This document shows positions 1 through 64,000 of a stretch of DNA of 64,000 nucleotides, piece after piece. Under the pieces are notes generated by a model. That model was not told the origin of the DNA, ran no database searches, and saw only the letters and a program-made list of their open reading frames with translations. Where the stretch lies: the NCBI RefSeq assembly GCF_000379825.1, contig NZ_KB903814.1, positions 729,536-793,535 on the forward strand. Reading direction: 5' to 3'. A program made the translations under genes and the position numbers. Each line of letters starts with the position of its first letter. Within the stretch, counting starts at the first letter, position 1. Origin of the DNA: Longispora albida DSM 44784. Lineage in GTDB: Bacteria; Actinomycetota; Actinomycetes; Mycobacteriales; Micromonosporaceae.

Positions 1-143
1 CGACGGCTGGGGCACTGCTGCTCGGCACCACCTGGTACCTGTGGCGGGCCCGCGCCCTGACCACCCCGGTTCCCGCCCTCGCGGCGGTCAGCGTTCCGGG
101 GCAGCGGGAGGCATCTTCGAGCGAGACGGGGTCGCGCGTGTAG
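1..143 (+). CDS. C-terminal fragment of a membrane protein
   Basis: Reading frame 3 is open from the left edge to a TAG at 141-143 and gives about 46 residues. The visible part begins with a hydrophobic stretch (ALLLGTTWYLW) that looks like the end of a transmembrane helix. A short cytosolic-type tail rich in Ser, Glu and Arg follows. The gene starts outside the window, so the family cannot be named. The codon use and GC pattern match the neighbouring genes. It could also be a spurious frame, since only 46 codons are visible. Confidence 0.4.
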   Translation, partial: TAGALLLGTTWYLWRARALTTPVPALAAVSVPGQREASSSETGSRV

Positions 144-179
144 CCCGGCAGCCCTCTGACCTGCGGATTCCCGGAAACG

Positions 180-216
180 TTGACATTATGCAGGTGTTTA
201 CCTGCATAATGGGTCC
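180..216 (+). promoter_or_regulatory. Leaderless promoter with ArsR-type operator dyad
   Basis: A perfect -35 box TTGACA lies at 180-185 and a -10-like CATAAT at 205-210. The GTG start of the next gene follows six bases later at 217, so the mRNA is probably leaderless. A perfect 11-bp inverted repeat, ATTATGCAGGT (185-195) and its complement (200-210), fills the whole space between the boxes and overlaps both. This geometry fits autorepression by the ArsR-type protein encoded immediately downstream. Binding is inferred. Confidence 0.75.
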
Positions 217-1023
217 GTGAACAGCGAGGCGACCTCGATCGACCAGGTATTCAAGGCGCTGGCCGACCCCACCCGGCGGCTGCTGCTCGACCGGCTGCGC
301 GAGCAGAACGGGCAGACGCTCGGCGAGCTGTGCGAGCGGCTGGGCATGGCCAGGCAGTCGGCGACCCAGCACCTCGACCTCCTCGTCCGGGCCAGCCTCG
401 TGACCGTCGTCCGCCGCGGGCGGGAACGGCTGCACTACCTCAACCCCGCCCCGATCCACGAGATCGAGGAGCGGTGGATCTCTGAGTTCGACCGGCCACG
501 GCTACAGGCGCTGAGCGCCATCAAGAACAAGGCAGAGGAGTACGCAGTGAGGACCGATACTCTGACCGTCCCGTCCTATGTCTACGTCACGTACATCCGG
601 GCGAGCGCCGAGCAGGTCTGGCAGGCGCTGACGGATGCCGACCTGACCGCCCGGTACTGGGGGCACGCCAACGTCTCCGACTGGCAGAAGGGCTCGGCCT
701 GGGAGCACGTGCGCACCGACGGGTCTGGTGCCGTCGACGTCGTCGGCAGGGTCCTGGAAGCGCAACCCCCGGCCCGCCTGGTCATCACGTTCGAGGACAG
801 CCCGGATGTCCAGCCGCCGCGTGAGCCGTCCGTCGTGACGTTCCTCGTCGAGCAGCACCAGGACATCGTCCGGCTGACCGTCACCCACGAGAACCTGCCT
901 AACCACGAGATGCTCGGCGGGATCTCGCGCGGCTGGCCCGCCGTCCTGGCGAACCTCAAGTCACTGCTCGAAACCGGCGAGGTGCTTCCTCAGGCGCCGT
1001 GGGAGATGGACGGCAAAGCCTGA
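217..1023 (+). CDS. ArsR-family HTH regulator fused to an SRPBCC/AHSA1 domain
   Basis: The 268-aa protein has two parts. Residues 1-105 form an ArsR winged helix (FKALADPTRRLLLDRL, then MARQSATQHLDLL as recognition helix). Residues about 120-250 form an SRPBCC/Aha1-like ligand-binding fold (VYVTYIRASAEQVWQALTD at the start, ARYWGH after it). In this family the SRPBCC half is thought to bind a hydrophobic ligand and tune DNA binding; more often the two halves are separate adjacent genes. The GTG at 217 is chosen because it lies six bases after a -10-like hexamer and in-frame methionines are absent upstream. It is probably autoregulated through the dyad at 185-210. The ligand cannot be predicted. 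Confidence 0.85.
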   Translation: MNSEATSIDQVFKALADPTRRLLLDRLREQNGQTLGELCERLGMARQSATQHLDLLVRASLVTVVRRGRERLHYLNPAPIHEIEERWISEFDRPRLQALSAIKNKAEEYAVRTDTLTVPSYVYVTYIRASAEQVWQALTDADLTARYWGHANVSDWQKGSAWEHVRTDGSGAVDVVGRVLEAQPPARLVITFEDSPDVQPPREPSVVTFLVEQHQDIVRLTVTHENLPNHEMLGGISRGWPAVLANLKSLLETGEVLPQAPWEMDGKA

Positions 1024-1036
1024 GCACCCGCCGGGC

Positions 1037-1729
1037 TCACTCCTCGATCGCGCCGCCGGTCCGGCGGAGGTGCTGGCGGAAGGTGTAGCCGGGGTCGGCC
1101 TCCCGGAGCTTGAGGTACTCGGCGAAGCCGGTCTGCTCCCGCAGAGTACGGCCCGCGCGGATCTGGGCGGCCTGGTCCCGCTCGGTCAGCCAGATCGCGC
1201 GGGCCACCGCCAGCACCTCCCCCGCGCCGGCGGCCGGGACGAAGAGCACGCCGTCGGCGTCGGCGAACACGACATCGGCATCGCTGACCAGATGCTCGCC
1301 GACCCGGGCGGTCACCAGCGCCTCCGGCTCGCGGTCGCCGACCCGGAGCGGCCCGGGCGGGAAGCTGCCCATGCTGAACACCGGCAGCCCGATCTCGGCG
1401 AGTTCCGGGGTGTCCCGGTGCAGGCCCCAGACCACGATCCCCGCCAGGCCTGCCGCCTGGGCCTCCAGGACGGCGAGGTCGCCTATGCACGCCTCGTCCG
1501 TACGCCCGCCGTTGTCGATCACGAGCACGTCGCCCGGCTCGGCCAGCCCGAACGCCTCCAGGAACACGTCGACGCTGCCGTAGTGCCGCACGGGCCGCGC
1601 CCTGCCAGCCACCCGGCTCCCCGCGACGACAGCCCCGAGACCCGGGGGCGCCGCGCGCAGCGGCACTCCACTCCGGACACACGCGTCCGCGACCAGCGGG
1701 GTCGACAACTCACCGAAACCACTCAGCAT
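1037..1729 (-). CDS. RraA-like aldolase (HMG/CHA aldolase family)
   Basis: The 230-aa protein belongs to the RraA/dimethylmenaquinone methyltransferase-like family. Characterised members are class II pyruvate aldolases acting on 4-hydroxy-4-methyl-2-oxoglutarate, or RNase E inhibitors. Visible family features are the N-terminal FGELSTPLVADACVRSG, the nucleotide-fold-like DVLVIDNGGRTDEACIGD, the Arg-Asp metal/substrate motif in WGLHRDTPELAE, and DADGVLFVP near residue 170. The ATG at 1729 is preferred over longer upstream frames because family similarity begins there and TAGGGT lies seven bases upstream (1737-1742), a leaderless arrangement. It is divergent from the HAD gene with 48 bp between them. 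The exact substrate is unknown; a regulatory RraA role is less likely in actinomycetes. Confidence 0.82.
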   Translation of the reverse strand: MLSGFGELSTPLVADACVRSGVPLRAAPPGLGAVVAGSRVAGRARPVRHYGSVDVFLEAFGLAEPGDVLVIDNGGRTDEACIGDLAVLEAQAAGLAGIVVWGLHRDTPELAEIGLPVFSMGSFPPGPLRVGDREPEALVTARVGEHLVSDADVVFADADGVLFVPAAGAGEVLAVARAIWLTERDQAAQIRAGRTLREQTGFAEYLKLREADPGYTFRQHLRRTGGAIEE

Positions 1730-1777
1730 GCCCACCACCCTATGCCCGCGCGGCCCCCGTCTGGCTAGCCTCTTCTC
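1730..1777. promoter_or_regulatory. Back-to-back leaderless promoters
   Basis: The 48-bp divergent spacer carries a -10-like TAGGGT for the minus-strand RraA gene (1737-1742, seven bases before its ATG). It also carries TAGCCT for the plus-strand HAD gene (1766-1771, six bases before its ATG). No Shine-Dalgarno sequence precedes either start. The -35 elements would have to overlap the opposite promoter, so the two genes may compete for polymerase. Confidence 0.55.
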
Positions 1778-2368
1778 ATGATCATTGCTGTGCCGGACGG
1801 CGAGTTCGCCGCCTACCTGTTCGACTGCGACGGCACGATCGCCGACTCGATGCCCCTGCACTACCAGGCCTGGCAGGGCGTGCTCGGCGCGTGGGGCTGC
1901 GAGTTCAGCGAGGAGACCTTCTACGCCTGGGGCGGCGTGCCCGTCGCCGACATCATCCGCAGGCTGAACAGCGAGCAGAGCCTCGCGATGCCGGTGGCGG
2001 AGGTCGTCGCCCACCAGGAGGCGCTGTACCGGGAGATGCTGCCCAGCCTCACCACAGTGCCGGGCGTACGCGAGCACATCGAGGCCGCCCACGGGAAGCT
2101 GCCGCTGGCCGTCGTGTCCGGAAGCACCCGTGAGTCGGTGACAGCCTCACTGGACGTGCTGGGCGTACTCGACCGGTTCGACGTGCTGGTGTGTGCCGGG
2201 GACTACGAGCGGGCCAAGCCAGCACCGGATGCCTTCCTGCTCGCGGCGCGGCTGCTCGGGGTGACGGCCGGGTCGTGCCTGGTCTTCGAGGACACCAGCT
2301 TCGGCGTCGCGGCCGCGACGGCTGCCGGGATGGCCTCGGTCCGGGTACCGGCGCCGTGGGAGCGGTAG
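1778..2368 (+). CDS. HAD-superfamily phosphatase, subfamily IA (beta-phosphoglucomutase-like)
   Basis: The 196-aa HAD hydrolase has the nucleophile motif DCDGTIADS (Asp nucleophile and Asp+2 both present) at about residue 16. An alpha-helical cap follows (residues 20-90), then motif II Ser in VVSGSTRES and motif III/IV in ERAKPAPDAFLLAA and CLVFEDTSFGVAAA. The length and cap are those of beta-phosphoglucomutase or fructose-1-phosphatase-like enzymes (YqaB group), so a small sugar phosphate is the likely substrate. The start codon lies six bases after TAGCCT, consistent with a leaderless mRNA. The adjacent RraA-like aldolase gives no firm pathway. Confidence 0.85.
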   Translation: MIIAVPDGEFAAYLFDCDGTIADSMPLHYQAWQGVLGAWGCEFSEETFYAWGGVPVADIIRRLNSEQSLAMPVAEVVAHQEALYREMLPSLTTVPGVREHIEAAHGKLPLAVVSGSTRESVTASLDVLGVLDRFDVLVCAGDYERAKPAPDAFLLAARLLGVTAGSCLVFEDTSFGVAAATAAGMASVRVPAPWER

Positions 2369-2389
2369 CGGTTTCCCAGGCACGTTGGC

Positions 2390-3058
2390 CTAGGCGTTGA
2401 GCAGCCTCCAGTTGCCCTCGGAGACGACTTCGATCTTCCCGCCGGTCACCTTGATGGCCGTCTCGCAGTCGATCGCGTACGCCTGGTGTGGAATCGTGGT
2501 GGCCCACTGCTCGGCGTGCGCCATGGTGTTCTCCGCCATGCCCGGGTAGTCCACGTGCGGGAAGATCGAGAAGCCGACCATGCCGAGCGTGGTGTCGCCG
2601 CCCCCTGGCGGGCTCCAGCGGACGAAGTCCTTCCCGATCCTCGGGGTCATCACCATGCTCCCGGCACTCAGGCCGACGTAGACGGTGTCGTTTAGCTCCG
2701 GCAGGAGGCTGGCCAGGCCAGACTCGCGCATCCAGTGACACAGGTACATGGGGTCGCCGCCCTCGACCAGCAGCGCGTCGGCCTCCCGGACCAGGGGCAC
2801 CCACAGGTCCTCTCCGGCGCTGGGCAGGGCCGTCAGCTCCAGCACGCCGAGGGACTTCCAGCCCAGCTGGGCCATCGGCGCCCGATCCTCCAGCCCGCTG
2901 ATCGCCCGGTGGGCCCGGACAGCTCCGCCCCGCTGGGCGTGCATCGCCGTCGGGACGATCAGGGCGCCGCACTCGGCGACCGGCTTGCCCAGCAGCTCGA
3001 CCAGCGCGCCGTGGATGCTCGGGTTCCTGACGCCGGAGTCTGTGAGAAGAAGCTTCAT
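2390..3058 (-). CDS. pepE: Peptidase E-like (S51) alpha-aspartyl dipeptidase
   Basis: The 222-aa protein begins MKLLLTDSGVRNPSI and has the S51 nucleophile elbow GLSAGSMVM at about residue 130, the FVEGGDP-like segment LLVEGGDPMYL at about 98, and an aspartate/His-rich second half. Family members are cytosolic serine peptidases with a Ser-His-Glu/Asp triad that cleave dipeptides beginning with aspartate. The length (about 220-230 aa) is normal. The ATG at 3058 is preceded, six bases away, by TAATCT (3065-3070) and by no Shine-Dalgarno site, so the mRNA is probably leaderless. That -10 sequence overlaps the target duplication of the MITE at 3069-3237, meaning the element sits directly in the promoter region. 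Confidence 0.85.
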   Translation of the reverse strand: MKLLLTDSGVRNPSIHGALVELLGKPVAECGALIVPTAMHAQRGGAVRAHRAISGLEDRAPMAQLGWKSLGVLELTALPSAGEDLWVPLVREADALLVEGGDPMYLCHWMRESGLASLLPELNDTVYVGLSAGSMVMTPRIGKDFVRWSPPGGGDTTLGMVGFSIFPHVDYPGMAENTMAHAEQWATTIPHQAYAIDCETAIKVTGGKIEVVSEGNWRLLNA

Positions 3059-3068
3059 CGCCCGAGAT

Positions 3069-3237
3069 TAAGAGGTCCTAACTCAATGACTGGCGGCGCT
3101 CTGGCGGCTCCAGAAGACGACCGGACTGCGCAGAATTCGAGGGCGGATACAACACCGGTATCCGCCCTCGAATTCTGCTTGCCGCTCGCCTCCTGGACCT
3201 CGCCACAGCACCACCGCCATTAAGTTAGGACCTCTAA
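3069..3237. mobile_element. MITE-like element with 17-bp TIRs and TAA target duplication
   Basis: A 163-bp element (3072-3234) is bounded by terminal inverted repeats GAGGTCCTAACTCAATG (3072-3088) and its complement at 3218-3234, which differ at one base. A direct TAA flanks each end (3069-3071 and 3235-3237), as expected for a 3-bp target duplication. It contains no coding sequence but a perfect 21-bp-arm palindrome. Target sites of TNA type with 3-bp duplications are known for IS5-family transposons, so mobilisation by such a transposase is a reasonable inference. No transposase lies in the window. Confidence 0.8.
3130..3178. repeat. Perfect 21-bp inverted repeat inside the MITE
   Basis: The arms at 3130-3150 and 3158-3178 are exact complements over 21 bases around a 7-base loop (AACACCG). 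RNA from either strand would fold into a very stable hairpin. It may act as a bidirectional terminator between peptidase E and the LAL regulator, or it may be an internal feature of the element. There is no U-tract. Confidence 0.85.
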
Positions 3238-3265
3238 ACCGGGCGTCTGACAATCCGGGCCGGAA

Positions 3266-6190
3266 CTACTCGGCGTAGTCGCCGTTCAGGCCGGCGGCGT
3301 AGTCGCAGAGCGCGGCCCTGTCGGTCAGGTCCAGTTTGGACAGCAGGCTCGCGACGTGCTTCTCCGCTGTCCGCGCCGAGATGTAGAGCCGCTGCCCGAT
3401 CTCCTGGTTGCCGAGCCGCCCGCCCAGCAGCACCAGCACCTCGTACTCGCGCACCGTCACCCCCACCTCCCGCAGTGCTGGCGGCACGGCCTCCCAGCCC
3501 CGGCGCTGCTGGAACACCGAGGCGCCGGCCCGGCGAAGGGTGGCGTGGCAGGCCTGCGCGATGGCAGGCAGGCCGGAACGGTGGAAGTACTCGGCGGCGC
3601 CGCGCGCCCAGTGCACCGGCGAACCCCAGCCATCGTCGAGAGCCGGGTCGGCGATCAGCCGGAGGATCAGGTGCCGGGCCAGCGGGTACACGGCGGCGGC
3701 CTCCTGGGCCTGTGCCGCCGCCACGCCGGAGGAGGTCGGGTCGCCGTCGCGGCCGTGGAGGACGGCCTTGGCCGCGAGCACGAACTGCTTGTTCCACCTC
3801 AGCTTGGCCTGTGGCGTACCGGCGACGGCCTCGTAGTCCGCCCAGCCGCCGTCCCCCGAGGCGACCCGCAGCAGCAGGCCCAGCCCGTACGTGCCGGCCA
3901 GGCTGTACGGGGTCGGCATCCGCCGGTCGCGTTCCCTGACGCGCTCCAGCTCGGCCCGCGCCCGGGCCCGGTCCTCCTCCAGCAGCGAGCACACGGCCTC
4001 GGCCAGCCCCCACGCGACGGACAGGTAGTGGCTGTCCTCGCCGCCGGCCTCCAGCAGTTCCCCGATGCTGGCCTCCATCTCCTGGCGCCGGCCCCGGTGC
4101 GCGGCCGAGACCGCCGAGGCCAGGGACAGGTACCGGCTGACCTGACGCCGCTTCAGCCGCTCCGACAGCTCCCCGCACGGCTTCGCGAGCGCTTCGGCCT
4201 CCTCGTACTCCGCGTGCAGCACCGCGAGCATCGCCAGCAGGCTGTCGATGTCACACAGGGCCGGCAGCGCCCCGAGCCGCAGCGCCTCCTCCTTGGCCTG
4301 CCGGAGCCGGCCGGCCACGCCGTCGTTCAGCCAGTCGTTGGCGCCGAGGTAGTTGAATGCCGTGATCCGCCAGGCCGGCAGCCGGTGCTCCTCCGCGATG
4401 GCGAGCATCCGCTGGAAGTCCGCCTCGGACTCCGCGAGGCTGCGCGTCCGGGCGGCGATGCCGAGGACTTCGAGGGCCTGGCAGGCCACATCGGGCAGCG
4501 GCAGCCGTTCCGCGCCGGACAGCGCCCGCCTGGCCAGCGTCTCAGCCTGCCCCGAACGTGGGTCACCCGGCAGTTCCTGAAGAAGCCGGGCCTCGACGAC
4601 ATCGATCGGCGCGCCGCGTACCGGGTCGGCGTGCGCGCCGAGCGCCGCGCGGGCGGTGCCGACCTGGACCAGGCCGTCACGCCACCGGCCGCCAGCCACG
4701 GCGGCTTCCGCGAGCCGCGTGTGCAGGGCCGCGAGGCGCGCGCCGTCCAGCGTGCCCGCCAGCCCTTCCAGCTCCTTGCCGAGGTCGAGGGCCCGGTCGG
4801 TCTGGCCGGCCTCGGTGAGGGCTGACAGCAGTGGTTCGAGCAGCTCGGCGCGCAGGGTCGGGCTGACCCACGAACCGTACAGGCCGCGCGCCTTCTCCAG
4901 CAGTGCCGCGGCCGAGGCCGCCGCGCCCGCCGACAGCGCACGGCGGCCGGCCTCGGCGAACAGGGCGGCCGCGGCCGGCTCGTCCCCGGTGAGCAGGCGG
5001 AGCTGGGCGAGCTGCTGGCACCAGTCGCCGGGCAGGTCGGGGTGGATGGCCTCCACGGCGACGGCCAGCCGGGCCGCCAGGCTGGCGCGTTCGGTGGGCA
5101 GGAGCGGCGACAGCAGCGCGTCAGCTGTCAGGGCGTGCCGGAACGCGTACCAGCCGCCACTGCCCGGCTCCGCCGCGATGAGCTGGGCGCTGACCGCCGC
5201 GCTGAGCAGCTGGCGGAGCAGCTCGTCGTCGGCGCCGATCGCGTGCTGGACGACGCGCAGGGAGAACCGCCGGCCCAGCGTCGCGGCCGTGCAGAGCATG
5301 CTGTGGCCCTGCTTGCCGAGCCGCTGGGCCCGCTCGGTGACACTGAGCACCACAGTGGACGGTAAGCCGGCGGCTGCGCTCCGGTCGAGCGTCCAGCCGG
5401 TCGCCCGGCGGACCAGATGACCACCCTCCACCATGCCGGACAGCAGCTCCTCGACGACGAACGGGTTACCGTCGCCGTGCTTGGCCAGCCGCTCGGTGAC
5501 GGCCGCCGGCACGGTGCTCTCCGGTGCCGCCAGGCAGTGCGCGACCATCGACGCCGTCTCGGCCTGGCTGAGCGGCTTGAGGTCCACGACCTGGGCCGCG
5601 CGCCGCCGGGCAGCCGACGCCGCGAGGCTGTCCATCGCCTCCGTGCCCGGCCTGCTGGTGGCCAGGAGAAGGATGCGGTGCCGGTCGAGGTTGTCGATCA
5701 GGTACTCGACGACGGCCAGGGTCTCCGGATCGGCGTCGTGCAGGTCCTCCAGGATCAGCACGCAGCCGGTGGCCCGGCTGACCACGGCCAGCAGGCGCAG
5801 GATCGACTCGGCCAGCACCAGCACGGAGTCGGCACCCGGCCCGCCGGGCTGCTCGCTCCACTCGGGAATGAGCCGGCCGAGCGCCGGGCGGTAGGGCAGG
5901 AGCTCGGCGCCGGGCACCATTCCGGTGATCCGGACGACGGACAGCATCGCCTCCGCCAGCGGCCGGAACGGCACCGGCGGGGCCGTCGTGCTGGTCCGGC
6001 CGGTGAACACCGGCATGCCGGCCTCGGCGGCGGTGGCGCGCAGCTCGGCGGCGAGCCGTGACTTGCCGATCCCGGCGTCGCCGAGCAGCAGGGTCGCCTG
6101 GCCCTCGCCGTCGCCGGCCGCCCGGAGTGCCGTGGCCAGCACGCGCAGCGGGAGGTCCCGCCCGACCAGGACCGGCGAAGTCAGCCTCAT
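3266..6190 (-). CDS. LAL-type LuxR-family transcriptional regulator
   Basis: The 974-aa protein has the layout of large ATP-binding regulators of the LuxR family. There is an N-terminal AAA-type ATPase with Walker A GDAGIGKS (about residue 38) and Walker B CVLILEDLHDAD (about residue 145). A long helical TPR-like middle (about 400-880) follows, with a C-terminal LuxR helix-turn-helix (TVREYEVLVLLGGRLGNQEI and following TAEKHVASLLSKL, about 905-965). Such proteins typically activate secondary-metabolite or sugar-catabolic genes. The ATG at 6190 is preceded by GGAG-containing sequence, and the gene starts 31 bp after the precursor-peptide stop on the same strand. It is therefore likely transcribed with the dehydratase and precursor genes and is a good candidate cluster regulator. 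Confidence 0.88.
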   Translation of the reverse strand: MRLTSPVLVGRDLPLRVLATALRAAGDGEGQATLLLGDAGIGKSRLAAELRATAAEAGMPVFTGRTSTTAPPVPFRPLAEAMLSVVRITGMVPGAELLPYRPALGRLIPEWSEQPGGPGADSVLVLAESILRLLAVVSRATGCVLILEDLHDADPETLAVVEYLIDNLDRHRILLLATSRPGTEAMDSLAASAARRRAAQVVDLKPLSQAETASMVAHCLAAPESTVPAAVTERLAKHGDGNPFVVEELLSGMVEGGHLVRRATGWTLDRSAAAGLPSTVVLSVTERAQRLGKQGHSMLCTAATLGRRFSLRVVQHAIGADDELLRQLLSAAVSAQLIAAEPGSGGWYAFRHALTADALLSPLLPTERASLAARLAVAVEAIHPDLPGDWCQQLAQLRLLTGDEPAAAALFAEAGRRALSAGAAASAAALLEKARGLYGSWVSPTLRAELLEPLLSALTEAGQTDRALDLGKELEGLAGTLDGARLAALHTRLAEAAVAGGRWRDGLVQVGTARAALGAHADPVRGAPIDVVEARLLQELPGDPRSGQAETLARRALSGAERLPLPDVACQALEVLGIAARTRSLAESEADFQRMLAIAEEHRLPAWRITAFNYLGANDWLNDGVAGRLRQAKEEALRLGALPALCDIDSLLAMLAVLHAEYEEAEALAKPCGELSERLKRRQVSRYLSLASAVSAAHRGRRQEMEASIGELLEAGGEDSHYLSVAWGLAEAVCSLLEEDRARARAELERVRERDRRMPTPYSLAGTYGLGLLLRVASGDGGWADYEAVAGTPQAKLRWNKQFVLAAKAVLHGRDGDPTSSGVAAAQAQEAAAVYPLARHLILRLIADPALDDGWGSPVHWARGAAEYFHRSGLPAIAQACHATLRRAGASVFQQRRGWEAVPPALREVGVTVREYEVLVLLGGRLGNQEIGQRLYISARTAEKHVASLLSKLDLTDRAALCDYAAGLNGDYAE

Positions 6191-6221
6191 GCCACCCGTC
6201 TCCCGCTCCTGCCGCCGGCGG

Positions 6222-6392
6222 TCATGCCACCAGGTCGGCCTCGAACTCGCCGAGGGCCACCGTGGTCTTCGACGTCGTGGTGATGTAGATGTCGGTCGCG
6301 CTCAGCTCGTCCAGCACGATCTCCCCCGCCGGGTGGTCAGCGGCACGGTACTCGGGGCTCTTCCATTCCCGTACCAGGTCATCGACGCTCAT
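6222..6392 (-). CDS. Cysteine-free mersacidin-type (class II-like) precursor peptide
   Basis: This 56-aa peptide has a leader typical of mersacidin/lichenicidin-type precursors: VREWKSPEYRAADHPAGE at residues 7-24, followed by an acidic segment IVLDELS. The putative core (from about residue 32) contains ITTTSKTTVALG, with Thr38, 39, 40, 43, 44 and Ser41 around a single Lys42. There is no cysteine in the whole peptide, so ordinary lanthionine rings are impossible. A perfect AAGGAGG lies before tandem ATG codons; the second (6392) has the better spacing. The start overlaps the end of the dehydratase gene by 14 bp, implying translational coupling. No GG or similar cleavage site is obvious, so the leader/core boundary is uncertain. 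An unmodified small protein is the alternative. Confidence 0.8.
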   Translation of the reverse strand: MSVDDLVREWKSPEYRAADHPAGEIVLDELSATDIYITTTSKTTVALGEFEADLVA

Positions 6393-8298
6393 CATATCCT
6401 CCTTGGGTGAGTGAACTGGTGATCAGATTCTCCTGAACCCGCCGGTCTCCGGGATGACAGGCAGCAACTTTCTGGCGTACCCGGTCCAAAGAGGACACAG
6501 GGTAGACCGCCGGCAGTGCGCACCCGGCTGCCGTCAGGTCACGGCTGCCGGGCCTCGTCGTGAACATCGGGACGTCGCCGGCCCACAGCTCGGCCAGCTC
6601 GTACGGCACCATCGGATCCCGGAAGCCGTCCGGGGCGGCGCGCAGGTGCGCGAGGACGCCGTCGCGGTCGAGCGCGTCGCGCAGCACGTCCGGGTGGGTG
6701 GACTCGTCGAGCAGCTCGGTGTAGACCCGGGTCGGCCGGAGCACCACCCTGGTCTCCGCCTCGGCGAAGGCTTCCAGCAGGCCGGCGAAGTGCGCGCGCT
6801 CCGCGCTGATCAGGTCGTACCCGGCCCGGAAGCCTTCCACCACCGCACCGGCGTGCGCACGCGGATCGGCCGCCCGGCCCCGTACGACCGGCTGGTTCTG
6901 GGCTCCGGCCGCGGTGAGGTGGGCGCGGACGATCCGCATCTCGTCCGTACCGGCACCGGCCACCACCGCCGACTTCACCGGGAGCCGTCCCCCGCCGGAG
7001 CCGCCGAGCCCGCTGATGTCGAGCGCCCCGCCGTCGCCGCGCAGGTACTCGGGCAGCAGGCCGGTGCGGCGGACCGTCCCCAGCGGATCGCCGGGGTGGT
7101 GGGGCGGATGGAAGAGGCCTTCGAGGTCGACCAGCACGGGCTGGTCCGCGCAGGCGATCACGTTCTCCAGGTGGAAGTCCACGCCTTCGAGCAGGTGCAC
7201 GAGCGCCAGCAGCACTCCGACCCGATGGTAGTACCGCGCGGCGCCGCTCCGGCACGGCCGGTGCCGCACATACCCGGCCCAGCCGTACCCTTCGCGGGCC
7301 AGCACGCCCGGCCTGAGCAGGTCCAGGCCGGGCAGGCGCTCGCTGAGCCAGCCGAGGAGCGTCCCGAAGTGGTACTGGACGTCAAGCGGCCGGGGCTTGT
7401 AGACGACGCGCTCGCCGGAGGCGAAGGTCAGCACGGCGACCGTCCGGCCGCCCCGGTGCGGGTCACCGTGCGCGGCGACGGCCGTCAGGGGGCCTGGATC
7501 GCGCCCGCCGAGCAGAGTGTCCACAATGGCCGGACGATCAGCGGCAAGCCGGGCCATCAGCTCGTTCTGCGCGGCGGCCGAACGGGCGGCGGCCTGGGTG
7601 AGCAGCCTGCCCAGTACCGGATACTCGCCCAGCAGCGCCGCCAGCGCGCCCGGCTGGCTCAGGTACCGGATGAAACTCGCGAAGCGATCCGCGGAGCTGG
7701 CACCGGACAGCTGGCCGGTGACCCGCAGGACCTGGAGCTCCAGCACCAGCGTGCGGGCGGCGATCCGGGTGAGCTGGCCGGACAGCGCGCGGGTGAAGCC
7801 CGGCAGCAGGCCGGGCGGCGTGCCGGGCGTGACCTGGGTGGCAGCGTCAGCGACGAAGGGCCACAGGACGGCCTGGAAGCCGGCCCGCCAGCCGGACCCG
7901 GCAGGTGGCGGGGCTGGGTCGCTCGACAGGATCCTGGTCAGGTCCGCCGCCCACCGAGGCTGCGGCGCCCTGGCCGCCAGCGCGCCGGCCGGCTCGGCGA
8001 ACAGCGCGAGGACCTCGGCCTCCGGGCCCTGCCCGGCGCCGGCGATCCGCGCCCAGCGGTTGAGGCGGAGCCTGGACCTGGTCTCCTCGGCGGGATCCGG
8101 CAGCACCGGGCCCGGCAGTGCCCGCCGCTCGGCCAGGCTCAGCCCCCGCGCCCACGCCGCCCATGCCACCGCCCCCCGTTGCGCAGAGTGAGCATCGTGC
8201 GCCCTGTGCGTCACGCCCGCCACAACCCCTCCGCTCAGACCAGCAGAGCCGTCCGGGCCGCACCCGTGTGCGCCCATCGAACGCCCCAGTGTGTCCAT
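6379..8298 (-). CDS. LanM-type lanthipeptide dehydratase lacking the cyclase domain
   Basis: The 639-aa protein matches only the N-terminal dehydratase half (DUF4135) of class II lanthipeptide synthetases, which normally run to about 1000 residues. Residues that carry phosphotransfer and elimination in LanM enzymes are visible: GDPH followed by GGR, Lys in VVYKPRP, Asp-x-His-x-x-Asn in VDFHLENV, Asp in VLVDLEGLF, and Arg/Thr in LRPTRVYTELL. The protein stops just after the conserved end of this domain (QENLITSSL), and no LanC-like Cys-Cys-Gly/His zinc motif follows in any frame. It therefore looks like a genuine stand-alone dehydratase rather than a frameshift. The start is uncertain: the ATG at 8298 has only a weak GGA upstream. 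It should phosphorylate and dehydrate Ser/Thr of the adjoining precursor. Confidence 0.85.
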   Translation of the reverse strand: MDTLGRSMGAHGCGPDGSAGLSGGVVAGVTHRAHDAHSAQRGAVAWAAWARGLSLAERRALPGPVLPDPAEETRSRLRLNRWARIAGAGQGPEAEVLALFAEPAGALAARAPQPRWAADLTRILSSDPAPPPAGSGWRAGFQAVLWPFVADAATQVTPGTPPGLLPGFTRALSGQLTRIAARTLVLELQVLRVTGQLSGASSADRFASFIRYLSQPGALAALLGEYPVLGRLLTQAAARSAAAQNELMARLAADRPAIVDTLLGGRDPGPLTAVAAHGDPHRGGRTVAVLTFASGERVVYKPRPLDVQYHFGTLLGWLSERLPGLDLLRPGVLAREGYGWAGYVRHRPCRSGAARYYHRVGVLLALVHLLEGVDFHLENVIACADQPVLVDLEGLFHPPHHPGDPLGTVRRTGLLPEYLRGDGGALDISGLGGSGGGRLPVKSAVVAGAGTDEMRIVRAHLTAAGAQNQPVVRGRAADPRAHAGAVVEGFRAGYDLISAERAHFAGLLEAFAEAETRVVLRPTRVYTELLDESTHPDVLRDALDRDGVLAHLRAAPDGFRDPMVPYELAELWAGDVPMFTTRPGSRDLTAAGCALPAVYPVSSLDRVRQKVAACHPGDRRVQENLITSSLTQGGYDERR

Positions 8299-8321
8299 TC
8301 TGTCCGCGAAGCCCGCCGTGG

Positions 8322-8350
8322 TCTATATCCGGTGCACAAAGGAGGGAAAA
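8322..8350 (-). promoter_or_regulatory. Possible promoter of the dehydratase-precursor-LAL operon
   Basis: On the minus strand, TATAGA (8322-8327) is a reasonable -10 box and TTTTCC about 17-18 bases upstream is a weak -35. The predicted transcript would start near 8315, giving a short leader before the ATG at 8298. Assignment is tentative because the -35 match is poor. Confidence 0.35.
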
Positions 8351-8424
8351 CCAATTTTCTCGTACTGGGGTGACGGGCACCCCGCCCCCAGATTCCCGCC
8401 GCCGCCCCCCATATTCCCCCGCAT

Positions 8425-8463
8425 GCGTTGCAACGCCCTGACCAGTGAGATTCACTCATCTCA
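8425..8463. promoter_or_regulatory. Two palindromes, candidate operators for the RiPP operon
   Basis: GCGTTGCAACGC at 8425-8436 is a perfect 12-bp palindrome. TGAGAT (8446-8451) and ATCTCA (8458-8463) form a perfect 6-bp dyad around TCACTC. Both lie about 130-165 bp upstream of the dehydratase start. They are the only compact dyads in this part and could bind the LAL protein or another regulator. Confidence 0.4.
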
Positions 8464-8528
8464 GCCGCTGGTTCGCCGGTGGCTGAGAGGACGGATCCGC
8501 CCCAACACGGTGCCGTCCTTGCGCCCCC

Positions 8529-8569
8529 AGCGGGGGTGTGGCCACTTGGGACCGGGCCACACCCCCGCT
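8529..8569. terminator. GC-rich hairpin, 15-bp perfect arms
   Basis: AGCGGGGGTGTGGCC (8529-8543) and its exact complement (8555-8569) enclose an 11-base loop. No T-tract follows on either strand, so intrinsic termination is uncertain. It may insulate the RiPP operon from the GNAT gene. Confidence 0.5.
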
Positions 8570-8820
8570 TAGCGCGTCCAGGGGTCTTGGCATGTCCAGG
8601 GGTCCGGGCGGGGGTCGCGGCCGGGCCCGGGCGGCTCAGCGCTTCCGCCGCGGGCGGCGCACCGGCACCGGGGCCAGCGGCGCGGTCGTCTTGCCGGCCA
8701 GGGTCACCGTCACAGTGTGATGCCGATGGGGTGTGCTCTTCGGAGTCCGTGCCGCAGCACTCCTGCCGGGACAGTGCATCCGTCACCACCACCAACGAGG
8801 CCGGCCAGCAGGGAATGAAC

Positions 8821-8842
8821 AGGACAGTTGGTGCACTGTCCT
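8821..8842. promoter_or_regulatory. Inverted repeat upstream of the GNAT gene
   Basis: AGGACAGT (8821-8828) and ACTGTCCT (8835-8842) form a perfect 8-bp dyad with a 6-base spacer, about 75 bp upstream of the GNAT start. The shape is that of a regulator binding site; no dedicated regulator is adjacent except the MerR-TipAS gene downstream. Confidence 0.45.
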
Positions 8843-8914
8843 CGACTCCCGAGCATAGGGGTACGTCGCGGGCCGGGACAATATCCAGTCACGTTCACCG
8901 ATAGGCTGCCCGGC

Positions 8915-10015
8915 ATGGAGCTGCACACCCCGCGCCTGCTGCTGCGCCGGCTCACCCCAGCGGACATCCCGGACGTCGCGCGGGCGGGGGCCGACCCCGG
9001 CATCCGGCGGTACCTGGGCATTCACCTCGGATCGGGTGCCGAGGCCGCCGAGTCCTTCGTGACAGTCGCGCCGGAGGAGAAGTTCGCGATCTGCGACGCG
9101 GGTACCGGGGAGTTCCTCGGCTCCGCCGGGCTGATCAAGCACGAGCCGGCCTGGCGGCGGGCCGAGATCGCGTACTGGCTGGCGCCGGCCGCCCGGGGCC
9201 GTGGCGTGGCCGCCGAGGCCGTCACGGCCGTGCTGCGCTGGGGCTTCGAGGACCTGCGGCTGATCAGGATCGGCTGGCGGGCCGAGATCGGCAACCACGC
9301 CTCGCGGCGGGTGGCCGAGGCGGCTGGCTTCCGGTACGAGGGGCGGGCCCGGCAGGCCGTGCTCAGCCAGGACGGCGAGCTGGCCGACGCGTGGATCGCG
9401 GCCATCACGGCCAGGGACTGGACGGCGTACCAGCACGGCTTCCCGATGCCAGAGCCTCAGGGAAGCCGGGTGTTCGAGGGCGGGCAGCCGGTGCTCACGA
9501 GCGGCAAGGTGACCCTGCGGCCCATGCGGCCCTCGGACGCGCCCGGGCTCGCAGCCACGGCGGCCGACCCGCTGACCCAGGAGTTCACCGGCATGCGGGA
9601 CATGAGCCTCGAGAACGCCGAGCGCTACATCGCCGGCAAGGGCCCGACGCTGTGGCGGCTGGGCGACGGCGCGGTGTTCGCCTTCTGCGGGCCGGACGGC
9701 GAGTTCGCCGGGGAGATCGGCATCGAGGTGGACAAGGCCGACCGGACCAGCGCCGAGGTGTCCTATGTGGCCAGTCCGGCCGCGCGCGGCAAGGGCTACA
9801 CCACCGACGCCGTACGGGCCGTGACGGAGTGGGGCTTCTCCGGCCCGCGCTACGGCCGGATCTACCTGCGGGCCGAGCCCGGCAACATCGGCTCGATCCG
9901 GGTGGCCGAGAAGGCCGGGTACACAGTGGAGGGCACGGCACGCGGCGGCCTGTACCACGGCGGGGTCCGCCGGGACGTCATCGTCGCCGCCCGGCTGGCC
10001 ACAGACCCTGATTGA
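8915..10015 (+). CDS. Tandem GNAT N-acetyltransferase (two domains)
   Basis: The 366-aa protein contains two GNAT domains of the RimJ/RimL type in series. The first (residues 1-165) begins LHTPRLLLRRLTPADIPDV and has the acetyl-CoA loop AARGRGVAAEAV. The second (about 190-360) begins VTLRPMRPSDAPGL and has AARGKGYTTDAV. Both keep the Arg/Gly-x-x-Gly-x-Ala type pyrophosphate loop, so both could bind acetyl-CoA. The ATG at 8915 is chosen because family similarity starts there and TAGGCT lies seven bases upstream (8902-8907). A longer in-frame extension has no support. The substrate is unknown; an N-terminal amine or small molecule is typical. Confidence 0.85.
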   Translation: MELHTPRLLLRRLTPADIPDVARAGADPGIRRYLGIHLGSGAEAAESFVTVAPEEKFAICDAGTGEFLGSAGLIKHEPAWRRAEIAYWLAPAARGRGVAAEAVTAVLRWGFEDLRLIRIGWRAEIGNHASRRVAEAAGFRYEGRARQAVLSQDGELADAWIAAITARDWTAYQHGFPMPEPQGSRVFEGGQPVLTSGKVTLRPMRPSDAPGLAATAADPLTQEFTGMRDMSLENAERYIAGKGPTLWRLGDGAVFAFCGPDGEFAGEIGIEVDKADRTSAEVSYVASPAARGKGYTTDAVRAVTEWGFSGPRYGRIYLRAEPGNIGSIRVAEKAGYTVEGTARGGLYHGGVRRDVIVAARLATDPD

Positions 10016-10018
10016 GGG

Positions 10019-10049
10019 TTGAACCTCACGCCACGTGAGGTCCTACAGT
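10019..10049 (+). promoter_or_regulatory. MerR-type promoter with 19-bp spacer and operator dyad
   Basis: TTGAAC (10019-10024) and TACAGT (10044-10049) are separated by 19 bp, the over-long spacing characteristic of promoters activated by MerR proteins. The spacer contains the perfect dyad ACCTCACG (10023-10030) and CGTGAGGT (10034-10041). The ATG at 10057 lies seven bases after the -10 box. The following MerR-family gene therefore almost certainly controls itself from this site. Confidence 0.85.
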
Positions 10050-10056
10050 CATGCCC

Positions 10057-10800
10057 ATGCCGAGGTCTGGGGAACTGTGGAGTGTCGGCGCGCTGGCCCG
10101 GATCGCCGGGCTGACCGTGCGGGCACTGCACCACTACGACGAGACGGGCCTGCTGCGCCCGGGTGAGCGGACGGCGGCCGGGCACCGCCGGTACTCCGAG
10201 GCTGACCTGCAACGGCTGTACCGGATCCGCCTGCTCCGCCGGCTGGGCCTGCCGCTGGAGGACATCCAGCGGGTACTCGACGAGCCCGAGGCCCTCCGTG
10301 ACGTGCTGGACCGGCGCGCGGCGGAACTGGACGACGAGATCTGGCGGCTGGGCGTCCTGCGGAAACAGGCCGGGGACCTCGCCGCCCGGCTGGGCAGCCC
10401 GCAACGGATGGACCTGGTCACCCTGGCCGGCTCCACGGGTATCTTCACCGAGCGGCTGACCCGGGAGCAGAAGGACGAGCTCGACGAGCGGTACGCGGCC
10501 CTCAGCGCCACGGCCCGCGACAGCCTGGAAGCGGAGTGGCCCGAGGTGCTCAGCCGCCTCGCCGGGCACTTCCGGGCCCAGGACCCGGCCACCGACCCCG
10601 AGGTCCAGGAGTCGGTACGCCGCCTGCGCGCTCTCGCGGAGACGTATGCCGGCGGGGACCGGGCCGTGATGGCCGAAGCGGCCCGCTTCATCGAGGTGAA
10701 CGGCCACGGCCTGCTCGGCGAGGTACTGGGCGAGCAGGCGCACGGCCTCGAAGGGCTGTGGGAGTACGTCACGCGGATGTGCCTGGCACAGCCTGGCTGA
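10057..10800 (+). CDS. MerR-family regulator with TipAS-like effector domain
   Basis: The protein (247 aa from the ATG at 10057; a second ATG lies two codons upstream at 10051) has an N-terminal MerR winged helix (WSVGALARIAGLTVRALHHY, YDETGLLRP). A coiled dimerisation helix (about 75-115) and a C-terminal TipAS-type helical domain (about 125-245, LTREQKDELDERYAAL onward) follow. TipAS domains sequester peptide and other antibiotics; in TipAL a cysteine captures thiopeptide dehydroalanines. Here the only cysteine of that half is near the C-terminus (RMCLAQPG), not in the TipAL position. It is probably autoregulated through 10019-10049. It lies 1.8 kb from the dehydratase gene, but on the opposite strand. 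Confidence 0.85.
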   Translation: MPRSGELWSVGALARIAGLTVRALHHYDETGLLRPGERTAAGHRRYSEADLQRLYRIRLLRRLGLPLEDIQRVLDEPEALRDVLDRRAAELDDEIWRLGVLRKQAGDLAARLGSPQRMDLVTLAGSTGIFTERLTREQKDELDERYAALSATARDSLEAEWPEVLSRLAGHFRAQDPATDPEVQESVRRLRALAETYAGGDRAVMAEAARFIEVNGHGLLGEVLGEQAHGLEGLWEYVTRMCLAQPG

Positions 10801-10823
10801 CCCGTACCAGTTTCCAGTTTCCC

Positions 10824-10854
10824 GGGCAGGACCGGCGATGACGACTGCCCTTTT
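10824..10854 (+). terminator. Possible intrinsic terminator after the MerR gene
   Basis: GGGCAG (10824-10829) and CTGCCC (10845-10850) form a 6-bp stem followed by TTTT. The loop is long and the stem short, so this is a weak terminator or an attenuator before the next gene. Confidence 0.4.
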
Positions 10855-10869
10855 CCAGGAGGAAATACC

Positions 10870-11988
10870 TTGATAAATACGATCCTGGCGGTGTCTGTTG
10901 CCGCTGCCAGCCTGGTCATTCCGCAGCTGGCGGCCCCGGATGGCCGGCTGCCGGTCGGCACCGAGGTGCTGCACCTGGTCGACGAGCAGCGCACCGATCC
11001 CTGGCCGGACGCCGCAGGGCAGCCACGGGAACTGATGGTCACGGTGCACTACCCGGCCCGCACGGTCCGGGGATATCCGCTCGCCCGGCAGATGAGCCCG
11101 CTGGCCGCCCGGCACTTCGGGGCTTTCGACGCCCGGTACATCCACCCCGAGCTGCCCGATTCCGGAGTGGACTGGCAGGGGGCCACGGGAAGGGCGCACA
11201 CCGGGGCGCCCGCCAGGTCCGGCAGGTACCCCGTGCTGCTGTACAGCCCGGCGGCCGGCGATCCCCGGACCCTGAACACCGCCCTCGCCGAGGACCTGGC
11301 CAGCCGGGGCAACATCGTGGTCAGCATGGACCATCCGGGTGAGACGTCCGAGGTGGAGTTCCCCGGTGGCAGGCTGCGGGGTATCGCCCTGCCCGGCCCG
11401 CCGGGCCAGCCCGACGTGTTCAGCACGATCCTCCAGACCCGCCTGGCCGACACCCGGTTCGTCCTCGGCGAACTCACGGGCCTGGCCTCGGGCACGAACC
11501 CCGACGCGGAAGGCAGGCGGCTGCCCGAGAGGCTGGGCAGGGCGCTCGATCTCGGGCGGGCCGGCATGTACGGCCACTCGATCGGCGGCACCACCGCAGC
11601 CCAGGCGCTGTACGAGGACCCGAGGATCGACGTCGCCGTGAACCTGGAGGGATACCTTGACCATCCGGGCGGCGAACTGCTGCCCGTGGCCAGGTACGGC
11701 ACGTCGCGGCCACTGCTGCTGTACGGAACGGACGGCTTCCGCGACGAGCGGTTCGCACGGGGCTGGGCGGCCATGCGGGCCAGCGGGACGTGCGTACGGC
11801 AGGAAACCGTCGCCAGCGCCACGCACTGGGTGTTCAGCGACTTCGCCACCATCGCCCCGCAGCTTCAGGCAGCCGGGCTCATGACAGCAGAGCAGCGGAA
11901 GTCCCTGATCGGCGCGGTGGAACCGCCGGTCTCCGTACCTGCCATCCGTGACACCGTGGCCGGCTTCTTCAGCGGGCGGCTGCGCTGA
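10870..11988 (+). CDS. Exported PAF-acetylhydrolase-like alpha/beta hydrolase
   Basis: The 372-aa protein starts at a TTG (10870) with an AGGAGG site about eight bases upstream, giving an N-terminal hydrophobic segment (ILAVSVAAASLVIPQLAAP) that looks like a signal peptide. The body matches the PAF-AH/p-II family of alpha/beta hydrolases. It has the oxyanion region PVLLYSPAAG, the nucleophile elbow GHSIGG at about residue 238 and the catalytic His in SATHWVFSDF near residue 318. Family members hydrolyse short acyl esters of phospholipids or related esters. It ends 10 bp before the convergent stop of the giant surface-protein gene. Confidence 0.82.
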   Translation: MINTILAVSVAAASLVIPQLAAPDGRLPVGTEVLHLVDEQRTDPWPDAAGQPRELMVTVHYPARTVRGYPLARQMSPLAARHFGAFDARYIHPELPDSGVDWQGATGRAHTGAPARSGRYPVLLYSPAAGDPRTLNTALAEDLASRGNIVVSMDHPGETSEVEFPGGRLRGIALPGPPGQPDVFSTILQTRLADTRFVLGELTGLASGTNPDAEGRRLPERLGRALDLGRAGMYGHSIGGTTAAQALYEDPRIDVAVNLEGYLDHPGGELLPVARYGTSRPLLLYGTDGFRDERFARGWAAMRASGTCVRQETVASATHWVFSDFATIAPQLQAAGLMTAEQRKSLIGAVEPPVSVPAIRDTVAGFFSGRLR

Positions 11989-11998
11989 GTTCTCCCCG

Positions 11999-14900
11999 TC
12001 ACCTGACCGTCTCGCGCCGTACCCAGCCGGCCAGCACGAGCATGATGGCGCCCGCCAGTACAGCCATGCCGCCCGCGGTGAGCAGGAGGAGCGGGCGGCT
12101 GCCGGTGACGGGGATCGGGCCGGGTACCGGGGCCGGCCCCGGGGGCACCGGACGCGGGGCCGGCGGCGGGGGCATCGCGCAGGCCTCCGAGTGGAGCGGG
12201 ATGCCGTTCAGGGCGGCGGTTGCCCGGTTGCGCAGCCCGGTACCGGATTCGCCGTCGTCCAGGGTGCAGTCGGCGGCCCTGGGGTCGATAGCGGCCGGGG
12301 TCTTGATCCGTACCGAGACCGTCCACACGTGCCGGGCTGCCGGGCTGATGGCGACCCTCTTGGCGATGGTGAGCACTGTCCGGCCGTCCCATGCCGGGTC
12401 GGGCGACGCCGGACCGTCCACTGTGGCCGACACGATCTGCACGCCCGTGCCGTAGGTCAGCTCGTCGGCTACCAGGTAGTTCCCGGGCCCGGCACCCCGG
12501 TTGGCCACCTCGATCTCGTACGTCACGTCGTGGGTGTCCGCGACGCCCGGCACGGGCCGGGTTCCGGTGTGGCGCTTGGTCACGGCGATGCTGGGCAGCG
12601 GGGCGCACGCCTCGCTGACCTGCTGGAGGTCGCCGGTCAGCGCGGCCCGGTTGAGGAGGCCGGTACCCCGCTCGCCCGGGTCGAGCGTGCAGTCGGTGAC
12701 CTTGGGCGGGAGGCCAGCCGGGAGGCTGGCCCGCACGGTCACCTGGTAGACGTGGGTGGTCCGGCCGGGGATCGCCTGGCCGGTCGCGATCTGGGACTGG
12801 GTCACGCCGTTCCAGTCCGGGCGCGTGGTGACGCCGTCTGGCTTGCCGGTGACGGCGGCAGACTGGATCGTGACTCCCGCGCCGTAGGCCAGGGTGTCGT
12901 CAACGCCGTAGGCTCCGGCGGCGGTGCCGAGATTGATGACGGCGATCTCGTAGACGATCTCGTGCAGGCCGGGGCTGGCGGCCAGTGGCGTGACCGAGAC
13001 CGGCTTCTTGGCGATCGTGATGAACGGGTACGGGGCGCAGGCGTCCTGCCGGTCCGTGCGCCCGTTGACGGTCAGCGTGGCGATGTTCAGGGTTCCGGTG
13101 CCGGTCTCGCCCGGGTCGAGGGTGCAGTCAGTGGTGCTCGCCTGCACCGTTCCGCTTCCCTGCCGGAGGGTGACGGTGATGGCCCACAGGTGGACGGTCC
13201 CGGCTGCGAGGACCTGGTTGTTCGCCAGGATCGGCTGTCCCTGGCCGTTCCAGCCGCCGGGGCTGGGCGTGACGCCGGCGGGCGGGGTCGCGGTCGCTGC
13301 CGTGATCGCCGCACCGGGGCCGAAGGCGAGCTTGTCCGCGAGGGCGTAAATGCCGGCTCCGGCTCCGGTGTTGGAGACAGTGATCTCGTACCGCACCTCG
13401 TAGTTCCCGCCGCCGACCGAGGCCGGCTCGCTGGTGACCCGCTTGGCGAAGGCGAAGCTGGGCGTCGGCGCGCAGGCCGAGGTGGTGGTGGTCCGGCCGT
13501 CACGGGTGACGCTGGCCTCGTTGAGCAGCCCGGTACCGGGCTCGCCGGCCGCGAGAGTGCAGTCGGTGGCAGCGGTGTCCGGCGCTGTGGTGGGGATGGT
13601 GGCGACGACGGTCATCCGGTACGTGTGGGTCGTGCCGGCCGGAAGCGGCAGGGCGGTGCCGATCGTGGTGTCGGTGGTGCCGTTCCAGCGTCGGTTCCAG
13701 GCGACTCCGCCGGGGCCGGTGGTGATGGCGGCGGAGTTGACAGTGATGCCTGCGCCGAAGCGGAGCCGGTCGGAGGCGTCGTACGGGACCGGCCCGCCGC
13801 CGGGGTTGCTGACGGCCAGCTCGTACACGATCTCGTAAGTGCCGTCGCCCTTCGGCGAGCTGGACACGATCCGCTTCGGGTCGACAACAATCGTGCCAAC
13901 CGGCCGGCAGGCTGAGGCGTCCACAGTGGAACCATTGACGGTCAGCGTCGCGTCGTTGCGCGTTCCGGTGCCGGTTTCGCCGGTTGCGAGCGTGCAGTCA
14001 CCTGAGGTCGCGGTGATGGTAGCCGGGTCGGCCTTGTAGCGGACGGTCACTCGCCACACATGGCTGGTACCGGCCGCGATGGGCTGGGCCGTGGTGACGG
14101 CTGGCTGGGCGTTGCCGTCCCAGCCGGGCGTGACAGCCAGGCCGCCCGGGGTCACGTTCGCGATGGCCGGGGCGGGCTGGATCTGGACGCCGGCGCCGAA
14201 CCGCAGCCGGTCGGCCAGGTCGTAGCTGCCGTCTCCGGCCCCGCTGTTGCTGATGGCCAGGTCGTAGGTCAGGTCGAACGTGTCGTCCTGGCCCGCCACT
14301 GGCACCGGAGTCCCGGCAGTCTTGGTGAACGCGAGGCTCGGCGTCGGCCGGCACACCGACCTGGTGTCCGTGCGGGTGGCAGAGGTGAGGGTCGCGGAGT
14401 TGAGGAGGCCCGTGCCGGTCTCACTGCCGGTCAGCTCACAGTCCGTCGAGCCTGCGGCTGCTGAGATGGGGATGTTCGCGGTGACCGTGACCCGGTAGAC
14501 GTGTGTCGTGCTGGCAGCGATGGCCTGATCGGTGACGATGCGCGGCTGTGTGGTGCCGTCGAAGTCCGGTGCTGTCGTCACGCCCGCCGGGGTGGTGGTC
14601 ACGGCGACGGCGCTGATCGTGATGCCCTGGCCGTAGCGGAGCTGGTCAGTGAGGGTGTACGTGCCTGCGGCGCCCACGTTGCGGACGGTCAGCTCGTAGA
14701 CGAGCTCGACGTTCCCGTTGCCGCGCGGGGTCATCGATACCAGGGTCTTCGGGTCCTGGACGATGATGCCGATCGGTTCACACGCCTGCTGGGTGAGGGT
14801 TGCGCCGCTGGTGGTCAGTGCCGCCTCGTTGCGGGTACCGGTGCCGGGCTCGCCGGCGTCCAGCGCGCAGTCGAGTGCCGGGCCGGTGACGGTGGCCGGG

Positions 14901-17900
14901 TCGGCCTTGAGGCGGACGGTGACGGTCCAGCGGTGCGTGGCGCCGGCCGCGATCGGCCTGGCGGTCGCGAGGGCTGGCTGGCTCGTGCCGTTCCAGCCGG
15001 GCTCGGAGCCGGGTGCCTGGGCGGACAAGATCGTCAGGCCGGTACCGAAACGCGGCCGGTCGGCCAGGTCGTACGCGCCGGCTCCGGCTCCGCCATTGAC
15101 GACGGCGACGGTGTACGTGACGTCGTACGTGTCATCGGCTCCCGCGACCCGGACGATGCCCTCGGAGGTCTTCGACAGGCTCAGGCTCGGGGTCGGCGCG
15201 CACGCCTCGCTGCCGAGCGTCCGGCCGTCGGTGGTGAGCGTCGCCTGGTTGAGCAGCCCCGTACCGGTTTCGCCGGCGCTGAGGGCGCAGTCGGTGGAGG
15301 TCGGGTCGGGCACCGAGGCCGGGACTCGTGCGGTGACCGTGATCCGGTACGTGTGCTGGGTGCCGCCGGGCAGGGACTGGCCGGTGACGAGGTTCCCGGT
15401 ACCGGACCAGGCCGGGTTCACCGTCACGCCTGCCGGGGACGCGGACACGGCTGCCGACTCGACGGTGATGCCCTGGCCGAAGCGGAGACTGTCGTCCAGT
15501 GTGTACAGAGCTGCGGCCGAGCCCCGGTTGGCGGCCACGAGGTCGTACACGAGCACACGGCGGCCGTCCGTACCGGGCGTGTCGGAGGCGATCGTCTTCG
15601 ACAGGGTGACTGCGGCTACCGGCGCGCAGGCCGACTGGTCGAGAGGCAGGCCGTTGATGGTCAGCCGGGCATCGTTGCGGGTACCGGTGCCGGATTCGCC
15701 GGCGTCGAGCGCGCAGTCCGTGGCGGTGACAGTCGCCGTGGAGTCCACTGTGTACCACACGGTGATCGTCCAGGTGTGCCTCGTACCGGCCTCGATGAGC
15801 TGGCCGGCGACGATGCCCGGCACGGCGCGGCCGTTCCAGGCGGGGTTGACGGTCAGGCTGCCCGGAGTGGTGTTGGCGGCTGTCGCGGACGTGATCGTCA
15901 CGCCCGTGCCGAAGCGGAGGGTGTCGGTCAGGTCGTACGTGCCCTCGCCCGCGCCGTCGTTCGCCACGCGCAGCTCGTAGGTGACCTGGTAGCCGCCGGC
16001 CACGGGTGCCGGTGGCTCCGTGATCACCTTGCCGAACGTAACGCTGGGCGTTTCCCGGCACGCGCGGTGGATCTCGGTACCGCCGGCGGTCGTGGTCGTG
16101 GCTTCGTTCATGAGACCGGTGCCGGTCTCGCCGGCGTCGAGGGTGCAGTCGGTCGCGGTGCGGGCCGGGCTGCTGGCCGGGACGGCGGCGATGATCGTGA
16201 CCCGGTACGTGTGCGTGGTGCTGGCCGGAATCTCCTGGCCGGTGACGAGGGTGGCCTGGTCGCGGCCGTTCCAGGCCGGTGAGGCCGTCACGCCGGCCGG
16301 GGCGGTCACCGTGGCGGAGACGATCGTGATGGCCGGGTCGTAGCGGAGCCGGTCATCGAGGCTGTACGTGGTCGCCGCCCCGCCGTTGGTGACGGTGACG
16401 TCGTAGACAACCGTCCACTGCCCGTTACCGGAGGGAGCCGCCGAGACGGTGGTCTTCGTGGTGCCGACGGCCGTCACTGGTACGCAGGCGTCCTTCGTGA
16501 ACTGGGTGCCGTTGATGGTCAGGGTCATCACGTTCCGGGTACCGGTCCCGGATTCGCCAGCCGCGAGAGCGCAGTCGGCCGAAGCGGCAGTGATCGTGGC
16601 CTTGTCGACGGTGTAGCGGACGGTCACCGTCCACACGTGCAGTGCCCCGGCCGCGAGCGGCTGCCCGGTCACCACCTGCTGCTGCCCTGTGCCGTTCCAG
16701 CCTGCGACCGGCGTCAGCCCGCCCGGCGTGGTGTTGACGACCGCCGGAGCAGGCTGCACCGCGACCCCTGTGCCGTAGGTGAGCCGGTCGGCCAGGTCGT
16801 ACGTGCCCCCAGCAGCGCCGTTGTTCTGCACCCGGAGTTCGTAGGTCAGGTTGAACGTGTCCGGCGAGCCCGCGACCGGGGTCGGCCCGGCCGAGACGAG
16901 CTTCGCGTACTCGAAGCTCGGCGTCTGCTCGCACGCGGTCGCCGTGGCTGTGCCAGCGTCTGTGGCCAGCGTGGCCGAGTTCAGCAGGCCGGTACCCGTC
17001 TCGCCGGGCTCCAGCGTGCAGTTCGTGCTCTGCGACGTGGGAGCTGTCAGCGGGACGAGCACGGTCGCGGTGATCTGGTACCGGTGCTCAGCCCCGCCAG
17101 CCAGCGCCTGATCAGTGACGATCCGCGTGTCGCCGGCTCCGTTCCAGCTGACCGAAGGCGCGACACCGCCGGTGAGGGCCGGGTTCCCCCGCACCGTGAT
17201 GCCCGCGCCGAACTGGAACGTGTCGTCGAGGGTGTAGTCACCTGCCCCTGCGCCACGGTTGGTGACGACGACCTCGTAGCTGACTGCCCACGTGCCGTTC
17301 CCGGCCGGGGCCGCCGACACGAGGCGCTTGGTGTGGCTGATCGCGGCGACCGGCGCGCAGGCAGCCGCGCTGGCGGTCTGACCATTGCTGACCAGAACCG
17401 CCTCGTTGCGCGTTCCGGTACCGGTCTCTCCGCTGTCGACAGTGCAGTCCGTGGAGGCGGGGGTGGCTGTGGCCTGGTCGACGCCGAACCGGACCGTCAC
17501 GGTCCAGGTGTGCCCGGTGCCCGGCGCGAGGGCCTGGCCCGTGGCGATGACCGGCTGCGCGCCGCCGTTCCAGCCAGCCGCCGGAGTGAGGCTCCCGGGG
17601 ACCGTGTTGGCGACAGCGGCGGACAGGACTGCGAGCCCCGTCCCGTAGCGCAGGGTGTCGCTCAGGTCGTAGGTACCGGCCCCGGCCCCGGAGTTGGTGA
17701 CCCGCAGCTCGTAGGTGAGTTCGCGGACGCCTGGCTGGCCGGGTACGACGGCAGGCTGCTTGGTGATCGTCTTCGTCAGCGCGATGCTCGGTGCCGGTGC
17801 GCACGCCGAGCCGTTGGTGACCTGCCCTGCGACGGTGAGGGCCGAGGCGTTGAGGAAGCCGGTACCGGACTCGCCGGCCGCCAGTGTGCAGTCGGTGCTC

Positions 17901-20900
17901 GCGGCGGTCATCGACTGGGGCACGGCGACGGTGGCAGTGATCTGGTACGTGTGCGTGGTCGCCCCGGCGATCGGCTGATCGGTGACGATGCGCTGGTCGG
18001 TAGCACCGTTCCAGGCCGGGCTGGGCGTGACGCCTGCGGTGCCCGCCGACACCGAACGGCTCTGGACAGTGATGCCCGTGCCGAAACGGAGCTGGTCATC
18101 GAGGGTGTAGCTGCCGGACCCCGCGCCCGCGTTCGTGACTGTCAGCTCGTAGGCCAGCGCGTACGTGCCATTACCGGCCGGTGTGGCCGACACGAGCCGC
18201 TTGGTGTGGCTGATCGCGGGCGTCGCGGCACAGGCGTTCGCGTCGGTGGTGAGGCCGTTGCTGATCAGCGTCGCCTCGTTGAGCGTCCCGGTACCGGACT
18301 CGCCGCTGGAGAGGGTGCAGTCCGTGGAGGTCTGCGTCGCGGTGGAGGTGTCCACCCGGTACTGAACGGTCACCGTCCACACGTGAGCCGTGGCCGCGCC
18401 GAGGGCGGTCCCCGTGCTGACGGCGGTCTGTGTCGTGCCGTTCCAGCCGGGTACCGGAGGCAGCGTGCCTGGTGCTGTGTTCGTCACCAGCGCGGACAGC
18501 ACCGTGACGCCGGTACCGAACTTGAGCGTGTCGACCAGGTCGTAGGTCCCGGCGCCGGCACCGGCGTTGGCGACCCGGAGCGCGTAGGTCATCTGGTACA
18601 CACCGGGCTGCCCGGCGACGGGTGCCGGCTGGGCGGAGATCGACTTCGTGAACGCGATGCTCGGCGTCGGAGCGCACGCCGTCCGGGTCTGCGCCGGCCC
18701 CACTGCCGTCATGGTGGACTGGTTGAGCAGCCCGGTACCGTTCTCCCCGCTGTCGAGCACGCAGTCGGCGAGGGCACCCGTGGTGGCCAGCGGCACGGCT
18801 GCGGTCGCGGTGACCTGGTACGTGTGCGAGGCCCCAGCCGCGATCGGCTGGTTCGTGACGACCCGGATGTCCGAGCCGCCGTTCCACGTCCCGCTGGGCG
18901 TGACACCCGCCGCGCTGGTCGTCACCTGCGCGCCGGACACCGCGATGCCGGCGCCGAAACGAAGCTGATCGTCCAGTGTGTACAGACCGGCGGCACCGGT
19001 GTTCGTCACCACGATCTGGTACACCACGGTCTGCCTGCCTCCGCCGGCCGGAGTCACCGACACCACTCGTTTCGTGTGGGAGACGGCGGGCAGCGCGACC
19101 GGTGCGCAGTCGTTCGCAGTGAGCGTGTGGCCGTTGGTGGTGAGGGTGGCCTCGTTGCGCGTGCCGGTACCGGTCTCGCCAGCGTCCAGGGTGCAGTTGG
19201 CGGCGGTCGTGGTGATGACGGACTGGTCGATGCGATACCGGACGGACACCGTCCACACCTGGCTCGTGCGGCCGGGAATGGCGTGGCCGGACGCGACGAC
19301 CGGCTGGGCCTGGCCGTTCCAGGTGCCGGAACCGGGCGGCAGCGGGGTCGTCGCCGGCGCGCTCACCGAGGCCGAGACGACGCTGACGCCGGTGCCGTAC
19401 CTGAGCACGTCCGCCAGGTCGTAGCCACCGGCCCCGTAGCCGGAGTTGACGACGCGGACCTCGTACTGGATGTCGTAGACCCCCGGCTGGCCAGCGACCG
19501 GCACGGGCTGGGCGCTGACGGCCTTCGTGAGCGCGATGCTCGGCACCGTCGCGCAGTCCGTCTGCGCTGACGGGCGGCCCGCGACCGTGAGTGTCGCGAC
19601 GTTGAGGAACCCTGTCCCCGCCTGGCCCGGGGACAGCGTGCAGTTCGTGTCCCCGCTCGCCATCGCCGGCGGCACGTCGGCCGTCACGGTGATCTGGTAC
19701 GTGTGCGTCACGCCTCCGTCGATCGCCTGGCCGGTGACGATCCGCTGGCTGGCAGCACCGTTCCAGTCCGGGCTGGGCGTGACACCTGGCGCGCTGGTCG
19801 CCACGGACCGGCTCCGGACGGTGATGCCCTGGCCGAAGCGGAGCTGGTCGTCCAGGGAGTACTCGCCTTCGGCCGAGCCGGCGTTCCTGACTGCCACCTC
19901 GTAGGTCACGGTGTAGGTGCCGTTGCCCGCCGGTGTCACCGAGGTCAGCCGCTTGACGTGGACGATCGAGGCGGTCTCGGCACAGGCGTTCGCGTCTTCC
20001 GTCAGGCCGTTGCTGATCACCGTGGCCTCGTTGCGCGTACCTGTACCGGTCTCCCCTGCCGCCAGCGTGCAGTCCGTGGACGCGTCCGTCGCGACCGACG
20101 TGTCCACGCTGTACCTGACCAGCACGGACCACGTATGGACGTCCTCGGCGTCGATCGCGGCACCCGTGGCGACTGTCGTCTGCGTCCGGCCGTTCCAGCC
20201 AGGGGTAGCGGTCAGCGTTCCGGGCGTGGTGTTCTCGGCGCGCGTCTCGACCACGGTGAGCCCCGCACCGAGCCTCAGCGTGTCGGTCAGGTCGTAGGTG
20301 GTGGCTCCCGCGCCCGTGTTGGCGACCTCGATGGTGTAGCCGATCACGTAGACCCCGGGCTGGTCTGGCACCGCGACGGGAGCGGAGGTGACACGTTTCG
20401 TGATCGTCAGGCTGGACACGGGCGCGCAGGCCGTCCGGGTCTGGGCCGGCCCGACGGCGGTCATGGTGGACTGGTTCAGGAGGCCCGTGCCCGCTTCACC
20501 GATGTCGAGTGTGCAGTCGGTGGCCCTGTCCGGTACGCCGGACAGCGGGACCGACGCGGTCGCGGTGATCGTGAACGTGTGCGTCGCTCCGGCATCGATC
20601 GGCTGGCTGGTCACGATCCGGGTGCCGGTGCTGCCGTTCCACGACGCGGAAGGTGTGACGCCTGCTGCGGTTGTCGTCGCCGACTGGCTGACGACGGTGA
20701 TGCCCTGGCCGAACCGCAGCTGGTCGTCGAGGGTGTACGTGCCGGCGGCCCCGCCGTTCGTGACCGTGACCTCGTAGACCACGGTCTGCTGGCCGGCCCC
20801 CGCCGGCGTCGCCGAGACCAGGCGCTTCGTGTGCGAGATGGCTGGCAGGGCGACGGGCGCGCAGGCGTCGTCCGGGGCGGTGAGGCCGTTTGCCGTCAGG

Positions 20901-23900
20901 GCCGTCTCGTTGCGGGTACCGGTACCGGACTCGCTGTCGTCGAGCGTGCAGTCGGCAGAGGCGGCGGTGATGATGGACTGGTCGATCCGGTACCGGGCGG
21001 TGACCGTCCAGACGTGGCTCTCCCCGGCGGCGATGGCGCCACCGGACACGATGGTCGCCTGCGACTGGCCGTTCCAGCCGGCCGCCGGGGTCAGCGTGCC
21101 AGGCGTCGTGTTGGCCACCGAGGCGGACTGCACGGCGATGCCCGTGCCGTAGCGCAGCACGTCAGCCAGGTCGTACGTGCCAGAACCCGCGCCGGAGTTG
21201 ACGACCCTCAGCTGGTACTGGATATCGAAGACTCCAGGCTGGCCAGCGACCGGCGCTGGCTGGGCAGCGACGGTCTTGGTGATCTCGATGCTCGGGACCG
21301 GGCCGCAGGCGGACTGGGTGACCTGCTGCCCAGCCGTGCTCAGCGTCGACGTGTTGCGGAATCCGGTGCCGGACTCGCCACTGTCCACAGTGCAGTTGGT
21401 CGCGGCGGCAGCCAGCGAGAGCGGAACCTGTGCGGTGACGGTGACCCGGAAGGTGTGCGTCGCACCGCCGGTGATGAGCTTGCCGGCGATGACCCGCTGA
21501 TCGCCTGTGCCGTTCCACGCCGGGCTCGGGCTGACGCCGGACGTGGAGCTGGAGACGGCAGCCGACGAAACCGTGATGCCCGCGCCGAAGGCGAGCTGGT
21601 CGTCAAGGGTGTAGGTCCCCGCAGCCGTGCCGGAGTTGGTGACGTCGATGTCGTAGAGCACCGTGTAGGTGCCGTTGCCAGCTGGCGTGGCCGAGACCAG
21701 CCGCTTCGTGTGCGAGATCGATGGGACCTCGGCACAGGCGTCTGCGCTGGCTGTCAGGCCGTTGCTGATGATGGTGGTCTCGTTCCGTGTACCCGTGCCC
21801 TGCTCCCCCGCCGCGACCGAGCAGTCGGTGGAGGCGGCCGTCGCCTGTGCCGGATCGACCCGGAACTGCACCGTCACCGTCCACACGTGACTGGTACCGG
21901 CCGCGAGAGCCTGACCCGTCGCGACAGTGGTCTGGGTCCGGCCATTCCAGCCTGCGGTACCGGTCAGGGTGCCGGGAGTGGTGTTCGCCGCCGACGCGGA
22001 CACGACGCTGACGCCCGTCCCGTACCTGAGCACGTCGACCAGGTCGTACGTGCCAGCGCCCGCGCCGGAGTTGGTGGCGGAGAGCTGGTAGCTCACCTGG
22101 TACACGCCGGGCTGCCCGGCGACCGGGACCGGCTCGGCCGACACCCGCTTGGTGATCGCGATGCTCGGCGTCGGGGCGCACGCGGTCCGCGTCTCAGCCG
22201 GGCCGAAGGCGGTCAGCGTGGACTGGTTGAGGAGGCCGGTACCGCTCTCTCCACTGTCGACAGTGCAGTCGGTGGCCGTTGACGTGGCCGACAGCGGCAC
22301 GGCTGCGGTCACCGTGATCTGGTACGTGTGCGTGGCACCGGCTGCGAGAGCCTGATCGGTGACGATGCGGGGATCGGTGCCGCCGTCCCATGCAGGGCTG
22401 GGCGTGACACCTGCGGGACTAGTGGTCACCCGGGCTGCGGCGACGGAGATCCCGTCCCCGAAGCGCAACCGGTCGTCCAGCGTGTACCGGCCGTCGGCCC
22501 CGGTGTTCGTCACGACCAGCTCGTAGACGGCCGTCTGGTTGCCGCCCCCGGCCGGAGTCACCGACACGAGCCGCTTGGTGTGGGAGATGGCTGGCAGGGT
22601 GACCGGGGCGCACGCGCTGGCCGAGGCCTGCTGGCCGTTGACGGTCAGGGTGGTCTCGTTCCGGGTACCGGTGCCCGTCTCGCTGGCGTCCAGCGTGCAG
22701 TTGGCCGACGCGGCGGTGACCGTGGCCTGGTCGAGCCGGTACCGGACGGTGACCGTCCACGCCTGGCTCGAACCGCCGGTCAGCGAGGCCGCCGTGGCCA
22801 CGGCCTGCTGAGCCTGGCCGTTCCAGGCAGCCGATCCCGGGGCCGTGACGGCGGCCGACACGACAGTGATGCCCGTGCCGAATTTGAGCGCGTCGGTCAG
22901 GTTGTAGGTGACGGTACCGGTACCGGAGTTGACGACCTTCACCTCGTACTTCAGCTCGAACGTGCCCGGCTGGCCCGCGACCGGAGCCGGCTGCGCCGAG
23001 ACCGTTTTCGTGATCGCCACGCTGGGTGTCGTGGTGCACGCGTCGCGGACGGTGGACTGGCCTGCGGTGGCGAGCGTGGCCTCGTTCAGGAAACCGGTAC
23101 CCGTCTCGCCCGGGTCGAGATGGCAGTTCGTGGCGTTCGCGTTCGGGGCGGTCAGCGGGACGGCGGCCGTGACGGTGACCTGGTACGTGTGGCTGGCGCC
23201 GGCCGCGAGAGCCTGGTCGGTGACGATCCGGGTCGTCCCGGCACCGTTCCACGACGCGCTCGGCGTCACCCCGGCGGCGGTCGTGATGACCGACCGGGCC
23301 GAAATCGTGATGCCAGCGCCGAACCTGAACTGGTCGTCGAGGGTGTACGTCCCGGAAGCCCCGCCACTGTTGGTGACCACGACGTTGTACGTGAGCGTGT
23401 ACGTGCCGTCGCCGTTCGGGTTGGACGTGACGAGATACTTCGAGTGCGTGATCGCGGGCAGCGCGGCGCAGGCGTTCGCGGTCGCGGACTGGCCGTTGCT
23501 GGTGACGGTGCCTTCGTTGCGGGTGCCGGTACCAGTCTCGCCCGGCGCCAGGGTGCAGTCAGCGGAGGCGGCTGTGGTGGTGGCAACGTCCATGCGGTAC
23601 CGGACGGTCAGCGTCCACACGTGCGTGACCGGGCCTGCGGCGATGGCGATCCCCGAGGCGACCGATGGCTGGGCCTGGCCGTTCCAGTTCGCCGTGCCGG
23701 TCAGCGTGCCGGGTGCCGTGTTCGCGGCGGAGGCCGACACGACGCTGATCCCGGTACCCGGCTTGAGCACGTCCGTGAGGTTGTACGTGCCAGCCGCCGC
23801 GCCGGAGTTGGTGACGCTCAGCTCGTACTTCATGTCGTACACACCGGGCTGGCCCGCGACCGGAACCGGCTGCCCGGTAACGGCCTTCGCGATGGTGATG

Positions 23901-26089
23901 CTCGTGGACGGCGCGCAGGCGGAAGCCGGGAACGCCTGCCCGGCGACGGTCAGCGTGGACTGGTTGAGGAAGCCGGTACCGGTCTCGCCGCTGTCGAGCG
24001 CGCAGTCCGTCGAGGCGGCACTCGGTGCACTCAGCGGCGCTGTGGCCCGGGCCGTGACCCGGAACGTGTGCGTCGAACCAGCGGCGAGCAGCTGACTGGT
24101 GACGACGTTGACGTTGGCCGCGCCATTCCACGTCGCGCTCGGGGTCACTCCGGCGGCGGTCGTGGTCACCGACTGGGACTTGACGGTGATGCCCTGGCCG
24201 AACGTGAACCGGTCGTCCAGTGTGTAGGTGCCGGAGGCTGATCCGCCGTTGCTGACCACGACGTCGTAGGCCAGGTCCCAGTCGCCGTTGCCGGCCGGGT
24301 TCGCGGACACGAGCCTCTTGACCTGTGTCACTGCGGGGAACGGCGCGCACGCGGAGCTGCTGGTGGACTGGGCTCCGGCGACGAGCGTCGAGTTGTTCCA
24401 GGCTCCCGTGCCGGTCTCGCCGGCCGCCATGGTGCAGTCGCTGGAGGCCGCCGTCACCTGGCTCAGGTTGAGAGTGGCGCGGACGGTCACGGTCCACACG
24501 TGTGCCGTGTTACCGCCCGCGATGGACTGGGTACCGGTCGCGGCCGTCTGGTCCGCGCCATTCCACCCAGTACCGCCGGTCAGGGTGCCCGGCGTCGTGT
24601 TGACGGACGATGTGGAGACGATCGTGGTGCCCGCGCCGTACGCCAGCTGGTCGGTGATGGCGTAGGACACGGCCGTCGGGTTGGGGTTGACGACCCTCAG
24701 CTCGTACCTGGTCTCGTACACGCCGGGACTGCCAGCGACCGGCGTGGGCGCCTGCGCCAGCGTCTTCGCGTACGTGAGCGGGCCCCGGACGACGATCGGC
24801 CAGTCCTCGACCTCGCCGCTGTCGAGCGGCCCGTTCGGGTTGAGGGTGGCCGAGGCGCCGTAGTCGGCGCGGACCCGGAGGAACGTACTGCCGAGCGTCG
24901 CCGTCGAGGGGATGGCAGTGGCCGGCCAGGCGAGCCGGACGGAGGTGGCGTCGGCCGCGAACGTTCCGCAGGCCCGTTCGGCCGTGTCGAAGGTGCCGTT
25001 GCGCCCCACGTCGATCCAGCCGCAGACGATGCCGCTTCTGGACACTCCGGACAGCGGCACGTCCAGGGTGTACGCCTGCCCGGCGAAGGCGTCCGCCGGA
25101 GGCGGCATGTCGTCGGCGTCCCTGGACGCGTCAGCGCTCGCGTTCGGGCTCACCGCGCCGCTGCCGGTGTTCTGGACGTTCGCGTTGTCGACGGTGACCC
25201 CGGACCCGATCGTCAGGTCGCCGGCGACGTGGGTGGCGGCGTTGCCCTGCTCGTACGTCGCCGGGGCGTCACCGTAGTCCTCGTCGACGCTGACCCCGAA
25301 CATGTAGTCGTCGTTCTGGATCGCCGTGGCGGGATTGTTCGGTCCCTGGACACTCGGCAGGCTCATGGTGAAGGTCAGCGAGGTGACCGTGCCGACGACC
25401 GGCACGCTGCCGCAGCCGGCCAGGTACAGAGCCGCGTTCTGCAGCGAATTGCAGTACGTGGAGGCCGAACGCTGGATCACGTCGATCTGGTTACCGTTGT
25501 TCACCACCAGGTTCGTCGAACCGGAGCTGGCGGCACCCAGGGTCGCGCCGGCCGGGACGGAACTGGTCAGGTTGTGCTGGGCCTGGCTGTAGTTCGGGGC
25601 GAACGCCGCGCCGATACCGGCCACGTGGATGACAGGGTTGCGTACCGGCTGGCTGAAGGTGACGGTGACGGTGCCCCGGTTGTCGCAGGCCTTCCCGGCG
25701 GCGCAGCCCGTCCCGTCGGTGGCGAAGGCGATGAACTGCGTGGACGTCGGTACTGGCGGCTGGAACATGGCCGAGGTGGCGCCCCGGTTGCTCGGCGGCC
25801 AGCTCGAGCTGGTGATCCGCTGGTAGGGCCCCGCGACAGCGAGAGTGATAGTCAGGCCAGAGGCCAGTGTGTTCGTACCCGTGGTGTTCACGCCGGTCGA
25901 CGGAACGGTCCAGCCCGAGGTGTGCGTCTGGTATGCCTCGGCCCGGGTGGGCGGCAGGGCGATGGCAGCGAGCGACACCGACGCGAGCAGCGCCGTCGCC
26001 AGGGCGGCCGGTACCGCACGGCGCACGCCGGAGTGACGTGAGAGAACGTCACGTACGAAGCCGATCAAGCCATTTGCCATACAACGCAT
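11999..26089 (-). CDS. Giant wall-anchored surface protein with GEVED domain and 29 DUF11-like modules
   Basis: This 4696-aa protein has a signal peptide (residues about 20-50, ending PTRAEA), an N-terminal globular region, and a GEVED domain (about 270-432, DYGDAPATYEQ to SGEVEDWPI). Next come 29 beta-sandwich modules of about 145 aa (residues about 435-4640). The C-terminus is a Pro-rich linker, the sorting-like motif IPVTG, a hydrophobic helix and WVRRETVR. The last features match an LPxTG-type cell-wall anchor with Ile in place of Leu. Modules alternate between two subtypes and each carries two conserved Cys about 30 residues apart (a DCTL-type site and an ACAP-type site). A long fibrillar adhesin or surface stalk is the likely role. 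No sortase is in the window. The start may be ATG 26089 or 26080; the second lies seven bases after TACTAT. Confidence 0.9.
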   Translation of the reverse strand: MRCMANGLIGFVRDVLSRHSGVRRAVPAALATALLASVSLAAIALPPTRAEAYQTHTSGWTVPSTGVNTTGTNTLASGLTITLAVAGPYQRITSSSWPPSNRGATSAMFQPPVPTSTQFIAFATDGTGCAAGKACDNRGTVTVTFSQPVRNPVIHVAGIGAAFAPNYSQAQHNLTSSVPAGATLGAASSGSTNLVVNNGNQIDVIQRSASTYCNSLQNAALYLAGCGSVPVVGTVTSLTFTMSLPSVQGPNNPATAIQNDDYMFGVSVDEDYGDAPATYEQGNAATHVAGDLTIGSGVTVDNANVQNTGSGAVSPNASADASRDADDMPPPADAFAGQAYTLDVPLSGVSRSGIVCGWIDVGRNGTFDTAERACGTFAADATSVRLAWPATAIPSTATLGSTFLRVRADYGASATLNPNGPLDSGEVEDWPIVVRGPLTYAKTLAQAPTPVAGSPGVYETRYELRVVNPNPTAVSYAITDQLAYGAGTTIVSTSSVNTTPGTLTGGTGWNGADQTAATGTQSIAGGNTAHVWTVTVRATLNLSQVTAASSDCTMAAGETGTGAWNNSTLVAGAQSTSSSACAPFPAVTQVKRLVSANPAGNGDWDLAYDVVVSNGGSASGTYTLDDRFTFGQGITVKSQSVTTTAAGVTPSATWNGAANVNVVTSQLLAAGSTHTFRVTARATAPLSAPSAASTDCALDSGETGTGFLNQSTLTVAGQAFPASACAPSTSITIAKAVTGQPVPVAGQPGVYDMKYELSVTNSGAAAGTYNLTDVLKPGTGISVVSASAANTAPGTLTGTANWNGQAQPSVASGIAIAAGPVTHVWTLTVRYRMDVATTTAASADCTLAPGETGTGTRNEGTVTSNGQSATANACAALPAITHSKYLVTSNPNGDGTYTLTYNVVVTNSGGASGTYTLDDQFRFGAGITISARSVITTAAGVTPSASWNGAGTTRIVTDQALAAGASHTYQVTVTAAVPLTAPNANATNCHLDPGETGTGFLNEATLATAGQSTVRDACTTTPSVAITKTVSAQPAPVAGQPGTFELKYEVKVVNSGTGTVTYNLTDALKFGTGITVVSAAVTAPGSAAWNGQAQQAVATAASLTGGSSQAWTVTVRYRLDQATVTAASANCTLDASETGTGTRNETTLTVNGQQASASACAPVTLPAISHTKRLVSVTPAGGGNQTAVYELVVTNTGADGRYTLDDRLRFGDGISVAAARVTTSPAGVTPSPAWDGGTDPRIVTDQALAAGATHTYQITVTAAVPLSATSTATDCTVDSGESGTGLLNQSTLTAFGPAETRTACAPTPSIAITKRVSAEPVPVAGQPGVYQVSYQLSATNSGAGAGTYDLVDVLRYGTGVSVVSASAANTTPGTLTGTAGWNGRTQTTVATGQALAAGTSHVWTVTVQFRVDPAQATAASTDCSVAAGEQGTGTRNETTIISNGLTASADACAEVPSISHTKRLVSATPAGNGTYTVLYDIDVTNSGTAAGTYTLDDQLAFGAGITVSSAAVSSSTSGVSPSPAWNGTGDQRVIAGKLITGGATHTFRVTVTAQVPLSLAAAATNCTVDSGESGTGFRNTSTLSTAGQQVTQSACGPVPSIEITKTVAAQPAPVAGQPGVFDIQYQLRVVNSGAGSGTYDLADVLRYGTGIAVQSASVANTTPGTLTPAAGWNGQSQATIVSGGAIAAGESHVWTVTARYRIDQSIITAASADCTLDDSESGTGTRNETALTANGLTAPDDACAPVALPAISHTKRLVSATPAGAGQQTVVYEVTVTNGGAAGTYTLDDQLRFGQGITVVSQSATTTAAGVTPSASWNGSTGTRIVTSQPIDAGATHTFTITATASVPLSGVPDRATDCTLDIGEAGTGLLNQSTMTAVGPAQTRTACAPVSSLTITKRVTSAPVAVPDQPGVYVIGYTIEVANTGAGATTYDLTDTLRLGAGLTVVETRAENTTPGTLTATPGWNGRTQTTVATGAAIDAEDVHTWSVLVRYSVDTSVATDASTDCTLAAGETGTGTRNEATVISNGLTEDANACAETASIVHVKRLTSVTPAGNGTYTVTYEVAVRNAGSAEGEYSLDDQLRFGQGITVRSRSVATSAPGVTPSPDWNGAASQRIVTGQAIDGGVTHTYQITVTADVPPAMASGDTNCTLSPGQAGTGFLNVATLTVAGRPSAQTDCATVPSIALTKAVSAQPVPVAGQPGVYDIQYEVRVVNSGYGAGGYDLADVLRYGTGVSVVSASVSAPATTPLPPGSGTWNGQAQPVVASGHAIPGRTSQVWTVSVRYRIDQSVITTTAANCTLDAGETGTGTRNEATLTTNGHTLTANDCAPVALPAVSHTKRVVSVTPAGGGRQTVVYQIVVTNTGAAGLYTLDDQLRFGAGIAVSGAQVTTSAAGVTPSGTWNGGSDIRVVTNQPIAAGASHTYQVTATAAVPLATTGALADCVLDSGENGTGLLNQSTMTAVGPAQTRTACAPTPSIAFTKSISAQPAPVAGQPGVYQMTYALRVANAGAGAGTYDLVDTLKFGTGVTVLSALVTNTAPGTLPPVPGWNGTTQTAVSTGTALGAATAHVWTVTVQYRVDTSTATQTSTDCTLSSGESGTGTLNEATLISNGLTTDANACAATPAISHTKRLVSATPAGNGTYALAYELTVTNAGAGSGSYTLDDQLRFGTGITVQSRSVSAGTAGVTPSPAWNGATDQRIVTDQPIAGATTHTYQITATVAVPQSMTAASTDCTLAAGESGTGFLNASALTVAGQVTNGSACAPAPSIALTKTITKQPAVVPGQPGVRELTYELRVTNSGAGAGTYDLSDTLRYGTGLAVLSAAVANTVPGSLTPAAGWNGGAQPVIATGQALAPGTGHTWTVTVRFGVDQATATPASTDCTVDSGETGTGTRNEAVLVSNGQTASAAACAPVAAISHTKRLVSAAPAGNGTWAVSYEVVVTNRGAGAGDYTLDDTFQFGAGITVRGNPALTGGVAPSVSWNGAGDTRIVTDQALAGGAEHRYQITATVLVPLTAPTSQSTNCTLEPGETGTGLLNSATLATDAGTATATACEQTPSFEYAKLVSAGPTPVAGSPDTFNLTYELRVQNNGAAGGTYDLADRLTYGTGVAVQPAPAVVNTTPGGLTPVAGWNGTGQQQVVTGQPLAAGALHVWTVTVRYTVDKATITAASADCALAAGESGTGTRNVMTLTINGTQFTKDACVPVTAVGTTKTTVSAAPSGNGQWTVVYDVTVTNGGAATTYSLDDRLRYDPAITIVSATVTAPAGVTASPAWNGRDQATLVTGQEIPASTTHTYRVTIIAAVPASSPARTATDCTLDAGETGTGLMNEATTTTAGGTEIHRACRETPSVTFGKVITEPPAPVAGGYQVTYELRVANDGAGEGTYDLTDTLRFGTGVTITSATAANTTPGSLTVNPAWNGRAVPGIVAGQLIEAGTRHTWTITVWYTVDSTATVTATDCALDAGESGTGTRNDARLTINGLPLDQSACAPVAAVTLSKTIASDTPGTDGRRVLVYDLVAANRGSAAALYTLDDSLRFGQGITVESAAVSASPAGVTVNPAWSGTGNLVTGQSLPGGTQHTYRITVTARVPASVPDPTSTDCALSAGETGTGLLNQATLTTDGRTLGSEACAPTPSLSLSKTSEGIVRVAGADDTYDVTYTVAVVNGGAGAGAYDLADRPRFGTGLTILSAQAPGSEPGWNGTSQPALATARPIAAGATHRWTVTVRLKADPATVTGPALDCALDAGEPGTGTRNEAALTTSGATLTQQACEPIGIIVQDPKTLVSMTPRGNGNVELVYELTVRNVGAAGTYTLTDQLRYGQGITISAVAVTTTPAGVTTAPDFDGTTQPRIVTDQAIAASTTHVYRVTVTANIPISAAAGSTDCELTGSETGTGLLNSATLTSATRTDTRSVCRPTPSLAFTKTAGTPVPVAGQDDTFDLTYDLAISNSGAGDGSYDLADRLRFGAGVQIQPAPAIANVTPGGLAVTPGWDGNAQPAVTTAQPIAAGTSHVWRVTVRYKADPATITATSGDCTLATGETGTGTRNDATLTVNGSTVDASACRPVGTIVVDPKRIVSSSPKGDGTYEIVYELAVSNPGGGPVPYDASDRLRFGAGITVNSAAITTGPGGVAWNRRWNGTTDTTIGTALPLPAGTTHTYRMTVVATIPTTAPDTAATDCTLAAGEPGTGLLNEASVTRDGRTTTTSACAPTPSFAFAKRVTSEPASVGGGNYEVRYEITVSNTGAGAGIYALADKLAFGPGAAITAATATPPAGVTPSPGGWNGQGQPILANNQVLAAGTVHLWAITVTLRQGSGTVQASTTDCTLDPGETGTGTLNIATLTVNGRTDRQDACAPYPFITIAKKPVSVTPLAASPGLHEIVYEIAVINLGTAAGAYGVDDTLAYGAGVTIQSAAVTGKPDGVTTRPDWNGVTQSQIATGQAIPGRTTHVYQVTVRASLPAGLPPKVTDCTLDPGERGTGLLNRAALTGDLQQVSEACAPLPSIAVTKRHTGTRPVPGVADTHDVTYEIEVANRGAGPGNYLVADELTYGTGVQIVSATVDGPASPDPAWDGRTVLTIAKRVAISPAARHVWTVSVRIKTPAAIDPRAADCTLDDGESGTGLRNRATAALNGIPLHSEACAMPPPPAPRPVPPGPAPVPGPIPVTGSRPLLLLTAGGMAVLAGAIMLVLAGWVRRETVR
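12180..24785 (-). repeat. 29 tandem DUF11-like module repeats (about 435 bp each)
   Basis: Counting the recurring E-x-GTG signature gives 29 modules. Fifteen of type A (mostly ending the signature GTGTRN) alternate with fourteen of type B (mostly GTGFLN or GTGLLN), beginning and ending with type A. The effective super-repeat is therefore about 870 bp. Copies are clearly diverged in sequence, which argues for old duplication maintained by selection rather than recent slippage. Confidence 0.85.
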
Positions 26090-26102
26090 AGTAATGTCGG
26101 GA

Positions 26103-26108
26103 ATTATA
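26103..26108 (-). promoter_or_regulatory. TATAAT -10 box of the giant surface-protein gene
   Basis: A consensus TATAAT lies on the minus strand in an unusually AT-rich patch, predicting transcription to start near 26096, just before the first ATG (26089). No good -35 is visible. The leader would be very short or absent. A second -10-like TACTAT (26088-26093) would make the ATG at 26080 a leaderless start. Confidence 0.6.
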
Positions 26109-26287
26109 TTGTTTGCTGGGTTTTACGCGAGTCGCACGACACTTGGCCCCGGAACAGCCGCACACCGTTCATCAGGAACTCTTAAGCCAGAAGTCCACAG
26201 TCGACTCATCCGTTTGGCCTGCCTGGCAGGTACAGTGCCCAAGGCTACTGATCGACACTTGTGTACCCCTCAGCACATGGAGTCTTG

Positions 26288-27871
26288 ATGAACAAACGGA
26301 TAGCTACTGTCCTCGGCGCTGTCCTGCTCGGAGCTGGCATGGCCGGCGGCACGATCGCCCCAGCGGCCGCCGCCGGACCGGCCACCGCACCCGCACCTGC
26401 CCGTGCCGGCGTGCTCGCGAGTGGCCTCAACGCCACCATCGCGCTGAACAACTGCTCGGCGTCGCTCGTCCGCTGGCCGTCCTCGGTGGACACCGACCGG
26501 GCGCTGATGCTGACCAACGGCCACTGCTACGAGGGCGGCATGCCCGGCGCTGGCCAGGTCCTGGTCAACAAGTCCAGCACCCGCTCCGGCAGCCTGCTCA
26601 ACGACGCGGGCACCGCGCTGGGCACCCTGCGCGCCGACAAGCTGATCTACGCGACGATGACCGACACGGACGTCGCGCTGTACCAGCTCACCGTCACCTT
26701 CGCCTCGATCAAGACCAGCTACGGCGTGACGGCGATGACGGTCTCCGACACCCACCCTGCCACCGGGGTCGCCATGACCATCCCGTCGAGCTACTGGAAG
26801 CAGACCTGGTCCTGCTCGGTCAACGGCTTCGTGCCCACCCTGCGCGAGAGCGAGTGGACCTGGCACGACTCGATCCGGTACAGCATGCCGTGCGACACCA
26901 AGCCCGGCACGTCCGGCTCGCCGATCGTCGAGACCTCGACCGGCAAGGTCATCGGCGTCAACAACACGGGCAACGAGAGCGGCCAGATGTGCACGCTCAA
27001 CAACCCGTGCGAGGTGGACGCCAACGGCAACACCACGGCCAAGATGGGCCAGAGCTACGGCCAGCAGACCTACTGGTTCACCACCTGCCTGACCAGCAAC
27101 GCGCTTGACCTGAACAAGGCCGGCTGCCTGCTGCCGAAGCCGGCTGGCAGCACCACCGTCACCGTGACGAACCCGGGTAACCAGAGCGCGACCGTCGGCA
27201 CGCCGGCCAGCCTCCAGGTCCAGGCCTCGTCCTCCGGCGGCGGCGCGCTCACCTACTCGGCGACCGGCCTGCCCTCGGGCCTGAGCATCAACACGTCGAC
27301 CGGCCTCATCTCCGGTACGCCGACCTCGGCGCAGACCACCAGCACCACGGTCACCGCGCGGGACAGCTCCGGCGCGACCGGCTCGGCCACCTTCTCGTGG
27401 ACGGTGTCCGGCACCGGCGGCAACTGCTCCGGCCAGAAGCTCCTCAACCCGGGCTTCGAGTCCGGCGCGGTGAACTGGACCGGCACCTCGGGCGTCGTCA
27501 CCAGCAGCGCCTCGCAGCCCGCGAAGACCGGCACCTGGAAGGCGTGGCTGAGCGGCAACGGCCGGACCAGCACCGAGACGCTGTCCCAGTCGGTGACCAT
27601 CCCGGCCGGGTGCCGCGCGACCCTGTCGTTCTGGCTGCACATCGACACGAACGAGTCGGGCTCCACCGTGTACGACCGGCTCACCGTGCAGGCCGGGTCG
27701 ACCACGCTGGCCACCTACACCAACGTGAACGCGGCCTCCGGCTACACCCTGCGGACCTTCGACGTGTCGAGCCTCGCCGGGCAGACCGTGACTATCAAGT
27801 TCACCGGTACCGAGGACTACTCGCTGCAGACCTCGTTCGTCGTGGACGACACGGCGCTGACCCTGAGCTGA
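26288..27871 (+). CDS. Secreted trypsin-like serine protease with putative-Ig and jelly-roll C-terminal domains
   Basis: The 527-aa exported protein starts at ATG 26288 with GGAG six bases upstream and has a signal peptide (MNKRIATVLGAVLLGAGMAG, cleavage near AAAAG). The S1-like catalytic domain (about 40-285) shows His in LTNGHCYEGG, Asp in TDTDVALYQL and Ser in PGTSGSPIVE, with paired cysteines. A putative-Ig (He_PIG-type) domain follows (about 300-380, SATVGTPASLQVQ, LPSGLSINTSTGLISGTPT). A C-terminal beta-sandwich (about 388-527, LNPGFESGAVNW to DDTALTLS) resembles carbohydrate- or surface-binding modules. It probably degrades extracellular protein while bound to a polymer. A strong terminator follows. 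Confidence 0.88.
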   Translation: MNKRIATVLGAVLLGAGMAGGTIAPAAAAGPATAPAPARAGVLASGLNATIALNNCSASLVRWPSSVDTDRALMLTNGHCYEGGMPGAGQVLVNKSSTRSGSLLNDAGTALGTLRADKLIYATMTDTDVALYQLTVTFASIKTSYGVTAMTVSDTHPATGVAMTIPSSYWKQTWSCSVNGFVPTLRESEWTWHDSIRYSMPCDTKPGTSGSPIVETSTGKVIGVNNTGNESGQMCTLNNPCEVDANGNTTAKMGQSYGQQTYWFTTCLTSNALDLNKAGCLLPKPAGSTTVTVTNPGNQSATVGTPASLQVQASSSGGGALTYSATGLPSGLSINTSTGLISGTPTSAQTTSTTVTARDSSGATGSATFSWTVSGTGGNCSGQKLLNPGFESGAVNWTGTSGVVTSSASQPAKTGTWKAWLSGNGRTSTETLSQSVTIPAGCRATLSFWLHIDTNESGSTVYDRLTVQAGSTTLATYTNVNAASGYTLRTFDVSSLAGQTVTIKFTGTEDYSLQTSFVVDDTALTLS

Positions 27872-27884
27872 CCGCTAGCTGAGG

Positions 27885-27916
27885 AAGGGGCGGGCCGTCG
27901 CTGGCCCGCCCCTTTT
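27885..27916. terminator. Intrinsic terminator between protease and GNAT genes
   Basis: AAGGGGCGGGCC (27885-27896) and its exact complement (27903-27914) form a 12-bp stem with a 6-base loop followed by a short T run on the plus strand. It lies between convergent genes and can serve both. Confidence 0.9.
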
Positions 27917-27931
27917 GCTGTTCTTGGAAGC

Positions 27932-28378
27932 TCAGAGCGGCCAGCCGAAGCAGCGTGAGGTCGACACCTCGCCCCGCGCCTCGTAGAACTTGTGCGCCCG
28001 GAGGCGGGCGTCGCCGCTCTCCAGCTTGATGTGCTCGGCACCGCGTTCCCGCGCCCACGCGTCTGCGGCATCCATGAGCGCCGTACCCGTGCCCTTCGAC
28101 CGGGCTCCCGGGTCGACGGCGAGGTCCTCGATCCAGCTCCGCTGGCCAAAGCGGACGGACACGATGTCCAGATACACCGTGCAGAACCCGATGACCCGGC
28201 CCTCGTCCTCCGCGACGAACACCGTGCTGCGGCCCTCGCCGGCCATCACCGCCCGGAGCCTGGCCGCCGCCTCCGTCTCGTCCCAGGAGTCCGGTTTGGA
28301 GCCGGGCGGGGCGAACAGCCAGTCGTAGGCACCGACGACTGCGGGAACATCGGCCTCACCGGCCAGCCTGACGATCAT
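27932..28378 (-). CDS. GNAT-family N-acetyltransferase
   Basis: The 148-aa single-domain GNAT has beta strands and motifs in the usual order: IVRLAGEADVPAVV at the N-terminus, GRVIGFCTVYLD, WIEDLAVDPGARSKGTGTAL (acetyl-CoA loop with Arg-x-x-Gly-x-Gly/Ala) and a C-terminal AHKFYEARG. The ATG at 28378 is chosen because TATGCT (28386-28391) lies seven bases upstream and family similarity starts there; an upstream in-frame ATG at 28399 overlaps that box. The substrate is unknown. The gene is monocistronic. Confidence 0.85.
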   Translation of the reverse strand: MIVRLAGEADVPAVVGAYDWLFAPPGSKPDSWDETEAAARLRAVMAGEGRSTVFVAEDEGRVIGFCTVYLDIVSVRFGQRSWIEDLAVDPGARSKGTGTALMDAADAWARERGAEHIKLESGDARLRAHKFYEARGEVSTSRCFGWPL

Positions 28379-28478
28379 GCGGCCGAGCATAGCCAGCACC
28401 GCCCCGGCCGGCTGCTGCCCGGTCGGCGGCGCAGGCCGCGCAGCTGGTCAGTGCCAGGCTGTTCAGTGACCCGGCTGT

Positions 28479-29153
28479 TTAGTACCCCGCTGGGCGGACC
28501 AGGCCCTGTTCGTAGGCGAAGACCGCGGCCTGGGTCCGGTCGCGTAGCCCGAGTTTCACCAGGATCCGGCTCACGTGGGTCTTCACGGTCTGCTCGGCGA
28601 GGACCAGCAGCCCGGCGATCTCCGCGTTGGACATGCCCTGGGCGATCAGGGTGAGCACCTCGGTCTCGCGCTCGGTCAGGTCACCCAGCCGCTCCATCAG
28701 CGGCGGGCGCGGCTGGCCGCCGAGCCGGGTGAACTCCGTGATCAGCCGCTTGGTGACCCCCGGGGCGAGCAGCGCCTCCCCGGCGGCGACGACCCGGACG
28801 GCGTGGGCCAGCTCTGCGGCCGAGGCGTCCTTGAGCAGGAAGCCCGAAGCCCCGGCCCGCAGCGCCTCGTACACGTACTCGTCGAGGTCGAAGGTCGTCA
28901 GCACGAGAACCTTCGGCGGGCTACCCGGCTGGCCCATGATCTGCCGGGTCGCCTCGATGCCGCCGACCCCGGGCATCCGGATGTCCATCAGCACCACGTC
29001 CGGCTCGAGCCGCGCGGCCTGCACCACCGCGTCGGCACCGTCGACGGCCTGGCCTGCCACCTCGATCCCCGGCTCGGCGTTCAGGAGCACGGTGAAGCCC
29101 TGCCGGACCATGACCTGGTCGTCAGCGATGAGTACCCGGATGGGCGCCGTCAC
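28479..29153 (-). CDS. NarL/FixJ-type response regulator
   Basis: The 224-aa protein has a receiver domain (residues 5-120) with the phosphoacceptor Asp in VLMDIRMPG, conserved Thr in VLTTFDLDEY and Lys in GFLLKDAS. A C-terminal LuxR helix-turn-helix follows (about 155-215, LTERETEVLTLIAQGMSNAE, QTVKTHVSRILVKL). It overlaps the upstream histidine kinase gene by 4 bp, so the two are a cognate pair. The target may include the operon's own promoter, where direct repeats occur (32795-32828). Confidence 0.93.
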   Translation of the reverse strand: MTAPIRVLIADDQVMVRQGFTVLLNAEPGIEVAGQAVDGADAVVQAARLEPDVVLMDIRMPGVGGIEATRQIMGQPGSPPKVLVLTTFDLDEYVYEALRAGASGFLLKDASAAELAHAVRVVAAGEALLAPGVTKRLITEFTRLGGQPRPPLMERLGDLTERETEVLTLIAQGMSNAEIAGLLVLAEQTVKTHVSRILVKLGLRDRTQAAVFAYEQGLVRPAGY

Positions 29154-30562
29154 GAACCAACCCCCGTGGAGTGGACATCCTGTGCGGAACGAGTGTGCAC
29201 CACATCGGCTTCCTGGTCCCCGGCACGGGAGTGGCTGGGCAGCACTGCCGTCACCTCGTACCCGCCGCCGGGTACCGGGCCGGCCGCCAGCTCCCCGCCG
29301 AGCATGGCCGCCCGTTCCCGCATGCCCAGCAGGCCGTGCCCGGCGCCGGAGTTACCGCCGGGAGGCTGCTGGGCCGGGGCCGGTGGCCGGGTGTTGGTGA
29401 CGCGGAGGGTGATGCCGCCGGCCTGGTACGTGACGAGGATGGTGATCTGTGAACCCGGTGCGTGCCGCATCGCGTTACTCAGGGCCTCCTGGACGATCCG
29501 GTACGCGGAGAGCTCCGCACCTGGCCCGAGCGGGCGCTGCTCGCCGGCGATCGTGATCGTGACGGCCAGGCCGGCCTGCCGGACATTCGCGACCAGGTCG
29601 CCGAGCTGGGCGAGCGAGGGCTGCGGGGTGTGCCGGTCGATGTCCGGGAACTCCGAGCGCAGCACCCCGAGGATCCGGCGGAGCTCGGTCAGCGCCTCGA
29701 CCGCGTTCTGCCGGATGCCCGCGGCGTTGTCGAGCAGCTCCTGCGGCGGGTCGGGGACGAGGTGCGGGGCGACCTGGGCCTGGATCGAGATGACGGACAT
29801 GTGGTGCGCGACGACGTCGTGGAGCTCGCGGGCGATCCGGTGCCTTTCCTCGAGGACGGTGCGCTGGGCGCGCTCGATCTCGGTGAGGACCTCCTGCGCC
29901 ACGAGCTGGTCGCGGGCGAGGCGGCGGCTCCGGAACGCCGAGCCGATGATCACGGCGACCAGCAGGGCCGGGATGGAGGCGGTCACGTCCTCGCGTGACC
30001 CGACTCCGGTGGTACCGGCGACCGCCAGCCCGCTCGCGATGGTGACCATGATTGCTGTGGTCAGCACCGCCCGCCGCACCCGCAGCGCCAGCAGGAACAG
30101 CACCATGCACTGCAGCACGATCCCCGGGTGCGTCCACGGGAACGGCGTGGTGCTCTGCAACGTGGGCAGCAGCATGTGAGCGACCTGCGTCGCGGTACCG
30201 GGATAGTCGGACGAGAGCCCGGGACGCTGTCCGGCCTGGAGCGCTGCGACCGTCATGACCGCCGTGGACAGCCACCAGCCCTGCACCGGGCGGCGCAGGG
30301 CCAGCAGCACCGAGGCACACTGGACAGCGGCGAGGAGGGCGGCGAGCGCGCCCAGCTGGAAGTCCTGCTCCAGCGCGCTCTCGTGGAAGAACCACAGCAC
30401 CGCCAGCGCCAGCACCAGCAGCACCCGGAGCGTCCTGGCCAGGAAGACCGGCCAGCCGGGCGTCACCACGAGGTCAGGCTCGGCGGGCCACAGGTCGCGG
30501 AACAGCGCGGCCAGGCGGCCAGGCCGTTTCGCGTTCACGTGGCTCTCGCCGGTCGGTTTCAC
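29150..30562 (-). CDS. Sensor histidine kinase (HisKA_3/NarL-partner type)
   Basis: The 470-aa kinase has an N-terminal membrane region with about five to six hydrophobic helices (residues 30-215), a HisKA_3 dimerisation and phosphoacceptor helix (ERHRIARELHDVVAHHMSVI, His near residue 243) and a HATPase domain with N-box and G-box (GHGLLGMRERAAMLGGEL). This layout, with no extracellular sensor domain, is common in actinobacterial kinases that sense membrane or envelope state. The GTG start at 30562 has AAGGTG upstream. TAAGGT also lies six bases before it, so it could be leaderless as well as co-transcribed with the acyltransferase gene that ends 10 bp upstream. Confidence 0.9.
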   Translation of the reverse strand: MKPTGESHVNAKRPGRLAALFRDLWPAEPDLVVTPGWPVFLARTLRVLLVLALAVLWFFHESALEQDFQLGALAALLAAVQCASVLLALRRPVQGWWLSTAVMTVAALQAGQRPGLSSDYPGTATQVAHMLLPTLQSTTPFPWTHPGIVLQCMVLFLLALRVRRAVLTTAIMVTIASGLAVAGTTGVGSREDVTASIPALLVAVIIGSAFRSRRLARDQLVAQEVLTEIERAQRTVLEERHRIARELHDVVAHHMSVISIQAQVAPHLVPDPPQELLDNAAGIRQNAVEALTELRRILGVLRSEFPDIDRHTPQPSLAQLGDLVANVRQAGLAVTITIAGEQRPLGPGAELSAYRIVQEALSNAMRHAPGSQITILVTYQAGGITLRVTNTRPPAPAQQPPGGNSGAGHGLLGMRERAAMLGGELAAGPVPGGGYEVTAVLPSHSRAGDQEADVVHTRSAQDVHSTGVGS

Positions 30563-30571
30563 AAGATCACC

Positions 30572-31786
30572 TTATGCCTCAGCGGGAATCGGGCAGGGTT
30601 CCGGTGCCGGGCCGTCACCCGCTGCCGCCCGGCGTGCTCGCGACCGCCGCCCGGCCGGCCTCTCATAGCCCCGGAACAGTACCCAGCAGCCGGCCAGCGC
30701 CACCACGAACACCGGCAGCCAGGCCAGCCTGGCCGCGATCCACTCCGAACCGTCCGGGACGGTGTGCAGCCCGGGCAGCGGCCGGCCGGCGAGCATGCCG
30801 AGCGCGGTCACACCGATCATCGCGGTCTGGTGCCAGAGGAAGATCGTCATCGCCGACAGGTTGGCCAGGGCGACCGCAGCCCACGCCGCCGGCCTGCGCA
30901 GCACCCGGGTGAGCGGGCCGTGCAGCAACAGCGCCAGCCCGCACTGAGCCAGGCCGAACACGGCCGCGGCGAGGGTCGGCGGATGCAGGTTGGAGATCTT
31001 CGCCCCGGTCACGCCCACCATCGACGCGGGATAGCCGGCCCAGATCACCAGCGCTGCCGTTGCCGCGGCACCGCCGGCCAGCAGTCCCCAGCGGACTGCC
31101 ACCGAGGGCAGGCCACGCCGTGCCCACCAGGCTCCCAAGGTGTACGGAACGAGCCACGCCGCAGCCAGGTTGACCCAGCCCAGCCAGGCCGGCCCGTCCA
31201 GGGCGAACCGCCCGAGATCGACGGCGGCGACCACAGCGACCGGCCACAGTGGATGGACGTGCCTGACCAGCGGCGTCAGCGCGGTCAGGCCGGCGAACAC
31301 CAGCAGGAACCACAGCGGTGAGACAACGAGTTTGGCGAGGGCCCGCACGGTCTCCGGCTCGACGCCGGAGCCGAGCATCAGGACGATGGCCACCGCCCAG
31401 ACCGCCAGGACGATGCCGACCGGCCGGGCCAGGCGGCCGAGCCTGCCGCCCAGCCACTGCCAGTAGGAGTGGCCCCTGACGCGGGCCGCCAGGTATCCCT
31501 GGGTGCCGACCCTGCCGCCGACCAGGAAGAAGACCGCAAGGGTCTGGAACAACCACGAGACCGGGGCCAGCAGGGGCATGTGCCGCAGCGGGCTCGTGGT
31601 GTAGATCGAGCCGCTGTCGGAGACCAGGGCGGTGACCAGCCAGTGGCCGAGGACGACACCGAGGATCGCGAGAGCCCGGAGCGCGTCGACCGCACGGTCC
31701 CGGCTCGGCGGAGTCGAGTCCTCGATCCGCCCAGTCAGGGTTCGCATCGCGGTCACGGCTCGCATCGCGGTGCTGGATCTACTCAT
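30572..31786 (-). CDS. Acyltransferase 3 family integral membrane protein
   Basis: The 404-aa protein carries the AT3 signature: RDRAVDALRALAILGVVLGHW in the first helix region (Arg and His are the conserved residues) and about ten transmembrane segments. AT3 proteins O-acylate extracytoplasmic sugars, glycans or secondary metabolites. The ATG at 31786 is preferred to an upstream GTG at 31795; it overlaps the end of the DUF1023 gene by 8 bp, implying coupling. Its position between a secreted hydrolase and a two-component system suggests a role in envelope modification controlled by that system. Confidence 0.85.
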   Translation of the reverse strand: MSRSSTAMRAVTAMRTLTGRIEDSTPPSRDRAVDALRALAILGVVLGHWLVTALVSDSGSIYTTSPLRHMPLLAPVSWLFQTLAVFFLVGGRVGTQGYLAARVRGHSYWQWLGGRLGRLARPVGIVLAVWAVAIVLMLGSGVEPETVRALAKLVVSPLWFLLVFAGLTALTPLVRHVHPLWPVAVVAAVDLGRFALDGPAWLGWVNLAAAWLVPYTLGAWWARRGLPSVAVRWGLLAGGAAATAALVIWAGYPASMVGVTGAKISNLHPPTLAAAVFGLAQCGLALLLHGPLTRVLRRPAAWAAVALANLSAMTIFLWHQTAMIGVTALGMLAGRPLPGLHTVPDGSEWIAARLAWLPVFVVALAGCWVLFRGYERPAGRRSRARRAAAGDGPAPEPCPIPAEA

Positions 31787-32687
31787 TGCCGTCACCGTCC
31801 GCTGTCACGATCCGGGCGATGCTGCTGAGGGCGGCCGACCCCGGCTTGAGGTAGTCGTTGTGGCCGCCGTTTCCGGCAGCGAAGATCCGCGCGCCGAAGC
31901 CTGGCGAGACCGGGTCCGCGCCGAAGCCGGCCGGGCCGATCTGGATGTGCGGGACGCCGCTGATCCAGTCGTCCGCGCCCCGGCCGGCCCAGATCGTGGC
32001 GGAGCTGCGGAGCGCCTGTGCGTTGGCGAATCCGACGCCAGGGCTGCCATAGAGGACGATCGCGTCGACGTCGAGGCCTGCTGCGGCGTGCGCGCAGACG
32101 ACGGAACCGTAGGAGTGGCAGAGCAGCGAGATCCTGGTGTCCGGGCCGGTGTCAGCCCGGAGCCCGGCCGCGAACCTGCTGAGCTCCGGTGCCGCTTCGG
32201 CGGCGACCGCGCTCGTGAGGATGCTGGGAGAGACCGCGGCCGGCGGCTCGTACCCGAGCCAGGCCACCACCGCTCCCCCGTCACCGAGTTCGTGCTGGAG
32301 GGCTTGCGCCCCGGCGCGGAACCGCCGGTACTTGTCGATGCTGATCCCGGAGCCGGGCACCAGGATGGCGATCTCCCGCGCCAGGGCGAGGTCGCCGAAC
32401 ACCTCCGCCGAGCGGCCACCCGCACGCCCGTCGAAGAACAGGAACTGGCGGCCGGGATCGGCCATCCCGTCGAGCACCCCGGCCCGGCTCCGGGCCCCGT
32501 ACGCACGCGCGGATCGCGCCGCGGCCTCGATGTCGGCCCGGCTCGCCGCGTAGCGCTCGGCGGGCGAGCCGGTGAGGCCAGCCGAGGAGGGCACCGGGGC
32601 CGGCACCGCCGACGGGCTGGCCGCGCCACAGATCGGCAGGGCGACGACGGCTGCGACCAGGAGTGCGCGGAGGGAGCGGAGCATCAT
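31779..32687 (-). CDS. Exported alpha/beta hydrolase of the DUF1023 family
   Basis: The 302-aa protein has a signal peptide (RALLVAAVVALPICGAASPSA) and a DUF1023 alpha/beta hydrolase domain (about residues 60-290). The nucleophile motif is LLCHSYGSVV, with a downstream Asp in GADDWISG and His in GGHNDYL. DUF1023 proteins are widespread secreted hydrolases of actinobacteria with unknown substrates. Tandem ATGs occur at the start (32687 and 32684) with GGA-containing sequence upstream. It is the first gene of an apparent four-gene operon ending with the response regulator at 28479. Confidence 0.85.
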   Translation of the reverse strand: MMLRSLRALLVAAVVALPICGAASPSAVPAPVPSSAGLTGSPAERYAASRADIEAAARSARAYGARSRAGVLDGMADPGRQFLFFDGRAGGRSAEVFGDLALAREIAILVPGSGISIDKYRRFRAGAQALQHELGDGGAVVAWLGYEPPAAVSPSILTSAVAAEAAPELSRFAAGLRADTGPDTRISLLCHSYGSVVCAHAAAGLDVDAIVLYGSPGVGFANAQALRSSATIWAGRGADDWISGVPHIQIGPAGFGADPVSPGFGARIFAAGNGGHNDYLKPGSAALSSIARIVTADGDGNE

Positions 32688-32794
32688 GAAGGGCGGATCC
32701 TTTGCGTACCGGTGGCCTGCTTTCCGGTACGAGGCTATGAATCAACCCTGGTAGCGGGCGTCCCGCTGGAGAGGGGTCTTACGCCGTAGCTCTC

Positions 32795-32828
32795 AAGTAC
32801 TACTACGCGCCCCAAGTACTACAACGCC
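32795..32828. promoter_or_regulatory. Direct repeats upstream of the DUF1023-AT3-kinase operon
   Basis: Two direct copies of AAGTACTACNACGC start at 32795 and 32814, 19 bp (about two helical turns) apart. On the minus strand they overlap a possible TTGTAG (-35) and TAGTAC (-10). Tandem sites at this spacing are typical for response-regulator dimers, so the NarL-type protein at 28479 is a candidate binder. Confidence 0.45.
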
Positions 32829-32856
32829 CGGAGCGGGAACCCTCCACTGTGCACGG

Positions 32857-33144
32857 TCACAGCTCGGTGAGGAACGCCAGCTCCGGCCGGGTCTTCGTCG
32901 GCAGGAACTCCACGACCTCGTACTCGGCCACGCCCGCCACCGCAAACGGGTCGGCCGCCAGCGCCGCCCGCACGCGCGGCTCGTCCCCGGCGGCGAGGAT
33001 CACGCCACCCGTGCGGGGTACGCGGCGGCCGGAGGCCAGGAAGAGACCCGAGGCGTACTGCCCTTCCAGCCAGGCCACGTGCTCCGCGAGCAGCTCGTCA
33101 ACCCGGTCCAGCGGCGCGACGTACGTCAGTGTGATCACGAACAT
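32857..33144 (-). CDS. YCII-related domain protein
   Basis: This 95-aa protein is a ferredoxin-like alpha/beta fold of the YCII/YciI family: FVITLTYVAPLDRVDELLAEH at the N-terminus with the conserved His, and LASGRRVPRTGGVILA in the middle. Family members are small, often dimeric, with a His-Asp pair proposed as catalytic; functions are mostly unknown. TAGAGT (33151-33156) lies six bases before the ATG, so the mRNA is probably leaderless. Confidence 0.85.
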   Translation of the reverse strand: MFVITLTYVAPLDRVDELLAEHVAWLEGQYASGLFLASGRRVPRTGGVILAAGDEPRVRAALAADPFAVAGVAEYEVVEFLPTKTRPELAFLTEL

Positions 33145-33176
33145 GGCGCCACTCTACTGAGGACGAGCAGGCAACT

Positions 33177-33232
33177 CGTGATCGTGGGACCCCTCAGGCC
33201 GGTATCACGACTTGAGGGGTCCCACGATCACG
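33177..33232. terminator. Perfect 20-bp inverted repeat after the XRE-MurA gene
   Basis: Arms at 33177-33196 and 33213-33232 (CGTGATCGTGGGACCCCTCA and its complement) are exact over 20 bp with a 16-base loop. No U-tract follows, but the position just after the stop of the minus-strand XRE-MurA gene suggests a terminator or mRNA 3'-end stabiliser. A dispersed extragenic palindrome is an alternative. Confidence 0.6.
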
Positions 33233-33258
33233 TCGAGCCGGTCGCACAACCGCCGGGG

Positions 33259-34794
33259 TCACAGGTCCCTGAACGTCTCGATCTGCGCGCCGAGCTGGTT
33301 GAGCCGCTGGGCGAGCTGCTCGTAGCCACGGTCGATGACGTAGATGTTCCGCAGGACGGAGGTACCCTTCGCCGCCAGCATCGCCAGCAGGATCACCACG
33401 GCCGGGCGCAGGGCCGGCGGGCAGATCACCTCGGCACCCGACCAGTGCGTGGGCCCCTCCACGTACACGCGGTGCGGGTCGAGCAGCTTGACGCGGGCGC
33501 CGAGCTTGGTCAGCTCGGTGAGGTAGATGGCCCGGTTCTCGTACACCCAGTCGTGTACCAGCGTCGAGCCGTTGGCCACGGCGGCGATCGCGGCGAAGAA
33601 CGGCAGGTTGTCGATGTTCAGCCCCGGGAACGGCATCGGGTGGATCTTGTCGATCGGGGCGTGCAGCACGGACGGCCGGACGGTGATGTCGACCAGCCTG
33701 GTCCTGCCGTTGGCCGCCGCGTACTCCTCGCCACGGTCGTAGTCGAGCCCCATCTCCTCCAGCAGGGCCAGCTCGATCTCGAGGAACTCGATCGGCGCGC
33801 GGCGGACGGTGATCTCCGAGGAGGTGACGATCGCGGCGGCCAGCAGGCTCATCGCCTCGATCGGGTCCTCCGACGGGGCGTAGTCGACGTTCCGGTCCAG
33901 CACGGAGGAGCCCTGGACGGTCAGCGTGGTCGTGCCGACGCCCTCGATCCGCACGCCCAGCTCGCCCAGGTAGAAGCAGAGGTCCTGGACCATGTAGTTC
34001 GGGCTGGCGTTGCGGATCACGGTGACGCCGGGGTGCCGGGCCGCCGCCATCAGCACGTTCTCGGTGACGGTGTCGCCGCGCTCGGTCAGGACGATGGCCC
34101 GGGCCGGGACGGCCTCGGTGTCCACCTCAGCGTGGTAGATACCGTCCGTCGCCTTGACCTCCAGGCCGAAGGGGCGCAGTGCCGCCAGGTGCGGCTCGAC
34201 GGTGCGGGTGCCGAGGTCGCAGCCTCCGGCGTACGGCAGCTCGAAGCGCTCCTCCTCGTGCAGGAGCGGGCCGAGGAACATGATGATGCTGCGGGTCCGG
34301 CGGGCGGCGGCGACGTCCATCCCGGCCAGGTTGAGCTTCGCCGGCGGGATGATCTCGAGGTCGTTGTCCTCGTTCAGCCAGCGGGTCCTGACGCCGATGC
34401 TGTGCAGCACCTCCAGGATCCGGTTGACCTCCTCGATCCTGGCGACCCTGCGCAGGGTGGTCTTGCCCTTGTTCAGCAGCGAGGCGCACAGCAGCGCCAC
34501 CCCGGCGTTCTTGCTGGAGCGGACGTCGATGCTGCCCGACAGCTGGTGCCCGCCGACGATCCGCAGGTGCATCGGGCCGGTGTGCCCGATGGAGACGATC
34601 TCGCTGTCGAGCGCGTCGCCGATCCTGGTCAGCATGTCCAGGCTGAGGTTCTGCTGGCCCTGCTCTATCCGGTTGACGGCACTCTGGCTGGTGCCGAGGG
34701 CCTCTGCGAGCTGCGACTGGGTCCAGCCCCGGTGCTTGCGGGACGCCCGGATCAGGCCACCGATCCGGCGGAGGTAGTCATGGCTGTCAGACAT
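33259..34794 (-). CDS. XRE-type HTH fused to UDP-GlcNAc 1-carboxyvinyltransferase (MurA-like)
   Basis: The 511-aa protein joins an N-terminal Cro/CI-type helix-turn-helix (residues about 8-65, GWTQSQLAEALGTSQSAVNR) to a full EPSP-synthase-like MurA domain (about 77-505). MurA catalytic features are present: Lys-Asn in RSSKNAGVALL, the loop Cys in YAGGCDLGTR and Arg in VYENRAIYLTEL. MurA transfers enolpyruvate from PEP to UDP-GlcNAc, the first step of peptidoglycan synthesis. Housekeeping MurA lacks the HTH, so this is a second, DNA-binding form, either a metabolite-sensing regulator or a moonlighting enzyme. TAGGGT lies seven bases before the ATG and a dyad overlaps it, so it is probably autoregulated. 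Confidence 0.9.
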   Translation of the reverse strand: MSDSHDYLRRIGGLIRASRKHRGWTQSQLAEALGTSQSAVNRIEQGQQNLSLDMLTRIGDALDSEIVSIGHTGPMHLRIVGGHQLSGSIDVRSSKNAGVALLCASLLNKGKTTLRRVARIEEVNRILEVLHSIGVRTRWLNEDNDLEIIPPAKLNLAGMDVAAARRTRSIIMFLGPLLHEEERFELPYAGGCDLGTRTVEPHLAALRPFGLEVKATDGIYHAEVDTEAVPARAIVLTERGDTVTENVLMAAARHPGVTVIRNASPNYMVQDLCFYLGELGVRIEGVGTTTLTVQGSSVLDRNVDYAPSEDPIEAMSLLAAAIVTSSEITVRRAPIEFLEIELALLEEMGLDYDRGEEYAAANGRTRLVDITVRPSVLHAPIDKIHPMPFPGLNIDNLPFFAAIAAVANGSTLVHDWVYENRAIYLTELTKLGARVKLLDPHRVYVEGPTHWSGAEVICPPALRPAVVILLAMLAAKGTSVLRNIYVIDRGYEQLAQRLNQLGAQIETFRDL

Positions 34795-34801
34795 GATCGC
34801 G

Positions 34802-34822
34802 ACCCTATCTCACAAATGAGAT
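34802..34822. promoter_or_regulatory. Leaderless promoter and dyad operator of the XRE-MurA gene
   Basis: On the minus strand TAGGGT (34802-34807) lies seven bases before the ATG. The perfect dyad ATCTCA (34807-34812) and TGAGAT (34817-34822), spacer CAAA, abuts and overlaps the -10 box. This is a typical place for an XRE repressor to block its own promoter. Confidence 0.65.
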
Positions 34823-34876
34823 GTAGATCAGGTACGACAGGCCAGTCGTGGCACGAGTCCGGGAGACGTACCCAAC

Positions 34877-35518
34877 TCATGATGTCGCGCGGAGGCGGGG
34901 CGTGGCTGGCCCGTCACGCTGAGCCCCCGGCGGAAGCCCATAGAACTGGAGGATCCGGGCTTTTGCCGCAGCGAGCGGATATGTGTCGGGATACACAGCA
35001 AGTTTGTACACGACACCCTCCAGCACACTCCGGAGCATGATCTCCTCCAGCGCCGGGTCGGCGGCACCCCGCTCGGCGAACAGCGCCCGCACCCGGTCCT
35101 CCATGCCGGTGACCGCCGTCAGGTGCCGCGCCTCCACCTCGGCGAACACCTCCCGCGTACCCGGCTGGAGCATCAGGGTCAGCATGAGCCGCTGCACCGG
35201 CACCGTCGTACCGGCGGCGTCGAGCACCCCCACGATCAGCCCGCTCAGGCGCTCGTCGGCCGTCCCGCCCTCCATCGCGGCCGTGAACAGGTGGAACAGG
35301 CCGGTCAGCCAGCGGGTCAGCAGCTCCTCCAGCACGGACTTCTTGCTGGCGAAGTAGTACGACAGCAGGCCGCGGGCGACGCCGGCCCGGCCGGTGATCT
35401 CGGCGACGGTGGCCTGCTGGTACCCGCGCTCGGCGAAGACCTCCAGCGCCGCGCCGAGCAGCCGCTCGCGGGACTGTTCGCGTAAACGCTGGTTGACGGC
35501 CTCAGAACGCGGTGCCAC
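34877..35518 (-). CDS. TetR/AcrR-family transcriptional regulator
   Basis: The 213-aa protein has an N-terminal TetR helix-turn-helix (RERLLGAALEVFAERGYQQA, VARGLLSYYFASKKSVLEEL, residues 14-65) and a variable all-helical ligand domain. The GTG at 35518 is used as start because TAATGT (35525-35530) lies exactly six bases upstream and no Shine-Dalgarno is present. Its neighbours, the XRE-MurA gene and the P450 gene, are on the same strand but separated by 82 and 136 bp. The P450 is a plausible but unproven target. Confidence 0.9.
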   Translation of the reverse strand: MAPRSEAVNQRLREQSRERLLGAALEVFAERGYQQATVAEITGRAGVARGLLSYYFASKKSVLEELLTRWLTGLFHLFTAAMEGGTADERLSGLIVGVLDAAGTTVPVQRLMLTLMLQPGTREVFAEVEARHLTAVTGMEDRVRALFAERGAADPALEEIMLRSVLEGVVYKLAVYPDTYPLAAAKARILQFYGLPPGAQRDGPATPRLRATS

Positions 35519-35654
35519 TCGGCCACATTAGTCCCACGCCGCAAAAGTCGTACCACCAGTGTGGACGGACGAACTGGTGACGCGGTGCCGCCGCTCGGCC
35601 CGTCCCATGCGGCAGGGATCGGGCCGGGCGCAGCAGGTACAAAGGAAAAAGGGG

Positions 35655-36878
35655 TCAGACCTGGACCGGCAGGCGCAGGAAGCTGGGGATCAGCAGTGAG
35701 TCGTTGATCTCCGGCTGGCCGAGCTTGATGTGCGGGAAGCGCTGGAGCACCTTCGGCAGGGCGAGGACGCCCTCCCTGCGGGCCAGAGCCGCGCCGAGGC
35801 AGAAGTGCGGGCCAATGCCGAAGCTCAGCGGGTGCACGTCCGTCCGCGACGGGTCGAACGTGTCGGGGTCGGGATAGCGCGCGGGGTCACGGTTGGCCGC
35901 GCCCAGCATGACCAGGACCGACTTGCCCGCCGGGATCTCCACCCCGCCGAACTCCAGGTCCTCGGCGGCGATCCGCATCAGGAACTGGACCGAGGGGATG
36001 AACCGCAGGATCTCCTCCACATAGCCCGGTGCGAGCTCCGGGTGCTCGACCAGCCGCGCGGCCAGCTCCGGCCGGGACAGGATCTCGAACAGCCCGTTGG
36101 CGAGCATGGGCGTCGTGGTGGCGAAGGCCGCGTTGTAGGTGACGACGAGGTTGCGGGCGATCTCCACGTCGGTCATGTGGTGCTCGCGCTCGCCGGCGTC
36201 CATCTCGCGGACCATCGCGCTGACGATGTCGTCGCCCGGCTCGGCCCGGAGCCTGGCGATCAGGGCCAGGTAGTACTCCATCAGCTCCGCAGCGGCCTGG
36301 TCAGCTGCCTTGAGCACCTCGGGGTCGCCGTTGCGCATGTTCAGCGCGTCGTTGATCCGGTCGGTGCGGGGCGGGACCCACGCCCAGTCCTGCTCCGGGA
36401 TACCCAGCAGCTCACCGACCACACCGGACGGCACCGGATACGCGAAGTCGGTCATGAAGTCGCAGCTGCCGCCAGCCTCGGCCATCCGGTCGAGGTTACG
36501 GTCGATCAGGCGGTTGATGGCCGGCTCAAGGTCCGTGACCCGGCGCGCGGTGAACACCTTGCTGAACAGCCTGCGGAACTTGGTGTGGTCCGGCGGGTTG
36601 CTGAACATCATGGTGCCCATGAGCGTGGTGTAGAAGGCGTGCTCCTCCCAGTCGGGACGGGAACCGGAGATCACCACCCGGTCCATGCTGAGGAATCGCG
36701 GGTCCTTCAGCACCTCCTCCGTCGCCGCGTACCCGTTCACGATCGCCCGGACGGTGGTGTTCGGGCTGGGCGTGATGGCGCACACCGGCCCTATCTCGTG
36801 CAGTGCCGCATATAGTGGCCAGGGGTTTTCCCGCCCAGCCGTGGTGAAAAGATTCTGAAGAATGTTGTCTGCATCCAT
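35655..36878 (-). CDS. Cytochrome P450
   Basis: The 407-aa bacterial class I P450 has the heme-thiolate loop FGIGPHFCLGAALARRE (Cys near residue 352), the ExxR motif EEILRF and the PERF-like DTFDPSRTD region. The I-helix that normally reads A-G-x-Glu/Asp-Thr is NAAFATTTP here: the Thr is kept but the acid is replaced by Ala, which may alter proton delivery or require the substrate to help. The ATG at 36878 has GGAG seven bases upstream. It should need a ferredoxin and reductase encoded elsewhere. A nearby acyl-CoA ligase and MFS exporter (38737-41543) might belong to the same small pathway, although an SGNH gene lies between. Confidence 0.92.
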   Translation of the reverse strand: MDADNILQNLFTTAGRENPWPLYAALHEIGPVCAITPSPNTTVRAIVNGYAATEEVLKDPRFLSMDRVVISGSRPDWEEHAFYTTLMGTMMFSNPPDHTKFRRLFSKVFTARRVTDLEPAINRLIDRNLDRMAEAGGSCDFMTDFAYPVPSGVVGELLGIPEQDWAWVPPRTDRINDALNMRNGDPEVLKAADQAAAELMEYYLALIARLRAEPGDDIVSAMVREMDAGEREHHMTDVEIARNLVVTYNAAFATTTPMLANGLFEILSRPELAARLVEHPELAPGYVEEILRFIPSVQFLMRIAAEDLEFGGVEIPAGKSVLVMLGAANRDPARYPDPDTFDPSRTDVHPLSFGIGPHFCLGAALARREGVLALPKVLQRFPHIKLGQPEINDSLLIPSFLRLPVQV

Positions 36879-36992
36879 AGCGGACTCCGTTAACCGAACT
36901 CGGTCGTAACGCGCCCCAGCCTATATCGACGAACCTCCACAGTGGATAGCCTGTTTACGCAACTCTGACCGATCCCGCAGCACACACGGCGG

Positions 36993-37026
36993 AAGGCCCG
37001 GACTCCTTCGGCGGAGTCCGGGCCTT
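36993..37026. terminator. Hairpin terminator after the SGNH hydrolase gene
   Basis: AAGGCCCGGACTCC (36993-37006) and its exact complement (37013-37026) form a 14-bp stem with a 6-base loop between two minus-strand genes. It probably ends the SGNH transcript before the P450 promoter. Confidence 0.8.
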
Positions 37027-37075
37027 CGTGGGGGTGTCGCTGGGTGAAACCAGGTGTTACCGGGGTGGTGCTCGC

Positions 37076-38398
37076 CTAGCGGAGCAGGTTCAGGTTGACG
37101 GCGTCAGCCATCGCCTGGTAGCCGGCGTCGTTCGGGTGGATGTGGTCACCGCTGTCGAACGCGGGGTTCAGCTTCTCCGGGTCTGCCGGGTCACGCATGA
37201 CCTTGTCGAAGTCGACGAGGCCGTCGAAGTCCTGGCTGGTCCGGATGAACTCGTTGACCGCCTGGCGGGTGGCCTCACGCTCGGTGCTCCAGCCGCCGCC
37301 CTTGTGCTCCTTGTACGGCATCAGGGTGCCGATGACGACCTGGATGTTGTGCTGGCGCAGCTGCACGCCGATCTGCTTGAGGCCGTCGATGATGACCTCG
37401 GCGGACTCGCCACTCATCCAGATGTCGTTGATACCCAGGTGCAGCACGACCTTGCAGACGCCCGTCTGGCTGAGGACGTCGTAGCGGAGCCGGGCCAGCG
37501 CGCTGTTGCCGATCTCGGCGAAGCCCGCGGGGCTGCCGTTGATCGGGTCCGTGCCGTCGTGGGTCACCCGGTTGCCGGAGATACCCACGTTCAGCACGCC
37601 GGGGATCCGGCCGTTGCGCGGGGTCTCGTGCATCCGGACGGCCAGCCGGTCGGGCCAGCGCAGCGCGGCACCCATCGTGGAGTTGACACCATTGGCGATG
37701 GAGTCACCGAAGATCACGACGGAGCCACCGGCCTTGGAACGCAGCACGTCCACGCCGGAGATGTGGTAGAAGTTCTCCCGCGGGGTGCTGTCGGCACCGG
37801 TGCCCTCACCCACGGTGCCCGACACGTCAGACGTGCGGTCACCGAAGCCCGCCCCGTTGCGCCCGTAGACGAACGTGAGCTGGCGCGAGGTGAAGTGGAA
37901 GGTCGTCGCGCCGGTGGCTACCGGGTAGAAGACCGTGATCACCAGATCCTGCCCAGCGGCGACCGGCATGGTGACCGGGTCGCTGAACAGCTCGGCACCC
38001 TTGTACACGGTGGCCGAGGTCTTGCCGCCGAACGTCAGCTCCCGGATGGATCCCGGGATGATGTCGTCGGGCTTCGGGGTGGAGGTGTCGGGCAGCGCGA
38101 CGGTCGCGTGCCCGATGGAGAGGTGCTTGGTGCCGTAGGAGTTCGAGAACCGGAACCGGGCAGCCTCACCGCCCACCGTGGTGTGAATGATCGAACGGAC
38201 ACTCTGGTTGGTGAACCCGAGCTGGCTCGAGCCAGCCGTGCTCGCCGGAGTGTTACCGGTCGTCCAGGTACCAGCCCACTCCTGGTGCTTCTCGATCCCG
38301 TTGCTGGCGGACCCACTGCTCGCGGAGAGCACTGTGGACGCCGCAACGGCCAGAGCCGCGGCTGAAACAATTATCCGCAACTTGCGAGGGGTATTCAT
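37076..38398 (-). CDS. Secreted SGNH/GDSL-family hydrolase
   Basis: The 440-aa exported esterase has a signal peptide (RIIVSAAALAVAASTVLSAS) and an N-terminal beta-rich domain (about 40-190). The SGNH catalytic domain follows, with block I VVIFGDSIANG (Ser nucleophile), block II Gly in ISGNRVTHDG, block III Asn in HLGINDIWM and block V Asp/His in DHIHPNDAGY. Homologues hydrolyse acyl esters on lipids or polysaccharides. The ATG at 38398 is chosen over one at 38416 because a GGAGGT site lies between them, about 11 bases upstream. The transcript carries a leader of about 70 nt with two dyads. Confidence 0.9.
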   Translation of the reverse strand: MNTPRKLRIIVSAAALAVAASTVLSASSGSASNGIEKHQEWAGTWTTGNTPASTAGSSQLGFTNQSVRSIIHTTVGGEAARFRFSNSYGTKHLSIGHATVALPDTSTPKPDDIIPGSIRELTFGGKTSATVYKGAELFSDPVTMPVAAGQDLVITVFYPVATGATTFHFTSRQLTFVYGRNGAGFGDRTSDVSGTVGEGTGADSTPRENFYHISGVDVLRSKAGGSVVIFGDSIANGVNSTMGAALRWPDRLAVRMHETPRNGRIPGVLNVGISGNRVTHDGTDPINGSPAGFAEIGNSALARLRYDVLSQTGVCKVVLHLGINDIWMSGESAEVIIDGLKQIGVQLRQHNIQVVIGTLMPYKEHKGGGWSTEREATRQAVNEFIRTSQDFDGLVDFDKVMRDPADPEKLNPAFDSGDHIHPNDAGYQAMADAVNLNLLR

Positions 38399-38424
38399 CG
38401 GGGAGCGAACCTCCATACAGGTGA

Positions 38425-38460
38425 GCCGGCCAAGAGTGGCCGGCCCCGGTCAATGACCGG
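38425..38460. promoter_or_regulatory. Two adjacent dyads in the SGNH leader
   Basis: GCCGGCCA (38425-38432) pairs with TGGCCGGC (38437-38444). CCGGTCA (38446-38452) pairs with TGACCGG (38454-38460) around one base. Both fall between the predicted start of transcription and the ribosome site of the SGNH gene on the minus strand, so they may act as operators or leader hairpins. Confidence 0.5.
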
Positions 38461-38474
38461 ACGGTACGGACGAC

Positions 38475-38503
38475 AAGTTAATGCCCGTGGTGTGCACCGT
38501 CAA
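38475..38503 (-). promoter_or_regulatory. Promoter of the SGNH hydrolase gene
   Basis: On the minus strand TTGACG (38498-38503) and TAACTT (38475-38480) are spaced by 17 bp, the standard geometry for the major sigma factor. Transcription would start near 38468, giving a leader of about 70 nt. Confidence 0.7.
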
Positions 38504-38736
38504 TCGGTCGTGAGAATGTATTGCTCTCTTTCAAAATCGGGAGAGAATCGTTGCCACTCCGCAGGATCGTCGCGGGATCATCGGCGGAACGGCTTGGGAA
38601 ACGGCGCAGAAATCAGGCATCACGGCCGTTCCGTGGACTCTTGCCACTGTGGACCGACGGCGGGGCTCAGGGGTATGGTCGGCGTCGCGAGACTTCGACC
38701 CAAGCGAAATCTCCCCGCGGATTTTTAGGAACCGAC

Positions 38737-40284
38737 ATGCCAAACTACGTGCACCGCGCTCTGGACATTTTCGCCGGATACGGCGACGCGGACGCAATTT
38801 CGGCCGGTGATGGCACACTGCTGTCCTACGCCGGCCTGCGCTCACACATCCTCCAGCTGGCCGGCACGCTGCGCGAGCACGGCGTGCGGCCCGGATCCTC
38901 TGTGGCCGTGGTCGTGATGAACCCGCCGGAGGCCATGCCCCTCCAGCTGGCCCTGCACCTGCTGGGCTGCCGGACGGTGTGGATCGCGCTGATCACCCCG
39001 CGTCGCGAGCTGGGCGAGTACCTGGCCGTGACCCATGTGGACACCCTGATCTACGACCCGCGCTCGCAGCAGGAGGCGGGCATGGAGGTCGCGTCCAAGC
39101 TGGACGTCCCGGTGCTGTGCATCGGCCCTGGCGGCGCTGGCCCCGACATCACGGTGCCCGCGGGTGAGCCGCTGGCCGCCGATTTCGAGGCGCCCTCCGA
39201 GCCCGAGTCGATCTTCCAGACCTCCGGTACGACGGGCTCGCCGAAACTGGTGCACCACAGGCAGGGCTTCTTCGAGCAGGTGATCCGGCTGGCCGGCGAG
39301 TACCGCGCGTCGGGCCTGCCATTGCTCCGGCACTTGTCGATCACTCCGCCCTGGCATGTCAGCGGGCCGATGACCGGTTTCTTCAACCTGTTCCACGGTG
39401 GCGTGCTGTTCATCGAGGAAGCGTTCGAAGCCGGGCAGTTCATCCGGACGCTCGACGCCCAGCGGATCAATTCGACTTTCGTGTCCCCGCCGCTGTTCTA
39501 CGAGATGCTGGACAACCCGGCACTGGCCGAAGCGGACCTGAGCAACCTGTTCATGTTCAACGTCGGCAGCGCCCCGACGGCACCGGCCCGGCTGCGGCAG
39601 GCCTACGACCTGCTGGGCCCGGCGGTCCGGATCGTGTACGGGCTCAGCGAGTCCACCCTGATCAGCGCCATGCCCGCCGTCACCCCCGACCCCGAGCACC
39701 CGGAGCGGCTCAGCTCGACCGGCACCGTGTACGGCGACGTGTCGATCGAGATCCGCGAGGAGGACGGCCGGACGCTCGTCGCACCGGGCGAGCTGGGCGA
39801 GATCTGGGTGTCGAGCGCGCTGAACATGACCGGCTACTGGGGCGACCCCGAGGCGACCGCCGAGACCCTGGTCGACGGCTGGATCCGGACGGGTGACATC
39901 GGCCGCCTCGACGAGCACGGGTACCTGTACCTGGTCGATCGGGCCAAGGACATGATCGTCACGGGCCGTGGCTCGCGGAACGTCTTCTCCCGCCCGATCG
40001 AGGACCTGCTCGCCGCGCACCCGAAGGTCCGGGCCGCCGCGGTGATCGGCGTGCCGCACGAGGCGCTGGGCGAGGTCGTCCACGCGTACGTGGTGCCGGC
40101 GGAGAAGCTGTCGGAGGCGGAGAAGGACGCGCTGGCTGAGGAGCTGAGCGCGCAGGTGCTGGCGGAGTTCACGCCGATCTGGGTGCCGAGCGGGTACGAC
40201 TTCGCCGATGCGCTGCCGCTCGGCAAGACCGGCAAGGTGGACAAGAAGGCGCTCCGGGCGCAGTACGCGGCCTCGCATCCGTGA
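38737..40284 (+). CDS. AMP-dependent acyl-CoA synthetase/ligase (adenylate-forming)
   Basis: The 515-aa ANL-superfamily enzyme has A3 FQTSGTTGSPKLVHH (P-loop), A5 YGLSEST, A7 region GWIRTGDIGRLDEHGYLYLV, A8 DRAKDMIVTG and A10 PLGKTGKVDKKAL with the catalytic Lys. It activates a carboxylic acid as an acyl-adenylate and probably transfers it to CoA or a carrier. The ATG at 38737 has AGGA seven bases upstream; longer in-frame extensions upstream lack support. It overlaps the MFS gene by 4 bp (GTGA), so the ligase and exporter are translated together. The acid cannot be named from the sequence. Confidence 0.9.
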   Translation: MPNYVHRALDIFAGYGDADAISAGDGTLLSYAGLRSHILQLAGTLREHGVRPGSSVAVVVMNPPEAMPLQLALHLLGCRTVWIALITPRRELGEYLAVTHVDTLIYDPRSQQEAGMEVASKLDVPVLCIGPGGAGPDITVPAGEPLAADFEAPSEPESIFQTSGTTGSPKLVHHRQGFFEQVIRLAGEYRASGLPLLRHLSITPPWHVSGPMTGFFNLFHGGVLFIEEAFEAGQFIRTLDAQRINSTFVSPPLFYEMLDNPALAEADLSNLFMFNVGSAPTAPARLRQAYDLLGPAVRIVYGLSESTLISAMPAVTPDPEHPERLSSTGTVYGDVSIEIREEDGRTLVAPGELGEIWVSSALNMTGYWGDPEATAETLVDGWIRTGDIGRLDEHGYLYLVDRAKDMIVTGRGSRNVFSRPIEDLLAAHPKVRAAAVIGVPHEALGEVVHAYVVPAEKLSEAEKDALAEELSAQVLAEFTPIWVPSGYDFADALPLGKTGKVDKKALRAQYAASHP

Positions 40285-41543
40285 CCACTGTGGACAAGTC
40301 GGCCGGCCCTGGTGGCGTAACCGTGCGCCGCCGGGCCGGCCTGTACGCACTCCTGGCCGCCGACACCGTCTCCGCGCTCGGTGTGCGCATGTCGGTGGTG
40401 GCCATCCCGTGGCTGGTGCTGGTCGCCACGAAGAGTCCCGCGAAGATGGGTATGGCGGCCGGCGCGGAGATGGCGCTGTATGTCCTGTCCGGAGTGTTCG
40501 CGACGCCGCTCGCTGACCGGTTCGGCCTGCGCCGGGTCTCCGTGCTGACGGATGTCGTCAGCGCCGCCGCCATCGCCGTGATCGCGCTCGTGCCGGACAT
40601 CAGCTTCGGCCTGCTGCTCGTGCTGGTCTCGGTGGCCGGCGCGCTGCGCGGTACTGGTGACCGGGTCAAGCATGTCCTGCTCAAGCCGATGGCCGAGCGG
40701 GCTGACGTGCCGATGATCAGGGTCACCGCGGTCTACGAGAGCCTGACCAGGGGCGCCATGCTGGTCGGTGCGCCGCTCGGCGGCCTGCTGATCTACTGGT
40801 TCGACGCGGAGCTGGCCATCGGCGTCACGGCTGTGACGTTCGGGCTGTGTGGCCTGCTGGTCGCGGTGTTCGTCGCCGCCGAGCACACGCCAGCACCGAA
40901 GAAGGTCTCCGGCGAGCCGTACGCTGTCGCGTTCAAGGCTGGCGTGCGGTGCCTGCTCAGCCATCGTGTCCTGGCCGGCATGACCCTGATCATGTTCTTC
41001 AGCAACCTGTTCACCCAGGCGGCGACGGCGGTGTTCGTGCCGGTGTGGGTGGAGCAGACCAAGCTGTCCGAGGCCACGCTCGGCCTGGTCGGCGGCGTGT
41101 ACGCGGGCGGAGTGATGCTCGGCAGCATCGTCATGACCGTCCTGGCGACGAAGGTGCCCCGCTATCTGGCCTTCACGCTGGGTGCCATGCTCGGCGGAGC
41201 GCCCCGCCTCCTGGCTCTCGGGCTGACAGACAACCTCTATCTGGTACTGGCGGTCACGGCGCTCTCCGGCCTCGCGATCTCCCCGGTGAACCCGATCTTC
41301 GGCGCGATGCTCTACGAGCGCATCCCCGCCGACCTCCAGACCCGCGTGTTCGGCCTCGTGGCCGGGGTGTGCTTCTCCGGCATCCCCATCGGCAGCGTCG
41401 TGGCCGGCTGGGCAGTGCCGGCCGCTGGCCTGGCCACGTCCGTGATCGCCTTCGCGGTGCTGTGCCTCGCGATCTGCTCGCTGCCGCTGTTCAAGCCGGC
41501 CGCCTGGCGGGCGATGGACGACAAGGTACCCGCGGACACCTAA
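40281..41543 (+). CDS. MFS transporter
   Basis: The 420-aa protein has 11-12 hydrophobic helices and the major-facilitator loop motif after helix 2 (LADRFGLRRVSVL). It begins at a GTG overlapping the ligase stop by 4 bp, so the pair is an operon. It resembles the drug/siderophore-exporter type of MFS protein (MFS_3). Export of the product made with the ligase is a reasonable inference. Its last 4 bp overlap the stop of the convergent VWA gene. Confidence 0.88.
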   Translation: MTTVDKSAGPGGVTVRRRAGLYALLAADTVSALGVRMSVVAIPWLVLVATKSPAKMGMAAGAEMALYVLSGVFATPLADRFGLRRVSVLTDVVSAAAIAVIALVPDISFGLLLVLVSVAGALRGTGDRVKHVLLKPMAERADVPMIRVTAVYESLTRGAMLVGAPLGGLLIYWFDAELAIGVTAVTFGLCGLLVAVFVAAEHTPAPKKVSGEPYAVAFKAGVRCLLSHRVLAGMTLIMFFSNLFTQAATAVFVPVWVEQTKLSEATLGLVGGVYAGGVMLGSIVMTVLATKVPRYLAFTLGAMLGGAPRLLALGLTDNLYLVLAVTALSGLAISPVNPIFGAMLYERIPADLQTRVFGLVAGVCFSGIPIGSVVAGWAVPAAGLATSVIAFAVLCLAICSLPLFKPAAWRAMDDKVPADT

Positions 41544-43090
41544 CTGGTGTGGGCTGCGAGGAAGACGCGGGCCATCGCCTCGGCCAGGTCACCGGGATCG
41601 GCTGAGGGGATGGCCTGGCCGCCGGTCCGGTGCGCGGTCTCGGTCAGCACCGTCATGTCCGCGCCGGCCCCGTAGCCGATGCTGAACACGGGGACCGGGC
41701 GGCGCGGGTCGGCGAGCGCGGCCAGCTTCGTCAGGTACTGCTGCTGGCTCATCGCGTACGGCGAGTCCTCGTCGCGCCCGTCGGTCAGCACGACGACCAG
41801 CGTCATGGTGCCCTGCGCGACCTTCGGCTGCATGTGGGCGACCCCGCGCAGCACGGTCTCGTAGAGCGGCGTGCCGGCGTTCGGGATCGGCTGGTACCTG
41901 GCTGCCGCGTTCCCCAGCAGCTCGCGGCGGGTACTGATCGGCCCGAACGGCACCACCTCAGCGTAGGGCTGTCTCGCGCTGGGCGGGCTGGCGAAGGTCC
42001 ACATGCCCAGGCTCGTCTCCTCGCCGAACAGCTTCGTGGCCTGCGCCCCGGCCATCCGCAGCAGCCCGGCCTTCGTGTTCGCGCTGCCGCCCCGGTCGAC
42101 GATCCGGTCGTTCATCGACCACGAGGCGTCGACCAGGAGCAGCACCTGGAACTTGAGCGGCTTGTACCTCGTCCACTGTGCGACGAGCGCCGCCGTCCGC
42201 TGTTCCGGCGGCAGGAGCCCGGCCGAGGCCGGGTACTCGGGGAACATGCCCGGTTCGCTGACCGACCGCAGTCCCCGGTCGGCGAGCGGCCGGGCGGCCT
42301 TCGGCGCGCGGAACGCCTCCAGCAGGGCCCGGGCCTTCGCAGCCCTGGCCGGGTCGGTCCCGGCGCGCCTGGAGACGAGCAGCGGGTAGTCGGCCTCTAT
42401 CGGGCCGTCCGGCGGGTACACGGCTGCGAGCTGCGTGCCCGGGTTCGCCGCGCGGTGGGTCCAGTACTGCTGCTCGGTGGCTGGGAAGACCGCGACTCCC
42501 GCCGTGAACATCGTGTGCGTCTCGGCGGTGGCCGAGGCGAGCTTGCTGCGCACGGTGAGGGCCGCGAGCTGGGCGATTCCGGGGTCGCGCTGGGTCCGGT
42601 CCATCGCGGACTGCACGGCGAGGACGGACAGCAGCCCCTCGGTCGTGCCCGCCGGGTCGGCCATGCTCAGCCGGTGCGCCCCGGACAGCTCACGCCAGCC
42701 GGGCTGCACCGCCGGCCAGCCGAGCTGCACGGCTGCGGCTCTCGGCATCACGACCACGAGCGGCGACAGCGCGGTCGAACCCTCCACTGTGTACGCATTG
42801 TCGGTACCGAGCAGCGCCAGCCAGGCTCCGCTCGCCGGGATCCACAGGTCGGCGGCTGGCCGGACTCCGGGGGCGACCGGCTCGGCGCGCAGGCAGGGCA
42901 CGCCGAGGTTCGCGATGACCGGGGCGATCTCGGGGGCCGCGGCCACGGTGGTACGCCCGCCGGGGCACTCGCCCCCGAGCTGCCGGACGCGCCAGCCCGC
43001 AGCGGCGAGGGTCAGCCCGAGCAGGACCACCGCCCCGGCGGCCAGCAGCCGCAGCCGGGGCCGGATCCGGCGATGTCGGCCGTCAGACAT
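41540..43090 (-). CDS. Membrane-anchored substrate-binding-fold/VWA protein
   Basis: The 516-aa protein has one N-terminal membrane anchor (LRLLAAGAVVLLGLTLAAAGW), a periplasmic-binding-like region (about 40-310, with SPLVVVMPRAAA and AGVAVFPATEQQYW), and a C-terminal von Willebrand A domain (about 330-510). The VWA metal site is intact (LLVDASWSMND, then TPLYETVLRG and VVVLTDGRDED). This fusion is common in actinobacteria, where its role is unknown; extracytoplasmic protein or metal-dependent adhesion is likely. It overlaps the convergent MFS gene by 4 bp. Confidence 0.82.
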   Translation of the reverse strand: MSDGRHRRIRPRLRLLAAGAVVLLGLTLAAAGWRVRQLGGECPGGRTTVAAAPEIAPVIANLGVPCLRAEPVAPGVRPAADLWIPASGAWLALLGTDNAYTVEGSTALSPLVVVMPRAAAVQLGWPAVQPGWRELSGAHRLSMADPAGTTEGLLSVLAVQSAMDRTQRDPGIAQLAALTVRSKLASATAETHTMFTAGVAVFPATEQQYWTHRAANPGTQLAAVYPPDGPIEADYPLLVSRRAGTDPARAAKARALLEAFRAPKAARPLADRGLRSVSEPGMFPEYPASAGLLPPEQRTAALVAQWTRYKPLKFQVLLLVDASWSMNDRIVDRGGSANTKAGLLRMAGAQATKLFGEETSLGMWTFASPPSARQPYAEVVPFGPISTRRELLGNAAARYQPIPNAGTPLYETVLRGVAHMQPKVAQGTMTLVVVLTDGRDEDSPYAMSQQQYLTKLAALADPRRPVPVFSIGYGAGADMTVLTETAHRTGGQAIPSADPGDLAEAMARVFLAAHTS

Positions 43091-43376
43091 AGCACACGCA
43101 CCGGTACCGCACAGCGATCCGCATCACAAATCTCCAGTGAAGAAGATGAATGAATGCGGCTCACGTTAGCACCGGAGCGTCACGAGGGGCTGCCCGTGCG
43201 CGTTCCTGCCGCAGGTACCGCCTCGTGAACGATCCTTGTCGATCTCTGTCCATCCTGGTCAGTGGCGGTGAGTACCGTACGTCAGGTTTTGGTGAATCTT
43301 CGCAGGACGCCGGCGCGCGGGCACGGGATGCCCGGCTGCCCGCTTTCACGTTGTGCGAGCGAACTTATAGACGAGG

Positions 43377-43418
43377 CCTGGCATTTGCGTTTCCGAATCG
43401 TTACCAGGGAATGCCAGG
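43377..43418. repeat. 9-bp inverted repeat in the sugar operon control region
   Basis: CCTGGCATT (43377-43385) and AATGCCAGG (43410-43418) are exact complements 24 bases apart. It might be an upstream operator or a leader stem-loop. Confidence 0.45.
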
Positions 43419-43458
43419 TCAAGGGTTGATGACTCTGGCGCCGGGCCCTCGGCGCTCC

Positions 43459-43479
43459 TATGTTGTGGCGAGCAACATA
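43459..43479. promoter_or_regulatory. Operator-like dyad, candidate ROK regulator site
   Basis: TATGTTG (43459-43465) and CAACATA (43473-43479) form a perfect 7-bp dyad with a 7-base spacer, 52 bp before the binding-protein start. AT-rich dyads of this type serve ROK/XylR-like repressors; the ROK gene at 46630 is the obvious candidate. Confidence 0.6.
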
Positions 43480-43530
43480 TCCCCCCGCCGCGCCGGGCGA
43501 CCGGTGCGAACCCCTGAAGGGACGACCTGC

Positions 43531-44610
43531 ATGCGCAAGGGACTCCTCGCCCTCACCACCGCAGGACTGGTGCTCGGGCTCGGCCTGACCGGCTGCTCCG
43601 GCTCGGACTCCGGCTCGGAGAAGAAGCCGAAGATCGGCGTGATCCTCCCCGACAGCAAAACCTCGGCCCGGTGGGAGACCGCCGACCGCAAGTTCCTGAC
43701 CGAGGCGTTCAAGGCCGCCGGGGTCGCCTACGACATCCAGAACGCCCAGGGCGACAAGAACGCCTTCCAGACCATCGCCGACCAGATGATCACCAACGGG
43801 GCCACCGTCCTCATGATCGTCAACCTGGACAGTGGTACCGGGAAGGCCGTGCTGGACAAGGCCCGCGCCCAGGGTGTGGCCACCATCGACTACGACCGGC
43901 TCACGCTCGGCGGCGGCGCGCAGTACCACGTCAGCTTCGACAACGTGAAGGTCGGGCAGCTCCAGGGCGAGGGCCTGGGCAAGTGCCTGACGGCGGCCGG
44001 CGCGGCCAAGCCGATCGTCGCCGAGCTGAACGGCGCGCCGACCGACAACAACGCGACGCTGTTCAAGAACGGCTACGACGGGGTACTCGGGCCGAAGTAC
44101 ACCTCCGGCGAGTACGTGAAGGGGCCGGACCAGAGCGTGCCGGACTGGGACAACACCCAGGCCGGGACCATCTTCGAGCAGATGCTCACCAGCCAGCCAA
44201 AGATCGCCGGGGTGCTCGCGGCCAACGACGGGCTGGGCAACGCCGCCATCTCGGTACTGAAGAAGCAGAAGCTGAACGGCAGGGTCCCCGTGACCGGGCA
44301 GGACGCCACGGTGCAGGGTCTCCAGAACATCCTGGCCGGCGACCAGTGCATGACGGTCTACAAGGCGGTGAAGAAGGAAGCCGACGCGGCCGCCGAGCTG
44401 GCGATCAAGCTGTCCAAGGGCGAGAAGCCGACGGCTCCGGCCACCATCAAGGACCCGCAGAGCGGCAAGGAGGTCCCGGCAGTGCTGCTCACCCCGGTCG
44501 CGATCTTCAAGGAGAACGTCAGGGACGTGGTGGCCGACGGGTACGTGACGAAGGCCGAGCTGTGCACGGCTGACTTCGCCGCGGCCTGCACCGCGGCCGG
44601 GATCAGCTAG
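43531..44610 (+). CDS. Simple-sugar ABC transporter substrate-binding lipoprotein
   Basis: The 359-aa lipoprotein has a signal peptide ending in the lipobox LTGC (Cys near residue 22) and a periplasmic-binding type I fold (Peripla_BP_4). Visible segments are KIGVILPDSKTSARWETADR, MIVNLDSGTGKAVLDKARAQ, VATIDYDRLT and VLAANDGLGNAAISVLKK. It resembles the xylose-binding group (XylF-like). The ATG at 43531 has AAGGGA nine bases upstream. It is the first gene of the operon that continues with the ATPase and permease. Confidence 0.92.
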   Translation: MRKGLLALTTAGLVLGLGLTGCSGSDSGSEKKPKIGVILPDSKTSARWETADRKFLTEAFKAAGVAYDIQNAQGDKNAFQTIADQMITNGATVLMIVNLDSGTGKAVLDKARAQGVATIDYDRLTLGGGAQYHVSFDNVKVGQLQGEGLGKCLTAAGAAKPIVAELNGAPTDNNATLFKNGYDGVLGPKYTSGEYVKGPDQSVPDWDNTQAGTIFEQMLTSQPKIAGVLAANDGLGNAAISVLKKQKLNGRVPVTGQDATVQGLQNILAGDQCMTVYKAVKKEADAAAELAIKLSKGEKPTAPATIKDPQSGKEVPAVLLTPVAIFKENVRDVVADGYVTKAELCTADFAAACTAAGIS

Positions 44611-44670
44611 TCAGTGGAGTCGCCGGTCCCGGGCGCCCCGGGACCGGCCTTCGACAGAAGGCGAGACGAG

Positions 44671-45405
44671 ATGCAGCCCGTCGTGGAACTCCGCGGCATC
44701 AACAAGAGCTTCGGGCCGGTGCACGTCCTGCGGGACGTGAACTTCTCGGCGTATCCCGGCGAGGTCACCGCCCTCGTCGGCGACAACGGAGCAGGCAAGT
44801 CCACGCTGGTGAAGTGCATCGGCGGCATCCACCCGGCCGACTCGGGCGAGTACCTGTTCGAGGGCCGCCCGGTGCAGGTGCACAGCCCGCGTGACGCCGC
44901 GGCGCTCGGCGTCGAGATCGTGTACCAGGACCTCGCGCTCTGCGACAACCTCGACATCGTCGAGAACATGTTCCTCGGCCGGGAGCATACCCGTGGCCTG
45001 GTACTCGACGAGGCGAGCATGGAGCAGCTGGCCGCCGACACCCTCGCGAGCCTGTCCGTCCGCACTGTCCGGTCGATCCGGCAGAAGGTGTCCAGCCTGT
45101 CCGGCGGGCAGCGGCAGACGGTCGCGATCGCCAAGGCCGTGCTGTGGAACAGCAAGGTGGTCGTGCTCGACGAGCCGACGGCGGCGCTCGGTGTCGCCCA
45201 GACGGCGCAGGTGCTCGAACTCGTCCGGCGGCTGGCCGACAGCGGGCTCGCCGTCGTGCTGATCTCACACAACATGAACGACGTGTTCGCGGTCGCCGAC
45301 CGGATCGCGGCACTCTACCTCGGCCGGATGGCCGCGCAGGTCCCCGCGGCAGCGGTCACCCACTCGCAGGTCGTCGAGCTGATCACCTCCGGAGCGTCCT
45401 CATGA
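44671..45405 (+). CDS. Sugar ABC transporter ATP-binding protein (single domain)
   Basis: The 244-aa ATPase has Walker A GDNGAGKST, Q-loop VYQDLALCD, signature LSGGQRQ, Walker B KVVVLDEPTAALG and H-loop His in LISHNMNDV. Most CUT2 sugar importers (XylG, RbsA) have two fused ATPase domains of about 500 aa. This one has a single domain, as in FrcA-type systems, so a homodimer is expected. It overlaps the permease gene by 4 bp (ATGA). Confidence 0.92.
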   Translation: MQPVVELRGINKSFGPVHVLRDVNFSAYPGEVTALVGDNGAGKSTLVKCIGGIHPADSGEYLFEGRPVQVHSPRDAAALGVEIVYQDLALCDNLDIVENMFLGREHTRGLVLDEASMEQLAADTLASLSVRTVRSIRQKVSSLSGGQRQTVAIAKAVLWNSKVVVLDEPTAALGVAQTAQVLELVRRLADSGLAVVLISHNMNDVFAVADRIAALYLGRMAAQVPAAAVTHSQVVELITSGASS

Positions 45406-46601
45406 GCCACGTCCGCGACTACCTGGAACGGCTGCGGGGCGGCGACACGGGCGCGCTGCCCGCCGTGGCCGGCCTCCTGGTGCTGTGCACGGCGTTCGCG
45501 ATCCTCCGCCCGGTGTTCCTCACACCCGGCAACCTGGCGAACCTGTTCACCCAGGGTGCCGCCGTCGCGATCATCGCGATGGGGCTGGTGTTCGTCCTGC
45601 TGCTGGGCGAGATCGACCTGTCGGCCGGGTTCACCAGTGGCGTGTGCGCTGCGGTGCTGGCCGTGCTGCTGGCGAACCACGGCGCGCCCTGGTACGTGGC
45701 GGTGCTGGCGGCGATCGGCACGGGCATCGTGATCGGGCTGGTGCTCGGGTTCCTGGTCGCGCGGATCGGGATACCGTCCTTTGTGGTCACCCTGGCGGCG
45801 TTCCTGGCGTTCCAGGGCGTGGTGCTGCTGCTGATCAAGGGCGGGGCCAACATCTCGGTACGGGAGCCGGTGATCCTCGCGCTGGCCAACCGGAACCTGA
45901 GCCCGGCGCTGGGCTGGGTGCTGGCGGCGGTCGCGGCCGGCGGGTACGCGGTCGCGCTGTGGCTGCGCAGCCGGTCGCGGGTCCAGCGCGGGCTGCCGGC
46001 GCTGCCCGTGGAGCTGATGGCCGCCCGGGCCGGCGGGCTGGCGCTGCTGCTGGGCGCGGCCGTGTACGTGCTCAACCTCGAACGCAGCCGGAACGTGCTG
46101 GTGGTGTCGCTGAAGGGGGTGCCCATCGTGGTACCCGTCATCGCGGCACTGCTCGTCCTCGGCACGTTCGTCCTGGCCCGCACCCCCTACGGCCGTCACC
46201 TGTACGCGGTCGGCGGCAACGCCGAGGCTGCCCGCCGGGCCGGGATCAGCGTGGACCGGATCAAGATCTCGGCGTTCGCGGTCTGCTCGGCGCTCGCCGC
46301 CGTCGGCGGGATCGTGGCCGCGTCCCGGGCGAACTCCGTGGACGCGAACACCGGCGGCAGCAACGTGCTGCTGTACGCGGTCGGCGCGGCCGTCATCGGC
46401 GGCACGAGCCTGTTCGGCGGCAAGGGCCGGATCCTCGACGCCGTCCTCGGCGGGGCCGTCGTGGCGGTGATCGACAACGGGATGGGGCTGCTCGGGTACA
46501 GCGCCGGGGTGAAGTACGTGGTCACCGGGGTCGTGCTGCTGCTCGCCGCCGGGGTGGACGCGCTGAGCCGCCGCCGCGCGGCCGGCGCCGGATTGCGCTG
46601 A
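45402..46601 (+). CDS. Sugar ABC transporter permease (XylH-like)
   Basis: The 399-aa permease of the BPD_transp_2 (CUT2) family has about ten hydrophobic helices. Family motifs are visible: LLLGEIDLSAGFTSG near residue 65, IGIPSFVVTLAAFLAFQG near 125, and late GGNAEAARRAGISVDRIK and VIGGTSLFGGKGR. It should form a dimer with the lipoprotein and ATPase encoded just upstream. The nearest match by motif is XylH, but the true sugar is unknown. Confidence 0.92.
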   Translation: MSHVRDYLERLRGGDTGALPAVAGLLVLCTAFAILRPVFLTPGNLANLFTQGAAVAIIAMGLVFVLLLGEIDLSAGFTSGVCAAVLAVLLANHGAPWYVAVLAAIGTGIVIGLVLGFLVARIGIPSFVVTLAAFLAFQGVVLLLIKGGANISVREPVILALANRNLSPALGWVLAAVAAGGYAVALWLRSRSRVQRGLPALPVELMAARAGGLALLLGAAVYVLNLERSRNVLVVSLKGVPIVVPVIAALLVLGTFVLARTPYGRHLYAVGGNAEAARRAGISVDRIKISAFAVCSALAAVGGIVAASRANSVDANTGGSNVLLYAVGAAVIGGTSLFGGKGRILDAVLGGAVVAVIDNGMGLLGYSAGVKYVVTGVVLLLAAGVDALSRRRAAGAGLR

Positions 46602-46629
46602 GCGGCGCGCGGAACGGAGAATCGCCCAG

Positions 46630-47811
46630 ATGCGCGCCGGCCCCAGCCAGGACGAGATCCGCAGGTACAACCTCGGAGCTCTGCTCAGGCATGTCCACAT
46701 CCTCGGGCCGACCTCCCGGGCGCAGCTGACCACCCTCATGGGCCTGAACCGGTCGACCATCGGCGCGCTGACCGCCGACCTGGCCGCCGCGGGGCTGATC
46801 CGGGAGGAGCAGCCCCGCAGCCACCGGGGAGCCGGGCGTCCGTCCCTTGTGGTCAGCCCGGCCTCCGACCTCGTGTACGTGCTGGCGTTCAGCGTGCGCG
46901 TCGACCGGGTGGTCGCGGCCAGGGTCGGCCTGGGTGGCGTCGTCCTCGACCGCCGGGAGCTGATCCACCCCCGTGGCGCCCTCGCGGCGGCCGAGGTACT
47001 GGAGACGCTGGGTGGCTTCGCCACCGAGATGCGCAGGACGCTGCCGGGCACCGCGATCTGCGCCGGAGCTGGCGCGGCGGTCTCCGGCCTGGTCAGAGCC
47101 GACGACGGCCTGGTCAGCCTCGGCCCGAACCTCGGCTGGCACGACGAGCCCTTCGGCGAGCGCCTCACCGGGCTGCTCGGCGAGCCGGTCGCCGTCGGCA
47201 ACGACGCGGACCTCTCGGCCCTCGCCGAGCACACCCGTGGCGTGGCCTCGGCCTGCTCCGACGTCCTCTACCTGCACGGCGACGTCGGTATCGGCTGCGG
47301 CATCATCTCCGGCGGCCGGCTGCTGCGCGGGCACGAGGGATTCGCGGGCGAGGCCGGCCACATGGTCGTGAACCCGGCGGGCAAGCCCTGCTCGTGCGGC
47401 TCGGCCGGCTGCTGGGAGACCGAGATCGGCGAGCAGGCCCTGCTCGCGGCCGCCGGCCGGCCTCCCGACGCCGGCCGGGCCGGGATCTCCGCGCTGATCG
47501 ACGCGGCGAGCCGGGGCGACACCGAGGCGCAGGGCTCGCTGCGGGCGGCAGGCGACTGGCTCGGCTTCGGCGTCGCCAACCTGGTGAACCTGCTCAACCC
47601 GCAGATGGTCGTCTTCGGCGGCACGCTCCGCGACGTGTACCTGGCCTCGGCGGCCCAGGTCCGTGGCCGGCTGAACAGGATGAGCCTGCGCGCCTCCCGC
47701 GACCCGCTCAAGCTCCGCACCCCGGCACTGGGCGAGGACCTGCCGCTGCTGGGGGCGGCGGAGCTGGCCTTCACGAGACTGCTCGCGGATCCGCTGGCCT
47801 CAGGTGTCTAG
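46630..47811 (+). CDS. ROK-family transcriptional regulator
   Basis: The 393-aa protein has an N-terminal winged helix (LLRHVHILGPTSRAQLTTLM, LNRSTIGALTADL), then a ROK sugar-kinase-like domain. That domain has the cluster Cys-x-Cys-Gly-x-x-Gly-Cys (GKPCSCGSAGCWE) for zinc and the signature EGFAGEAGHMVVNP-like segment (GHEGFAGEAGHMVV). NagC/XylR proteins of this layout repress sugar-uptake operons and release DNA on sugar binding. It lies 28 bp after the permease, with GGAG upstream of its ATG, and likely controls the dyad at 43459-43479. Confidence 0.92.
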   Translation: MRAGPSQDEIRRYNLGALLRHVHILGPTSRAQLTTLMGLNRSTIGALTADLAAAGLIREEQPRSHRGAGRPSLVVSPASDLVYVLAFSVRVDRVVAARVGLGGVVLDRRELIHPRGALAAAEVLETLGGFATEMRRTLPGTAICAGAGAAVSGLVRADDGLVSLGPNLGWHDEPFGERLTGLLGEPVAVGNDADLSALAEHTRGVASACSDVLYLHGDVGIGCGIISGGRLLRGHEGFAGEAGHMVVNPAGKPCSCGSAGCWETEIGEQALLAAAGRPPDAGRAGISALIDAASRGDTEAQGSLRAAGDWLGFGVANLVNLLNPQMVVFGGTLRDVYLASAAQVRGRLNRMSLRASRDPLKLRTPALGEDLPLLGAAELAFTRLLADPLASGV

Positions 47812-47824
47812 ATCCGGTGGGAGC

Positions 47825-47863
47825 GTGCGGGCCTGAACTCCCCCGTTGGGTTCAGGCCCGCAC
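47825..47863. terminator. Hairpin terminator between ROK and Clp_N genes
   Basis: GTGCGGGCCTGAAC (47825-47838) and its exact complement (47850-47863) form a 14-bp stem with an 11-base loop between convergent genes, serving both. Confidence 0.85.
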
Positions 47864-47868
47864 CAGTC

Positions 47869-48438
47869 TCAGGCCGCTCGCGGAATCGCCTGCTCGGTGG
47901 CCGAGCGGAGCGCTGACAGGTCGGCTCCCGAGCTGGTGAGGATCCGGGCGCCGAGGCCTTCGCCCTCGCGGATCAGGCCGAGCAGGATGTGCTCGGTACC
48001 GATGTAGTTGTGCTTGAGCCGGATCGCCTCGCGCAGCGACAGCTCCAGGACCTTCTTGGCTCGCGCGGTGAACCGGCCCCCGGAGCCCTTACGGCCGAAG
48101 AGGCCACGGCGCGGGGCCTGGGGCGGCGGGGCGAGCGCCTCCGGCCCGAAGTTCTGCTCGATGCTGGCCAGGACGGCGTCCAGGTCGATGCCGACGGAGC
48201 GCAGCGCGGCCGCGTCCTCGGGACCGAGGGGCGCGGAGGCCAGCGCCTCGGCCAGCGCGGTGCGGGCGGTCTCGTGTGTCAGGCCGGCGTCGCGGAGAAC
48301 CCGGCTGGCGATGCCGTCGCCGGCCAGGAGGGCGAGGAGGAGGTGCTCGGTGCCGACGTAGGAGTGGCCGAGCTGGGTGGCTTCGGCCTGTGCCTGCTTG
48401 ACGGCGGTACGGGCGCGGTCAGTGAATCGCTCGAACAT
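47869..48438 (-). CDS. Clp N-terminal (Clp_N) repeat protein
   Basis: The 189-aa protein consists of two Clp_N repeats (residues 1-75 and 100-185; FTDRARTAVKQAQAEATQLG and FTARAKKVLELSLREAIRLK, each with GTEHLLLAL- or GTEHILLGL-like segments) joined by a short basic linker. It resembles the N-domain of ClpC or ClpA without the ATPase, so it may act as a substrate adaptor or decoy. It begins one base after the stop of the small HTH gene, and the two are co-transcribed under dual operators at 48660-48707. Confidence 0.9.
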   Translation of the reverse strand: MFERFTDRARTAVKQAQAEATQLGHSYVGTEHLLLALLAGDGIASRVLRDAGLTHETARTALAEALASAPLGPEDAAALRSVGIDLDAVLASIEQNFGPEALAPPPQAPRRGLFGRKGSGGRFTARAKKVLELSLREAIRLKHNYIGTEHILLGLIREGEGLGARILTSSGADLSALRSATEQAIPRAA

Positions 48439-48439
48439 C

Positions 48440-48658
48440 TCAGGACCTTTCGCGGCCGGAGTGCTTCTTGTGGACTGCCTGCTTGCTGACTTCCAGGGCC
48501 TCGGCGATGTCCTGCCAGGACCAGCCGAGCCGCCGCGCGTTGGCGACCTGCACGCCTTCGAGGGTCTCGGCCAGGCGGCGCAGGGCGAGGACCGCGCGCA
48601 GGCCTGCTTTCGGGTCGGGACTGCCGGCCGCTGTGGCCAGCTCGGTCACTGTTGCCAT
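48440..48658 (-). CDS. Small HTH regulator linked to the Clp_N gene
   Basis: The 72-aa protein is mostly a helix-turn-helix (ARRLGWSWQDIAEALEVSKQ AVHKK region, residues 40-65) preceded by one long helix. Such small proteins are often found upstream of stand-alone Clp_N genes in actinobacteria. TAAAGT lies seven bases before its ATG, and two near-identical dyads overlap the -10 and -35 boxes, so it is very probably an autorepressor. The Clp_N partner might alter its stability. Confidence 0.85.
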   Translation of the reverse strand: MATVTELATAAGSPDPKAGLRAVLALRRLAETLEGVQVANARRLGWSWQDIAEALEVSKQAVHKKHSGRERS

Positions 48659-48659
48659 G

Positions 48660-48707
48660 TCGTCAACTTTAGTTGACGAAGGGACCGGGCGTCAACCTTA
48701 GTTGACG
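48660..48707. promoter_or_regulatory. Twin operators over a leaderless promoter (HTH-Clp_N operon)
   Basis: O1 is the palindrome TCGTCAACTTTAGTTGACGA (48660-48679). O2 (48690-48707) has the same arms, CGTCAAC and GTTGACG, around CTTA. Their centres are 29 bp apart, about three helical turns. On the minus strand O2 contains TTGACG (-35, 48690-48695) and O1 contains TAAAGT (-10, 48666-48671) with an 18-bp spacer. On the plus strand TTGACG in O2 (48702-48707) may be the -35 of the LytM peptidase gene. Confidence 0.9.
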
Positions 48708-48733
48708 ATCGGCCCTTGGTGCAAAATACTCAA

Positions 48734-49795
48734 ATGCTGACCAAGGTGTTCGTCGCGACCGTCCTCGCGCTCGGCCAGGCCACGCCTTCCCCCAGCCAGC
48801 TGCCGTCACCGGGAGCCACACCCTCACCACGCGCCAACCCCAGCCCCGGGCCGTCGCAGCGGCCGAAAAGCCCGGGCAGGACACCGGCACCAGCGGCCAG
48901 CCCGAGCCTGAACCTGGTCCCGAGCACGGGCCCCAGCCTCGCCCCGCCGGCACCTCCCCCGCCGGCCCGGGTGCCGGAGGTGCTGCGGCCGTCGCCGTCG
49001 CTCTCGCCTTCGCCCTCCCCCAGCCCGTCCTACAGCGAGCCGCCCGCCGATCCGGCGATGGCCAGCAGGGGCACGGGAGTGGTCAGGGCCGCAGAGGCCT
49101 TCCGGCACGCAGCCACGCTCGACACGAGACTGGCCAGCGCCGAGCAGCAGCTCCAGCGCCTGCGTTCCGCACAGGACAGACCCATCATCCTGTACCAGCA
49201 GGCAGCCGCCATCCCCGCCGATCTCCGCGACACGTGGTGGCAGGCCCGCCAGCTCACCGGCCGGGGCGGCAGCGACCTGACCCCGATCGACGAGAGCACC
49301 GTGGCGGCCCTGCGGGGTTCGGTACTCGCCGCGCACGACACGGCAACGCGGCTCGCGGCCCCGTTCGGCGACGTGACGGCCGCGCGGCTGGCGGAGGCGG
49401 CCCAGCGCCGGGACGGGAAGCTGCGGCTGCCGGTACCCGGCGGGGTGACGAGCGGTTTCGGCCCCCGGATCAACCCGCTGCACCACGGGGCGGAGGAGCA
49501 CAGCGGCTGGGACCTGGCGGCGGAGCCGGGTACGCCGGTGCTCGCCGCCGCCGCCGGGCGGGTCAGCCGCGCGGGGTGGAACGGCAGCTACGGGTACTAC
49601 GTGTGCGTCGACCATCCCGGCGTGCAGTCCTGCTACGCGCACCAGGCCGTGCTGCTCGTCCGGGCCGGGCAGGACGTGCTGAGCGGGCAGCCGGTCGGGC
49701 TGAGCGGGTCGACGGGCGCGTCGACGGGCCCGCACGTCCACTTCGAGGTACGGACCCCGCGCGGCCAGGCACTCGACCCTCTGCTGTGGATGTGA
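48734..49795 (+). CDS. Secreted M23 (LytM-type) metallopeptidase
   Basis: The 353-aa protein has a short hydrophobic N-terminus (MLTKVFVATVLALGQA, signal-like), a long Pro/Ser-rich wall-spanning stretch (about 15-105), a helical segment (about 110-220) and a C-terminal LytM domain (about 230-353). Zinc ligands are visible: His/Asp in HSGWDLAAEPGTP and His-x-His in GPHVHFEV. The family cleaves peptide cross-bridges of peptidoglycan. The first His (HHGAEEHSGWD) agrees with the H-x(n)-D motif. It shares the dual-operator region with the HTH-Clp_N operon, suggesting joint regulation. The start could be a little upstream (TTG 48716). Confidence 0.86.
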   Translation: MLTKVFVATVLALGQATPSPSQLPSPGATPSPRANPSPGPSQRPKSPGRTPAPAASPSLNLVPSTGPSLAPPAPPPPARVPEVLRPSPSLSPSPSPSPSYSEPPADPAMASRGTGVVRAAEAFRHAATLDTRLASAEQQLQRLRSAQDRPIILYQQAAAIPADLRDTWWQARQLTGRGGSDLTPIDESTVAALRGSVLAAHDTATRLAAPFGDVTAARLAEAAQRRDGKLRLPVPGGVTSGFGPRINPLHHGAEEHSGWDLAAEPGTPVLAAAAGRVSRAGWNGSYGYYVCVDHPGVQSCYAHQAVLLVRAGQDVLSGQPVGLSGSTGASTGPHVHFEVRTPRGQALDPLLWM

Positions 49796-49800
49796 GCGGC

Positions 49801-50385
49801 CTAGATGGACTTCGCCCTCTGCCGGGCGTAGTAGGCGCGGGCACGGTTACGGTCGCCACAGTCCTTCGTGTCGCACCAGCGCCGGTTCCGCCGGGGTGAC
49901 GTGTCGAGATACACCCAGCCGCACTTGGCGTCCTCGCACTGGTGGAGACGGTCAAGGTCGCCGCGCTGGGTGAGGGCCACGAGCCCGCGGACGATCCGAT
50001 GGCGGGGCGAGCGGAGATCAGTCTCCCGGTCCCGCCACTGCCAGCCCTCGCCCGACCGGACCAGGTCGGCCGCTGCGATCGCCGTACGGAACATGCCAGC
50101 GAGGTGCGCGGCGGCTTCGGGGGCGTCCTCGAAGAGAAGCGCGTAGACCCGCTCGCGCGCCTCGATGACCTGCCGCCGTTCCCGCTCGGCCCCGGCTTCG
50201 TCCCGCTCGCAGAGGTCACGCAGGACGGCAGCCTCGTCTCCGCCGATCAGGCTGGACTCGGCGCACCAGTCGACGACGTCGGAGAAGGTGTTCAGGCTCT
50301 CCGTGCGCTCGCTGCCGCCGAGGCGCCACCCGACGGTGTTCACCAGGTCGAGCATGGGGTCGCCCGCGATGTGGCGGAACTTCAT
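49801..50385 (-). CDS. CGNR zinc-finger (ABATE-domain) transcriptional regulator
   Basis: The 194-aa protein starts with an ABATE domain (MKFRHIAGDPMLDLVNTVGW, LVNT being typical) and ends with a CGNR-type zinc finger. The four metal cysteines lie in CEDAKCGWVYLD and RRWCDTKDCGDRNRARAYY, where the usual CGNR reads CGDR. The family are stress- or drug-responsive regulators. The ATG at 50385 has GAGGAG upstream. It is divergent from an MFS exporter (50494) across a 108-bp spacer containing inverted repeats and likely controls it. Confidence 0.9.
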   Translation of the reverse strand: MKFRHIAGDPMLDLVNTVGWRLGGSERTESLNTFSDVVDWCAESSLIGGDEAAVLRDLCERDEAGAERERRQVIEARERVYALLFEDAPEAAAHLAGMFRTAIAAADLVRSGEGWQWRDRETDLRSPRHRIVRGLVALTQRGDLDRLHQCEDAKCGWVYLDTSPRRNRRWCDTKDCGDRNRARAYYARQRAKSI

Positions 50386-50395
50386 TCCCGGCTCC

Positions 50396-50474
50396 TCTCA
50401 TGGGTAAAAGCATTCTTGCATGTGAGATAGCCAGTGTGCCATGCTCACGCCTCATCGGCCTATCACCCATGAGA
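50396..50474. promoter_or_regulatory. Paired inverted repeats between CGNR regulator and MFS gene
   Basis: TCTCATGGGT (50396-50405) and ACCCATGAGA (50465-50474) are perfect complements at opposite ends of the divergent spacer, one next to each gene's ribosome site. Each could be a half-operator for the CGNR protein, giving coordinate control of both genes. Confidence 0.55.
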
Positions 50475-50493
50475 ATTCACCAGGAGGCTGCTC

Positions 50494-51774
50494 ATGCCTG
50501 CCGCTTCGCCCCGCAGGTCGTTCACTGCCCTGCAGGCGTCCCAAGCGTCCTCGAACCTCGCCGACGGGCTGCTCCAGGCCGCGGTGCCACTGCTCGTCGC
50601 CGCCCTGACCCGCGACCCGCTCGTGGTGGCCGGCGTGACAGTGGCGCAGTTCCTCCCCTGGCTGGTCGCGACCCTCCCGGCCGGCGCACTGGCCGACCGG
50701 ATGGACAGACGCCGGATACTCACCATGGGCAACTGGCTGCGCGCGGCCGGATTCGCGCTACTCGCCACGGCCCTGGCGGGCGGGTGGCATCACGTCACGC
50801 TGCTCTACGCGGCGGTGTTCCTCGCGGGTTGCGCCGAGACGCTGGTCGACAACGCCGCCCTGACCATCCCGCCCCGGTTGCTGCCGCGCGAGCGGCTTGA
50901 ACGCGCCAACGGGCGGTTGTTCGCCACCCAGTCCGTCATCAACACCTTCGCCGGCCCGCCAGCCGGGGCGGCGCTGTTCGCGCTGGCGGCCTCAGCGGCC
51001 TTCTACACCGGCGCCGCCGCTTTCGCCCTCGCCGGACTGGCGGCCCTGCTGCTGCCCGCACTGCGCCCCACCAGCGAGGAACAGCAGCGCCGCCGGTCCA
51101 CTCCGACGAGCACCGCCCAGGACATCCGCTCCGGGTGGGCACACTTCTGGCACCACGAGCTGCTGCGCCGGGTCGCGTTCATCTCTGCGGCCATCAACTT
51201 CTTCGGTGCGGCCACCGGCGGGCTGCTCGTCCTGCTGATCACCGGCCCGTACCAGGTGACCCTGTCGCGCTACGGCCTGTTCATCGCCGTTCCCGCCGCC
51301 GGAGCCATCGCGGGCTCGCTGCTCGCCGCGCACGTCGTACCCCGGATCGGCGGCGGGCCAGCCACCTGGCTCGCAGCCCTCGCTCCGGCCGCCAGCTACG
51401 CGGTCCTCGGCCTGGGCCACAGCACGGCTCTCGCCCTGGCCAGCATGTTCGTAGCCGCCATCGCGACTTCGCTGAACCAGATCGTCGTCAGCACCCTGCG
51501 ACAGGCAGCGGTACCCGACGAACTCCTCGGCCGGGTCACCGCCGCGTACCGCCTGATCGTCCTGGGCGTAGTTCCGCTCGGAGCCCTGGCCGGAGGTTTG
51601 CTCGGACGCGGCCTGGGCATACGCGCCACCTTCCTCGCCGCTGCCGCCGGACTGGCACTCGCCGCCGTCCCGCTCGCCTCCCGGGTCACCACCCAGGCCC
51701 TCCGCGACGCCGAGACGAGACATCCACAGCGTGACGCCGCACGAGGTCCGGCCGAAGCTGTATCGGCGACGTGA
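50494..51774 (+). CDS. MFS transporter, drug-efflux type
   Basis: The 426-aa protein has about 12 hydrophobic helices and the MFS motif in GALADRMDRRRIL after helix 2. It is of the enterobactin-exporter (EntS/MFS_3) type. A CAGGAGG site lies six bases before the ATG. The divergent CGNR regulator suggests inducible efflux of a toxic compound. Confidence 0.88.
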   Translation: MPAASPRRSFTALQASQASSNLADGLLQAAVPLLVAALTRDPLVVAGVTVAQFLPWLVATLPAGALADRMDRRRILTMGNWLRAAGFALLATALAGGWHHVTLLYAAVFLAGCAETLVDNAALTIPPRLLPRERLERANGRLFATQSVINTFAGPPAGAALFALAASAAFYTGAAAFALAGLAALLLPALRPTSEEQQRRRSTPTSTAQDIRSGWAHFWHHELLRRVAFISAAINFFGAATGGLLVLLITGPYQVTLSRYGLFIAVPAAGAIAGSLLAAHVVPRIGGGPATWLAALAPAASYAVLGLGHSTALALASMFVAAIATSLNQIVVSTLRQAAVPDELLGRVTAAYRLIVLGVVPLGALAGGLLGRGLGIRATFLAAAAGLALAAVPLASRVTTQALRDAETRHPQRDAARGPAEAVSAT

Positions 51775-51878
51775 CGTCCCAGCATTCCCGGCTGGTTCTC
51801 CGCCGGACCGGGGCCGGGGTCACGAGTCAGGAACGGGTAACCCCCGTGGCATGGGCCCGTTCCAGCAGTTCCACAGTG

Positions 51879-51918
51879 GAGCCCGGGGACCGGCTGGGAG
51901 GCGCCGGTCCCCGGGCTC
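51879..51918. terminator. Strong hairpin terminator between MFS and subtilase genes
   Basis: GAGCCCGGGGACCGG (51879-51893) and its exact complement (51904-51918) give a 15-bp stem with a 10-base loop between convergent genes. No long T-tract is visible. Confidence 0.85.
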
Positions 51919-51939
51919 ACGGAGGGGTGGGTGGAGAGG

Positions 51940-53724
51940 CTAGAAGGTCAGGTTCCAGGCGTCGATGTAGCCGGTGTCGGCGCTGTACACGTCCTGGACC
52001 TTGAGCTTCCACGTGCCGTTCGCGACCTCGGAGGAGGCGTTCACGGTGTACGTGGTGATCACGTTGGCCGCCGAGTCGTTGCTGCTGCTCTTCAGCCGGT
52101 AGGTGCTGCCGTCCGGCGCGACCAGGTCGATGACCAGGTCACCACGGTAGCTGTGCTTGATGTCCACGCCGACCTTGAGCGCCGACGAGGCGTTGCCCGT
52201 GCGGCCGGTGACCGGGATCGAGGAGGTGATCGCCGCACCAGCGTCGGGGATGCTGACGTCGGCGGTGTTCTCGAAGTACCCGCCCGGGGTCGTCGTGGTG
52301 ACGGCCGTCAGGGTCGCGGCGGCGTCGGCCAGGCCGGCTCCGCAGCCGCCGGTGCAGGTACCGGCGAGCGGGCGGGCGTTGTCCTTGATGGCCTGCTCGA
52401 TCTGCGCCGGGGTCAGCGTCGTCTTGGAGGCGATCAGCGCGGCCAGGCCGGAGATGTGCGGGGCGGCCATGCTGGTGCCCTGGTACGGCTCGTAGTTCTC
52501 CGCACCCGGGGTCGTGGCGCCGGTGTTCAGCGTGGAGTAGATGGCGTTCTCCGGCGTGGTCACCGTGCCGGGCGTGTCCGTCGCGCGCCGGGTCTCGCCA
52601 CCCGGTGCCGCGATGTCGATCTTCGCGCCGTAGTTGGAGTAGTAGGCCCGGTTGCCCTCGCGGCTGCTCGCCGCCACGTTGATCACGTTGCTGCAGCTGG
52701 CCGGGTTGTAGTTCGCCGTGTCGTCGTTGGAGTTGCCGGCGGAGACCACGACGGTGGTGCCCCGGCCGACCGCGCCGTTGATCGCGTTCTGGTACGTGGC
52801 CGAGCAGGCGCTCTTGCCGCCCAGGCTCATGTTGATGACCTTGGCCGGGGTCGGGTTGGCCGGGACGCCGGTCACGGTGCCGCCCGAGGCCCAGGTGATC
52901 GCGTCGGCGATGTCCGAGGTGGCGCCGCCGCACTTGCCGAGCACCCGCACCGGCTGGATCTTCGCGGCGTACGCGACGCCGGCGATGCCCTTGCTGTTGT
53001 CCGTCACGGCCCCGATGGTGCCGGCCACGTGCGTGCCGTGCCAGGAGGAGTCGGTCGGCTTGGCCGGTACCGGGTTGCCGTTGGCGTCGGTGCCGCACTC
53101 GCCGGCCGTGGCCACCCAGTCGCCCTGGTCGGCAGGGTTGTTGTCCCGGCCGTTGCCGTCGCGGGCGGCGGAGGAGGAAGAGATGAAGTCGTACCCGGCG
53201 ACGATGTTGGCCGCCAGGTCGGAGTGCGCGACGTAGCCGGTGTCGAGGACCGCGACGGTGACCCCGCTGCCGGTGGACTTCGCCCAGGCGCCGGGCACGT
53301 TCATGCCGGCCGTCGCCTCGAAGAGGTCCCACTGCCTGGAGTAGTCGGTGTCGGTCGGGTCGGCCAGCGGCTGCATGATCAGGTCGGGCTCTGCGTAGGC
53401 CACGGCCGGGTCGTTCCGGTACGCGTCGAGGGTCTTCGCCAGGTCACCACCCTGGAGGTCGACGACGACGGCGCCGGTCGACAGCCGCCGGTTCACCTTG
53501 AGCTTGCGGCCCTTGCTGGCCGAGTCCTCGCTGGCGGCGGAGTCCGAGGTCGCCCCGGCCGCCCCGCTCTTGTACCCGACGATCACGGCCAGTGCCTGCT
53601 GCCCGGGCGACACGGCCGGGACTGAGGGGGTGGCTGGGGCCGCGACAACCGGGAGTGCTGCGGTCAGCGCGGTACCGGCCACGATGGCGGCACCCGCGAA
53701 AACCGCGGTGAGGGGTCTGCGCAT
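51940..53724 (-). CDS. Secreted subtilisin-like (S8) protease with P-domain
   Basis: The 594-aa exported protease has a signal peptide (RRPLTAVFAGAAIVAGTALT), an inhibitor-I9-type propeptide (about 45-125), the S8 catalytic domain (about 140-430) and a C-terminal proprotein-convertase P-domain (about 470-594, ITSSIPVTGRTGNASSALKV onward). The triad is visible: Asp in VAVLDTGYVA, His in SWHGTHVAGT and Ser in QGTSMAAPHI, with the oxyanion Asn in VSAGNSNDD. It should mature outside the cell. The ATG at 53724 has GGAAGG eight bases upstream; an upstream in-frame extension lacks such a site. Confidence 0.92.
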   Translation of the reverse strand: MRRPLTAVFAGAAIVAGTALTAALPVVAAPATPSVPAVSPGQQALAVIVGYKSGAAGATSDSAASEDSASKGRKLKVNRRLSTGAVVVDLQGGDLAKTLDAYRNDPAVAYAEPDLIMQPLADPTDTDYSRQWDLFEATAGMNVPGAWAKSTGSGVTVAVLDTGYVAHSDLAANIVAGYDFISSSSAARDGNGRDNNPADQGDWVATAGECGTDANGNPVPAKPTDSSWHGTHVAGTIGAVTDNSKGIAGVAYAAKIQPVRVLGKCGGATSDIADAITWASGGTVTGVPANPTPAKVINMSLGGKSACSATYQNAINGAVGRGTTVVVSAGNSNDDTANYNPASCSNVINVAASSREGNRAYYSNYGAKIDIAAPGGETRRATDTPGTVTTPENAIYSTLNTGATTPGAENYEPYQGTSMAAPHISGLAALIASKTTLTPAQIEQAIKDNARPLAGTCTGGCGAGLADAAATLTAVTTTTPGGYFENTADVSIPDAGAAITSSIPVTGRTGNASSALKVGVDIKHSYRGDLVIDLVAPDGSTYRLKSSSNDSAANVITTYTVNASSEVANGTWKLKVQDVYSADTGYIDAWNLTF

Positions 53725-53878
53725 TGCGTGTTTCCTTCCAAGCCTCCGGTGGAAGTGCAAGTGCGCAGACAGTCGCAGACACCGGCTCAAGTGCTCCTGT
53801 GCGAAGACTTAAAAATTGGTGAATAACGTTGTTGATAGATGCATTTTGCAATCAAGATCGCTCGCGTACTGTGAGCGG

Positions 53879-55057
53879 ATGCCGGCCACCCTCACCAGCA
53901 GGTCCGACGTGTCGCTGTCCGCCGTGACCGCCGGGGCGGTCGCCGTGCTCATCGGCTGCTCAGGACCCCTGGTCATCGTGATCACCGCCGCGACGAACGC
54001 CGGGCTCAGCCCGGCCCAGACGACGTCCTGGGTGTGGGCGATGCTGATCGGCTGCGGGTTCAGCTCCGTCATTCTCAGCATCTGGACCCGCACTCCGGTG
54101 ATTACCGCGTGGTCGACCCCGGGTGCCGCACTATTGGTGACTTCGTTACTGGCTTTCCGTTACTCCGACGCGATCGGCGCTTTTCTCCTCGCCGGAATCG
54201 CCGCGACACTGATCGGCGTCACGGGACTGTTCGGCAAGATCATGGCGCGGGTACCCCGGGGCGTGACGGCCGCGATGCTGGCCGGCATCCTGCTGCCCTT
54301 CGTGCTCGCCACGTTCACCGCGATCCCGAAGTCCCCTGTGGTCGTGCTCGCCGTGATCGCCGCGTACCTGCTGGGCCGGCGCTTCCTCGCCCGGTACGCG
54401 ATCCTGCTCGCGCTCGGGGCCGGCGTCGCGGCGGCCGGGGCCCTCGGGCAGTTCCGGCCGGCCGGGATCAGGCTGGACCTCGCCGTCCCGGTGTGGACGA
54501 CGCCGACGTTCGGCTGGCCAGCCCTGGTCAGCATCGGCATCCCGTTGCTGCTCGTGACGATGGCCAGCCAGAACGCGCCGGGGCTCGCGGTCCTCCGCGC
54601 GTCGGGGTACGAGCCGAGGGACCGGCTGCTGCTCACCGGTACCGGGATCGCGTCCGTGCTCTTCGCGCCGTTCGGCAGCCACGCGATCAACCTGGCCGCG
54701 ATCACGGCGGCCATCTGCACGGGCGAGGACGCCCACCCGAACCCGGCCAAGCGGTACGTCGCCGGGATCGCCAGCGGGATCACCAACCTGCTCTTCGGGC
54801 TGTTCGGCACGGCACTGGTACAGGTGTTCGCCGCGCTCCCCCGGCCACTGGTCGCCGCCGTCACGGGCGTCGCGCTGCTGGGCGCCGTCCTCACTGGACT
54901 CGCCGGAGCCCTCGAAGACGTACCGGCCCGCGAGCCAGCCCTGATCACCCTCGCCGTGACGGCCTCCGGCGTGACGATGCTGGGTGTCGGCTCGGCGTTC
55001 TGGGGACTGGTAGCCGGGATGGGTACCTATCTCGTTCTCAGGCGTAAGACTGGCTGA
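53879..55057 (+). CDS. benE: BenE-family benzoate/proton symporter
   Basis: The 392-aa membrane protein has about 12 hydrophobic segments and matches the BenE family along its whole length (LSAVTAGAVAVLIGCSGPLV, FGLFGTALVQVF, GVTGLFGKIMARVPRGVTAAM). BenE imports benzoate with protons. The ATG at 53879 is chosen because TACTGT lies exactly six bases upstream (53867-53872); a longer in-frame extension from 53816 lacks support. The gene overlaps the convergent DUF5937-ArsR gene by 20 bp at their 3' ends. No benzoate-degradation genes are in the window, so another aromatic acid may be the real cargo. Confidence 0.88.
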   Translation: MPATLTSRSDVSLSAVTAGAVAVLIGCSGPLVIVITAATNAGLSPAQTTSWVWAMLIGCGFSSVILSIWTRTPVITAWSTPGAALLVTSLLAFRYSDAIGAFLLAGIAATLIGVTGLFGKIMARVPRGVTAAMLAGILLPFVLATFTAIPKSPVVVLAVIAAYLLGRRFLARYAILLALGAGVAAAGALGQFRPAGIRLDLAVPVWTTPTFGWPALVSIGIPLLLVTMASQNAPGLAVLRASGYEPRDRLLLTGTGIASVLFAPFGSHAINLAAITAAICTGEDAHPNPAKRYVAGIASGITNLLFGLFGTALVQVFAALPRPLVAAVTGVALLGAVLTGLAGALEDVPAREPALITLAVTASGVTMLGVGSAFWGLVAGMGTYLVLRRKTG

Positions 55058-56036
55058 GCAGTTCTGTGGCGAGTGGTGTGCGCTGGTAGAGGACGGTCCG
55101 GCCTGCCCGGCGTGAGGTCACCAGCCCGCACCTGCGCAGCACGGACAGGTGCTGGCTGACGGCGGCCGGCGTGACACCGATGTCCATCGCGAGCTGCGTC
55201 GTCGACAGCGGCAGGTCGAGGTGGGCCAGCAGTGTCGCGCGGCTGCGGCCCAGCAGCTCGCCGAACGGAGCGACGGCCGGGGTGCTCGCGCCAGACCACA
55301 GCTCGGCGATGCCGCGCGGCGGGTAGCCGAGGACCGGCTGGTATGGCGGGCTGGCGATCAGGTTCAGGCCGGGCCAGGCGAACACGCACGGGACGAGGAG
55401 CAGGCCGAGGCCGCGGAGCTCGTGCTCGCAGTCGCTCCATTGCCTGATGTGGAGGGTGCCCTCCTGGTGCTGGTACTCGACGCCCGGGTGCAGGGTCGCG
55501 AAGACCTCCGCCACGCCGCCCCGGGTGAGGGCCGCGGCCCGGTACGCGAGGTCGGCGTCGGTGAGCGCGCGGATGCGGGGCCAGTAGGGCTCCAGTGCCA
55601 CGTCCCAGTACGCGGCGAGCTGCCCGGCGATCCGGTCGAGCCCTGGCTCCGGGTCGTCGCGGAGGGCGTGGAGTTCCGGGGCGAGGGGGCGGCCGTTGCG
55701 GAGTTCTTCCAGTGCGGCGTGCACCCGCTCTGGCGGTGTGGCCCGGAGCTGGTCCAGCTGCTCGGCGATCGTGGCCTCGGCGCGATCCGGCGGGCGGACC
55801 AGGAAGTCCGGCAGCCGGAGCCGGTCGCCGATCAGCGGGAGCACCGCGCTCAGGTCGAGGCCCGCGACCCGGCCGGGCACAGTGGACAGCCAGGGCCGGA
55901 ACATGCCGGGCCCCCGGGCGGGGTGCCCCGGCCCGGGCTCCAGCAGCAACCGCAGGCTGTTGATCACTTCCATCATGGGGGAACGGGCGAAGCGCACCCG
56001 GATCAGGTCGTCCGGCCCGAACCGCATCGACACCAT
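55038..56036 (-). CDS. DUF5937-ArsR-type transcriptional regulator
   Basis: The 332-aa protein has a long N-terminal DUF5937 domain (residues 1-235, MRFGPDDLIRVRFARSPMME) and a C-terminal ArsR-type winged helix (about 245-325, RATLLAHLDLPLSTTQLAMD, VTPAAVSQHLSVLRRCGLV). Such proteins are common one-component regulators in actinobacteria with unknown ligands. TATCGT lies exactly six bases before the ATG (56043-56048), indicating a leaderless mRNA. It overlaps the BenE gene at the 3' end by 20 bp. Confidence 0.87.
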   Translation of the reverse strand: MVSMRFGPDDLIRVRFARSPMMEVINSLRLLLEPGPGHPARGPGMFRPWLSTVPGRVAGLDLSAVLPLIGDRLRLPDFLVRPPDRAEATIAEQLDQLRATPPERVHAALEELRNGRPLAPELHALRDDPEPGLDRIAGQLAAYWDVALEPYWPRIRALTDADLAYRAAALTRGGVAEVFATLHPGVEYQHQEGTLHIRQWSDCEHELRGLGLLLVPCVFAWPGLNLIASPPYQPVLGYPPRGIAELWSGASTPAVAPFGELLGRSRATLLAHLDLPLSTTQLAMDIGVTPAAVSQHLSVLRRCGLVTSRRAGRTVLYQRTPLATELLSQSYA

Positions 56037-56171
56037 GCGCCGACGATAGCCCGGCCCGGGGTCCGGTCCGCAAGCACTCCGGCACGCGCCGCCGCCCGGA
56101 CCCGCCGGTCGCCGAGCGCCGGCCATCGTGGATGATATGAGAGTTATGTCCATATAAGGCGGGAGAGTGCA

Positions 56172-57053
56172 GTGCAGCGGTGGTGTGCCCGGGTCGTCGA
56201 GGAACGCTGGTTCCACACCACGACGGCCGCAGTGATCGTCGCCAACGCGGTGCTCCTTGGCCTCGGCACGTACCCGAGCCTGGTCACCCAGCACGGCGGA
56301 CTGCTCAACGCGCTCGACACCGCCTGCCTGGCGTACTTCATCGGCGAGCTGGCCATCCGGCTCGGCGCGTACGGCAAGCGCCCGCTGGCCTTCTTCCGCG
56401 ACCCGTGGAACGTCTTCGACTTCGCGGTCGTGGCCCTGGCCCTGACGCCGGGCATCCGGGAGAACGCCACGCTGCTCCGGCTCGCCAGGCTGGCCCGGGT
56501 GCTCCGCGTGGTGCGGATCTTCCCCACCATGCGGATCATCGTGCTCGCGGTGTGGCGGAGCCTGCCCGGCACGGCGAGCCTGGCCGTCGTCGGCGTCATC
56601 CTGCTCTACCTGTACGGCATGCTCGGCTGGACGCTGTTCGCGGAGAAGATGCCCGAGCAGTACGGCTCGATCGGCCGCGCGACCCTCACCCTGTTCTGCC
56701 TGATGCTCTTCGACGGGCTCAGCGACTCGCTCAAGGCCGGCCTGGAGATCTCCCCCTGGACCCTGCTGTATTTCGTGTCCTTTGTGGTCTTCGCCGGCTT
56801 CCTGCTGGTCAACATCCTGCTCGGCGTCGTGCTGAACTCGATGGAGGAGGCCCGGGCGCTGGAGTCGGAGGAGAGGGCCGAGCGCGAGCCCGGCGGCGGC
56901 GACCCGGCGGGCTCCCCCGCTCCGGCCACCCCGCCGAACCCGATGCCGATCGACCGGATCGCCGCGCTGCGCGAGGCCGTCGACGAGCTGGAGGCCGAGC
57001 TGCGCCGCGATCCGGTGCTGTCCGGGTCGTCCGGCAAGGGGCACGGCGAATGA
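56172..57053 (+). CDS. Single-domain voltage-gated ion channel (Ion_trans)
   Basis: The 293-aa channel has six helices. The voltage sensor S4 is Arg-rich (LLRLARLARVLRVVRIFPTM, residues about 96-115), and a pore follows (about 145-215). The selectivity-filter region is LTLFCLMLFDGLSDSLK, where NaChBac-type channels have a Glu-Ser-Trp-like core: Asp replaces Glu and Leu replaces Trp. A coiled-coil C-terminus (about 245-285) could tetramerise it. The GTG at 56172 has a GGCGGGAG site upstream. Ion preference cannot be predicted with these changes. Confidence 0.87.
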   Translation: MQRWCARVVEERWFHTTTAAVIVANAVLLGLGTYPSLVTQHGGLLNALDTACLAYFIGELAIRLGAYGKRPLAFFRDPWNVFDFAVVALALTPGIRENATLLRLARLARVLRVVRIFPTMRIIVLAVWRSLPGTASLAVVGVILLYLYGMLGWTLFAEKMPEQYGSIGRATLTLFCLMLFDGLSDSLKAGLEISPWTLLYFVSFVVFAGFLLVNILLGVVLNSMEEARALESEERAEREPGGGDPAGSPAPATPPNPMPIDRIAALREAVDELEAELRRDPVLSGSSGKGHGE

Positions 57054-57093
57054 GCCGGCCGCCAATAATTCCATAGTTAGTCGGTAGGAATAG

Positions 57094-57123
57094 TTGCCTT
57101 TACCGGCTCGCGTGGCCTAGCCT
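57094..57123 (+). promoter_or_regulatory. Promoter of a candidate small RNA
   Basis: TTGCCT (57094-57099) and TAGCCT (57118-57123) are spaced by 18 bp. No start codon follows at leaderless distance, so the transcript probably does not begin with a coding sequence. Confidence 0.5.
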
Positions 57124-57129
57124 TCAGGC

Positions 57130-57313
57130 AGACAGGTTCCAGGCCCGGCTGTGCCACTCCTCGGAGCCGCTGTCAGGGGAGGGGACGCCCCTGCGGCACC
57201 ACCTCTCGAGTCCTCGGTACCGGTGTGGCGGACTGCCCTGCCGCGACCGGTGCCACTGAGCGGCCCGGCCTTCCCTGGGCGGGCGCCCGGCCTCACTCCA
57301 CCGGGCGCCCGCC
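57130..57313 (+). ncRNA. Candidate structured small RNA
   Basis: Downstream of a promoter-like sequence the strand can fold into successive stems. One stem has GGTACCGGT (57216-57224) paired with ACCGGTGCC (57246-57254), extended by GGCGG (57227-57231) with CCGC (57241-57244). A second is AGGGG with CCCCT before it. The last is a terminal 13-bp hairpin at 57278-57313. It is not a recognisable cobalamin or c-di-AMP riboswitch. An untranslated 3' region of the channel gene is the alternative. Confidence 0.4.
57278..57313. terminator. Hairpin terminator
   Basis: GGCGGGCGCCCGG (57278-57290) and its exact complement (57301-57313) form a 13-bp stem with a 10-base loop. It may end the candidate RNA or the channel transcript. 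No T-tract follows. Confidence 0.65.
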
Positions 57314-57359
57314 TCAACCTGCACCCCCAGCAAAGGCCGGTTCTGGGTAAGCTGCCGTG

Positions 57360-58667
57360 ATGTTCCCGTCACGGCGTGTCGCCTTGCTGCTGGCCCTGGC
57401 GCTGGCGAGCGGGCTGGGGCAGGCGGGCTGCACCTCGGAGCCCGAGAAACAGCCGGTCCCGGCGGCCGGTACGTCGCCCGGTGCCCGGCGGTTCTCGGTG
57501 CCTGTGCTGCCGAGTTCGGAATCAGAGCAGAACCGGCTGGCCCGGGTGCTGCGGCTGGCCGACCAGCAGCCGACCGGCTGGTACGCGCCGGCGGGCACGG
57601 CGGTCACCATCGAGGCCAGCCTGGCCGAGGGGCTGCCGGAGCCGGAGATCACGATCGGGACGCCCGGCCCGTCCGCCCCGCGCAGGTACCCGGTGAAGGC
57701 ATCGAAGATCACGGTCACCGATCCCGCAGGCGGGCCGATCCACGTCAGGTACCTGACGGGCACGGTCACCGCCACCGCCCCGCCGGTCACGATCACGATC
57801 GGGCACGGCGCGGTACCGATGCCGCTGGCCGTGCTCGGTGCGACCACGCCGCAGCAGTGGAAGGACCTCGTGGCGCGCACGGAGGCGCCCGTCGCCCAGC
57901 TGCGCAGCAGGTACGTCGTGCTGACCGTGCCGGTCGCCACCGCGAGGGACCACGCTGGCGAGGACGTCACGGCGCTGCTCACCGCGTACGACGAGCTGGT
58001 CACGGCCCAGGACGCCCTCGGAGGGCAGGCCGGGGACAGCCTCCGCGACCGGGTCAGCCCGCTGCTGACCTACGTCGTGGAGGGTCAGGCGGCTGCCGCC
58101 GCCGACGAGTACGTGACGTGGCCAGCCAGCCGGATGAGTGAGGTGCTGACTGTCGCTGGGGTGCGCCGGTCGTGGGCGTTGTGGAGCGAGTTCGGCCACC
58201 TCCGCGAGCAGCAGGCCTGGGAGTGGAAAGCAGCCAGCGAGCCGATGGCCGGGCTCTACGCGCTGGCCGTCGAGCGGGCGTGGAAGGCACCGCCCCGGCT
58301 GACGGCCGAGGGCTCGTTCGCGAAGGCCGAGGCGTACCTGAGGAAGCCGGCCGCCGAGCGTGACTACAACGCGCTGGCCGCGAGTGATCCCGGCACGGCG
58401 CTGGTGATGTTCGAGCAGCTCCGGCTCGGGTACGGCGACAAGCTCTTCCACCGGTTGCACCAGGGGATCCGGCAGCGTCTTCCCGACCCGCAGGACGAGC
58501 GGACCCGGATGGCCTTCTTCCAGATCAGCGCCTCGACAGCCGCCGGGGCCGACCTGTCGGGCTTCTTCACGGCCTGGGGGCTGCCCTCCGACGACCGCGT
58601 CGCGGCCCGCATCGCGGGGAGCAGGCTGACCGTGCCGGTGAAGGACCTGACCACCCTCCGCTACTGA
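57360..58667 (+). CDS. M60-like lipoprotein, probably catalytically degenerate
   Basis: The 435-aa lipoprotein has a signal peptide with lipobox-like GQAGC (Cys near residue 23) and a peptidase M60 (enhancin-like) domain. PTGWYAPAGTAVTIEASL at about residue 70 is the M60 N-terminal signature. The zinc motif that should read His-Glu-x-Gly-His is SEFGH in ALWSEFGHLREQQ: Ser replaces the first His ligand, while Glu and the second His remain. Enzymatic activity is therefore doubtful; glycan or mucin binding may remain. The ATG at 57360 has TAAGCT exactly six bases upstream, so the mRNA is probably leaderless. Confidence 0.84.
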   Translation: MFPSRRVALLLALALASGLGQAGCTSEPEKQPVPAAGTSPGARRFSVPVLPSSESEQNRLARVLRLADQQPTGWYAPAGTAVTIEASLAEGLPEPEITIGTPGPSAPRRYPVKASKITVTDPAGGPIHVRYLTGTVTATAPPVTITIGHGAVPMPLAVLGATTPQQWKDLVARTEAPVAQLRSRYVVLTVPVATARDHAGEDVTALLTAYDELVTAQDALGGQAGDSLRDRVSPLLTYVVEGQAAAAADEYVTWPASRMSEVLTVAGVRRSWALWSEFGHLREQQAWEWKAASEPMAGLYALAVERAWKAPPRLTAEGSFAKAEAYLRKPAAERDYNALAASDPGTALVMFEQLRLGYGDKLFHRLHQGIRQRLPDPQDERTRMAFFQISASTAAGADLSGFFTAWGLPSDDRVAARIAGSRLTVPVKDLTTLRY

Positions 58668-58684
58668 TCTTCGATACTGGGTGC

Positions 58685-59401
58685 ATGACCAGCTTCAGCT
58701 CTTATGACGGCACCCAGCTCTGGTACGAGGTGACCGGGGACGGGCCGCCGCTCGTGTGCCTGCCGGGCGGGCCCGGTGCCGACGCCCGCAGCCTGGGAAC
58801 GCTGGGCGGGCTCGATGCCCGGTACACACTGGTCACGCTGGACGGCCGGGCAGGCGGCAGGTCCCAGATCCCCGCCGACCGGGCGAGCTGCTCGTTCGCC
58901 GGGCAGGCCCGGGATGTCGAGGCGCTGCGCGTGCACCTGGGGCTCAGCGAGCCCGACCTGCTCGCGCATTCGGCGGGGACCCTGACCGCCCAGGAGTACG
59001 CCGTCCGGTACGGAGTCCGGCGGCTGGTCCTGGTCACGCCGGCCGGGCGCGCCGCCCGCGAGCCCGACCCTGCCGAGGGGGCGGCGATCCGCGCCCAGGG
59101 CTGGTCGAACGCCGAACCGGAGGACGACTACCCGGCACCGCCGGAGTGGCTGCGCGCCGCGTTCTATGGGACTGCGGAGTCGTCCAGCCCGCGACAGCTG
59201 GAGCGGCTGCGGACCATGCGCGCGCCCGTGCTGGCGGTGTGCGGGGCACGGGACGGGATCGCCGGCACGCACACCTCGAAGCTGATCGGTGAGCTGTATG
59301 AGAACTGCGCTGTGGAGATCCTGCCGGCGGGCGGGCACTGGCCGTGGCTGGACGACCCGGAGGGGTTCCGGGAGCGGGTGAGCAGGTTCCTCTCAGAGTG
59401 A
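58685..59401 (+). CDS. Alpha/beta hydrolase (proline iminopeptidase-like fold)
   Basis: The 238-aa hydrolase has an oxyanion-region LPGGPGADAR, nucleophile elbow LLAHSAGTLTAQEY, an Asp in CGARDGIAGT and a late His in AGGHWPWLDDPEGF. The order fits the alpha/beta hydrolase triad. GATACT ends six bases before the ATG. The substrate is unknown: a small ester or peptide are both possible. It overlaps the convergent P-type ATPase gene by 9 bp. Confidence 0.85.
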   Translation: MTSFSSYDGTQLWYEVTGDGPPLVCLPGGPGADARSLGTLGGLDARYTLVTLDGRAGGRSQIPADRASCSFAGQARDVEALRVHLGLSEPDLLAHSAGTLTAQEYAVRYGVRRLVLVTPAGRAAREPDPAEGAAIRAQGWSNAEPEDDYPAPPEWLRAAFYGTAESSSPRQLERLRTMRAPVLAVCGARDGIAGTHTSKLIGELYENCAVEILPAGGHWPWLDDPEGFRERVSRFLSE

Positions 59402-61867
59402 GGTCTCCCTGCGGCTGAGCCAGTGGTCGAGGTGGAGCAGGACGGTCAGGGCGACGGCCGCGCCGAGGGCCAGGCCTGCCCCGATCAGGTTGTTGGGCAG
59501 GCTGCCGAAGTCGAGGGCGAAGAAGTCCCTGGTCCAGGGGATGAGCGCGACCAGGACAAAGGCGAGGCCCATCGCGGCGACCAGCCCGGCCCGCCAGAAC
59601 GTGTAGGGCCGGGCCACGAGGGCGAGTGCCCACAGCGCGACCAGGAACAGCGTCATGGCCGCCGTCGTCCGGTCCTCGGCGAGGATCGAGTTGGCGTTCG
59701 CTCTGGCCAGCCAGTACGCGAGGAACGTGGCCACAGCGCAGATCAGCCCGGCCGGGATGGCGAAGCGCAGGACACGGGGTACGAAACCTGGGCGGGCGCG
59801 TTCGGCGTTCGGGGCGAGGGCGAGGAAGAAGCCGGGGATGCCGATGGTGAGCGCTCCGACCAGCGTGACGTGGCGGGGCAGGAACGGGAACGGGATGTGC
59901 ATGACGCCGACGAGCACGGCGAGCACGACGGAGTACATCGTCTTGACCAGGAACAGGTTGGCGACCCGTTCGATGTTGCCGAGCACGCGGCGGCCCTCGG
60001 CCAGTACCCGGGGCATCGACGAGAACTTGTCGTCCAGCAGCACGACCTTCGCGACGGCCCGGGTGGCCGCCGAGCCGGAACCCATCGCGACGCCCAGGTC
60101 GGCGTCCTTCAGCGCGAGGGCGTCGTTCACCCCGTCGCCGGTCATCGCGACCGTGTGGCCACGTGACTGGAGCGCGTGGACGAAGGACCGCTTCTGCTGC
60201 GGGGTGACCCGGCCGAAGACGGAGTGCGTGGCGAGGGCGTCGGCGAGTTCCTGGCCCTCGGGCGGCAGCTCGCGGGCGTCCACTGGGGACAGTGCTCCCG
60301 GGATGCCGAGCGAGGCCGCCACGGCCCCGACGGAGACCGCGTTGTCGCCCGAGATGACCTTGACCGCGACTTCCTGCTGCTCGAAGTACCGGAGCGTTTC
60401 GGCGGCGTCGGGCCGGACGCGCTGCTGGAGGAGGATCAGCGCCTCGGCCCGGACGCCGGTGAGAGTCTCGGAGATCGCCGGTACCTGAGCCAGGGCCAGC
60501 ACACGCAGCCCCGTCGAGCCCAGCTCCTCCGCCTGGGAGCGGGACGGGTCACCGGGCGGGAGGACGACGTCGGGCGCGCCGAGGACCCACGAGCCCTCCG
60601 CCCCGAAGCTCGCGGCGCTCCACTTGCGGGCCGAGGAGAACGGGATCTTGCCGTCGACCGTCCACTGTGGCGGCTGGGTCGTACCGGCCGCAGCGGTCAG
60701 GGTCGGGTTGGGCCGGTCCTCTGCGGCTGCCATCGCGGCGAGTACCTGCTGGAGGCGGCCGGGCGGCTGGCCGTTCAGCGACCGTACCTCCCGCAGGTCC
60801 ATGCCGGGCTCGGTGAGCGTTCCGGTCTTGTCCAGGCACAGCACGTCCACCCTGGCCAGCCCCTCGACGGCCGGCAGCTCCTGCACGAGGCAGTTGCGGC
60901 GGCCCAGCCGGACGACGCCGACGGCGAAGGCGATGCTGGTCATCAGGACCAGCCCCTCGGGGATCATCGGCACGATGCCCGCCACGCTGCCGACGACGGC
61001 GTCGGCGAAGCTCTCGCCACGGCTGCTGAGCTGGCTGATGACCAGCAGCACCCCGACCGGGACGATCAGCCAGGTCACGAACGTGAGAATCCTGTTGATC
61101 CCGCTCATCAGCTCGGAGTGGACCAGGCTGAACCTGCTGGCCTCCGCGACGAGCTTGTTCGCGTACGAGTCGGGGCCGACCTTCGTCGCGGTGAACGAGC
61201 CGTCCCCCGCCACCACGAAACTGCCGGACATGACCGGGTCGCCGGCCGCCTTGTGCACGGGGTCTGACTCGCCGGTCAGCAGCGACTCGTCGACCTCCAG
61301 GCCGCCGGAAGCGGTGACGGTGCCGTCGACCGGGATCTTCTCGCCCGTGCTGAGCAGGATCAGCTCGCCGAGGACGATCCGGTCCGGCGGCATGCTCTGT
61401 TCGGCACCGTCCCGGCGGGCCCTGACCGGCGCCACGCCGAGCACGGCCAGCCGGTCGAGGGTCTGCTTGGCGCGCAGCTCCTGGATCACGCCGATCGCGC
61501 TGTTGAACACGATGACCAGGCCGAACAGCGCGTCCCGGGGATCGCCGAAGACCAGCACCAGGACGAGCAGCACCCCGATGATCGCGTTGAACCTGGTGAA
61601 CAGGTTCGCCCGGATGATCTCCGCGAGCGAGCGGCTGGAGTCGCGCCGGGCGACGTTGACCTGCCCGGCCGCGATCCGCGCCGCGACCTCCTGACCGGAC
61701 AACCCGGCCTGCGCCGCCGGCCAGCCCCCGGCCTGTACGCCCTCCACTCGCCGGCCGCCTGTAGCCCGCTCAGGCTGTGCCTGCCCGGATCCCGCCTGCC
61801 CGGCCCCTGGCTGCTCAGCCGCGGTGTGCTCAGCCCTGGTCTGCTCGCCCTCGCCGGCCCGTCCGTC
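59393..61867 (-). CDS. CtpE-like cation-transporting P-type ATPase
   Basis: The 824-aa P-type ATPase has an actuator TGES motif (LLTGESDPV), phosphorylation DKTGTLT and hinge GDGVNDALALKD, plus about ten hydrophobic helices. Gly/Ala/Gln-rich residues precede the first helices. The C-terminal pattern (ALTIGIPGFFLALAPN) resembles mycobacterial CtpE, which is a calcium importer. No metal-binding N-terminal domain or CPx motif is seen, so copper or cadmium transport is unlikely. The ATG at 61867 lacks a ribosome site; upstream in-frame extension to 62182 is not supported. Confidence 0.88.
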   Translation of the reverse strand, partial: DGRAGEGEQTRAEHTAAEQPGAGQAGSGQAQPERATGGRRVEGVQAGGWPAAQAGLSGQEVAARIAAGQVNVARRDSSRSLAEIIRANLFTRFNAIIGVLLVLVLVFGDPRDALFGLVIVFNSAIGVIQELRAKQTLDRLAVLGVAPVRARRDGAEQSMPPDRIVLGELILLSTGEKIPVDGTVTASGGLEVDESLLTGESDPVHKAAGDPVMSGSFVVAGDGSFTATKVGPDSYANKLVAEASRFSLVHSELMSGINRILTFVTWLIVPVGVLLVISQLSSRGESFADAVVGSVAGIVPMIPEGLVLMTSIAFAVGVVRLGRRNCLVQELPAVEGLARVDVLCLDKTGTLTEPGMDLREVRSLNGQPPGRLQQVLAAMAAAEDRPNPTLTAAAGTTQPPQWTVDGKIPFSSARKWSAASFGAEGSWVLGAPDVVLPPGDPSRSQAEELGSTGLRVLALAQVPAISETLTGVRAEALILLQQRVRPDAAETLRYFEQQEVAVKVISGDNAVSVGAVAASLGIPGALSPVDARELPPEGQELADALATHSVFGRVTPQQKRSFVHALQSRGHTVAMTGDGVNDALALKDADLGVAMGSGSAATRAVAKVVLLDDKFSSMPRVLAEGRRVLGNIERVANLFLVKTMYSVVLAVLVGVMHIPFPFLPRHVTLVGALTIGIPGFFLALAPNAERARPGFVPRVLRFAIPAGLICAVATFLAYWLARANANSILAEDRTTAAMTLFLVALWALALVARPYTFWRAGLVAAMGLAFVLVALIPWTRDFFALDFGSLPNNLIGAGLALGAAVALTVLLHLDHWLSRRETSL

Positions 61868-61950
61868 CATGCGGATAGTTTTGTACCTTTTGCCGGCGAG
61901 GGCGGGCAGTTTCCCGATGCCGGGTCGTTTCCCCGGCCCCGGTACGACCG

Positions 61951-62511
61951 CTACGGCCGGAAGATGTGCCCCGGCGGCAGGTAGGCGCGGCGGCCGGGCT
62001 GCCCGATCTGGTACCCGGTCAGGCCGGTGGCCTCCGCCGCCGAGATCTCGGCCGCGTCCTCGCCCTGGAAGAACGCCCGGCACTGCCCGGCAGCCGTCAG
62101 AGCCCGCTCGAACAGGGCGGGGGCCGGCTTGTACTCGGCGGTGCTCCGCGGCGTGAGGACGGGAGCCTCGAAGTAGTGCCACGGGAACGGCTCGGGCTCG
62201 GCCCAGCTCGCCGCGATGAACTCGCGCACCCGGGCGGCCCGCTGGGCGTCGTCGGCACCCCAGCTCGGCGGGACGTTGGTGATCACGCCCATCGGCACGC
62301 CGAGGACGCGCAGGAGGCGCAGGTGCTCACGGGCGCCGGGCATGTACCGGTACGCCGTGCGGTCGGAGGTGTCGACCAGGGTGCCGCCGAGGTCGAAGTA
62401 GACGACCGAGCAGCGCACGCGCTCCGGGCTCGCGGCCGCAGGGCTCGCGGCGGGGACGAACAGGGCGGCGGCGACCGCTGCGGCGGCGGCGAGGCGGGTC
62501 AGTGTCCGCAA
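61951..62511 (-). CDS. Exported HAD-like hydrolase
   Basis: The 186-aa protein has a signal peptide (TRLAAAAAVAAALFVPAAS) followed by a HAD fold: motif I YFDLGGTLVDTS, motif II Thr in GVITNVPPS and Lys in STAEYKPAPALFE. In motif I the second Asp is replaced by Gly, so the general acid of phosphatases is lost, as in several related actinobacterial proteins; catalysis is uncertain. It starts at a TTG (62511) with AAGGAG six bases upstream. A soluble export is unusual for HAD proteins and suggests a role outside the membrane. Confidence 0.8.
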   Translation of the reverse strand: MRTLTRLAAAAAVAAALFVPAASPAAASPERVRCSVVYFDLGGTLVDTSDRTAYRYMPGAREHLRLLRVLGVPMGVITNVPPSWGADDAQRAARVREFIAASWAEPEPFPWHYFEAPVLTPRSTAEYKPAPALFERALTAAGQCRAFFQGEDAAEISAAEATGLTGYQIGQPGRRAYLPPGHIFRP

Positions 62512-62856
62512 TGGGTACTCCTTCGCTGGTACTCCCTTATGGATTTCAGATCGATGATCTTCTCATCCGGAGGCTCTCCCGCGCTGTCCCGGGGGTGAGG
62601 GGTCGGCGCGGCGGGTTGGTGCGCCAGCCGCCCGGCCAGCGCGGGAGAGATCCCCGGGGCCGGCCACCGGGGGGAACCGGGAGCCGGCCAGCCGCGTGCG
62701 AACGTATCGAGAGCCGCCACGGTCCGTCGAGGACATTCGGCCGCAGCCGAAACAGCATGCCGGAAAGCCTTCCCGGAGGCACGGAACCGGAGGCACGGAT
62801 CCGGAGGTACGGAATTCCGGCACCGCCCCGCACCCCGGCGAAATAGGCTGGCTGCC
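62512..62856. other. 345-bp non-coding spacer with tandem repeats
   Basis: No gene is convincing. The stretch holds three tandem 14-bp repeats (62773-62814) and ends with the -10 box TAGGCT (62844-62849) of the following lipoprotein gene. The remainder shows no other compact signal to me. Confidence 0.55.
62773..62814. repeat. Three tandem copies of a 14-bp repeat
   Basis: Copies at 62773-62786, 62787-62800 and 62801-62814 match CCGGAGGYACGGAW with one or two differences. The period of 14 is not a multiple of three, and the repeats lie 43-84 bp before a lipoprotein start, so they may be regulator sites or slippage. Confidence 0.8.
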
Positions 62857-63252
62857 ATGCGGGGAATATCACTATTTGTGGCGGTAGCCGCCCTGGCGGC
62901 CGGAACCATGACCGGCTGTTCCTCTGACGAGCTCAACTCCGGCCTGGTCAAGGTCGAGGAGGCGACGCTGCGCGTCCTGACCACCCGGGCGGCCACCGAG
63001 GAGCTGAAGAAGGCCGGGGTCCGGCTGGACGGCAAGCTCAGCTGCACCGTCACCCAGGCGCCCGACGACCGGAAGCTGTTCAACCTGAGCTGCGACGGCA
63101 CCACGTCCGAGGGCTCGAAGGCCGTCGTGTTCGGCCAGCTCAACACCGAGCAGAGCCGCGACGCCGACGGCCCGGCCCGCGGGCTGAACTTCGTCGGCGT
63201 GGTCGGCGACCGGGTGGTCTTCCAGAAGCAGAACTGCATGGGCGGATGCTGA
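62857..63252 (+). CDS. Small secreted lipoprotein (DUF4333-like)
   Basis: The 131-aa protein has a signal peptide ending in lipobox MTGC (Cys near residue 21) and a compact domain with two extra Cys (LDGKLSCTV and FNLSCDG), like DUF4333 lipoproteins. The tail CMGGC has two further Cys. Function unknown. TAGGCT (62844-62849) lies seven bases before the ATG, indicating a leaderless mRNA. Confidence 0.8.
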   Translation: MRGISLFVAVAALAAGTMTGCSSDELNSGLVKVEEATLRVLTTRAATEELKKAGVRLDGKLSCTVTQAPDDRKLFNLSCDGTTSEGSKAVVFGQLNTEQSRDADGPARGLNFVGVVGDRVVFQKQNCMGGC

Positions 63253-63290
63253 CCACCGGCTTCCCGCCCGCGGGCTGCTAGTTTTGCCGC

Positions 63291-63767
63291 ATGTCTGTCT
63301 TTGATGTGGAGATCGCCACCCTCGATGGCCAGCCGGGGGCGCTCAGCGCGCACCGGGGCAAGGCCGTGCTGATCGTCAACGTCGCCTCGCAGTGCGGCCT
63401 GACCCCGCAGTACACCGGGCTCCAGGCGCTCGCCGAGCAGTACGCGGGGCAGGGCCTGGTCGTGCTCGGCGTGCCGTGCAACCAGTTCGGGGCGCAGGAG
63501 CCGGGTTCGCCGGCGGAGATCGCCGAGTTCTGTGACGTGAACTACGGGGTCACCTTCCCGCTGACCGAGAAGGTCGAGGTCAACGGTGACAGCCGTCACC
63601 CGCTCTACGAGCGCCTCGCCCCGGTCGCCGACGGCGAGGGCCACACCGGCGACATCCGGTGGAACTTCGAGAAGTTCCTGATCGGCAAGGACGGCTCGGT
63701 CGCCGCCCGCTTCTCGCCGCGCGTCGAGCCCGCCGACCTGGGCACCGAGATCGAGAAGGTTCTCTAG
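63291..63767 (+). CDS. Glutathione peroxidase (Cys type)
   Basis: The 158-aa peroxidase has the catalytic Cys in VNVASQCGLTPQY, the Gln/Asn in VPCNQFGAQEPG and the Trp-Asn in RWNFEKFLIG, the normal GPx tetrad. It is a small, probably thioredoxin-dependent type, since actinomycetes use mycothiol, and it reduces peroxides in the cytosol. TAGTTT lies exactly six bases before the ATG (63279-63284), indicating a leaderless mRNA. A strong terminator follows. Confidence 0.94.
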   Translation: MSVFDVEIATLDGQPGALSAHRGKAVLIVNVASQCGLTPQYTGLQALAEQYAGQGLVVLGVPCNQFGAQEPGSPAEIAEFCDVNYGVTFPLTEKVEVNGDSRHPLYERLAPVADGEGHTGDIRWNFEKFLIGKDGSVAARFSPRVEPADLGTEIEKVL

Positions 63768-63777
63768 CACGTACGCG

Positions 63778-63815
63778 GAAGGAGGGCTCCCCGCAGCTGC
63801 GGGGAGCCCTCCTTC
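63778..63815. terminator. Perfect 19-bp-arm terminator hairpin
   Basis: Positions 63778-63796 and 63797-63815 are exact complements with no unpaired loop base by design, so the helix must open a few central pairs. It is followed by a short T-rich stretch and sits between convergent genes. Confidence 0.9.
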
Positions 63816-63824
63816 TTCGTGCGC

Positions 63825-64000
63825 TCAGTAGGACTTCTTCGCCCCGGTAGTGCTCGCCTTGGAGCCGTCAGGGGAGATCGCGAACCACACGCCGCCCTTG
63901 CCGTGCCCGGCGGTCTGGCCGAGAGCCTTGTCGTCCTTGTAGTAGTAGAGCGGCCAGCCCTTGAGGGTGAGCTGCTTGCCCTCCGGCCGGTCGATCGCCG
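63825..64000 (-). CDS. C-terminal part of a secreted-repeat lipoprotein-like protein (partial)
   Basis: The frame ends at TGA (63825-63827) and is cut by the right edge; 57 residues are visible. KGWPLYYYKDDKALGQTAGH followed by GVWFAISPDG matches the secreted repeat of COG4315/Lipoprotein_15 proteins, exported and often present in two or more copies. These proteins may bind heme or participate in cell-surface electron or stress functions, but this is not firmly known. The N-terminus is outside the window. Confidence 0.85.
   Translation of the reverse strand, partial: AIDRPEGKQLTLKGWPLYYYKDDKALGQTAGHGKGGVWFAISPDGSKASTTGAKKSY

Follow-up and report, generated by a model that had tools for sequence, protein, structure and literature searches.

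Organization of the cassette

Within the 64,000-nucleotide stretch of the Longispora albida DSM 44784 genome analyzed here (the window), three genes follow one another closely on the minus strand, in transcription order a lanM-type dehydratase gene (8298-6379), a gene for a LanA-like precursor peptide (6392-6222), and a gene for an LAL regulator (6190-3266). The peptide gene begins 14 nt before lanM ends, and between it and the LAL gene there is a gap of 31 nt. An alternative start at 6395 would give a peptide of 57 aa; the inner ATG, giving 56 aa, is favored because of the ribosome-binding site AAGGAGG seen in the sequence at 6398-6404 on the minus strand. The first-pass annotation of this DNA had described a two-gene pairing of enzyme and peptide; both genes are present, but the third gene, encoding the 974-aa LAL, had been overlooked. 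The host is a soil-type actinobacterium.

A Peptidase_S51 gene (2390-3058) lies downstream of the LAL gene on the same strand. In the only other species of the genus examined (genome G001), the LAL gene is instead followed by another gene, on the opposite strand, and the peptidase is thus not regarded as a conserved part of the cassette. Neither YcaO nor a candidate ring-forming enzyme was found in a Pfam scan of the five neighbor genes outside the cassette.

The dehydratase

The 639-aa enzyme (6379-8298, minus strand) was identified as a LanM-type dehydratase without a LanC domain from DUF4135, TIGR03897, AlphaFold, and Foldseek. DUF4135 was its only Pfam domain (E 6.1e-111, profile positions 1-377 of 378), no LanC domain was found in it with Pfam or NCBIfam, and the TIGR03897 LanM model (438 bits) was matched at positions 33-519 of 932, i.e., over its N-terminal half only. 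The first-pass description of a protein comprising the LanM dehydratase domain and nothing beyond it was borne out, and the motifs listed there (GDPH, VVYKP, VDFHLENV, VLVDLEG, and LRPTRVY) were all found. The AlphaFold model, built on a 28-row alignment, had a pLDDT of 88 and a pTM of 0.88, with pLDDT values below 50 at residues 1-44 and 635-639; the reading of the first ∼44 residues is uncertain. Searched with Foldseek, the predicted fold matched only two solved structures at E up to 0.001, LicM2 (E 2.3e-27) and CylM (E 5.4e-25).

All ten positions checked in the CylM alignment were retained: CylM D252, H254, K274, D347, and H349 correspond to D279, H281, K301, D374, and H376 of the enzyme, and CylM N352, D364, E366, R506, and T512 correspond to N379, D391, E393, R517, and T523, with E366 being presumably tied, like the others, to phosphorylation or phosphate elimination. 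Such roles are described for the other nine CylM positions in the part of PMC4550811 available to us. Given the whole DUF4135 domain, the confident CylM/LicM2-like fold, and the ten retained positions, the enzyme is expected to be a working kinase-eliminase, and the dehydratase is complete and probably active. The dehydration domains of CylM, HalM2, and NukM, once excised, dehydrate by themselves, whereas that of CcaM is inactive without its cyclase domain (both from the accessible portion of PMC10676384), and the latter case means that self-sufficiency of the present enzyme is not guaranteed.

A frame-shifted or split LanC was also considered and rejected, as the lanM stop falls within the overlap with the peptide gene, the LAL start lies 31 nt past that gene, and the enzyme from G001 has the same end point.

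The precursor peptide

The 56-aa peptide (6222-6392, minus strand), recognized as an open reading frame and by its alignment to the G001 peptide, begins with a leader of the form MSV...WK.PEYR...HPAGE (residues 1-24; 6321-6392, minus strand), which was delimited by invariant residues and whose border with the core is an estimate. It had been annotated as a Cys-free, Thr/Ser-rich precursor with a lysine at position 42, and this proved correct in each respect: none of its 57 codons encodes Cys, eight Ser/Thr residues (S31-T44) lie downstream of the PAGE motif, and Lys42 closes the stretch TTTSK (residues 38-42; 6267-6281, minus strand), which in pairwise alignment is TTTTK in the G001 ortholog. 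As encoded, the peptide is incapable of an intramolecular lanthionine. Two family models matched it in the right region, both below their cut-offs: TIGR03898 at 15.6 bits (cut-off 23.5; E 0.012) and DUF6229 at 12.6 bits (cut-off 25; E 0.13).

The cassette in a second species

The same three genes were found in the same order in G001. Its enzyme, of 694 aa, is also dehydratase-only, is 52% identical over 620 residues, and ends at the same point; its peptide, of 57 aa, likewise overlaps the end of the enzyme gene and is identical at 25 of 54 aligned residues (46%); and its LAL, in the same place, is 63% identical to that of the window. In a tree of 114 LanM dehydratase domains the two enzymes formed a sister branch with a support of 99, and the loss of LanC probably predates their divergence and was retained thereafter. 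The shared gene order, overlap, leader, and enzyme end point indicate that the enzyme gene is not a broken one and that the arrangement did not arise by chance. Between the two species, dN was below dS throughout (dN/dS of 0.43/0.77 for lanM, 0.29/0.81 for the LAL gene, and 0.43/0.96 for lanA), with dS unreliable at this distance and GC content.

The G001 peptide carries a single Cys as its second-last residue (...TECG). The strict pairing with a Cys-free peptide is therefore confined to one species, that of the window, and the first-pass claim, for which a homolog with Cys in its core had been named as contrary evidence, is weakened by this finding.

Peptide-regulator pairs in the genus

The LAL regulator (AAA-LuxR, 974 aa; 3266-6190, minus strand), whose G001 ortholog occupies the same position, has an N-terminal AAA_16 domain (E 2.6e-20) and a C-terminal GerE/LuxR helix-turn-helix (E 1.6e-7) in Pfam. 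LAL regulators are common in antibiotic clusters and, to our knowledge, are mostly without known ligands. When both genomes were searched for lanA, first with the window peptide and afterwards with a profile of nine rows, seven lanA peptides were recovered from six lanA-LAL loci in the genome of the window. A lanM gene was present at two of these, the window and a full-length triad (C2:846k), and absent from C2:493k, C24:281k (with two peptides), C23:151k, and C11:23k; DUF4135 occurs at only four loci in this genome, none of which coincides with those four. G001 has five lanA-LAL loci, one without lanM. Among the 12 close LALs of the genus, defined by at least 532 bits against the window LAL (the next best match scored 69.5), 11 have lanA directly upstream, including that of the window and five without lanM; the twelfth and most distant (C2:446k) has none. 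Peptide and LAL are thus the constant unit. The lanM-less lanA peptides of the genome are possible extra substrates that the first-pass annotation had overlooked.

The residues W10, K11, P13, H20, P21, G23, and I25 of the leader were invariant in the nine genus peptides that were aligned, out of 12. Four of the six lanM-less sibling cores contain C-T-[TS] (YGCTTL, DYFCTTF, DLMDCTTF, and VVLCTSF), and of the other two, one has DRCPCN and one lacks Cys. In a placement made partly by eye, the corresponding site reads ITTTSK in the window and LTTTTK in G001, and the G001 Cys is not at the position where the siblings carry theirs; MAFFT aligned a Thr of the G001 ortholog under the sibling Cys and split the window peptide by gaps. 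The pattern is suggestive of Cys and cyclase having been lost together in the dehydratase-only pair.

LanC was matched four times in the genome of the window, three times within LanM frames (967, 700, and 1,114 aa) and once weakly (19 bits, or 31 with neighbors) in a 905-aa frame tentatively taken as a LanKC-like protein. A LanC encoded elsewhere, which had been raised as an objection to the lanthionine-free reading, was thus not found as a lone gene among these four matches. G001 has seven LanC matches, one of them in a 447-aa frame that seems to stand alone and lies 1.3 Mb away. Both species keep full-length paralog triads whose peptides carry Cys, and their full-length LanMs could act in trans.

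By motif scan, no ABC ATPase was present in the five genus triad regions (20 kb each; one from the genome of the window and four from G001), which argues against a classical exported lantibiotic. The same scan detected one in all three other LanC-bearing regions of the genome of the window and in the flanks of five of the 80 named loci; the window itself has a single one, at 44.6 kb, ∼36 kb from the cassette. An unlinked exporter is possible.

The wider lanM-lanA-LAL family

Further dehydratase-only enzymes were sought in several sets of sequences. With both enzymes as queries, the best 80 of 126 relatives in named genomes all had longer LanM frames, the shortest being 788 aa and interrupted by a contig end. 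No further dehydratase-only relative was found in genomes of the same family (58 of 200 matched at E up to 1e-30, scoring being limited to six candidates per genome) or of the same order (35 of 298 matched at E up to 1e-60, with at most four scored per genome), and none of the 186 matching plasmid records covered 80% of the query. The only other frame below 800 aa in the family, of 574 aa, was set aside as the N-terminal portion of a longer gene, the rest of which comes next. In the phylum, seven of 396 genomes matched, yielding two distant DUF4135-only proteins, one beside TfuA and YcaO and the other beside aminotransferase-like genes; DUF4135-only proteins as such are thus not unique to the genus. 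The search for short DUF4135 proteins without LanC that had been proposed at the outset hence returned, within these sets, the G001 ortholog and these two distant proteins but nothing else in the clade of the window, and the dehydratase-only form of the LAL-linked clade was seen in two species only.

The gene order itself is widespread. The surroundings of 74 loci were inspected: 68 named ones no shorter than 12 kb, five triad regions of the genus (L125-L129), and the window itself. In 71 of these, lanM is followed on its own strand by a gene for a LAL of the same family, which begins 153-825 nt past the lanM stop; the exceptions are L042, L043, and L046, and the label of LAL absence in the tree is uninformative for whole-genome loci with a flank of 1.5 kb. 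The LALs of the family are 43-49% identical to that of the window, and the LanMs of the other triads are full-length, with a C-terminal LanC region that has or lacks zinc ligands. A small leader-bearing reading frame was recognized between lanM and LAL in 74 of 77 LAL-bearing loci, short ones included, automatic picking having failed at L053, L063, and L114. A PAGE-like leader end is common among these peptides, and many contain a G.RA..LAG-like stretch that is not found in the two dehydratase-only species. Nothing exceeded an NCBIfam cut-off for eight of the 85 recognized peptides (six of the eight from triads).

Classified by a motif search (WCxG or HCxG, then CHG), the LanC region had zinc ligands in 76 of the 114 rows, no recognizable ligands in 32, was absent from two, and was cut by a contig end in four; some zinc-less rows that lie scattered in the tree may reflect errors of frame or motifs that have diverged. 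Cys was lacking from the last 25 residues of the peptide in 36 of 46 triads with zinc ligands (37 as picked automatically, with L128 mis-picked and its true reading frame having Cys) and in all 26 without them (the pick at L065 being doubtful). Cys-free cores, whose conservation had been expected to mark the system, are accordingly common in the wider family, even alongside full-length LanMs, which the first-pass annotation had overlooked. Within the dehydratase-only pair, the lack of Cys characterizes the window peptide and not its ortholog.

A Streptomycetaceae clade has a LanC domain with no recognizable zinc ligands; zinc-less triads from Streptomycetaceae number 27. Using peptide patterns written after the peptides had been seen, the Cys-free core ...LAGxVLTSGxVITLSxxDTSVS was found in 24 of the 25 such triads searched; it is preceded by GRNRACARAR, the Cys of which is taken as lying in the leader. 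L054 and L103, from another branch, were outside the pattern search, and their picked peptides also end without Cys. Per-site differences at codon positions 1, 2, and 3 are 0.13, 0.07, and 0.32 among the 24 Streptomycetaceae peptides and 0.22, 0.12, and 0.38 among Lentzea-type peptides (...SDTTVS, 18 of 18 searched), in each group the pattern of coding genes under constraint. The cyclase seems to be disused in these zinc-less relatives as well, and ring closing seems, from these sequences, to have been given up often across the wider peptide-plus-regulator group.

Comparison with described systems

The enzyme resembles class II LanMs such as CylM and LicM2 in its predicted dehydratase fold, catalytic residues, and domain boundary, and the leader is mersacidin-like, with a weak match below cut-off. 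The cassette differs from class II systems in having no LanC, no Cys in the window peptide, and no nearby ABC transporter by motif scan, and in having a LAL neighbor. Since the cyclase domain and Cys were both tested for and are both absent, the system, as predicted from its genes, is not filed as a lanthipeptide system, although it resembles the N-terminal half of a class II synthetase. Nor, judged by gene content, is it a dehydrazole system: CcaM, a LanMbC, is likewise a DUF4135 enzyme that gives dehydro residues without lanthionine, but it needs a fused zinc-independent cyclase domain and YcaO-made azoles (PMC10676384, in the sections available), whereas the window has neither the cyclase domain nor a YcaO among the five outside neighbors. 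The full-length lanM-lanA-LAL triads of Actinomycetota share gene order, LAL, PAGE-type leaders, and frequent Cys-free cores, and differ in that their LanM keeps the C-terminal LanC region.

Prochlorosins and cyanotins also have leader-sharing precursors encoded away from the enzyme, some with Cys-free cores (PMC7268733 and PMC11251773, as far as their accessible text goes), but they depend on a full LanM with a reactive cyclase (same portion of PMC11251773); prochlorosins are placed in the Nif11 family in the available part of PMC10783134, and the consulted passages do not mention LAL pairing for either system. CA_C0082 is likewise of LanM type and linked to a regulatory locus (Agr), but it is without the conserved catalytic residues and other lanthipeptide genes, and no LAL link is mentioned in the accessible text (PMC10301443). 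LanM-LanKC clusters with Cys-lacking, LanM-linked precursors are mentioned in the consulted part of PMC7268733, so that Cys-free partners of LanM are not new as such. Among the open-access literature matches listed, no description was found of LanM-LAL triads or of a dehydratase-only LanM with a Cys-free precursor; the LAL-linked group is apparently undescribed, its novelty being provisional and relative to open-access literature. Some of the LAL-linked loci may already be covered by a 2015 survey of actinobacterial lanthipeptide-like clusters.

Proposed function and alternative explanations

We consider it fairly probable, from sequence, that the locus is a maintained three-gene cassette in which a stand-alone class II dehydratase produces a lanthionine-free, most likely linear dehydropeptide tied to the LAL. 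The enzyme would bind the leader of the neighboring peptide, phosphorylate Ser/Thr residues of its C-terminal part (S31-T44), and eliminate the phosphate to leave up to eight Dha/Dhb residues. Both the dehydration itself and the choice of this peptide as substrate are predictions. With neither a cyclase domain nor Cys, the product would be released without thioethers, most likely in linear form. It is from gene order alone that we infer a functional tie to the downstream LAL, for which the modified peptide may be a signal or effector, as opposed to an exported lantibiotic. More tentatively, and on balance doubtfully, lanA-LAL pairs could be a family of RiPP signal/receptor modules across Actinomycetota, each LAL sensing its own dehydrated peptide inside the cell, with a few LanMs shared among several pairs per genome and thioethers abandoned at least twice, once when LanC lost its zinc ligands and once when the domain disappeared altogether.

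Alternatively, the dehydratase may serve, perhaps in addition, the distant Cys-bearing lanA peptides, with their rings being closed by the full-length LanM encoded 110 kb away or by some other LanC. Leaders are alike among the genus lanA peptides, five lanA genes lie at four further lanA-LAL loci of the genome that have no DUF4135, and four of those five cores contain Cys; even so, this seems unlikely, as the dehydratase gene runs into that of its own peptide, the pair is kept in two species, and the full-length LanM could by itself serve the other peptides. We give still less credence to a protein that only phosphorylates or binds the peptide as a regulator, in the manner of the LanM-like Agr effector of Clostridium acetobutylicum: CA_C0082 acts in Agr signaling, and the window LanM is likewise linked to a regulator, but conserved catalytic residues are missing from CA_C0082 and its relatives (both points from the available sections of PMC10301443), whereas the window enzyme keeps all ten, including the positions of CylM R506 and T512 needed for elimination.

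A non-thioether ring, formed by attack of Lys42 or another nucleophile on Dha/Dhb to give a lysinoalanine-like or other closure, is very unlikely. The TTT[ST]K stretch common to both peptides is the one feature of these sequences that speaks for a Lys42 ring, and a nitrogen nucleophile is known from noursin (His on Dhb; PMC10880069, in the part consulted), but none of the five outside neighbors is a candidate ring-forming enzyme in Pfam, and closure among adjacent dehydro residues and Lys would be sterically awkward. Least probable of all is a lantibiotic cluster in neutral decay from which cyclase and Cys have already gone; its function could be redundant given the full-length triads with Cys peptides in both species, but frames, catalytic residues, ribosome sites, and overlap have stayed intact in two species whose enzymes are 52% identical, each of the three genes has a dN below its dS, and a LanC remnant would fit neither into the lanM-lanA overlap nor into the 31 nt between lanA and the LAL gene.

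If the preferred reading of a stand-alone dehydratase with a LAL-tied dehydropeptide is true, LanM-type dehydration would serve as an end in itself across a large group of actinobacteria, and the enzyme would be a ready-made stand-alone dehydratase for Dha/Dhb peptides. Lanthipeptide surveys could then miss the LAL-linked group, a large one of them discarding precursors without Cys in the core (PMC7268733, as far as its available text states). It would also become testable whether LAL regulators sense ribosomal peptides.

Genes surrounding lanM-lanA-LAL loci

Among the Streptomycetaceae triads (lanM, lanA and the AAA-LuxR regulator LAL, in the same order and strand) whose LanC domain lacks recognisable zinc ligands, 25 from the 74-locus set were counted for neighbors, with downstream gene clusters named by eye. 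MFS-like genes lay downstream on the opposite strand in 18 of the 25, P450-like genes in 15 and NRPS-like genes in eight, the latter two likewise downstream and oppositely oriented; together, these genes form a recurrent cluster beside such triads. Examples of these triads include L059, L060, L075, L091, L106, L109, L116, and L118.

In the window, the LAL is followed on the same strand by a Peptidase_S51 gene (2390-3058, minus strand; E 9.5e-16), which is not present at the corresponding place in G001, another species of the genus with the same dehydratase-only triad. A 4696-aa ORF (11999-26089, minus strand) consists of many similar repeats, as judged by eye, followed by a C-terminal proline-rich stretch and a membrane segment; a Pfam scan of this ORF found a GEVED domain and no other. 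Elsewhere in the same genome, locus L175 (G000 C11:19001-29000, positions 1417-5829) has a lanA whose Cys-free core reads ...FEQITTVTGR; it is accompanied by a LAL and by a gene that looks methyltransferase-like by eye, but no lanM lies beside them.

Dehydratase variation and other DUF4135-only proteins

Across the 114 aligned LanM dehydratase domains, only two of ten CylM positions tied to phosphorylation or elimination were substituted: the kinase Lys (K274) was Arg in 23, mostly Lentzea-type (examples of this type are L052, L067, and L088), and T512 was Ser or Pro in 11.

Two distant proteins also contained DUF4135 only. The 516-aa protein of L134 (G368 C103, 5519-7066) lacks LanC and is close to two aminotransferase-like genes (named by eye). 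In L135 (G412 C27), the stretch 6616-11144 holds the 481-aa protein together with neighboring genes for TfuA and YcaO and one small ORF, making this a candidate thioamide-type RiPP locus with a stand-alone LanM dehydratase.
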